Shown here in pieces: positions 1 to 32,661 of a stretch of 32,661 nt of DNA. Position 1 is the first letter of the stretch. Each line of letters begins with the position of its first letter. Position numbers and translations under genes: made by a program. Source of the DNA: an uncultured Flavobacteriales bacterium (GTDB taxonomy: Bacteria; Bacteroidota; Bacteroidia; Flavobacteriales_E; Vicingaceae); NCBI GenBank assembly GCA_913056345.1, contig CAJXMH010000031.1, positions 1 to 32,661 of the forward strand. The letters are read 5' to 3'. The notes under the pieces are model-generated. The model saw nothing but the letters and a program-made list of their open reading frames with translations, did no database searches and was not told the origin of the DNA.

Positions 1-3000
1 GTTTGCACGGTGTCAAGAATTGTGTCTACTCTGCCATTCGGGTAAGTAATGAACCAATCATAACGGTATCTTCTTCCTGCTTGCGTTCCCGCATTTAGCA
101 CGATAGCAGAATCTTGACAAACTGAGTCAACTTGATTTACTCCCGGGAAGGTTACTTGATCCTGAATTCGGTTCACTGAAGCTGTAATAGGCAACCTAAA
201 AGGGGATACACAGCTATCAATGTAGGTTTCTGCATACCATGTATAAGAGGTATCAAATGTTTCCCCACCTTCTCTTCTTACTTTGAAAACGTCAACAAAA
301 TCCCATTGTTTTTCACCAGATGGCAATACCGTTGGGTTTCTCAAGCTCAAATATGGGTTTGAGGCAGTATCCTCAGTAAAAATTGCAACCTCGTCAATAT
401 TTGCAGGGGTTACTAATCCTAATGGAATAGCTCCAGTGCCACAGCGTGAATTGTTGAGCGCTCTCCCTTGGTAAGGTTTGGTAATGTTTACCGTTACAGG
501 TAAACCAACTTCTTGACGGCAAACTTCCACCCTCAATTCAGATGTAGTATCCAATACCGTAACGTAATTTGGCGAATCATTCGGGAAACTCAGACCATCA
601 AACCAGAAACCGTTTCCATTGCGATCTAAGGTTTTCTCTTGCCATTTAAGCGCTCCAAAATAATTTTCAACCGTAAGCTGAACAGGAGTTCCAAAACAAA
701 CTGTCGGATCTGGAAGAATCACCTGAGAAATAGTTCCTGTTTCTCTTCTTGCCACTACAGTATCTCTTCGCACATCATTCGACGTAATAAGATCAGGTCT
801 GAAATTTAATCGTGTTTCAAACCAAAAAGTAGAATCTATGTCTGACATATCGAAATTGCCATTCATTTCTATAATCGCAACAGAGTCTTTTGGCAGGTCT
901 ATAATTTGAAGTGTTTGTGGATCTCTGAACACATCAGTCGTTACAGTTCTATATAGAGAATCCCATTTAAGTCCACTTCTCCAAATCATCACCTCTATAT
1001 CCAAAGTATCAGTTTGGAAATCTATAGGTAAAGAACCATTGTTTCTCACCCCTACTTTAACCGTTTGAGTATCGGTGTAACAACTCCATCTTTCCTCATT
1101 TGGTCGAATTAATGCATGTGCAGCAGCATCCGAAGGGGCAAGATCATAGATGTTAATGTCATCGATGGCCATGTTACTTCCATCAGCTGTACCTCTGACA
1201 CTAATAAACCTAAATTTCACAACATCTCCCGCATAAGTACTGAGGTCAACTTTACGTTCTTTCCAAGCCGAAGTATTTCTAATCTGATCAGGATCAGGAC
1301 CTTTTACACTGTCAACGGTTTCCCAACCAAAATCATCATCTACTTGAAGGAACAAATCTCCCATGCTTCCATCAGCGCTAAACATATGATACCAGTAACT
1401 CATTTCAGGAGAAATGGTACCCTGTAAGTCGATACATTGCGTTTGGAAGAAAATTGCATCTCCCTGAGCACCTGCGGCCGAAAGCGAGGTAATGTACGTT
1501 CCATTAGTGTTTTGCAAGGTATGGTCGAAAGCAGGACCTGTTAATCCACGACCCGCTTGAACTAAACCTTGTTCTAAGGACCATTGATAACCTAATTGTG
1601 TAGGAGGACCGACTGTAATTCCATTTAAAGGATCAACTGGATCTTCAAAGTCGACAATATAAGGCAAGTCTCTAGGGTCACCATGAACATATTCTTGATT
1701 AACAATTCGGTTCGTCATGGTGTCTATATCACCAGGAAGGAAGATTAAGGCTGATATATAATACCTTGTATAATAAGACATATCAACTGTACTATCCAAA
1801 TCAAAATCAATTTTTAAACCGGGATCAAAAAGCGGATTGGTTGGGAAGATCCAAAAAGTATCTCGTTGATATTGACCAAGTGGGAACTTTTGAATATTCG
1901 TATCAACTGCTAATATGACCCTAAAGGAATCAATTTGATCATTCCCGACATTTTGTGTCCGTATGGTTACAGTTTCAGCATCAGAATAATAACATAATCC
2001 TAATCTTGGTCTAAAGATTTGTTCTAATTCAATTTGCTGGTTTGGTGGCCGAACTACACAAACATCATCAATGGCATAAAACCCTCCACCGGGATTAACG
2101 GCAAAGAACCTAAACTCTACAAAACGACCGAGGAAGTCAGCTAATACAAGCTCTACTTTTGTCCAACTGTTTACGGAGTTCAAGCCTAAACCTTGCAAGG
2201 TATCAAGGTTTTCCCAGGCACCACCAACTTCACGAATCTGCACGAGCATAAAGTGGTTAGGGCTGGTTGCCTGATAGAAAAACTGCAAGTTGGCGGCTCG
2301 GGTAGTTGTCAGGTCATAACAGTTGGAATGGATCCAAGCAGTTTGACCAGGCATACCACCCGCAAGCAACATGTAGAGGTCGTTCACTCCTGAGGTATTT
2401 CCGTTAATTGGTCCACCTGTATCTTCGGGACCTGCAATATTTGCAGTCCAGGCATAAGATGCCCCTTGACTACTTACCCAATTGTTAGGTAAGAGTTGTT
2501 CCTGGTAATCAGGGCCCTTATCCAAGTAAGTTAGGTTACTAAAGTCAACGCAACTTGGGAATGGGTTAGTAGTATTTTCAATCACCTCGAATATTGTATC
2601 GTTAAAAGCGTAAACATCGCTGTCATTTTCAGCCCATACTTTAATCTCATACCTTCCTGAAGCAGAGAAATCTACACGATCTGTAAATTCAAATGTGTAA
2701 CGTGCAAAAGGAAGTACTAAAGCTCCTACAACAGAATCGTGCACCACAGGAAATTCAGTAACCACACCATCTAATCCGATATGGGTGATCTGATGCCCCA
2801 TATTCAATTGAGTAATGTCACGGATTCCAGTATTTTGAATTTGAACTTCCACTCTTTCACGGTTATTCATATCGCAGCCCGACTCAGGTTCTATGAGTTG
2901 TTTAGTTGTAACATCATCTAAACCTCTGTCTAGTAAAGAAACATCATCAATTCCAATGTCCCCACCACCAACGGGAGTGGTGATAGCAGAACGGAACCGG

Positions 3001-6000
3001 ATCTGTGCGTTACTGACATTTGAAAAATTATCAAGGCTTACTTGCCATTCTCTCCACGGATCTGTGGCTCTTTGCATGGTACCTGCTGCGCTGTTCCCAC
3101 GAATTACACTAACTCCCTGAATCCATTGGGTTCCATTGTGCACATCTACAAAAAGATCTCCCATATTAGCACCAAACATGTGATACCAGAAACTAAGTAC
3201 AATTCTTCCATTAACACTTGCAGAAAGATCAATATTGGTACATGCCATTCTCAGCCAAGCATTCGGTCTGTTGCTTGCCGGAGGATTCGGTCTAAACTTT
3301 GTTTCGGTTAACATGTAAATACCATCACCATTTCTTCGATCAGTAGCGAAGGTGTGATCGCCTGATGGACCATTTGGCGGAATTGGTGGCGGTGGCATAG
3401 GTTCACCAGGCATAGTTGGCGCATTTCCCTGCCAAACGTGCCAGGTAAAACCTGTTCCGTTTGGAGAACGTGACCAACTTTTTAGATCATCTCCAGGATA
3501 ACCGTTGCTGCCCAATTCATGTCTTTCGAAATTTTGAAAGTAAAAGGGTAAGCTAACTCTACGGTTAATCACCATAGTTTCTAGTGCATTGTTATCTGCA
3601 AGGGTATCTCCATTTAGCCTAGCTACCACTCTTATGGTTTGCTCACCTCCTCCACTTAAGTCCATGTTGTTGGCAAAAGTAAAGTTTGCCGTTGCTCCTA
3701 CAGGAATACCAGAAGCTAAAGTGTCAAGGGTTAACTGTCCACCATTATTGGTGTATTGCAGCTCCACGGTATTGGGCGCAATCGGCAGTGAACCAGTATT
3801 CCTAAGCTCTATTGTCACCGGCGCAGAAGCAGGTAAATTACAGTTATCACCAGTAGGACTTGTAATTTCCGTTACAGCAACATCAATGGTACTTGGACGG
3901 TAAATAAAAATATCGTCGATGGCCATATTTCCTCTTGCTCCTCCATTGGTTCCTCTAAAGCGCACCTGCATTAGCTTGCCGGCAAATGCCGATAAATCAA
4001 CTGTTTGGTAAATCCAAGGAGATGCGGCATTTCCGTTGGTTTGGCCAGCTATGGTTAAAAGGTTGATCCAACCTGTTCCGGTATCAGCTTGCACACTTAA
4101 AGCACCCATTTGGAAACCATATTTATGGTACCAAAAACTAATAGCCGCATCCGTTTCATTGGTCAGGTCGATACAGGGTGAAACAAAACTTGCCACTGTA
4201 GAGCCGGTGGTAGCTGCGGTTGGGGCGGTGTATAAGAAAATTCCATTTCCTGCTGCTGTGGTGTGGTCACCATTTGGACCAGTTCCACCTTGCGGTGTAA
4301 CATTGTCACCTTGCCCACAACGTGAATTTTGTACATGCCAAGCGTATTGGCCAGGTTCTGTTACCCATCCATTTAATACTACTTGACCTAAGAAAGCGTC
4401 GCATTGTGCATCTCTGAAAGTTTCCATGTTTTCTCCAAAGTTTGGAGCACGGGTTTGATTTTCTACTCTGTAATTGAATACCGTATCGTTAAATTGATTT
4501 GGGTCTCCTAAAAGCTCAACCCAAGTTTTAATGTTGTATTTCTTTCCTCTTACAGAAAAGTTCGCCGGCTGCGTAAAAGTAAATACGGTGGTTTGTTCCG
4601 TATTCAAGATCTGGTCAAACGTATCTTTAACGGGAGCTAAATCGTCCACTTGGTAATAAACGAACATAGAGTCCGGAAGTATCGGCAATGTACCAAAGTT
4701 GTTGATCTCTACTTCTACGGTAGAAGCCTGTGAAATATCACAACCTGCTACTGGGGCAGTTGGCCCAATAAGGTTAGCATCTTTAGGTAAGGGCTCGAAC
4801 AATTGCACATCATCAACAGCCATATCTCCAGTAAAACTTGTACCATATACTCCTCTAAAACGTATTTTTACTCTCCTACCCGCAAAAGAATTCAAACTCA
4901 CTTCTCTTTCTAACCATGGGTCAGCTTCATCGGTTTGAGTTTCTCCATTGATCCGATCCACTCCGGTAACCCATTGCGAACCATCGTATACATCTACAAA
5001 CAAGTCTCCCATTGCAGCGCCATATTTATGGTACCAAAAGATAAGCTTAGCTCCTGAATTATTGGAGAGGTCAAAACAAGGACTTTCAAAAAGCGCATCA
5101 GATCTGCCTGAGGTTGATCCCGAGGCTTCTGTATAGATGTAAACATTATTACCGTGTTGTCCATTACCTGCATGGTCACCCTGTGGTCCAGTATTTCCTG
5201 AACCAGTTGTACCTGTATTTGAGCGCCAACTGAAATTGGCTGCTGCATTGGTGGTCCAACCATTTGCTAATCCTGGAACCGGGAAAGCATCAAAATTTTC
5301 AAAATAAGGAATAGTACCTGGTGTAATGTTTTGGGTATTGGTTACCGTGATATTATTCAAGCTATCATTCGGATTAAAACCATCACCTGCGGTAGAAACC
5401 CAAACGCGCATGCTGTAGTTGCGCAGCGCAGAAAAATTATATTGATTACTAAAAGTATAACTTAACCTATTATTAGGCGGTAAAACAGCATTAATGGTTT
5501 CGGTGTAAATCGTGCCACCATCAACTTGATAAGACACATCAAAAGAATTGATGGGGTTGGCACCTTTATTTTCTACCTCAACTATAATATTTTCTGCCGA
5601 ACCATAACCACAGAGAGGGGCAGCTGAGGCAGAAGGATAAGACAATTCGTTTAAGCTTAAGTCAATGGCTTGTGGATCTCGGATAGAGAAATTATCAAAA
5701 CCAACCCCTTCTAATAAGGTGGAGTTATCGGTAGACATCACCATTCGAAACTTAACTTGAGTTTGCCCAGCCAAACCTGCTAGGATATTTTCAACTGAGA
5801 TCCAGCCGCCTGATATTCCTTCCCAAACCTGTGCAGTGGTGTTGTTGTACCAATTTGTTGGATTCGGACCGGCAGGCAATTTACTCCAAGAAACACCATT
5901 GTCAATGGAATACTCCATCCAAGCTTGATCGAAACCTCCCTCAGTTGCATAAATTAAAGAAAAACTCATGATAGGATCACCTATTGACGCCCCAAAATCA

Positions 6001-7118
6001 AAGCAGGGAGACTCTACATAAGATAACTCATTATTATTATAAGTACCTGATAGATTCGTCACATAGGCCTGCACCCCTGATGCGGCAGAATTAATAGTTA
6101 AAAATGGAGAAGGTGAAGGAGTTCCTAATGCCCATGAAGGATTGGTACCACCAATCACCCATCCTGTATTGGCTGTTTCAAAATCTGAATTATAAGTTGG
6201 AGCAAAAGCTGGGTCATTTGTAAAAGCAATGCTTAAGGTATCGTTAATCAGATTACCATCTCCAGTTAAGGAATTGTAAGTTACAAGCGAATAAGCTCCT
6301 TGTACAGAAAGATTAGCGGTGGTGGAAAAACGATAATCCAGTGAGTCATTCGGTGCTAATGTTGCAGTAATATTTTCAGTCACAGGTGCACCGCCATTGA
6401 GTTCATAGCTTACGCTGAAATTACTGGCGGGATTGGTACCCACATTTTTGATTCTTACTTCTACAGTGTCTGCGGCTCCAAGTCCACAACCACTTTCAGG
6501 TTGTAAGATTTCGGAAAGTAAAATGTCATTAGGAAAAGGAGAGTAAATTTGAACATTGTCTAGACCGACGTACCAACCCCAGTCATTTCCATCTGTGTAA
6601 TAAAAGCGTACTTGGCAATTTGCATTGGCAAATGAGGATATATCGATTGTAGCGTGAGGAAAATTATTTTGACAAGTAGCGGCTGTATAATTACCACAAT
6701 CGTCTAAAGCAGTGTTGAAAACATTGATCCATGAAGTTCCGTTAAAAACGTCTACTTTGAATGAATCAGGTATTCCGTTGAAAAAACGGGCATTATAATC
6801 AAACTCTAAAGTGGTTACCGAACTGGCTGAATTATCAAATACAGGGGATAATAATTCTGCAGTGTTATTCAATGATGTACCACCCAAAGCATCATCATCA
6901 AAATAAGCCATGGCCGTACCATCTAAATTTTGATTACCTGCATGCACACCAGCACCATCCGGACCGAAAGACCAATTGGTAGTACCTGAAATCGCAGTAT
7001 TGGTCCAACCGGCAGGTAAGGTGGCCGCATTAAAGTCTTCATCTACATGAAAATTTTGAGCGGTAGCTAGGTTGATCAAACAAGTTACAGAGAGAATTGA
7101 GAGTAATAATTTTTTCAT
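1..7118 (-). CDS. Giant secreted MAM/CARDB-repeat protein, probable T9SS cargo (3' end outside window)
   Basis: This reading frame is open from ATG at 7118 to the left edge of the window (2372 codons, no stop seen) and is incomplete at its C-terminus. Residues 1-21 are a signal peptide (MKKLLLS...NLATAQ). Seven successive units of about 290-320 residues follow. Each unit has a MAM-like beta-sandwich with the recurring motifs GPxGDHT, SFWYHxFGxxMG and MAIDDI, then a CARDB/Ig-like segment with the pattern VEVxIxNxGxxPI. Past about residue 2000 the sequence becomes PKD/Ig-like. MAM domains mediate adhesion or carbohydrate binding in other proteins. In Bacteroidetes such proteins normally end in a T9SS sorting domain, which here would lie off-window. 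Likely role: a cell-surface or released adhesin, by inference. Terminal frame was checked at several points from 5 to 5204 and is constant. The next gene upstream, trxB, is separated by a strong terminator, so this gene has its own transcript. Confidence 0.9.
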   Translation of the reverse strand, partial: MKKLLLSILSVTCLINLATAQNFHVDEDFNAATLPAGWTNTAISGTTNWSFGPDGAGVHAGNQNLDGTAMAYFDDDALGGTSLNNTAELLSPVFDNSASSVTTLEFDYNARFFNGIPDSFKVDVFNGTSWINVFNTALDDCGNYTAATCQNNFPHATIDISSFANANCQVRFYYTDGNDWGWYVGLDNVQIYSPFPNDILLSEILQPESGCGLGAADTVEVRIKNVGTNPASNFSVSYELNGGAPVTENITATLAPNDSLDYRFSTTANLSVQGAYSLVTYNSLTGDGNLINDTLSIAFTNDPAFAPTYNSDFETANTGWVIGGTNPSWALGTPSPSPFLTINSAASGVQAYVTNLSGTYNNNELSYVESPCFDFGASIGDPIMSFSLIYATEGGFDQAWMEYSIDNGVSWSKLPAGPNPTNWYNNTTAQVWEGISGGWISVENILAGLAGQTQVKFRMVMSTDNSTLLEGVGFDNFSIRDPQAIDLSLNELSYPSASAAPLCGYGSAENIIVEVENKGANPINSFDVSYQVDGGTIYTETINAVLPPNNRLSYTFSNQYNFSALRNYSMRVWVSTAGDGFNPNDSLNNITVTNTQNITPGTIPYFENFDAFPVPGLANGWTTNAAANFSWRSNTGTTGSGNTGPQGDHAGNGQHGNNVYIYTEASGSTSGRSDALFESPCFDLSNNSGAKLIFWYHKYGAAMGDLFVDVYDGSQWVTGVDRINGETQTDEADPWLEREVSLNSFAGRRVKIRFRGVYGTSFTGDMAVDDVQLFEPLPKDANLIGPTAPVAGCDISQASTVEVEINNFGTLPILPDSMFVYYQVDDLAPVKDTFDQILNTEQTTVFTFTQPANFSVRGKKYNIKTWVELLGDPNQFNDTVFNYRVENQTRAPNFGENMETFRDAQCDAFLGQVVLNGWVTEPGQYAWHVQNSRCGQGDNVTPQGGTGPNGDHTTAAGNGIFLYTAPTAATTGSTVASFVSPCIDLTNETDAAISFWYHKYGFQMGALSVQADTGTGWINLLTIAGQTNGNAASPWIYQTVDLSAFAGKLMQVRFRGTNGGARGNMAIDDIFIYRPSTIDVAVTEITSPTGDNCNLPASAPVTIELRNTGSLPIAPNTVELQYTNNGGQLTLDTLASGIPVGATANFTFANNMDLSGGGEQTIRVVARLNGDTLADNNALETMVINRRVSLPFYFQNFERHELGSNGYPGDDLKSWSRSPNGTGFTWHVWQGNAPTMPGEPMPPPPIPPNGPSGDHTFATDRRNGDGIYMLTETKFRPNPPASNRPNAWLRMACTNIDLSASVNGRIVLSFWYHMFGANMGDLFVDVHNGTQWIQGVSVIRGNSAAGTMQRATDPWREWQVSLDNFSNVSNAQIRFRSAITTPVGGGDIGIDDVSLLDRGLDDVTTKQLIEPESGCDMNNRERVEVQIQNTGIRDITQLNMGHQITHIGLDGVVTEFPVVHDSVVGALVLPFARYTFEFTDRVDFSASGRYEIKVWAENDSDVYAFNDTIFEVIENTTNPFPSCVDFSNLTYLDKGPDYQEQLLPNNWVSSQGASYAWTANIAGPEDTGGPINGNTSGVNDLYMLLAGGMPGQTAWIHSNCYDLTTTRAANLQFFYQATSPNHFMLVQIREVGGAWENLDTLQGLGLNSVNSWTKVELVLADFLGRFVEFRFFAVNPGGGFYAIDDVCVVRPPNQQIELEQIFRPRLGLCYYSDAETVTIRTQNVGNDQIDSFRVILAVDTNIQKFPLGQYQRDTFWIFPTNPLFDPGLKIDFDLDSTVDMSYYTRYYISALIFLPGDIDTMTNRIVNQEYVHGDPRDLPYIVDFEDPVDPLNGITVGPPTQLGYQWSLEQGLVQAGRGLTGPAFDHTLQNTNGTYITSLSAAGAQGDAIFFQTQCIDLQGTISPEMSYWYHMFSADGSMGDLFLQVDDDFGWETVDSVKGPDPDQIRNTSAWKERKVDLSTYAGDVVKFRFISVRGTADGSNMAIDDINIYDLAPSDAAAHALIRPNEERWSCYTDTQTVKVGVRNNGSLPIDFQTDTLDIEVMIWRSGLKWDSLYRTVTTDVFRDPQTLQIIDLPKDSVAIIEMNGNFDMSDIDSTFWFETRLNFRPDLITSNDVRRDTVVARRETGTISQVILPDPTVCFGTPVQLTVENYFGALKWQEKTLDRNGNGFWFDGLSFPNDSPNYVTVLDTTSELRVEVCRQEVGLPVTVNITKPYQGRALNNSRCGTGAIPLGLVTPANIDEVAIFTEDTASNPYLSLRNPTVLPSGEKQWDFVDVFKVRREGGETFDTSYTWYAETYIDSCVSPFRLPITASVNRIQDQVTFPGVNQVDSVCQDSAIVLNAGTQAGRRYRYDWFITYPNGRVDTILDTVQ
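1135..7050 (-). repeat. Seven MAM-plus-CARDB protein repeat units within the giant gene
   Basis: The end of each MAM module is marked by a conserved (A/V/G)(I/L/F)D(D/N)(V/I/F) motif. These lie near nt 6560 (VGLDNV), 5690 (VGFDNF), 4815 (MAVDDV), 3920 (MAIDDI), 2950 (IGIDDV), 2070 (YAIDDV) and 1165 (MAIDDI). The spacing is 870-965 bp. Approximate MAM spans are 7050-6540, 6195-5670, 5310-4795, 4440-3895, 3550-2925, 2565-2040 and 1670-1135, with CARDB-like segments between them. Repeats have diverged at the DNA level, but islands remain: the same 20-nt string covering the WYHKYG codons occurs near 4118 and 5018. Units 3, 4, 5 and 7 resemble one another most; units 1, 2 and 6 lack the full GPxGDH/WYH signature. 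Confidence 0.8.
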
Positions 7119-7144
7119 AGTCGTGCTACTTAATTTCGAATCCC

Positions 7145-7177
7145 GAAAGTTAATAAATTTTAGACTTTTATTTCAAA
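7145..7177 (-). promoter_or_regulatory. Possible sigma-A promoter of the giant MAM gene
   Basis: On the minus strand TAACTTTC (7152-7145) matches the Bacteroidetes -7 consensus TAnnTTTG at all but the last base. TTTG (7177-7174) lies 21 nt upstream, as a -33 element would. The box is about 27 nt before the ATG at 7118. This is one of several possible readings of an AT-rich leader, so it is tentative. Confidence 0.35.
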
Positions 7178-7227
7178 CTATCATTTAGGACGCACACACT
7201 TCGCTTTGGGTTGCTTTGAGCACAAAA

Positions 7228-7254
7228 AAAAGGCTTGTCAAAAACAAGCCTTTT
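7228..7254 (-). terminator. Rho-independent terminator downstream of trxB
   Basis: GGCTTGT (7232-7238) and ACAAGCC (7244-7250) form a perfect 7-bp stem, extended by four A-T pairs, around a 5-nt loop. Read on the minus strand it ends in a run of U's just past the trxB stop at 7274. A-tracts on one side and T-tracts on the other mean it could also stop plus-strand transcripts. Confidence 0.85.
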
Positions 7255-7273
7255 CTATCTTTTTAAATGATGT

Positions 7274-8227
7274 TTAATGCTTTCCAATCTCAGTTAAGTA
7301 TCGCTCAGCATCTAAAGCAGCCATGCAGCCGGTGCCTGCTGCAGTCACTGCTTGGCGGTATACTTTATCTGCAGCGTCGCCGCTAGCAAAAACGCCAGGC
7401 ACTTTTGTTTTTGAAGTCCCCTTCTCGATCTTTAGATAGCCAACTTCATCCATGTCTAACCACCCTTTGAAAATATCTGTATTCGGTTTATGACCGATGG
7501 CAACAAAAAATCCGGTTACCTCTAATTTACGTTCTTCCATGGTTTGATTATTAAAAGCAAGCACTCCTTCAACCGCTTGATCTCCTAAAACCTCTTTTAC
7601 TTCATGGTGAAAAAGCACTTCAATGTTCTCTGTATTCATTACCCTTTCTGCCATAATATTAGAAGCCCGAAATTCATCTCTTCGAACCAGCATGTAAACC
7701 TTATTACAAAGCTTGGCTAAGTAAGTTGCTTCTTCGCAGGCGGTATCTCCTCCCCCTACAATGGCCACATCTTGCCCTTTGTAAAAGAAGCCATCACAAA
7801 CAGCACAAGCACTTACGCCATGACCGTTGAGACGATCTTCTGATTCTAGCCCCAACCATTTTGCGGAAGCACCGGTTGAAATAATCACTGCATCAGCAGT
7901 TATTTCTTTGCTCTCATCCACCCATACCTTATGAACAGGGCCGGTAAAATCAACTTTTGTAGCTAAACCAAAACGTACATCGGTACCAAAACGCTCTGCT
8001 TGTTTTTGGAAATCGATCATCATCTCAGGTCCATTGATCCCATCGGGATAACCGGGGTAATTCTCTACATCATTGGTAATAGTCAACTGACCACCTGGCT
8101 GTAGGCCTTGGTACATAACAGGCTCCATATTTGCTCTTGCAGCATAAATAGCAGCGGTGTAGCCTGCAGGACCTGAACCAATGATGAGGCATTTTACATG
8201 CTCAGTATTCTGTTTTTCTTCACTCAT
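7274..8227 (-). CDS. trxB: Thioredoxin-disulfide reductase
   Basis: Cytoplasmic FAD enzyme that uses NADPH to reduce thioredoxin. The 317-residue length is normal for the low-molecular-weight bacterial type. FAD-binding GSGPAG is at residues 17-22 and the redox-active CAVCDG at 141-146, with both cysteines present. NADPH-binding GGGDTA is at 158-163, followed by the RRDEFR arginines that select NADPH over NADH, and the second FAD motif GDAAD is near 287. The start is an ATG at 8227 with a -7 box 25 nt upstream. It is a single-gene unit closed by the terminator at 7228-7254. Reduced thioredoxin is the expected electron source for the DsbD-like protein encoded at 14015-16480. Confidence 0.96.
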   Translation of the reverse strand: MSEEKQNTEHVKCLIIGSGPAGYTAAIYAARANMEPVMYQGLQPGGQLTITNDVENYPGYPDGINGPEMMIDFQKQAERFGTDVRFGLATKVDFTGPVHKVWVDESKEITADAVIISTGASAKWLGLESEDRLNGHGVSACAVCDGFFYKGQDVAIVGGGDTACEEATYLAKLCNKVYMLVRRDEFRASNIMAERVMNTENIEVLFHHEVKEVLGDQAVEGVLAFNNQTMEERKLEVTGFFVAIGHKPNTDIFKGWLDMDEVGYLKIEKGTSKTKVPGVFASGDAADKVYRQAVTAAGTGCMAALDAERYLTEIGKH

Positions 8228-8251
8228 AATTTTCTACAATAAATTGGAACA

Positions 8252-8259
8252 CAAAAATA
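8252..8259 (-). promoter_or_regulatory. Probable trxB promoter (-7 box)
   Basis: TATTTTTG on the minus strand (8259-8252) fits TAnnTTTG exactly and lies 25 nt upstream of the trxB ATG. No clear TTG -33 element is seen at the usual distance. Confidence 0.5.
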
Positions 8260-8333
8260 AGCTTTAGAATGGTAAAATTGTTTGAAAAGAAACTGTATTC
8301 AAGCAGCAATTCAAACATCAAAATTTAAGACCA

Positions 8334-8574
8334 ATGTTTAAGGTTTACATCACAAAAAGCGAGTCCCCCAACAATTATTTAGACAGGACAAACACAAGAC
8401 TTGGATAAAAGACTTTCTAGGCATCAAGGCAATGAAGTAAAAAGCACTGCCAACAAAGGTCCTTGGAAACTGGTCTACACCCTTGATTTTAAAACCAGGC
8501 AGGAAGCGGTTGAGATGGAAAGAAAAATCAAGAAAAGAGGGGCTGCTCGTTTTCTTGCATCTGCCGGTAGCTAA
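8334..8574 (+). pseudogene. GIY-YIG nuclease family gene, frameshifted relic
   Basis: From ATG at 8334 the frame reads MFKVYITKSESPNNYL, the usual start of short Bacteroidetes GIY-YIG endonuclease-like proteins, then meets a stop at 8406. From about 8383 the next frame (+1) continues the family sequence: TGQTQDLDKRLSRH, then GPWKLVYTLDF and RQEAVEMERKIKKRGAARFL, ending at TAA 8572-8574. Together they would make about 80 residues, the normal family length. A one-base indel near 8380 falls inside the YIG half of the active-site motif. The expected YIG reads as TG after the shift, so a second substitution is also likely. The conserved R (KRL) and E (EAVEME) remain. It lies directly upstream of duplicated tRNA-Pro sequence. 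The 106 bp between it and trxB hold only the trxB promoter. Confidence 0.8.
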
Positions 8575-8656
8575 TGGTTTTCAAACAGACTTATAAGTAA
8601 AAGCGCTTTTGCTTTAATTTTTGACTTTGCTAGTGGTAATTTCAAACCCTAAGTTT
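8575..8656. other. AT-rich spacer with degraded tRNA promoter copy
   Basis: No gene is seen here. AAAAGCGCTTTT (8600-8611) is a perfect 12-nt palindrome. The stretch from about 8620 to 8656 resembles the 8778-8815 leader of the intact tRNA-Pro (shared TTTGCT and GTAATTT blocks), which suggests that the duplication of the tRNA included its promoter. Confidence 0.5.
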
Positions 8657-8725
8657 CGGAATGTAGCTTAGTCCACGCTTAAGCGTGGCAGGCCTATTAA
8701 AGTGCTCGTCTGGGGGGCGAGAGAT
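8657..8725 (+). pseudogene. tRNA-Pro(GGG) pseudogene, interrupted in D-arm and missing T-arm
   Basis: This is a second copy of the tRNA-Pro at 8816-8890. The acceptor/D-arm start matches except for one base (CGGAATG instead of CGGGATG). The 29 nt 8697-8725 are identical to 8836-8864 and include the GGG anticodon arm. In place of 5 D-loop bases there are 25 bases (8672-8696) containing a 16-nt perfect palindrome. After 8725 the T-arm and 3' acceptor are replaced by unrelated sequence, so no cloverleaf can form. A non-functional relic is the simplest reading. Confidence 0.8.
8673..8688. repeat. 16-nt perfect palindrome inserted in tRNA-Pro pseudogene
   Basis: CCACGCTTAAGCGTGG is its own reverse complement. 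With its flank CAGGCCTA it replaces the D-loop of the broken tRNA copy. It looks like a short interspersed palindromic (REP-like) element, but only one copy is visible in this window. Confidence 0.6.
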
Positions 8726-8815
8726 TGTCCCGATTCAATTGAGGTCTTCCCGATCAAAAAATCTCGATTTCCTTTTATATTTTCAATTTGCTTATCGTAA
8801 TTTGGCTCACCGTTT

Positions 8816-8890
8816 CGGGATGTAGCTTAGTTCGGTTAAAGTGCTCGTCTGGGGGGCGAGAGATCGGAGGTTCAAATCCTCTCATCCCGA
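8816..8890 (+). tRNA. tRNA-Pro (anticodon GGG)
   Basis: A complete 75-nt cloverleaf can be drawn. The 7-bp acceptor CGGGATG/CATCCCG (8816-8822 with 8883-8889) is perfect. The anticodon stem CTCGT/GCGAG (8844-8848 with 8856-8860) surrounds loop CTGGGGG, with anticodon GGG at 8851-8853. The T-arm GGAGG-TTCAAAT-CCTCT is intact and the discriminator base is A8890. The terminal CCA is not encoded (CAA follows), so it must be added enzymatically. A terminator starts 6 nt downstream. Confidence 0.95.
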
Positions 8891-8925
8891 CAATCAAAAG
8901 CCTGCTTTTTTAAGTGGGCTTTTTT
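8875..8925 (+). repeat. 51-bp direct repeat, copy 1 (tRNA-Pro 3' end plus terminator)
   Basis: Positions 8875-8925 are identical to 9035-9085, base for base. The repeat starts inside the T-arm of tRNA-Pro, covers its last 16 nt, and continues through the terminator. Flanking bases differ (8874 A versus 9034 C; 8926 G versus 9086 A), so 51 bp is the exact length. Confidence 0.95.
8896..8925 (+). terminator. tRNA-Pro terminator
   Basis: AAAAGCCTGC (8896-8905) pairs with GTGGGCTTTT (8914-8923), including two G-U pairs, around an 8-nt loop and is followed by further T's. It lies just after the tRNA. Confidence 0.8.
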
Positions 8926-9034
8926 GCTTTTTTTGAGCTAAGCTTGGCTTAAAGCGAAAGAAAAAGAAAAAAGACCAAAGGGCTACAGCCCAAGGATTTT
9001 GATTGAATCCCCTCCCCAAAGGCAAGCCGAAGGC
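8926..9034. other. 109-bp non-coding segment between the two direct repeats
   Basis: No reading frame or RNA gene is recognised. It holds the palindrome GGGCTACAGCCC (8980-8991) and an A-rich stretch at 8956-8972. It may be the leftover of a deleted insertion or ordinary intergenic repeat DNA. Confidence 0.5.
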
Positions 9035-9085
9035 AATCCTCTCATCCCGACAATCAAAAGCCTGCTTTTTTAAGTGGGCTTTTTT
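9035..9085 (+). repeat. 51-bp direct repeat, copy 2 (tRNA-Pro 3' end relic plus terminator)
   Basis: Exact copy of 8875-8925, offset by 160 bp. It carries the last 16 nt of tRNA-Pro without the rest of the gene, the arrangement left when an element integrates into, or a segment duplicates from, a tRNA 3' end. Confidence 0.95.
9056..9085. terminator. Second terminator copy, also usable by the convergent lipoprotein operon
   Basis: Same hairpin as 8896-8925. Read on the minus strand it lies 14 nt past the stop of the lipoprotein gene and ends in U's, so it probably closes the comM-lipoprotein operon too. Confidence 0.65.
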
Positions 9086-9098
9086 ACGATTTTATTAT

Positions 9099-9659
9099 TT
9101 ATCGGTTAACCAAAAACCTACCATTGGTTAAGGCAATGGTATCATTGGTGTTGTTATTAACCACCTCTGCAAAAAAAGTCCCTCTGATAAAGTTCGCAGT
9201 TACACTATCAATATCTAGCTGACCATTTATCGATTGGTAGCTGCTTGTTTGAGATTGAAAGTAGCCAATAAAAGGGTTAGCGTAGGTAGAATCTTCAGGT
9301 TCATTAAAAAGGGTAATTTGAATCTGACCAGAAACAATCATGTTATCGTTTATGATCTGATACATGCCCAAAGCTTCTTGATAAACGGGATTTGAATAAG
9401 TGCTCGGCACTCCATCTACTTCCACCTCATAATATTCAGCAAGGCTGCTTCCGCCACCACTTCCGCCTCCGTTTCCACTACCGGAACCACTTCCTCCTCT
9501 ACCTGAGCCGGGAGTTGAGCCATCAAAATTCGGTGATTGAAGGCCAACTAACTCTTCATTTGGAGTAAGGGGCTCTTCTTTCGCACAAGCAGCTAGAAAG
9601 ATCAAGCTGCATAGTGAAAGAGAAATTGTGAAAAGGCTATGGCTAATCCTTTGTTTCAT
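9099..9659 (-). CDS. Small lipoprotein with Gly/Ser linker and one DUF6252-like domain
   Basis: Function unknown. From ATG at 9659 it is 186 residues. Residues 1-24 are a lipoprotein signal ending in lipobox LAAC, with C25 as the lipid-bearing residue. A flexible segment of almost only Gly and Ser follows at about residues 50-70, then one beta-rich domain with the C-terminal signature IRGTFFAEV...ALTNGRFLV. The same signature occurs twice in the lipoprotein encoded just upstream, so the two are related. The pattern resembles DUF6252-type Bacteroidetes lipoproteins, from memory. An in-frame ATG at 9695 would overlap the upstream gene and delay the signal peptide, so 9659 is preferred; it is 7 nt after the upstream stop. 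Last gene of the comM operon. Confidence 0.8.
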   Translation of the reverse strand: MKQRISHSLFTISLSLCSLIFLAACAKEEPLTPNEELVGLQSPNFDGSTPGSGRGGSGSGSGNGGGSGGGSSLAEYYEVEVDGVPSTYSNPVYQEALGMYQIINDNMIVSGQIQITLFNEPEDSTYANPFIGYFQSQTSSYQSINGQLDIDSVTANFIRGTFFAEVVNNNTNDTIALTNGRFLVNR

Positions 9660-9666
9660 ACTCGAT

Positions 9667-10548
9667 TTATTGAATGATGGCCTCAAAGGTACCATTTTGA
9701 AAACTTAAACTCTGCCCACCGAAATTTTGAGTGTTAGCATTAAAAGTTCCCCTTACGGTTCTATTTTGAGTGTTGATTTGGGTAATGTTTATGGCACCTG
9801 ACTGGCCAAAATAAGAGTTTTGCATTGCGTTTGCACTGAAGGTGTTGGCATTGTAAATAAAGTTCACCAAGGGATCCGCGATATCGTAGGACTTAACTGA
9901 AATAGACTCGTTGATGGTTATGTTGATACTTATTGTGTCGTTATTGATAGAAGCATTGATCACTTCTCTTGTAGCCCCCATTGCTGTGGTGCTAAAAAAC
10001 TGGCATGCATTTGCATCAAAGACGGTTCCATTGCTTAGGTTGGCCCGCATTTTCCCACTTGGAATCACGGTTATCTTTAAATTGTTGAAGACCCCATCCT
10101 CAATTTGTATGCCTTTATTCTGACCAGCTAAGTATACTGTAGCTTCAAAGGTTCCTGAAATAGTTGAGGCCTGTTGGTCATATTCAGTGATGCTTATAAT
10201 CGCATTATTCTCTCCATTAGAACGTCTGGAAGAATAAAAATCACTGCCATTGCGGTAAACGACACGATTAGTTCCTTGTGCATTACCAATGTAAACCCCC
10301 TCTTCAGGACTATCCGTAACAATAAAAATCTCTTGACTTTCTTTTCTACCAGTTGCTGTTAGTTGACCTTCGCTTCTACCAGAGGTATTTGTTGTTAAAA
10401 AAGGAACGCCATCAATTTCAGCGTAAAAGGGGCGGTTTCGAATGGCTTCAAGATCGGGATTAATAAAATCTTGGGCAGTCAGTGGCTCTGCATCCTCGCA
10501 GGAAACACTTACTAAAACAAGTAAAAGATAGATCAAGTATTTTTTCAT
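9667..10548 (-). CDS. Lipoprotein with two tandem DUF6252-like domains
   Basis: Function unknown; probably anchored in the outer membrane. From ATG at 10548 it is 293 residues, with a signal of 16 residues and lipobox SVSC (C17). Two beta-rich domains follow. The first, about 38-155, starts with FYAEIDGVPF and ends with ISGTFEATV...IEDGVFNNL. The second, about 165-293, ends with VRGTFNANT...FQNGTFEAII. The shared GTF...(D/N)G.F ending suggests internal duplication and kinship with the single-domain lipoprotein downstream. The ATG is 1 nt after the comM stop, so translation is probably coupled. A longer reading from 10575 would need a TTG start and push the signal peptide inward, so it is rejected. 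Confidence 0.8.
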   Translation of the reverse strand: MKKYLIYLLLVLVSVSCEDAEPLTAQDFINPDLEAIRNRPFYAEIDGVPFLTTNTSGRSEGQLTATGRKESQEIFIVTDSPEEGVYIGNAQGTNRVVYRNGSDFYSSRRSNGENNAIISITEYDQQASTISGTFEATVYLAGQNKGIQIEDGVFNNLKITVIPSGKMRANLSNGTVFDANACQFFSTTAMGATREVINASINNDTISINITINESISVKSYDIADPLVNFIYNANTFSANAMQNSYFGQSGAINITQINTQNRTVRGTFNANTQNFGGQSLSFQNGTFEAIIQ

Positions 10549-10549
10549 A

Positions 10550-12088
10550 TCATCCTGCCCACCCTTCTCGGTCAAGGCTCCTGTATTGTATGGCTTCTGC
10601 CAAATGTGCTGTTTCTATATCTGTTGAACCATCTAAATCGGCAATCGTTCTCGAAACTTTTAAAATACGGTCGTAGGCTCTAGCCGACAAACCTAACTTT
10701 TCCATAGCGTTCTTTAACAATTGCTGACCAGCTTCATCTATACGACAAATTTCGCGTAATTGTTTGGAACCCATCATCGCATTGGCATGAATTTCATTTA
10801 ATTCTTCATAACGCTCCTGTTGCACCTCTCTCGCTTTTACCACTCGTTCGCGAATCACTTCGCTTTTTTCAGCTAATCGTTTCTCAGAAAGCTTTTCAAA
10901 ATCAACTGGAGTAACCTCTACATGCAAGTCAATTCGATCTAATAAAGGTCCAGAAATTTTATTCAAATAACGGTGTACCATACCCGGAGCACACATACAT
11001 TCCTTTTCAGGGTGATTGTAATAGCCGCAAGGACAAGGATTCATAGAAGCTACCAACATAAATGAGGCCGGATAATCAACCGTAAACTTAGCGCGAGAAA
11101 TGGTAACCCTGCGCTCTTCCATTGGTTGGCGCATAACCTCTAGAACGGTGCGTTTAAACTCTGGTAATTCGTCCAAAAACAGCACACCATGATGAGCAAG
11201 GGAAATTTCGCCGGGTTGAGGAAAACCTCCTCCACCAACTAAAGCCACATCGCTAATGGTGTGATGTGGGGAACGAAAAGGTCTTGTTGTAATCAATGAG
11301 GTTTCCGTATCCATTCTGCCTGCAACGGAATGAATTTTTGTGGTTTCTAAGGCTTCTTGCAAACTTAAAGGAGGCAAAATAGTAGGCAGGCGCTTGGCAA
11401 GCATGGTTTTTCCTGCTCCCGGAGGACCGATCAAAATTACATTATGACCACCGGCAGCGGCAATTTCAAGGGCTCGCTTAATGTTTTCTTGTCCTTTAAC
11501 ATCCTCAAAGTCAAAATTGGTATTGTTCAGATTCTTGTAGAACTCTTCTCGAATATTGAGGTCAACCGCTTTAAGTGTAGATTCTTCATTAAAAAAGTCG
11601 ATTACTTCTTTAATGTTGCTTACTCCATAAACTTCTAAACCCTCTACTATAGCAGCTTCTCTTGCATTTTGCTCAGGTAAGATCAGGCCTTTAAAACCCT
11701 CTTCTTTTGCCTTTACAGCAATGGGCAAAGCCCCTTTCATGGGCTGCAAACTACCGTCAAGACTCAGCTCACCCATGATCACGAAGTCGTCTAATCGATC
11801 TGCTTTTATTTGTTCAGAAGCAGCTAAAATACCCGTTGCCAAAGTAAGGTCATAAGCTGATCCCTCTTTGCGAATATCAGCGGGTGCCATATTGATCACG
11901 ATCTTTTTACCTGGAATTTTGTAGCCATTATTTTTGAGCGCAGCTTCAATCCGCTGGTGGCTTTCTTTTACCGCGCTATCTGGCAAGCCAACGAGCAAAA
12001 AGTTAATTCCCTGTCCAATATTCACCTCAACGGTAATGGTAATCGCATCAACTCCATAAACCGCACTTCCGTATGTTTTTACAAGCAT
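10550..12088 (-). CDS. comM: ComM/YifB-family Mg-chelatase-like AAA+ ATPase
   Basis: 512 residues, the usual length for this family. In Gram-negatives, ComM is a hexameric helicase that aids branch migration of incoming DNA during natural transformation. The N-terminal Lon-like fold domain spans about 1-170 (start MLVKTYGSAVYGVD). The AAA+ core has Walker A GPPGAGKT at 221-228, Walker B GVLFLDE at 301-307, and an arginine in LLDRID at 385. Two CxC pairs (C352/C354 and C364/C366) form the zinc-like insert seen in the family. The Mg-chelatase C-terminal domain runs to the end. The stop is followed after 1 nt by the lipoprotein ATG. Whether this organism is transformable cannot be told from the window. 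Confidence 0.93.
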   Translation of the reverse strand: MLVKTYGSAVYGVDAITITVEVNIGQGINFLLVGLPDSAVKESHQRIEAALKNNGYKIPGKKIVINMAPADIRKEGSAYDLTLATGILAASEQIKADRLDDFVIMGELSLDGSLQPMKGALPIAVKAKEEGFKGLILPEQNAREAAIVEGLEVYGVSNIKEVIDFFNEESTLKAVDLNIREEFYKNLNNTNFDFEDVKGQENIKRALEIAAAGGHNVILIGPPGAGKTMLAKRLPTILPPLSLQEALETTKIHSVAGRMDTETSLITTRPFRSPHHTISDVALVGGGGFPQPGEISLAHHGVLFLDELPEFKRTVLEVMRQPMEERRVTISRAKFTVDYPASFMLVASMNPCPCGYYNHPEKECMCAPGMVHRYLNKISGPLLDRIDLHVEVTPVDFEKLSEKRLAEKSEVIRERVVKAREVQQERYEELNEIHANAMMGSKQLREICRIDEAGQQLLKNAMEKLGLSARAYDRILKVSRTIADLDGSTDIETAHLAEAIQYRSLDREGWAG

Positions 12089-12105
12089 AGATCAGTGGTT
12101 TTCAT

Positions 12106-12113
12106 TATCTTCG
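12106..12113 (+). promoter_or_regulatory. Possible -7 box for the double TonB-domain gene
   Basis: TATCTTCG has one mismatch to TAnnTTTG. It sits so close to the ATG at 12118 that transcription would begin near it, which favours the second in-frame ATG at 12139 as the real start. Confidence 0.3.
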
Positions 12114-12117
12114 AAAT

Positions 12118-12918
12118 ATGAATAACAATATTACGTTAATGTTTAAATACTTTCTCCTTTTCACTCTGTTGATTTCTGCAGGGATGGTTGAGGCTCAAAA
12201 AGTTGAATTCTACCCTGCTAAACTTTTCCCTGCCAAGCCTTATGGAGGAATGGAGGAATTAGAACGATTGGTAAGTCAACTCATGGTCTACCCTGAGGAG
12301 GCGCGTAAAAAAGAAATCGAGGGAAAGGTTTTCATCCGCTTTAAAGTCGACCCACAAGGTAAAGCACGACAAATCAATATAAGCAGCGGGCTTGACCGTT
12401 CACTTGAAGATGAAGCACTAAGGATCTTCAAACATATCAAATGGCTTACGGCTAAAGAGCAATCTGCTAACGTTGGCGAACTTGATGAGCTCCAAATAGC
12501 GTTTGACCTTAGAAAGTACCGAAGAGTGGTAAAAAAGCGCGGTTATGAAAAGCTGCCTGAGCCAAGCTTACCTACAAGTGATACCTTGATAACCTTCAGC
12601 ATCAACGAGCTGGATGAAGCCCCAAAAATTGCCAATGCGAGCAGCATCAATTCCTTTTTAGCTGAACACTTTAAATACCCTAGCATAGCGCTACAACGTG
12701 GAATTTCAGGTCGTGTAAGCATGGAGTTTGTAGTTGAACCCTTTGGTCAAGCTACTAACATTCAAATTATTAGGTCACTACCCGGTGGTTGCGATGAAGA
12801 GGCCAAACGTTTAGTTCGGAAAATGCGCTGGGAAAGCGGAGTTAAAGATGGAGAAGCTGTTCGTTGTTTATATCGTTATGATCTAAACTTTGTAAATCCA
12901 GGAGGAGAAATTCGCTAA
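12118..12918 (+). CDS. Secreted protein with two TonB C-terminal domains
   Basis: 266 residues from the first ATG, or 259 from the ATG at 12139, which I think likelier because it puts MFKYFLL at the start of the signal peptide. The signal ends at about VEAQ (27). The first TonB_C-type domain is at about 41-112 ([20 protein letters not shown]) and the second at about 170-258 ([20 protein letters not shown]). Both carry the family pattern YPxxAxxxxxxGxVxxxFxV. TonB normally couples the proton-motive force to outer-membrane transporters through an N-terminal membrane anchor and a proline-rich spacer. Here the N-terminus looks cleavable and no Pro-rich spacer exists, so energy transduction is doubtful. 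A periplasmic binding or scaffold role is possible. Its stop overlaps that of gmhA by 4 nt. Confidence 0.82.
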
Positions 12919-13493
12919 AGTCCCATGGAATGCTCTATTCCTTGAATAAGGGTGTGGATCACTTTAATGTGTATTTCTTGTGCCCGATCTGCATAAGTCG
13001 ATTTTGGGGCTCTTATTTCAAGGTCACAAAGGGAGGCCATCTTTCCACCATCCTTCCCGGTGAGTCCAATAATGTGCATCCCTTTTTCTTTTGCTGCCTC
13101 TATGCCCTTTATCACATTGGTTGAATTACCTGAAGTACTAATGGCAAGTAATACATCTCCCGACTGACCAACAGCTTCGATATACCTTGAAAAAACCGCA
13201 TCATAACCATAATCATTGGCGACACAACTCAAGTGCGAAGGATCGGATATGGATAAAGCAGCCAAAGCCTTTCTATTTTCTCTAAAGCGTCCGCTGAGCT
13301 CCTCAGCAAAATGCATTGCATCGCACATTGAACCGCCATTACCACAAGAAATGACTTTGTGGTCAGACCTTAACGAATCAGCTAAAAGTTTGATTGCTTT
13401 TTCAATTTTTTCAAATTGCTGCTGGTCTGCTAAAAACTGATCTAAGACCGTTTGAGCTTCTCGAAAGTTTTCTTTGGGATCGAATGTTTTCAT
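12915..13493 (-). CDS. gmhA: Phosphoheptose (sedoheptulose-7-phosphate) isomerase
   Basis: Converts sedoheptulose 7-phosphate to D-glycero-D-manno-heptose 7-phosphate, the first step of the ADP-heptose route to the LPS core. A single SIS domain of 192 residues, the same length as E. coli GmhA. The phosphate loop is SCGNGGS at 49-55 and a second Ser/Thr-rich loop ISTSGNST is at 118-125. The residues that bind the metal in E. coli GmhA (H61, E65, Q172, H180) are present at the same numbers. It stands alone with its own -7 box. The stop codon overlaps the convergent TonB-domain gene. A generic SIS-family isomerase is the alternative, but the match of metal ligands favours GmhA. Confidence 0.9.
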
Positions 13494-13510
13494 GAAAATG
13501 GATTCTCAGA

Positions 13511-13518
13511 CAAAAATA
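13511..13518 (-). promoter_or_regulatory. Probable gmhA promoter (-7 box)
   Basis: TATTTTTG on the minus strand is an exact TAnnTTTG match, 17 nt before the gmhA ATG. The same octamer precedes trxB. No obvious -33 TTG is seen. Confidence 0.5.
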
Positions 13519-13581
13519 AAACAAGAATAGAAGAGCATGGTGCATAAAGTATTTTTATTTTAGCCCTAAAGATTTTAACCT

Positions 13582-14010
13582 ATGAAAAAAGTACTCTTTA
13601 GTTTATTGTTGATGGGCAGTATGCAAGTCCTACTTGCTCAAAACGAACCAACTTGTTATCAGAAATATGCAACAGGATTTGAAAAGCTTGGTGCTTTTGA
13701 AGTAAATGACGGAGCCCATGAAGTGGTGGTAAGCATTCGCAAAGGAAGTTATGCTGACTGCTTTGTCGGAAAAGTAAAAGTGATGAACGGTGTTGTTCTA
13801 AAAAACAGCATTCAACTTTCTTACGTAGATGGTAACTACGAAGATTTTGATAGAGAGTACAAATTCGAAGATCCAATCACGGTGATTAACGGCATGTCTA
13901 AAACCATGGTAACCGCAGATGACGAATTAGTTAACGTACTCTTTATAAACAAGATCAAACCGAAGAAAAAAGCACTTAAACGAGCTCCGGAGCCTGACTT
14001 CGACTTTTAA
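13582..14010 (+). CDS. Small secreted protein of unknown function
   Basis: 142 residues, family not recognised. A standard signal peptide (MKKVLFSLLLMGSMQVLLAQ, cleavage about residue 20) predicts export. The mature part has two cysteines (C25 and C60) that could form a disulfide. The middle is beta-rich with many Val/Ile/Lys, and residues 126-142 are a Lys-rich then Asp-rich tail (KPKKKALKR...PDFDF). No lipobox and no T9SS sorting domain are seen. TATTTTAG at 13556-13563 may be a weak -7 box. It ends 4 nt before the convergent dsbD stop with no terminator between. The gmhA promoter faces away from it, so the two are divergently transcribed. Confidence 0.75.
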   Translation: MKKVLFSLLLMGSMQVLLAQNEPTCYQKYATGFEKLGAFEVNDGAHEVVVSIRKGSYADCFVGKVKVMNGVVLKNSIQLSYVDGNYEDFDREYKFEDPITVINGMSKTMVTADDELVNVLFINKIKPKKKALKRAPEPDFDF

Positions 14011-14014
14011 GCCA

Positions 14015-16480
14015 TTATTTGCTAGCGGTTTCTTTTCCTTGCTGGTAGGCATTAATACCACAATCTAAAAACTGCTCATACTCTTCTACATCGGGGGTAT
14101 ATCCCACAGGATTCCCCAGCAATTCTCCTTCAGGACTTAACATTACGTAATAAGGTTGTGAGTTATTGTTGAATACCTGAGTTTGAAAGGTTGCCCATTT
14201 GTTTCCGATGGTCTTGATCTTCTTCTTTTTAAGCTCTTTTCCTGCTTGATACTCAAACACTCCTTGCTGCTCCTCAGGTAATTTCACCTTATCATCAACA
14301 TATAGAGAAACCAAGACAAAGTCTTCCTTCAGCTTCTTTTTAATACGCTCTACGGTCCATACAGACTCTTCCATTTTTCGGCAGTTCACACATGCCCAGC
14401 CGGTAAAATCAATCAGCAAAGGCTTATTCTGTTCTTTCGCTGCAGCCAATCCCTCTTCGAAATCATCATATTCTGCATGGAAAGTTTCTTTTTCGTACCA
14501 AGAATAAAAGGTAGGTGGCGGAAAACCGCTTAATAGGTTATGATTCCAAGGAGAGTTTTTCAAAACACCTGGAGCAATGTAAATGGTAAAAGCTAGTACC
14601 ACTGCTGCAAAACCTATGCGGAAAGGAGAAAGCCTTCCAATAGGCGAATCATGTGGAAACTTGATCAAGCCTAGCAAATAGGCAGTCAGACCGATGCCGA
14701 TAATGGTCCAGATCAAAAAGAATGTTTCACGTTGAATCAATCCCCACTGTTCTACTAGGTCGGCATTGGATAAGAATTTTAGCGCAAGCCCTAACTCTAT
14801 GAAACCAAGCACCACTTTCACTGAGTTGAGCCAGCCACCTGATTGAGGTAGTTTGTTCATCATACTTGGGAAGGTAGCAAAAATGGCAAAAGGCAAACCA
14901 AGAGCCACCCCAAAACCACTCATAGCGGCGGTAATTGGCCATGGTCCGTTTTTAAGTGCATTTCCTAAAACAGTTCCTAAAATTGGCCCTGTGCAAGAGA
15001 AAGAAACTAAAGCTAGTGTTAAGGCCATAAAAAAGATTCCCAATACTCCACCCACCTGAGAAGCAGAGTCAGCCTTATTGGTGAGCTTGCTTGGCAAGGT
15101 AATTTCAAAGTAGCCAAAAAAGGAAATGGCGAAAACCACGAAGACCAGAAAGAAAATAATATTTAACCAAACTGAAGTAGCAACCTCGTTTAAGATTTCC
15201 GGATCAGTATTGAAGTGAAAAGGTATACTGAGAACCGCATAAATAGCGAAAATAAAAAAGCCATAAAGCACTGCTTTACCAACTCCTTTGCTATCTCCAT
15301 CCCCTTTTGTAAAAAAACTTACGGTTAAAGGTATCATTGGAAACACACAAGGCGTTAATAAGGCGATCAAACCTCCAATAAAGCCAAATAAAAAAACCAT
15401 CCATACATTGCTGATCTCCTTCCTTTCTCCACAAGAAGAAACAGGATTATCCAAATCAACCAGTGGCAAAGATGGAATCACTTTACTGACGTCCAAATTG
15501 GCTTTTTGATCAGCTTTATCAAGTGCATTTAAGCCCTTACCGCTTTGTAGATCAAATTCAAATTCAATGATCTCCGGAGGCAAGCACATTTTGTCGTTAC
15601 AGACCATAAACTCTAGCTCACCCTTTACCAACTTTTCTGTGGTCTTAATCTTCTGCTCAAAACTCGCTTGATCTGCAAAATAGTTAAGATCCATTTCAAA
15701 ATTAGGATCATAGTCGGTGATCAACTCACCTGTTTCCTCTACCTCCCCAATCAGTTCGTGCTTGTCCTCTTCAAAGTAAAAGGCAGTAGCAATAGGACCA
15801 TCGTCATTTGGTAGGTGCTGAGAATACAAATGCCAGCCCTCGCCTATAGCCGCTTCAAAAAGCAGCAAATAAGTATTCGCTTCTTCTAGCTTTTCTACTT
15901 GGAAAGACCATCTGACTGCTTGGTCATTCTGCTCATTGCTTGCTTCAGTGGCTTTTAAGTCTGCTTCTTCAGGTTCTACTAGATCGCCAGTCGTCTCCTC
16001 AGGCATTGGTTCAGTTACATTTCCTGTAGCGGGAATGGCAAAAACAAGATCAACATATTCTGGAGGTAGGCATTTTTCTTCATCACAAACCATAAAGTAA
16101 ACCTCAGCCGTAATTTCAAAGGCTTCAGGTGTGCTAGGTTTGATCAATTGAGTAAAGGTCACCTGATCTTTGAAAAAGTTGAGATCCATATCAAAATTAG
16201 GATCGTATTCCGTGATAGCTTCGGGCTCTTTAACGGCACCTAGCAACTCATATTCAGCTCCCTCTGGGAAGGCGAACTCAGTGGCAATCGGGCCATCGTC
16301 ACTCGGTAAGCTTTGTGAATATAGGTGCCAATTTTTTTCAATACTTGCAGTTACTTTCAAGGCAAACTTCCCATCTTGCAATTGCTCAACATTAGTTTCC
16401 CAACTTACGGGATTAAAGACTTGAGCTAATAGAGAAGAACTTAAAAAAACAGCTAGAAGCAAAGAAAAAACACCTTTCAT
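14015..16480 (-). CDS. dsbD: DsbD-like thiol:disulfide reductase with duplicated N-terminal domain
   Basis: Moves electrons from cytoplasmic thioredoxin across the inner membrane to periplasmic proteins. From ATG at 16480 (821 residues), residues 1-20 are a signal peptide. Two copies of the DsbD-alpha-type domain follow: about 21-150 and 190-312. They share WHLYSQxLPxDDGPIAT, YDPNFxMDLN and FMVCxxxxCLPPE, with Cys pairs C132/C137 and C294/C299. The membrane domain has about eight helices from about 357 to 640, with its redox cysteines in [10 protein letters not shown] (C378) and SFSCTGP (C496). The C-terminal thioredoxin domain has CVNC at 697-700. All redox pairs are therefore intact. Most DsbDs have one N-terminal domain. 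The upstream ATG at 16543 would overlap the previous gene and precede the signal peptide. Last gene of the pabB operon. Confidence 0.9.
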
Positions 16481-16517
16481 AAAACCCTTTTTTAAATAAT
16501 AGTTACCAAAAGTAACA

Positions 16518-17231
16518 TTATTTCCCCGAGGGATGCAGCTCAATATGGTCTCTTAACTCTTCATTAAGACTTAAACCGAAATGCTTTTTTATGACCCCTA
16601 CAAAAAGATAAAGCAGAGGAGTATCAATGGCTGCCACCAGAACTTTAAATAAAAAGCCGTTGATGAGTAAGTCAGTAAAGCGGTTCCAAGAGATCGCTTC
16701 AAAGAGACACAGCAAGAATAAAACTGCTGCTGTATCAACAAATTGAGAGGTCATGGTGGAGGCATTATTTCTTAGCCAAAGGTGTTTACCTTTTGTCAGG
16801 TTTTTCCAAAAATGGTAAATGCGGATATCGACTAACTGCGCTAACAAATAAGCGATCATAGAAGCAGATACCGCTACTCCTGTGAGTCCAAAAACTTGAT
16901 TGAAAGTCAGGTCATCCACAGGCGACCATGTAGTGGCAGGAACTCCATTGGCGGCCCAAACGATAGCCAAAACAAAAACAGTTGAGAACAATCCTGCAAT
17001 CACTACCTGATTCGCTTTTTTCTTCCCGAAAATTTCAGAAATAATGTCGGTTATCAGAAAAGTGATGGGATAAGGTAGAATGCCCACTGAGATCTCAAAG
17101 GTGTAAAAGCCAAAAAAATTCCAGCTAAAAAATTTTTGAAAGATGAGATTACCGGCAACCAAAGAAGCAATAAACAAGGCTCCTAGCACTAAATATAGCC
17201 GCTCTGCTTGTCTTCTTTTCACTGCCTCCAT
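16518..17231 (-). CDS. yhhQ: Queuosine precursor transporter (YhhQ/DUF165 family)
   Basis: Integral inner-membrane protein of 237 residues. It is expected to import the queuosine precursors queuine or preQ0/preQ1 used for tRNA modification. The family hallmark [20 protein letters not shown] is at about 50-69, followed by KKKAN. A second conserved patch, [15 protein letters not shown], is at about 152-168. Five or six hydrophobic segments cover the length. The start ATG lies inside the last codons of tilS (13-nt overlap), so the two tRNA-modification-related genes are probably co-translated. Which precursor is carried cannot be told from sequence. Confidence 0.9.
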
Positions 17232-18544
17232 GCCACTTTCAATATTTTCTTACTAGCTGATTTTACCTTAAAGCTTTCACTGATACCAAAGCCAAAAACT
17301 AAACAAATGTTCCCTGCACTTTCGACTAACCAAACATTTTGTTTTTCGGGCAGGGACACTTTAGCATCAATCAAAATATCACTTACCTTCTTTTTCCCTT
17401 TCATTCCTAAGGGTTGAATTCGATCACCCTCTTGCCATTTTCTTAGAATAAGTGGCTCCCTTAGACTTTCAAAATCTAAAAAATAGCTGTTTTGTTCTTG
17501 GAGATCTGCAGGCGACTGTTCTAAGATGGTTAAGTCGAGGTAAAAAGGTTCGGTTAACCGCTGTGGAGATAAGGTCAATTCATAATCTACAGCTTTTTCG
17601 GTCTGTTTGTTGGTCTCAAGCAGTAGGAGTTTTTCGCGATCTAAAACAAGCTGATGAGTTGCGCTAATAAACTTACTACCGCTCAGAAACTTTGATTGAA
17701 TCAGATTAAGGCAATCTGCAAGTTGATCAAAGTTGAAACCATAAGGCTTGAAAAGTTCAGCCATAACCAACTTCGGGTGCTTTAGCTGCATGATCGAGTT
17801 ATAACTCAAATACCCTTGATCGACTTCTTCTTTTAAGCTATTCACTTTCTCATCAAGATAATCATCAACGAGCTCTTGATATTCCTGAATTCGCTGCATA
17901 TTTGCCTGCATCGTTTCTAGAATCTGCGGATTTCTGCTTTCCCATTTTGCAATGATTTCATGCCTAAAGAAGTTACGCAAATAGTTCACCTCAGCATTAG
18001 AGGCGTCTTCGCGATAGCTTAGGTCAAGTGCTTCAGCCATGGTTCGAATTTCCTTTTTGCTGCAGTTTAACAATGGTCTCCACAGCTTATCCGACTGATT
18101 TATACCAGTTAGCCCTTTTAAGCCAGTGCCCCGATTTAAATTGATCAAAAAAGTTTCGAAGCTGTCATCCAAATGATGGGCAGTGAGCAAGTGGGTAAAC
18201 TGCTTTTTTTCCATCAATTCTTCAAAAAATGCATAGCGAATCTTTCTGGCACTTTCTTGAATCGACAAACCCATTTGTTGCGCTTCTGAAGCAGCATCTA
18301 CCCTTTTCAAATGTAGATCTAGCTTTAATTTTTTAGCCTTGTCCTTGATCAACTGCTCGTCCCTTTCAGATTCTTTTCCCCTTAAAGAAAAATTTACATG
18401 AGCAAGCGCATAAGGTACCTCGCAGTGGTCAATCAGATACCAAAGCAGACTGCTGTCTACACCCCCACTTACTGCTAGCAAGAGTTTAGGCTGCTCTATA
18501 GTTTTCAGCCTTTCTTTGGTTTTATGGATCAAGTCTTCAAGCAT
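17219..18544 (-). CDS. tilS: tRNA(Ile)-lysidine synthase
   Basis: Attaches lysine to C34 of the CAU-anticodon isoleucine tRNA so that it reads AUA; essential in most bacteria. 441 residues. The N-terminal PP-loop SGGVDSS at 26-32 binds ATP. The downstream HLDD in LTAHHLDDSFET (about 120-131) and NLNRGTGLKGL (about 134-145) are family motifs. The C-terminal lysidine-synthetase domain (about 360-441) contains LRKWQEGDRIQPLGMKGKKK. The start ATG overlaps the pabB stop by 1 nt (TGATG), a classic termination-reinitiation arrangement. Confidence 0.95.
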   Translation of the reverse strand: MLEDLIHKTKERLKTIEQPKLLLAVSGGVDSSLLWYLIDHCEVPYALAHVNFSLRGKESERDEQLIKDKAKKLKLDLHLKRVDAASEAQQMGLSIQESARKIRYAFFEELMEKKQFTHLLTAHHLDDSFETFLINLNRGTGLKGLTGINQSDKLWRPLLNCSKKEIRTMAEALDLSYREDASNAEVNYLRNFFRHEIIAKWESRNPQILETMQANMQRIQEYQELVDDYLDEKVNSLKEEVDQGYLSYNSIMQLKHPKLVMAELFKPYGFNFDQLADCLNLIQSKFLSGSKFISATHQLVLDREKLLLLETNKQTEKAVDYELTLSPQRLTEPFYLDLTILEQSPADLQEQNSYFLDFESLREPLILRKWQEGDRIQPLGMKGKKKVSDILIDAKVSLPEKQNVWLVESAGNICLVFGFGISESFKVKSASKKILKVAWRQ

Positions 18545-19851
18545 CAGTGATTTTTCTGTTGCTCAAAAATAGCTTTTGCTTTCAACAAGCATTCTTCATA
18601 TTCATTTTCAGGCACACAAAGGTCAGTAATTGCTCCGCCAACGGTAAGCGAAAGATACTGCTTGCTTTGATGGTAAAGTAAGCTCCTGATGACTACATTG
18701 AAATCAAAGTCGCCATAAGGATCAAAATAACCTACTGAGCCTGAGTAAAGCTCTCGAGCACTTACTTCATGCTTATCAATTAATTGTAAAGCAGAAACTT
18801 TAGGTGCTCCTGTCATAGAGCCCATGGGAAAGGAATTGGAAATAACATCAACCGGATGCAAACCTTCCTTTAATTCGCTGATCACGGTTGAGATCAATTG
18901 GTGCACCTGCGGAAAAGTATATACTCCAAATAGCTCCTCTACCTTAACACTGCTTTTTGCTGCGGTTCTTGAAAGGTCGTTTCTCACCAAGTCAACAATC
19001 ATCACATTCTCAGTTTGCTCTTTCAAATCAGCTTTTAAAGCCATTTTTATAGCGTGATCTTCCGCTTCATTTTTGCCCCTTTTTGCAGTTCCTTTGATTG
19101 GCTGTGAAATCAACTTTTCCCCTCTTTTGCAGAGGTAACGTTCTGGTGAAGCTCCCATCAAATATTGATCATTCAGCTTGTAAAATGCTGCAAAAGGCAT
19201 GGGAGAATGTTCATTTAGTTGAGCCATCAGTAAATGAGGTTCAATTTCAACCTTTTCAGCAAAAAACTCTTGGCAATAATTTAGCTCATACACATTGCCA
19301 TATTGGATTTCCTCCTTAAGTCTTTGCACTGCATCCAAGTATGCCTTTTTACTCATTCTGGGAGTCAGTCGCGGAATTTGCTGTCTTTTAGCTTTCCCTG
19401 CTTGTTCCGCTTGTATCTCATGCTTTAAGTCACTTAAAGGCTTAGCATCTACATCAAAGTTGGCATACAGTTGCAGCTGATCTGAACCACGTTCTTGAAG
19501 CACCAAATACGCCGGCTCAAAAAATGCACAATCCCCAAATTCAAAGGTTTTTGCATGTCGGGTTTCAAGCTCCTCTAGCTGATCTTTCAACTCAAAGCCA
19601 AAGTGACCAAAAAGCCAAGATGGTTGCTCTTGCTGATAAGCCTTTAAAGACTCTAGCGATTGTTTTGATGCTTGAAAGATCCGATAAGCCCCAAAAGCTG
19701 CAAGAGTCTCATATTTACCGTATTGATCGGGATAGTGATTTGAATGATAGATTGCTACATATTTGAAAGACTTGGCCCAACCACTCAACTTTGACAGCAA
19801 ATTGAGTTGCTGCGACTGAGACAATGTAAATTCAGTAATTTTCTCCACCAA
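18544..19851 (-). CDS. pabB: Aminodeoxychorismate synthase component I
   Basis: Makes 4-amino-4-deoxychorismate from chorismate for p-aminobenzoate and folate synthesis. 435 residues; the chorismate-binding core spans about 165-432. Motifs seen are MGASPER (232-238), PIKGTAKRG (251-259), VDLVRNDLSR (286-295) and GSMTGAPK (344-351). Lysine in PIKGT (K253) is the residue that distinguishes PabB from anthranilate synthase TrpE, which has Ala there. No pabA or pabC is adjacent. The start is not ATG: an in-frame stop lies at 19858-19860 and the first Met is at residue 166, so translation begins at TTG 19851 or GTG 19848. It heads a four-gene minus-strand operon and is divergent from the GreA-like gene only 12 bp away. 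Confidence 0.92.
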   Translation of the reverse strand: MVEKITEFTLSQSQQLNLLSKLSGWAKSFKYVAIYHSNHYPDQYGKYETLAAFGAYRIFQASKQSLESLKAYQQEQPSWLFGHFGFELKDQLEELETRHAKTFEFGDCAFFEPAYLVLQERGSDQLQLYANFDVDAKPLSDLKHEIQAEQAGKAKRQQIPRLTPRMSKKAYLDAVQRLKEEIQYGNVYELNYCQEFFAEKVEIEPHLLMAQLNEHSPMPFAAFYKLNDQYLMGASPERYLCKRGEKLISQPIKGTAKRGKNEAEDHAIKMALKADLKEQTENVMIVDLVRNDLSRTAAKSSVKVEELFGVYTFPQVHQLISTVISELKEGLHPVDVISNSFPMGSMTGAPKVSALQLIDKHEVSARELYSGSVGYFDPYGDFDFNVVIRSLLYHQSKQYLSLTVGGAITDLCVPENEYEECLLKAKAIFEQQKNH

Positions 19852-19863
19852 GTAAAATTAAGC

Positions 19864-20337
19864 ATGAGTACTACTTCTTTTACTGAAAGCGAGCTAAAGA
19901 AAAAGGAATTCAAGACTGCTTTAATGCAGTTTTTAGAAAAAAAAGGGGCGAGCATTAAAGCTGATCTAACTTCATTGAGAGAGGATATGGGAAATGAAAC
20001 CAAAAGCTCAGCCGGAGATAAGTTTGAGACAGGAAGAGAAATGATGCAACAAAGTTTAAGTCAATTAGAATCTCAAAAAGACCTGTTGAGGAGACAGTTG
20101 CAACTTTGTTCCGAAATTAGCCTAAAAGCGAGTTCAAGGGTAAGTTCGGGCTCTTTGGTAGTAACAGAGCTTCATCAATTTTACATTGGCCTTGCACTCG
20201 GAAAATTACAGCTTAATGGCACAGATTATTACTTACTCTCAGAAAAAGCACCCATTGCCCAAGCCATGCTGGGCAAAACAGTAGGTGAAAAATTAAGGTT
20301 TCGCAACCAACAACTACAGATCAAAGCAATTTATTGA
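19864..20337 (+). CDS. GreA/GreB C-terminal-like protein
   Basis: 157 residues from ATG at 19864. The N-terminal half is charged and likely helical or coiled coil (about 8-90) with the motif NETKSSAGDKFETGREMM at 44-61. The C-terminal half (about 92-157) resembles the FKBP-like domain of transcript cleavage factors GreA/GreB, including SEKAPIAQAMLGKTVGE. Small proteins with these features are common in Bacteroidetes and are sometimes mislabelled 3-oxoacyl-ACP synthase. It may bind RNA polymerase, but whether it has cleavage-factor activity is unknown. An earlier start at 19807 would run through the divergent pabB start, so it is rejected. The stop TGA overlaps the next ATG by 1 nt (TGATG at 20335-20339). 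Confidence 0.8.
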   Translation: MSTTSFTESELKKKEFKTALMQFLEKKGASIKADLTSLREDMGNETKSSAGDKFETGREMMQQSLSQLESQKDLLRRQLQLCSEISLKASSRVSSGSLVVTELHQFYIGLALGKLQLNGTDYYLLSEKAPIAQAMLGKTVGEKLRFRNQQLQIKAIY

Positions 20338-21239
20338 TGGGCTCTAAACTCTTATACTACTTGCTTATACTTCCCATTAGTTACCTTCCCTTTTGGATAC
20401 TCTATGGCCTTTCTGACTTTACCTATCTGGTGCTTTACAAATTAATCGGTTACCGCACAAAGGTGGTTAGGAGCAACCTTAAAAACAGTTTTCCTGAATT
20501 GGATCAAAAGGAAATTAAGCGAATAGAAGCTGCATTTTACCGCCATTTATGCGACGTAATTGTAGAAGCGATCAAAGCCTTTACAATATCAGAGCAAGCA
20601 GCTGAAAAACGCATGGTTCATCAAAACCCTGAACTGCTAGACCAATTTTACCAAGAAGGCAAACAAGTTGTTTTAGCAGGTGGACACTATGGAAATTGGG
20701 AATTATTTGCCATAACCATCGGGATGAACTTAAAGCATAAAGCAATAGCGCTTTACACCCCACTCAAAAATGAATTTTTTAATGAAAAGGTAAAGAATAG
20801 CCGATCAAAATATGGTTTGGGCATGCTTTCAATTCAAGAGATCAAGAAAAAAATTTCAACTCTAGACAACGGACTTTATGCCATTATTTTTGGAGCAGAT
20901 CAGTCACCTAGAAAATCGCAAAAAGCCTACTGGATGACCTTCCTTGGTCAAGAAACTGGAGTGCAATTTGGGACAGAGAAATTTGCTCTAGAAAATGAGG
21001 CGGCCGTAGTATTTGGCAATATTCACCGTATAAAAAGAGGCTATTACGAGGTTCGCTATCAGCTAATCAGCAGCAATGCCGTGCATGAACCATACGGCTA
21101 TATTACCCAAGCACACACCAAGCTATTGGAAAAAGAAATAAAGCAAAAACCTGAGCATTGGCTTTGGAGCCATAAAAGATGGAAACACCAAAGGCCTGAA
21201 GATATGCCGTTGAACGAAGATCTAAAAATCTCGTTGTAA
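20337..21239 (+). CDS. LpxL/HtrB-family lysophospholipid/lipid A acyltransferase
   Basis: 300 residues from ATG at 20337, overlapping the previous stop by 1 nt. Residues 5-35 form a hydrophobic membrane segment. The catalytic HX4E motif is HYGNWE at 117-122, and IFGADQSPRKSQKAYWMTF at about 186-205 matches the second conserved block of the family. Such enzymes transfer an acyl chain to the lipid A disaccharide at the inner face of the inner membrane; in Bacteroidetes some members act on other lipids, e.g. ornithine or aminolipids. The exact acceptor cannot be assigned. The following GH3 gene starts 4 nt after its stop, so the pair is probably co-translated. Confidence 0.88.
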   Translation: MGSKLLYYLLILPISYLPFWILYGLSDFTYLVLYKLIGYRTKVVRSNLKNSFPELDQKEIKRIEAAFYRHLCDVIVEAIKAFTISEQAAEKRMVHQNPELLDQFYQEGKQVVLAGGHYGNWELFAITIGMNLKHKAIALYTPLKNEFFNEKVKNSRSKYGLGMLSIQEIKKKISTLDNGLYAIIFGADQSPRKSQKAYWMTFLGQETGVQFGTEKFALENEAAVVFGNIHRIKRGYYEVRYQLISSNAVHEPYGYITQAHTKLLEKEIKQKPEHWLWSHKRWKHQRPEDMPLNEDLKISL

Positions 21240-21243
21240 GACT

Positions 21244-22761
21244 ATGGGAATACTCGGAACTATAGTAAAATCTGCGATTAATGTCGGGCAAAAGCTTGAA
21301 ACTGAAAACGAGTCCGCTAGTGCCATGCAGAAAAAGCAGTTGCGCAAATTGCTTAAAACGGCTCAAAACACCTCTTTTGGAAAATTTCATGGCTTTGAAG
21401 AAGTGCTTAGCAGCAATGATCTCATCAAAGCTTTCCAGCAGCACGTCCCGATTCATACTTATGAAGACATGGCTCCTTGGTGGGAACAGCAGCAAAAATT
21501 CCCTGACATAAGCTGGCCGGGAAAACCAGATTACTTTGCATTGAGCAGCGGCACCACAGGAAGTGGTTCAAAAAGAATACCAGTAACTGAAGCGATTTCA
21601 GATAGCATGCGAAAAGTTGGTATTTCACTTTGCACCCAATTACCCAACTTTAACCTTCCTAAAGAGGTGTTTGAAAGCAGTGTACTGATGTTAAGTAGCT
21701 CTGCTCAATTAGAAAAACATGAACACGGCCACTTAGAAGGAGAGATTAGTGGCATCAACGTTCATAAATTTCCCGAATGGTACGAGCTATTTTACCAACC
21801 AGGCAAGAGTATTGCTGCTATTAATAATTGGGACGAACGGGTAAAACAAATCGCCAAAAATGCCGCTGAATGGGACATTGGAGCAGTGGCAGGAATCCCC
21901 TCATGGGTATTGTTGATGCTAAAAGAAGTTATGGCTTACCACAAACTGAACTACATTCAGGAAATATGGCCTAACTTTTCGGTCTATGCTTCAGGTGGGG
22001 TAGCTTTTGAAACCTATCGAAAAGACTTTGAGAAGCTTTCAAACAAAAAACTAACTATCCTGGACACTTATTTAGCCTCAGAGGGCTTTTTTGCCTACAC
22101 CGCTAGTCCTGATTCGATGGCCATGCGTTTGGCACTCGCTCACGGTTATTTTTACGAATTCATACCTTTTGATGAAAGGGGTATAGATGAATTTGGAGAA
22201 GTTAAAAAAGACGCCACTGCACTTACCATTGATGAAGTTAACAAGGGAGAAGAATATGTGCTTATGATCTCTAGCTGCGCAGGAGCTTGGCGTTACGTCA
22301 TAGGCGATACGATTGAGTTTACTTCATTACAGCCCCCCGAAATAAAGATAACAGGAAGAACTAAGTTTTTCTTGAATGTAGTCGGATCTCAACTCTCGGA
22401 AGAGAAAATGAATCAAGCTATTGTTGAATTAGGGCAAATTTTTGAAACGAGCTTTAATGAATTCATGGTTGCAGCGCTGCAAGATGAATCAGAAGACTAT
22501 TATCACCAATGGGTTTTAGTAAGCGATGATGATTTGAAGGAGGAGAAGTTGAAATTAGAACTTGATCAAATCTTGAAAGCGAAAAATAAAAACTATGCTG
22601 TGGCCAGAAATAAGGCACTAAAAACAATAAAAGTAAAAGTGATCAATAAAAAGCAGTATAAAGGCTACTTAGAATCCACTAAAAAAGCAGGAGGTCAAGT
22701 AAAAACTCCAAAAGTGATGAAGGCTGAAAAAATGCTAGGACTGCTTGACCAATTTAACTAA
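21244..22761 (+). CDS. GH3-family acyl-adenylate-forming enzyme
   Basis: 505 residues. GH3 proteins in plants adenylate jasmonate or auxin and join it to an amino acid; bacterial members are widespread in Bacteroidetes but mostly uncharacterised. ATP-binding motif I is SSGTTGSGSKRIP at 101-113. Motif II is TYLASEG at 275-281, and motif III region GAWRYVIGD is at 347-355. Hinge GRTKFFLNVVG at 371-381 precedes the small C-terminal domain, which runs to 505. All adenylation motifs look intact. The carboxylate substrate and the acceptor are unknown. Placement after a lipid acyltransferase suggests a fatty or aryl acid bound for a lipid. The stop overlaps the convergent metallopeptidase stop by 4 nt. 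Confidence 0.88.
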   Translation: MGILGTIVKSAINVGQKLETENESASAMQKKQLRKLLKTAQNTSFGKFHGFEEVLSSNDLIKAFQQHVPIHTYEDMAPWWEQQQKFPDISWPGKPDYFALSSGTTGSGSKRIPVTEAISDSMRKVGISLCTQLPNFNLPKEVFESSVLMLSSSAQLEKHEHGHLEGEISGINVHKFPEWYELFYQPGKSIAAINNWDERVKQIAKNAAEWDIGAVAGIPSWVLLMLKEVMAYHKLNYIQEIWPNFSVYASGGVAFETYRKDFEKLSNKKLTILDTYLASEGFFAYTASPDSMAMRLALAHGYFYEFIPFDERGIDEFGEVKKDATALTIDEVNKGEEYVLMISSCAGAWRYVIGDTIEFTSLQPPEIKITGRTKFFLNVVGSQLSEEKMNQAIVELGQIFETSFNEFMVAALQDESEDYYHQWVLVSDDDLKEEKLKLELDQILKAKNKNYAVARNKALKTIKVKVINKKQYKGYLESTKKAGGQVKTPKVMKAEKMLGLLDQFN

Positions 22762-23492
22762 AGGTTGTAGTATGGTTCTAACATTTCCTTATCTTCAGAA
22801 CAAACCATAACCTGATTCTCAGGCAAATAATACCGTTTAATTCTTGATTTATAGGTTGGGCTAATGCGTTCATCGCCCAGAATGAATTGCTTGGTGGCAA
22901 GAACCTCATCTTGAAAACCATTTGCAATAGCTATATAATCTGCTGCATGCTCAACTGTCTTCTTAAAACGTTCAGAGAAATAGTATTTGAAGCCATAACG
23001 AATCATACTCAGGTTGCTGTGCTGTTGGTAGTCCATCACATGCCCTAATTCATGGGCAAACCAGCCAATAAGAATAGGCTCAGGTAATTTTTCTAAGACT
23101 AAAGATTCTTCATCTCTTACGTGGTGACCAATGTTAATTCGGTAGCGCTTTACTCCATCAAAAAGGGAGCGTAACGTAATAATTGGTTGTGCCTGCATAG
23201 TTGAGTTACCAATCGATTGTTGCACCAAGGTAATTTCATATTTATGAAGGGACTGGTAACGATTCCAAACTTTCTCAAAACTATCTTTGATCTTTTGGCT
23301 TTCCACATTTTTGAAGTGCACACTCATATCAAACTCCTCTCCTTTTGAGCCCTTTTTAAAAAATGAAGACTCCACAATTTCTTCACCTTGAAGAAGATTA
23401 TGATCAGCGAAATAGGTTCCTGAACAAAATGCAATTAACAAGATGATCAAAAAGTATTTCGTAGTTCTATTCTGCAAAAACGGCTTATTCAT
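22758..23492 (-). CDS. Membrane-anchored HELGH putative zinc metallopeptidase
   Basis: 244 residues; family not recognised beyond the zinc motif. One hydrophobic stretch at 12-29 is a signal anchor or signal peptide that would place the rest in the periplasm. HELGH at 147-151 (FAHELGHVMDYQQH) supplies two His ligands and the catalytic Glu. EHAADYIAI at 181-189 gives a downstream Glu/Asp that fits a third ligand, as in gluzincins. The C-terminal part holds paired basic residues. It may be a protease, or a housekeeping-type M48-like fold, but no propeptide or substrate domain is visible. The gene is flanked by hemH upstream (42 bp) and stands convergent to the GH3 gene. Confidence 0.75.
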   Translation of the reverse strand: MNKPFLQNRTTKYFLIILLIAFCSGTYFADHNLLQGEEIVESSFFKKGSKGEEFDMSVHFKNVESQKIKDSFEKVWNRYQSLHKYEITLVQQSIGNSTMQAQPIITLRSLFDGVKRYRINIGHHVRDEESLVLEKLPEPILIGWFAHELGHVMDYQQHSNLSMIRYGFKYYFSERFKKTVEHAADYIAIANGFQDEVLATKQFILGDERISPTYKSRIKRYYLPENQVMVCSEDKEMLEPYYNL

Positions 23493-23534
23493 TAAAAGTA
23501 AAGACGTAAAGTATAGGCAGAATGTTCAAAAGAA

Positions 23535-24548
23535 TCAAGTCCTTTGCTTCACCATGTCTTCTAATGCATCAATCCAAAGGGGGTGATCGTTAAGGCTTTC
23601 GACTAATTGTACCTTTTCTCCGCCGTGCTCTTCGAAAATTTCTTGGTACTCAATTCCAATCTCAACCGTAGTTTCTAAACAATCAGCCACAAAAGCAGGA
23701 CTAAAGGCAAGTAGCTTTTTCTCTCCTTTTTTGGCACGCTCTTCTACAATTTCGTCAGAAAATGGCTCAAGCCACTTTTTATCTAAGCGAGATTGGAAGG
23801 CAACAGTATAGTTTTCTTCAGGTATATTGAGTTTCTCAGCCAATAAGCGAGTAGTAGCGTAACATGTTGCTTTATAACAGTATTTATTCTCCTCTGTAAG
23901 TTCGGTTTCACAATTGTGATCCTTACAGGGAATCCCATCATCGTAGACCTTGTTCACATGCCTTTCGGGTAAGCCGTGGTAACTAAACAAAACATGATCG
24001 TAACTCTCAATGTCATACTGTTTACCTCTTTCTACAAAGGCATCAATAAATTTAGGGTGATCCCAAAATTGGCTAATAATAGAAAGCTCAGGTATTACCC
24101 ACCATTTAGAAATGATACGCATAGCCTCTTCCATAGCTGAACCACTGCTTGCAGAAGCATAGTGTGGAAACATTGGAACAATGATGATCTTCTCGTAATT
24201 CAGTAAGCGCATTTCCTCCATAACCTTCTTCATAGAAGGATTCTGATACCGCATAGCCAAATGCACTCCGTACTTTTGACCGAGTTTATTCTGCAGTTTT
24301 TCTTTTACGCTTTCTCCGTAAATGATCAATGGAGAACCTTCGTCTGTCCAAAGTTGCTTGTAGATTTTAGTAGAACCGAAAGCCCTGAAGGGTACAATGA
24401 TCAAATTCACCAAGATCTTCCTTAGCAAGTATGGCAAATCGATTACCCGTGGGTCATTCAGAAACTGAAAAAGATAGCGTCTGACTGCACCAACTTTAGG
24501 TTCATCAGGGGTTCCAAGGTTTACGAGTAATACTCCGACTTTTGACAT
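23535..24548 (-). CDS. hemH: Ferrochelatase
   Basis: Inserts Fe2+ into protoporphyrin IX, the last step of haem synthesis. 337 residues from ATG at 24548 (MSKVGVLLVNLGTPDEP). Signature SYHGLPERH at 189-197 includes the catalytic His (H191), and the conserved metal-path block SPAFVADCLETTVEI lies at about 281-295. Cysteines in CKDHNCE and CYKATCY could fit an Fe-S or zinc role, but I cannot confirm one. ATGs at 24560 and 24581 are in frame, but 24581 falls inside the hairpin of the upstream terminator, so a shorter form is more likely. Confidence 0.93.
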   Translation of the reverse strand: MSKVGVLLVNLGTPDEPKVGAVRRYLFQFLNDPRVIDLPYLLRKILVNLIIVPFRAFGSTKIYKQLWTDEGSPLIIYGESVKEKLQNKLGQKYGVHLAMRYQNPSMKKVMEEMRLLNYEKIIIVPMFPHYASASSGSAMEEAMRIISKWWVIPELSIISQFWDHPKFIDAFVERGKQYDIESYDHVLFSYHGLPERHVNKVYDDGIPCKDHNCETELTEENKYCYKATCYATTRLLAEKLNIPEENYTVAFQSRLDKKWLEPFSDEIVEERAKKGEKKLLAFSPAFVADCLETTVEIGIEYQEIFEEHGGEKVQLVESLNDHPLWIDALEDMVKQRT

Positions 24549-24562
24549 AGGTAATGGCATAA

Positions 24563-24597
24563 AAAAACAGCAAATAGACATGCCATCTGCTGTTTTT
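24563..24597 (-). terminator. Terminator between lpd and hemH
   Basis: AAAAACAGCA (24563-24572) and TGCTGTTTTT (24588-24597) form a 10-bp stem around a 15-nt loop. On the minus strand it ends in seven U's. It lies 18 nt past the lpd stop and just before the hemH start codons. Confidence 0.75.
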
Positions 24598-24615
24598 GTT
24601 TTTCAAATCATTTGA

Positions 24616-26013
24616 TTAAATGTGAATAGCTCGATTATCAGTTGCCGCAAGAGTTGCTTCTCTAAAGGCTTCTGTAAAGGTTGGGTGAGCATGCGACATT
24701 CTTGAGATATCTTCCGCTGTTGCGCGATACTCCATTGCAACAACTGCTTCAGCAATCATATCAGCAGCACGAGGTCCACACATGTGAACCCCTAAAATTT
24801 CATCTGTTTCCTTATCAGCTAATACTTTGATTACTCCATCGGTATCCATGCTCGCTCTGGCTCTTCCACTTGCTTTAAAAGGAAAAGAACCTACTTTATA
24901 GGCATGCTTTTCTTCTTTTAGCTGCTCTTCCGTTTTCCCAACGCTAGCCACTTCAGGCCAAGTGTAAACCACATTAGGAATTAAGTTATAATCAATGTGC
25001 GGTTGCTCGCCATTTATTAATTCAGCTACCATGGTGCCTTCTTCTTCAGCCTTATGGGCAAGCATAGCGCCTCTAACAACATCGCCAATAGCATAGATGT
25101 GTGACTTAGAAGTTTGCAGATGGTCGTTCACTACCACTCTGCCGCGGTCATCAAGCTCTACTCCCGCTTTATCAAAGCCTAAGCCATCCGTGTAAGGTCT
25201 ACGGCCAACTGAAACCAAACAGTAATCTGCGGAAAAGCTCTGTTCATTGCCCTTCTTATCGTCAGCTTTCACCGAAACAGATTTTTTATTTCGTTTTACT
25301 TCTTTTACTTGGTGACTCAAATGGAATTTAACCCCCAACTTTTTCATGGACTTCATGAGTTCTTTACTCATGGCACTGTCCATGGTGGGTATGATTCGAT
25401 CCATGTACTCTATAACCTCTACCTCGGTTCCTAATCTTGCGTAAACAGAACCTAGCTCCAAGCCGATTACACCTCCTCCGATCACAATCATTTTCTTCGG
25501 AAGCTCATCTAATTCTAGTGCCTCAGTTGAAGTAATGATGCGTTCCTTATCTATTTCAATGAATGGTAAACTTCCCGGCTTCGAACCGGTCGCAATTACC
25601 ACATTCTTCGCCTCGATCTTGGTTTCTTTTTCTCCGCTTATTTTAATTACCGTATCGCTTTCAAAAGAACCCAATCCATGAATGACGTCAATTTTGTTCT
25701 TCTTCATTAAAAAGTCAATTCCGCCAACTGTCTGTTCTACTACACCGCGTTTACGCTCGATCATTTGCTTGAAATTCACTTTCAAGTCCTTCAGATCAAT
25801 TCCATGCTCCTTGAAATCATGGGCTGCTTGGTGGTAATGCTCTGAAGAATCCAGTAGCGCTTTAGAAGGAATACAACCGACATTTAAGCAGGTACCACCC
25901 AAACTATTATACTTCTCGACCAAAGCAGTTTTAAGTCCTAATTGGGCACATCTGATCGCGCAAACATAGCCACCGGGGCCTGATCCAATTACTACAACAT
26001 CGTATTTATCCAT
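24616..26013 (-). CDS. lpd: Dihydrolipoyl dehydrogenase (E3)
   Basis: FAD flavoenzyme that re-oxidises dihydrolipoamide of the pyruvate and 2-oxoglutarate dehydrogenase complexes and passes electrons to NAD+. 465 residues, normal for the family. FAD site GSGPGGYV is at 10-17. The redox disulfide is in GGTCLNVGCIPSKALL (C42/C47). NAD-binding GGGVIGLELGSVYARLG is at about 178-194 and the second FAD motif YAIGDVV near 310. The catalytic His-Glu pair is in HAHPTFTE (H443/E448). No E1 or E2 gene is adjacent. It has its own -7 box and a downstream terminator, so it is probably monocistronic. Confidence 0.95.
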   Translation of the reverse strand: MDKYDVVVIGSGPGGYVCAIRCAQLGLKTALVEKYNSLGGTCLNVGCIPSKALLDSSEHYHQAAHDFKEHGIDLKDLKVNFKQMIERKRGVVEQTVGGIDFLMKKNKIDVIHGLGSFESDTVIKISGEKETKIEAKNVVIATGSKPGSLPFIEIDKERIITSTEALELDELPKKMIVIGGGVIGLELGSVYARLGTEVEVIEYMDRIIPTMDSAMSKELMKSMKKLGVKFHLSHQVKEVKRNKKSVSVKADDKKGNEQSFSADYCLVSVGRRPYTDGLGFDKAGVELDDRGRVVVNDHLQTSKSHIYAIGDVVRGAMLAHKAEEEGTMVAELINGEQPHIDYNLIPNVVYTWPEVASVGKTEEQLKEEKHAYKVGSFPFKASGRARASMDTDGVIKVLADKETDEILGVHMCGPRAADMIAEAVVAMEYRATAEDISRMSHAHPTFTEAFREATLAATDNRAIHI

Positions 26014-26044
26014 GATTCAATCTTTATAAGGAAAATTCAGTTTA

Positions 26045-26052
26045 CAAAAGTA
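26045..26052 (-). promoter_or_regulatory. Probable lpd promoter (-7 box)
   Basis: TACTTTTG on the minus strand matches TAnnTTTG exactly. It lies 31 nt before the lpd ATG, in the 45-bp gap after the lnt stop. Confidence 0.45.
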
Positions 26053-26058
26053 GTCAAC

Positions 26059-27678
26059 TTAAGGCTTTCTAGCTTTTAGGCGACGCTCTGTTTTATTGAG
26101 CTTTTTCACTATGGTTAGGAGCAAAAGCAGAGGAGCTACAAAAGCCGCGGTTCTTCCTATGTAATTGCCGTATTTAACGTAGAAGGTCAAGCTGTTGTTT
26201 AGCTTAACAGTACCCTTAATAGCATCCGCTTCCCACCAATTGGTTTGCTGAATCACATCCCCTTTTTGATCAATTATAGCTGATATTCCTGTGTTTGCTG
26301 AACGTACAATACTTCTTCTCCCTTCAATGGCCCTTAATCTTGCATAGGCTAAATGCTGTTTATAACCCGGTGTATCATCCCACCAACCGTCGTTTGTTAT
26401 GATGGCATAAAGTTCAGCACCAGATAGGGCATATTGATTTACATATTCTCCATAAATTGACTCATAACAAATAATGGGTCCTATGCCCTCTTCAGAAAAA
26501 GGCTTAAAAAACACATTGGGATGATCTTGAGATCCAAAGCCGCCTGCTGAGCCTCCTAGATTGATGGACAGCTTTTTCATAAAAGGAAGGGTAGACAGAA
26601 AGGGTACTTTTTCAACACCAAGCACAAGTTTTGATTTACGATGAAAAGCGATGCTATCAGCCATATTGAGTTGCATTGCTGTATTGTAAAAGTCATAGTA
26701 AGCTTTATCATTAATGCGCTTTGAGGTTGGTTTTACCTTTTGAAGATCAGTAATGAGTTTACGACTGCTCAGGCCAACAATTATTCTGGCATTTGGTGCT
26801 TTTTCCAATAAGCTGAGCATGGCTTTAGTACCATAAAAGTTTTCAACCTCATGCTCCCAATAGGCACCAGGAAAGGCTGTCTCAGGAAACAGGATCAAGT
26901 CCGTTGTTTCATCTACCTCTGCTTCAGCAAGGGTAATCATGCGATCTATTTGCTCTTCCTCCGACATGCCCCCAAATTTGTCAAAATAAGGATCGATGTT
27001 TGGCTGCACAATAAGCACTTCTAGCGCTTTTCCTTCAGCATTGTAATGCTTGTAAAGCTGCTTTGAGAAAAAAGTTAACCCAAATAAAATGACTAAAGAG
27101 AAAGCGAAGAGAAGAGCTGAGGCTTTCTTTCTTTGATTGACTAATGCCCCTAATGCGAAGAACAAGAGCAAATTAATGATTAAGATCAGAGCTGACCCGC
27201 CCAATACTCCCGTATACTCGTACCATTGAACCAAAGAGGGATCTTGGGCAAAAACATTTCCTAAGGTTAGCCAAGGCCAAGAAAGATCCCAATTAAGGTG
27301 CAAGTATTCAAACGCTATCCAATAGATCAGGAGACCGATATAGCCCTCCTTTTCACCCACTTTAACTTTGGTTTGATGAAAAAGCCAGAAAACGATGGCC
27401 ATAAAAAGAGAATTGCAAATTACCGCTGCAGCTGCTCCCCAATCAGAGGCATAATAAATCCACCAGGTTGTGAGTAAATTAAAAATGAAAAAGCTCAAAT
27501 AGGCGTAGCCAAAAACTTGCAAACCTTTTCCCGATTTCTTGCTCAGTTCTTTCTCTATCAAAAGCAGGCCAATGAAAGAAATGTAGATTAAGCTTGATAT
27601 TCCGCCAACAGCAGGCCAAGCGAGTGCCATTAAGGACCCACTTAAAAGTGCAATTAACCAAAGCTTAATATTTGTCAT
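26059..27678 (-). CDS. lnt: Apolipoprotein N-acyltransferase
   Basis: Adds the third acyl chain to the N-terminal cysteine of lipoproteins at the periplasmic face of the inner membrane. 539 residues from ATG at 27678; the longer reading at 27699 would need TTG. Roughly six to eight hydrophobic segments span about 1-205. A CN-hydrolase domain covers about 220-490 with the triad Glu266 (LFPETAFP), Lys350 (RKSKLVLG) and Cys404 (ICYESIYG), in the order and spacing of E. coli Lnt. The final hydrophobic segment is at about 508-525. Likely substrates in this window include the two lipoproteins at 9099-10548. Confidence 0.94.
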   Translation of the reverse strand: MTNIKLWLIALLSGSLMALAWPAVGGISSLIYISFIGLLLIEKELSKKSGKGLQVFGYAYLSFFIFNLLTTWWIYYASDWGAAAAVICNSLFMAIVFWLFHQTKVKVGEKEGYIGLLIYWIAFEYLHLNWDLSWPWLTLGNVFAQDPSLVQWYEYTGVLGGSALILIINLLLFFALGALVNQRKKASALLFAFSLVILFGLTFFSKQLYKHYNAEGKALEVLIVQPNIDPYFDKFGGMSEEEQIDRMITLAEAEVDETTDLILFPETAFPGAYWEHEVENFYGTKAMLSLLEKAPNARIIVGLSSRKLITDLQKVKPTSKRINDKAYYDFYNTAMQLNMADSIAFHRKSKLVLGVEKVPFLSTLPFMKKLSINLGGSAGGFGSQDHPNVFFKPFSEEGIGPIICYESIYGEYVNQYALSGAELYAIITNDGWWDDTPGYKQHLAYARLRAIEGRRSIVRSANTGISAIIDQKGDVIQQTNWWEADAIKGTVKLNNSLTFYVKYGNYIGRTAAFVAPLLLLLTIVKKLNKTERRLKARKP

Positions 27679-27712
27679 GATGCGTTGAAAGCCTGACAAA
27701 CTTATTAATAAT

Positions 27713-27720
27713 TAGTTTTG
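27713..27720 (+). promoter_or_regulatory. Probable promoter (-7 box) of the secreted endonuclease
   Basis: TAGTTTTG matches TAnnTTTG exactly and lies 18 nt before ATG 27739. The possible TTG start at 27718 overlaps this box, which supports the ATG as the true start. Confidence 0.5.
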
Positions 27721-27738
27721 CTCTTTAAGATTTTATTT

Positions 27739-29352
27739 ATGAAGAAATTACTTAGCCTTCTGTGCTTACTTCCGCTATTTAGCGAAGCCCAGATTATTCA
27801 AACACAGCCTACCGCACTAAATTTTGGAAATGTTACGGTTGGACAAAAAGATAGCCTAAGCTTGACCTTGACCAATACCGGCAGTCAAAGCGTTAACATT
27901 ACCAACATTAAAAATTATTTGATCTACGGTGACTATCCTTTTACCGTATCGCAGACAACCTTAAGTTTAACTGCAGGTGCTTCTCAATCTATTTGGGTTT
28001 ATTTTGAACCTGAGCATAACATTTTGAATAATTCCGAGCTTGTGATCCAACACAATACCACAAGTGGAAACACAGCAGTTGATGTGAGAGGTCAAGGCGT
28101 TTTTGGCAACACCTATTACAGCAGTACGCAGAATTTAGAAGAGGAAGCGCTAAAAACGGCTTTAAAAACTCGTTTAGGACAGGGGTACAACCAAAGAAGC
28201 TACAACCAAGCAAGAGACGCAATGTACGCTACGATCGACAACAACAGTGGTCAAGTTGAGTGCGCTTACACAGGTAGAAGAGCCACTTTTAATACAAGAT
28301 CAGGAGCTAACAGCAACAGCTTTAATTGTGAGCATACTTTCCCGCAGGGTTTTTTCAATCAGAATTTACCCATGCGTAGTGACATTCATCATTTGTTTTC
28401 AACCGATGTAACCGCCAATAGTCGAAGGAGCAACTTTCCTTTTGGTATTGTAAGTGGAAACGGCACTTGGTCGCAAGGAGGCTCTAAAGTAGGCGGCGGA
28501 GTTTTTGAACCTAGAAATGTTCAGAAAGGTAGAACCGCAAGAGCCATGATGTATTTCGTGATCCGTTACCAAGATTACTCAGGACATTTTGGCCCTCAAG
28601 AAACAACTCTTAGAAACTGGCACAACACCTACCCGCCTAATGCGTCGGAACGGCAACGAAATAATGATATTTTTAATGTTCAAAACAATCGGAATCCTTT
28701 TGTTGATTATCCTCAGCTAGAGGAACGCATTACCAATTTCGTTAGTTTTTCAACCAAGCCTACACAACTTGGTTTGGACATAACCCAAACTTCAATTGAC
28801 TTTGGTAATTTCAGTGCAAATCAAGCTGACACCTTCGTCTACGTTTTAGTTAATAGAGGCAATCAAGCGATTAATTTTAGCAACTTTAGCTTAAGTAATA
28901 ATCAATACCTGTCTTTTGGAGCCACTTCAGGCAGTAACCAATCGCTTAACCCGGGAGATGCGATAAAAATTGAGGTAATAGCACAAACCCAAGGAATAGC
29001 AATTAGCTTGAACGAAAGTTTGAGTTTTAATACCAGCTTACCTGGTTCACAATCGAGTTTTACCATTCCAATCAGAGGCAATTCGATCATCACTGGCTTA
29101 CAGAATTCAAGGCTTGAAAGCCAGCTTTCAGTTTACCCGAACCCGGTTGAAGATCGCTTGCTTTTAGAACACCCTGCAGTAAGTAAACTCCAACTTAAGC
29201 TTTACAATTCTTCGGCTCAGGAAATAGCTACTTCTTGGAAACAAATGGGAACCTCAGCTTTAGAGCTTGAAACATCGCACTTAAAACAAGGAGTTTACTT
29301 CCTTGAAATAAACAACGGAAGTAAAAGCATCGTAAAGAAAATACTCAAGTAA
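27739..29352 (+). CDS. Secreted endonuclease I with HYDIN/choice-of-anchor domains and T9SS tail
   Basis: 537 residues. Residues 1-18 are a signal peptide. A beta domain of the ASPM/HYDIN or choice-of-anchor D type (about 20-125; LNFGNVTVGQ, GQGVFG) is followed by the endonuclease I (EndA/NucM) domain at about 130-335. Key motifs are CEHTFPQG (197-204), RSDIHHLFSTD (213-223) and NxRRSNFPFG (227-236), which supply the metal-binding and general-base His. A second, weaker HYDIN-like domain (about 343-450; IDFGNFSANQAD) precedes a type A T9SS C-terminal sorting domain (about 458-537; VYPNPVEDRLLLE...GVYFLEI). It is therefore an extracellular non-specific nuclease, presumably for nutrient or phosphate scavenging or DNA degradation. 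It ends 5 bp from the convergent OMP gene. Confidence 0.9.
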   Translation: MKKLLSLLCLLPLFSEAQIIQTQPTALNFGNVTVGQKDSLSLTLTNTGSQSVNITNIKNYLIYGDYPFTVSQTTLSLTAGASQSIWVYFEPEHNILNNSELVIQHNTTSGNTAVDVRGQGVFGNTYYSSTQNLEEEALKTALKTRLGQGYNQRSYNQARDAMYATIDNNSGQVECAYTGRRATFNTRSGANSNSFNCEHTFPQGFFNQNLPMRSDIHHLFSTDVTANSRRSNFPFGIVSGNGTWSQGGSKVGGGVFEPRNVQKGRTARAMMYFVIRYQDYSGHFGPQETTLRNWHNTYPPNASERQRNNDIFNVQNNRNPFVDYPQLEERITNFVSFSTKPTQLGLDITQTSIDFGNFSANQADTFVYVLVNRGNQAINFSNFSLSNNQYLSFGATSGSNQSLNPGDAIKIEVIAQTQGIAISLNESLSFNTSLPGSQSSFTIPIRGNSIITGLQNSRLESQLSVYPNPVEDRLLLEHPAVSKLQLKLYNSSAQEIATSWKQMGTSALELETSHLKQGVYFLEINNGSKSIVKKILK

Positions 29353-29357
29353 ACACC

Positions 29358-30245
29358 TCAACGTATAAGTTGATAGCGTGCTCCAATACCAATAAAGCTT
29401 GTTGAGAATAGGTCTTGATCAATCTGGGTAGATCCGAAGTAAGTTAAAGTCGGTCGATACTCTAGAAAGGTAGAAAAGTCTTTCCAAATTTCTCTTGACT
29501 TTGAAAGCCTCAAATTTAGTCCGAGGGGTAAGGAAAACATCATACTCAAATTTGGAGAGTTCTGTCTGTAAGATTCATTCTGAAAATCGACAGCTTGATC
29601 CGTTTGTGGGCCATTAATTGGAATTCCGTAGCTGTAGGATATCTCTTCCGAATAAAAAACATCAACTGCAGCATTAAAGGCTAAACCAGCTGATACTGCT
29701 AGCCCTCCATAAACACTCCACGTACTTTCTGTGCTGCTTCCAATTATAAAAGAGGCATCTATGGTAATAAATTCATTGTAATAGTCTAAGCTATAAGTCT
29801 CTGATCTAATTGAATCAACGAGATAACTAATGCCCGTTGAAGTAGAAGTTAAGGTATCGATTCGCTGGGTTGTAGTGTTGGTCATACTTCCGTTAAATAA
29901 ACTAACAGAAGCCGAGGAGATTCCGAATTGAAACTTTGGATTTAAACGGGCCCATTGACTTTTACTTTGAAAAGCATCTAGCGTTGCACTTATACTCAAA
30001 TAAGTATTGGAAGACCTGCTTGAGGTGAAGTCTCGTGAAAAGTCCCCGAAATCACGGTTGAGCAATTCTGATTCAGGTGCCATCCGCTTAAAGTCGTTTA
30101 AAGAACCCAAGTAACTATTCGAAATAATCAAACTACCTGTTTGAATTGAAAGCGAAACTTTCCTTTTGACAGGCTCTTCAATAACTTGAGCGTGACAGAA
30201 ATGCGCCGTAAAGCAAAGCATCAACCCTATTAGAGTCCTTTTCAT
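29358..30245 (-). CDS. Probable outer-membrane beta-barrel protein, unknown function
   Basis: 295 residues from ATG at 30245 (MKRTLIGLMLCFTAHFCHAQ, signal peptide 1-20). An earlier in-frame ATG at 30311 overlaps the upstream gene and lacks a signal. The mature part is rich in Ser/Thr/Tyr with alternating hydrophobic residues, typical of barrel strands (VSLSIQTGSLII, FITIDASFIIGS, GLAVSAGLAFNAAVDVF). It ends in GIGARYQLIR, which fits a terminal barrel strand less well than an aromatic end. The gene starts 19 nt after the PorU2-like stop, so the two are probably one operon and may work together. Not clearly PorV: it is shorter and its family is unrecognised. Confidence 0.65.
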   Translation of the reverse strand: MKRTLIGLMLCFTAHFCHAQVIEEPVKRKVSLSIQTGSLIISNSYLGSLNDFKRMAPESELLNRDFGDFSRDFTSSRSSNTYLSISATLDAFQSKSQWARLNPKFQFGISSASVSLFNGSMTNTTTQRIDTLTSTSTGISYLVDSIRSETYSLDYYNEFITIDASFIIGSSTESTWSVYGGLAVSAGLAFNAAVDVFYSEEISYSYGIPINGPQTDQAVDFQNESYRQNSPNLSMMFSLPLGLNLRLSKSREIWKDFSTFLEYRPTLTYFGSTQIDQDLFSTSFIGIGARYQLIR

Positions 30246-30264
30246 CAGCCCATGCCTTTCATAA

Positions 30265-32661
30265 TTAGCGTAAGAGGTACATTTTACCAAATTCTTCTTT
30301 GAAGAAATCATCTACTGAAGATTCACGATGTTCAAGTGTTGCACCGTCAATTTTCATCTTAACCCGATAGAGGTAAACGCCATTGGCCAGTTGGTCACCA
30401 AATTCATCTTTCCCATCCCAAGCATAGGTACTGATATTATTCCCAATGCGAATAGGACCTAGCTCATATTGATCTATTTCTTTTACAACCTTACCGGTAA
30501 CGGTCATGATCTGAATTTGAATTTGATCAGGAACCTTCGAGCCGGTTAAGGTAAATACAAAGCGGGTTGAAGTGGAAAAGGGATTTGGGTAGTTCAAAAG
30601 ATGGGTTACGGTTGATTCTGTAATCACTTCAAATTCTACCACAAAGTCTTCTTGAGCAGTGGTATTTCCAGACTTATCGAAAGCTTGCACCCTTAGCTGG
30701 TAAACGCCATCTTGCTTAAAGCTTGGTCTGTAAACCACTTGTGCTTTATTTTCAGGCAAAGAAGCAGGAATAAACTGCAGAAGGTCAGCACTGTTCTGGT
30801 AATTCAATAAAGTTTCCTGCCCTTGCGGGTCACGAATAAAGAGGCGCATACTGCTTGTATCGTCTATGGCCAAGAATTGATTTTCATCATCTAAACGAAT
30901 TCGAATTTCAGGTTCTGCCGAAACAATTTCTCGATTAATAATGCGCTTTCCGTCAAAGGTTACATCTAATAATGGATTGAGCCGATCTTGGGTAACAAAA
31001 AAGGTGAACTCACCTTGGTTATTGAAATAGTTCAGTTCAAGCGGATCGCGTTTAGCATTTAACTCAATAATTAAGGTTTGAAGACCACTTAAATTGCCCG
31101 TATTGAGCTCTGCCGAGTAACGTATTGTGCTATCAGCCGGCAGTGGTGGCAGTTTTTCTTGCTTTAGGTGATTTATTTGGTTGTTATTATTTAAGATACT
31201 CAAGTCGACGGTGAAACTATCTGGCAAGGAAGCACCAAGATTGGTAATGGCCACCGACAAAGATAATGGCTGACCTGCCTGCAAAGTATCAGAACTGATA
31301 CTAAAGAAACGTTGAGGATTTAAAGCCAGATCTGCTACCATCTGGTGGCTTATTTCCCAACGCAATAATTGTGGTGCAGTTCTCAATTGATCGTCATAAG
31401 TGGTTGCCTTAAGTTGTAAGTTGGGATACTGCGCGACATCAGCGATGGTATTTAAAGAAGTATCGATAAAAAATCGGTTGCTTCTTAAAAGTAAGTTTTC
31501 ATTTCCTTGTGCATCTAAACCGATCAAATCAACAATCAAGCTATCAGCGCTATTGCTCTCTAATGGCCTAAAGTGATAGCTCAATTTTTCCCAATTGAAA
31601 GAAGGACCTACCAATGGAGAGCGATACTCTCCAAATGCGGAGTTAACTTGAATGTCTCTGGTAAGCGTAATCCTTGCATTGGCTGAATCGCCTGCTAGCT
31701 CTTCGACTGAGCTTACATCCCCTTTTTTGACCGTGAATATGAAAGGATAATTATCTTGAAGCCCATTGATCTCAGTACTACCCAAAGTTTCAAAAGCCTT
31801 CAAAACAGTTGAATCTTGATTACGGATTTGGCTGTAAGAAACCGGCAACCAATTGTAAATCACAATGTAGTGACCATCAGGAACTCGATTAAGAATCATA
31901 TCGCGCATGGCTCTCATTTCACTTAAACTATCTGAGCGAAATAAGAAGTAGGATTCCGAACGCTCCCTAAAAGGAGAACACCAATTGTTAACATTTGCCT
32001 GACCAAAGTCATTTTGATTGAACTGACCATTATATGGGGTCTGCCAAGATTCCAAGGTTAGGGAGTCCAAGACCGCAACAAGAAATCCTTCGGCATTTCT
32101 TACCCTGCAAGCGCCTCTTTCACGAATATCTGCATCAATCGCATAGAGGATATCATTGAGCTCTCTATTGTTTTGAGGATTGCCTAGGTTAACCACTCTT
32201 AATTCTCGCGCACCAGTAGTGTACTGAAATTCCCTTTGTGAGCGGTTTTGCGCAATAAACACATTGGGATTATTCAAATATTGATCGAAGTGATCTTGAG
32301 ACCAGCCACTTTGTTGATTAATATATTGAAAAGAACTCACTCGCCATTTGTAGTCAGCAGGATTAGCTGCCACCGGACTAACGCGCCAAAAATACACGGC
32401 ACTATCTGGCATAGCATCTAATACAGCAGGTGACCATTCTATTACTCCACCGGAGGAAGTTACCTCATAAGTTTGCTTGAAAGGACTGCTAAAAGTTCCA
32501 TTTGTATCCAACTCAAATCTGTATGATTTTTCTCTTTCAAAAGCAAAAGCAGTTGAGGCTTTCAAACTTGGTGATTGGCTTCCTACAATTGAAAATTTAG
32601 CCGGACTTACAGGAATAATCTCTCCCGAACGAACCAATACATCAAAATCGAGACGATTATT
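30265..32661 (-). CDS. C-terminal part of a PorU2-like T9SS/C25-type protein (5' end outside window)
   Basis: The reading frame stays open to the right edge (the last codons before residue SPAK read NNRLDFDVLVRS), so this is a fragment of at least 798 residues; the TTG at 32637 is not a start. An interleukin-like EMT inducer (ILEI)-type domain covers about 120-305 (VLDSLT...RVPDGHYIVIYNW...LKAFETLGST...YPFIFTVKKG). A CARDB-like Ig domain is at about 445-560. The C-terminus has a FlgD-Ig/T9SS-like segment (LLNYPNPFSTSTRF...DGKDEFGDQLANGVYLYRV). Large Bacteroidetes proteins with this order and an N-terminal C25 peptidase domain are known as PorU2; that N-terminal half would lie off-window. Alternative: a large extracellular T9SS cargo protein. 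Confidence 0.6.
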   Translation of the reverse strand, partial: NNRLDFDVLVRSGEIIPVSPAKFSIVGSQSPSLKASTAFAFEREKSYRFELDTNGTFSSPFKQTYEVTSSGGVIEWSPAVLDAMPDSAVYFWRVSPVAANPADYKWRVSSFQYINQQSGWSQDHFDQYLNNPNVFIAQNRSQREFQYTTGARELRVVNLGNPQNNRELNDILYAIDADIRERGACRVRNAEGFLVAVLDSLTLESWQTPYNGQFNQNDFGQANVNNWCSPFRERSESYFLFRSDSLSEMRAMRDMILNRVPDGHYIVIYNWLPVSYSQIRNQDSTVLKAFETLGSTEINGLQDNYPFIFTVKKGDVSSVEELAGDSANARITLTRDIQVNSAFGEYRSPLVGPSFNWEKLSYHFRPLESNSADSLIVDLIGLDAQGNENLLLRSNRFFIDTSLNTIADVAQYPNLQLKATTYDDQLRTAPQLLRWEISHQMVADLALNPQRFFSISSDTLQAGQPLSLSVAITNLGASLPDSFTVDLSILNNNNQINHLKQEKLPPLPADSTIRYSAELNTGNLSGLQTLIIELNAKRDPLELNYFNNQGEFTFFVTQDRLNPLLDVTFDGKRIINREIVSAEPEIRIRLDDENQFLAIDDTSSMRLFIRDPQGQETLLNYQNSADLLQFIPASLPENKAQVVYRPSFKQDGVYQLRVQAFDKSGNTTAQEDFVVEFEVITESTVTHLLNYPNPFSTSTRFVFTLTGSKVPDQIQIQIMTVTGKVVKEIDQYELGPIRIGNNISTYAWDGKDEFGDQLANGVYLYRVKMKIDGATLEHRESSVDDFFKEEFGKMYLLR

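Follow-up and report, generated by a model that had tools for sequence, protein, structure and literature searches.

A giant Vicingaceae protein of seven MAM/CARDB units, probably an old and order-fixed array, with a cysteine pattern suggestive of covalent CARDB–MAM joints

The window analyzed here, a stretch of 32,661 nucleotides, is the complete contig C31 (G000:C31) of a 2.9 Mb assembly that is 99.7% complete, and it carries a giant gene whose product alternates seven MAM with seven CARDB-like domains. We regard this product, with somewhat better than even confidence, as a Sec- and T9SS-exported stalk that is anchored in the outer membrane, consists of seven old, position-specific MAM/CARDB units and most likely serves as an adhesin. 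A long reading frame thereby becomes, as judged from its relatives, a dated architecture, in which the order of the seven units would have been settled, next to an unchanged neighbouring gene, before several genera diverged. The interesting part, which we consider worth a specialist's time, is a pattern of cysteines at the joints between units.

Results

A giant reading frame cut by the contig end

The reading frame starts with ATG on the minus strand and is open at its 3′ side, with no stop at the far end (Table 1). Since the window is a whole contig, the giant gene was cut by the assembly and not by nature. The initial annotation, made from the sequence alone, had described a single reading frame of at least 2372 residues, and all 2372 open codons are indeed present; it had also placed the frame among the largest to be expected in such a genome, a claim that fails against a T9SS-tailed frame of 3106 codons on contig C28. 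We sought the gene's own 3′ end in the genome with the last 262 residues of a homologue and retrieved only the tails of other genes. Contigs C52 and C18 were rejected as the missing end, as they start with orphan T9SS tails unlike the C-termini of the homologues, and so was contig C38, whose right end bears an unrelated frame on the opposite strand. The missing part of the protein is expected to comprise roughly 130–150 residues, a T9SS sorting domain among them. A search of the 2372-residue protein with curated profiles for enzyme domains gave none.

Table 1 Features of the giant gene and of other genes in the window discussed in the text
Feature	Position	Strand	Remarks
Giant T9SS-type surface protein	3..7118	-	2372 codons present, 3′ end lost at contig end
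Sec signal peptide, residues 1-20 (MKKLLLSILSVTCLINLATA)	7059..7118	-	Read by eye from sequence
MAM 1, residues 21-193	6540..7058	-	Without 'SPC' cysteine; choice_anch_J 45.6 bits
CARDB 1, residues 194-304	6207..6539	-	Loop Cys211
MAM 2, residues 305-481	5676..6206	-	Cys372; singly no curated profile above cut-off
CARDB 2, residues 482-600	5319..5675	-	Loop Cys503
MAM 3, residues 601-775	4794..5318	-	Cys681; Pfam MAM 65 bits; model pLDDT 92
CARDB 3, residues 776-889	4452..4793	-	Loop Cys793
MAM 4, residues 890-1074	3897..4451	-	Cys982; Pfam MAM 60 bits
CARDB 4, residues 1075-1188	3555..3896	-	Loop Cys1093
MAM 5, residues 1189-1397	2928..3554	-	Cys1293; Pfam MAM 39 bits
CARDB 5, residues 1398-1517	2568..2927	-	Loop Cys1415
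MAM 6, residues 1518-1690	2049..2567	-	Cys1600; singly no curated profile above cut-off
CARDB 6, residues 1691-1815	1674..2048	-	Loop Cys1709
MAM 7, residues 1816-1992	1143..1673	-	Cys1895; Pfam MAM 43 bits
CARDB 7, residues 1993-2107	798..1142	-	Loop Cys2013
C-terminal region, residues 2108-2372	3..797	-	Weakly Ig-like: PF19081 Ig_7, below cut-off
trxB (thioredoxin reductase)	7274..8227	-	Identity read from sequence; upstream of giant gene
DsbD-like thiol-disulphide protein	14015..16543	-	
Secreted endonuclease I	27718..29352	+	Ig-like (choice-of-anchor D) domain and T9SS tail
PorU-related T9SS sortase, C-terminal part	30265..32661	-	Open at right contig end

Seven MAM and seven CARDB-like domains in strict alternation

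Profiles built from segments of the protein itself resolved seven MAM and seven CARDB-like segments in strict alternation, with scores (105–205 bits for MAM, 91–134 bits for the CARDB-like segments) that are flattering because the profiles were self-trained. The units measure 284, 296, 289, 299, 329, 298 and about 299 amino acids, or 852–987 bp, close to the period of 870–965 bp given in the initial annotation, whose count of seven MAM/CARDB units is borne out by the unbroken alternation. Its grading of units 3, 4, 5 and 7 as tight and of units 1, 2 and 6 as loose agrees with BLAST of the MAM domains: pairs among the former reached E-values of 6e-13 or better, and pairs involving one of the latter ranged from 0.4 to 1.6e-11 at best. 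A self-comparison of the whole protein by BLAST showed nothing off the diagonal, and the similarity emerged only once the units had been cut out and compared. Judged from the sequence, the mature protein probably begins at Q21; the pair Q21-N22 is invariant in four homologues.

Over the whole protein, the Pfam profiles for MAM (PF00629; 216.8 bits, cut-off 26.4) and CARDB (PF07705; 33.9 bits, cut-off 22.7), which had been proposed as a check, both scored above cut-off. Taken singly, only units 3, 4, 5 and 7 passed the MAM profile; unit 1 passed the NCBIfam choice-of-anchor J profile (cut-off 30), and units 2 and 6 passed nothing. The single CARDB units all fell below 22.7 (best 21.8), so that only the summed score of the whole protein passes, and their individual identity as CARDB is weak.

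Structure prediction of a single unit, likewise proposed, was run on unit 3 from 43 aligned units (the window protein and five relatives), and the resulting model (mean pLDDT 92) shows the jelly-roll fold of MAM. Its residues 1–178 matched 8yt7 best (Z 18.7; 2.3 Å over 161 residues), with Z of 17–18.7 against the MAM domains of scavenger receptor-C, meprin and enteropeptidase and of 15–18.7 against solved MAM domains overall. The sequence profile by itself retrieved MAM chains in the PDB, with E-values down to 2e-19. Reelin and carbohydrate-binding folds were rejected for unit 3, as they scored lower than MAM in the fold search. Thus, model and sequence profile both favour MAM, and no rival fold displaces the original assignment. 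The fold search covered only residues 1–178; seven further strands follow residue 180 in the model, in the CARDB half, where a seven-stranded Ig-like fold would be expected. A model of the C-terminal region was useless (pLDDT 33).

Relatives and distribution

Homologues occur in genomes of other genera of the same family and in records named Flavobacteriales and Vicingaceae. They comprise 2565, 2516, about 2870, about 2850, 3254 and 2169 codons, with 7, 7, 8, 8, 9 and 6 units, respectively; one more, cut at 1876 codons, has at least 6. In all seven of these loci trxB lies directly upstream, and it is 84–89% identical. Several relatives (L046, L047, L063 and L044) carry a second giant gene directly after the trxB-adjacent one, which in L046 encodes MAM, fn3, a NosD-like part and a T9SS tail. 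In another locus (L077; G166:C108) a homologous MAM/CARDB chain is broken by an in-frame stop and resumes with the same domain order.

Clear matches to unit 5 were found in 9 of 46 family genomes, representing 6 of 16 genera; across a sample of 198 genomes from the class, 29 had a module like unit 1. If every kind of MAM domain is counted, 43 of the 46 genomes of this bacterial family have at least one. The earlier remark that MAM modules are best known from animal surface proteins is therefore a fair statement about the domain, but such domains are commonplace here, and for that reason we consider the giant protein itself fairly ordinary, another in the series of giant T9SS surface proteins with repeats. 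MAM domains in bacteria were already known and are not new; a literature search of incomplete coverage returned no paper that links MAM with T9SS, CARDB or cleaved adhesin.

The order of the units appears to predate the genera

Trees were built from 75 MAM domains and from 58 whole units; in them, positions 1, 2, 4, 5, 6 and 7 each formed a supported clade across genera, the clade of position 3 being weaker. Units at the same position in different genera are 41–59% identical (mean 50) and units at different positions within one protein 16–38% (mean 24), and these ranges never overlap. The tree places the additional units of longer homologues between positions 3 and 4, and the six-unit homologue is without one middle unit. 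From the position clades and the higher identity of same-position units, we conclude that, on the evidence of these comparisons, the array is old and fixed in order, its seven positions having already diverged from one another when the genera split. The tandem duplication first suggested thus stands as ancient history but not as a live process. The number of units in relatives does vary, from 6 to 9, as counted between genera rather than strains, but this hardly reflects recent growth, as the positions form clades. Conservation between genera falls toward the anchored end, from 63% in MAM 1 (the highest) to 44% in MAM 7 and 33% in the C-terminal region.

This class of proteins does offer an example of tandem growth: a five-MAM paralogue (L040, G000:C4:105000-120000, ORF 6579-10964) has a MAM 3 and a MAM 4 that are young duplicates of MAM 2 type. 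Two four-MAM paralogues, L011 (G000:C58) and L039 (G000:C16), are 86% identical in DNA, and C58 opens with 77 bases that equal the end of the gene on C16; the pair probably represents a head-to-tail duplication broken up by the assembly.

Paired cysteines at the CARDB–MAM joints

Two cysteines stand out in the alignment of 43 units: one lies in the CARDB loop that joins the first two strands and is invariant, and the other follows 'SP' in MAM and is missing only from the first units. Both cysteines were present at 118 of 126 CARDB-to-MAM junctions and neither at 7, with a single discordant case, so that 125 of 126 agree; in the proteins that were included only once the idea had formed, agreement was complete (64 of 64 junctions). 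We rejected a bond between the MAM and the CARDB of the same unit, as junctions from a MAM to the following CARDB showed no cysteine association (104, 5, 36, 1) and terminal MAMs with no CARDB after them keep the cysteine, which pointed to the preceding CARDB. MAMs with no detected preceding CARDB lack the cysteine in 48 of 55 cases. As for the seven that have it, one starts a frame after a stop, and the other six are preceded by an unrecognised stretch of about 120–140 residues, itself cysteine-containing.

These counts suggest a disulphide between each CARDB and the MAM of the next unit. The predicted pairs in the window protein are 211–372, 503–681, 793–982, 1093–1293, 1415–1600 and 1709–1895. 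The predicted pairing fits the geometry of an Ig-like sandwich, whose first strand is followed by a loop at the end that faces the next domain. The window also encodes a DsbD-like thiol-disulphide protein (Table 1), which may be worth noting next to an exported protein with putative cysteine staples.

Export and anchoring

At the C-terminus of the full-length homologues lies a T9SS type A sorting domain, recognized by profile in two (Por_Secre_tail / TIGR04183) or by alignment. The suggestion that a T9SS domain would be found at the protein's end therefore holds for the homologues (TIGR04183/PF18962), whereas the tail of this copy lies beyond the contig end. That the protein is secreted, as originally proposed, agrees with the Sec-type signal peptide, read by eye, and with the T9SS tail of the homologues. 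Profiles detected SprA (562 bits) and PorU (1366 bits) in the genome, with a complete PorU on C22, as well as a GldJ-like protein just below its cut-off (435 against 458 bits), so that the bacterium may or may not glide; the T9SS sorting domain had 97 matches in the 2.9 Mb genome, including the 3106-codon frame on C28. In Porphyromonas gingivalis, PorU removes the type A domain, and anionic lipopolysaccharide takes its place (PMC9143113).

Two further genes of the window touch on this subject (Table 1). One encodes a secreted endonuclease I with a T9SS tail. The other is the C-terminal part of a PorU-related T9SS sortase (NF033707, 86 bits; PorU2 N-terminal model, 25 bits), the N-terminal part of which may lie on another contig (C40:393-2594).

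Discussion

A working model can be drawn from these observations. The Sec signal would bring the giant protein to the periplasm, and the C-terminal type A domain, lost here at the contig end, would direct its passage through the SprA translocon. A PorU-type sortase would then cut off that domain and attach the C-terminal side to the cell surface, so that fourteen beta-sandwich domains project outward with MAM 1, the best conserved, at the distal tip; each CARDB would be bonded to the following MAM, and every CARDB–MAM joint would be stiffened. Among the possible functions we put adhesion first, given a surface stalk of many domains whose tip is conserved. The analysis shows the architecture, the MAM fold of one unit, the conservation by position, the T9SS tail of homologues, the T9SS genes of the genome and the pattern of cysteine pairing; from these we infer adhesion, and likewise a ligand, as well as the surface anchoring of this copy and the disulphide itself.

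How the array and its cysteines arose admits other accounts. A recently grown tandem array, with a unit number that varies between strains, would explain why the units are homologous to each other, why they number 6 to 9 depending on the genus and why one paralogue, on contig C4, has two young MAM copies. For this protein, however, it is contradicted by the position clades across genera, by identity ranges that never overlap, by the placement of added units between positions 3 and 4 and by the lack of a nucleotide-level tandem repeat of the units (periods up to 500 only), and we consider it very improbable. Another view is that the cysteine pattern reflects the inheritance of CARDB–MAM blocks and not a disulphide. 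Block-wise duplication would bring both cysteines along together, and independent losses are few, as the seven junctions without either cysteine sit in four proteins, three of them apparently related. Yet the association survives thinning to 35% identity (12/1/0/3, p = 0.007), one chain (L067p2) has a single junction without both cysteines while its others keep both, and MAMs with no detected preceding CARDB mostly lack theirs. We therefore hold block inheritance to be unlikely, though worth keeping in mind. We give about an even chance to the wider proposal that the MAM/CARDB stalks of Bacteroidota are disulphide-stapled rods, in which the loop cysteine of CARDB is joined to the 'SP-C' of the next MAM, the structural unit is CARDB–MAM, giant stalks are stiffened by covalent joints and the cysteines are unlike those of animal MAM.

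As to function, the stalk could be a structural coat or matrix protein that forms an outer layer or spacer with no specific binding. Three points speak for such a role: the genome encodes numerous other giant MAM/fn3/CARDB proteins with a T9SS tail, positions are conserved rather than tips variable, and joints with cysteine staples would suit a rigid rod. We nonetheless find it rather improbable: the presumed tip, MAM 1, is conserved beyond the need of a mere spacer, and the gene is patchy, being clear in only 9 of the 46 family genomes. Still less probable is that the jelly-roll MAMs act like carbohydrate-binding modules and hold algal polysaccharide or exopolysaccharide for partner enzymes. 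The MAM fold is near such modules, but the Z of 13.4 to an alginate-binding module is no better than that to numerous jelly rolls with no relation to them, Eph receptors for example; moreover, the protein is without a catalytic domain, and the identified neighbours in the window are housekeeping or T9SS genes and no polysaccharide-utilisation locus. A conserved distal domain would also suit a structural or enzyme-partner role. We regard an adhesin as plausible and rank it ahead of a coat protein and of glycan capture.

If true, a covalent joint at every CARDB–MAM boundary would matter for many giant surface proteins in the phylum, and it is a sharp and cheaply checked prediction.

The protein resembles several known systems. 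The K domains of P. gingivalis HagA and gingipains are likewise repeated jelly-roll domains of giant T9SS cargo, and the Kgp K1–K3 structures match the unit 3 model with Z of 14.6–15.6; HagA, too, has no protease and consists of repeating cleaved-adhesin domains (PMC5266723). The Cleaved_Adhesin profile (PF07675), however, stays below its cut-off on the window protein (16.8 against 21.4 bits), and the adhesin regions of HagA and gingipains mix in DUF2436 where the window protein has CARDB. Repeats of HagA type include identical copies that break assemblies (PMC5266723), whereas the present units are old and diverged. SprB, the gliding adhesin, is also a giant T9SS-exported surface protein of Bacteroidota, but it has a type B sorting domain (PMC9143113), unlike the type A domain of the homologues described here, the tail of this copy lying outside the assembly. 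The MAM of Bacillus InhA (PF20773; 37.7 bits over the whole protein, cut-off 26.9) belongs to a metalloprotease, whereas the window protein has no protease domain. NCBI's own label for such bacterial MAM-like domains, choice-of-anchor J (NCBIfam NF038128; 89.3 bits over the whole protein, in four stretches), covers one domain and is silent on the seven-unit architecture and the cysteine pairing. Animal MAM proteins (meprin, enteropeptidase, neuropilin, RPTP-mu and SR-C) share the fold and the sequence profile, but in an alignment to the MAM domains of enteropeptidase and SR-C their cysteine before an LSFWYH-like motif is absent from the window protein, whose MAM cysteine lies elsewhere, after 'SP'.
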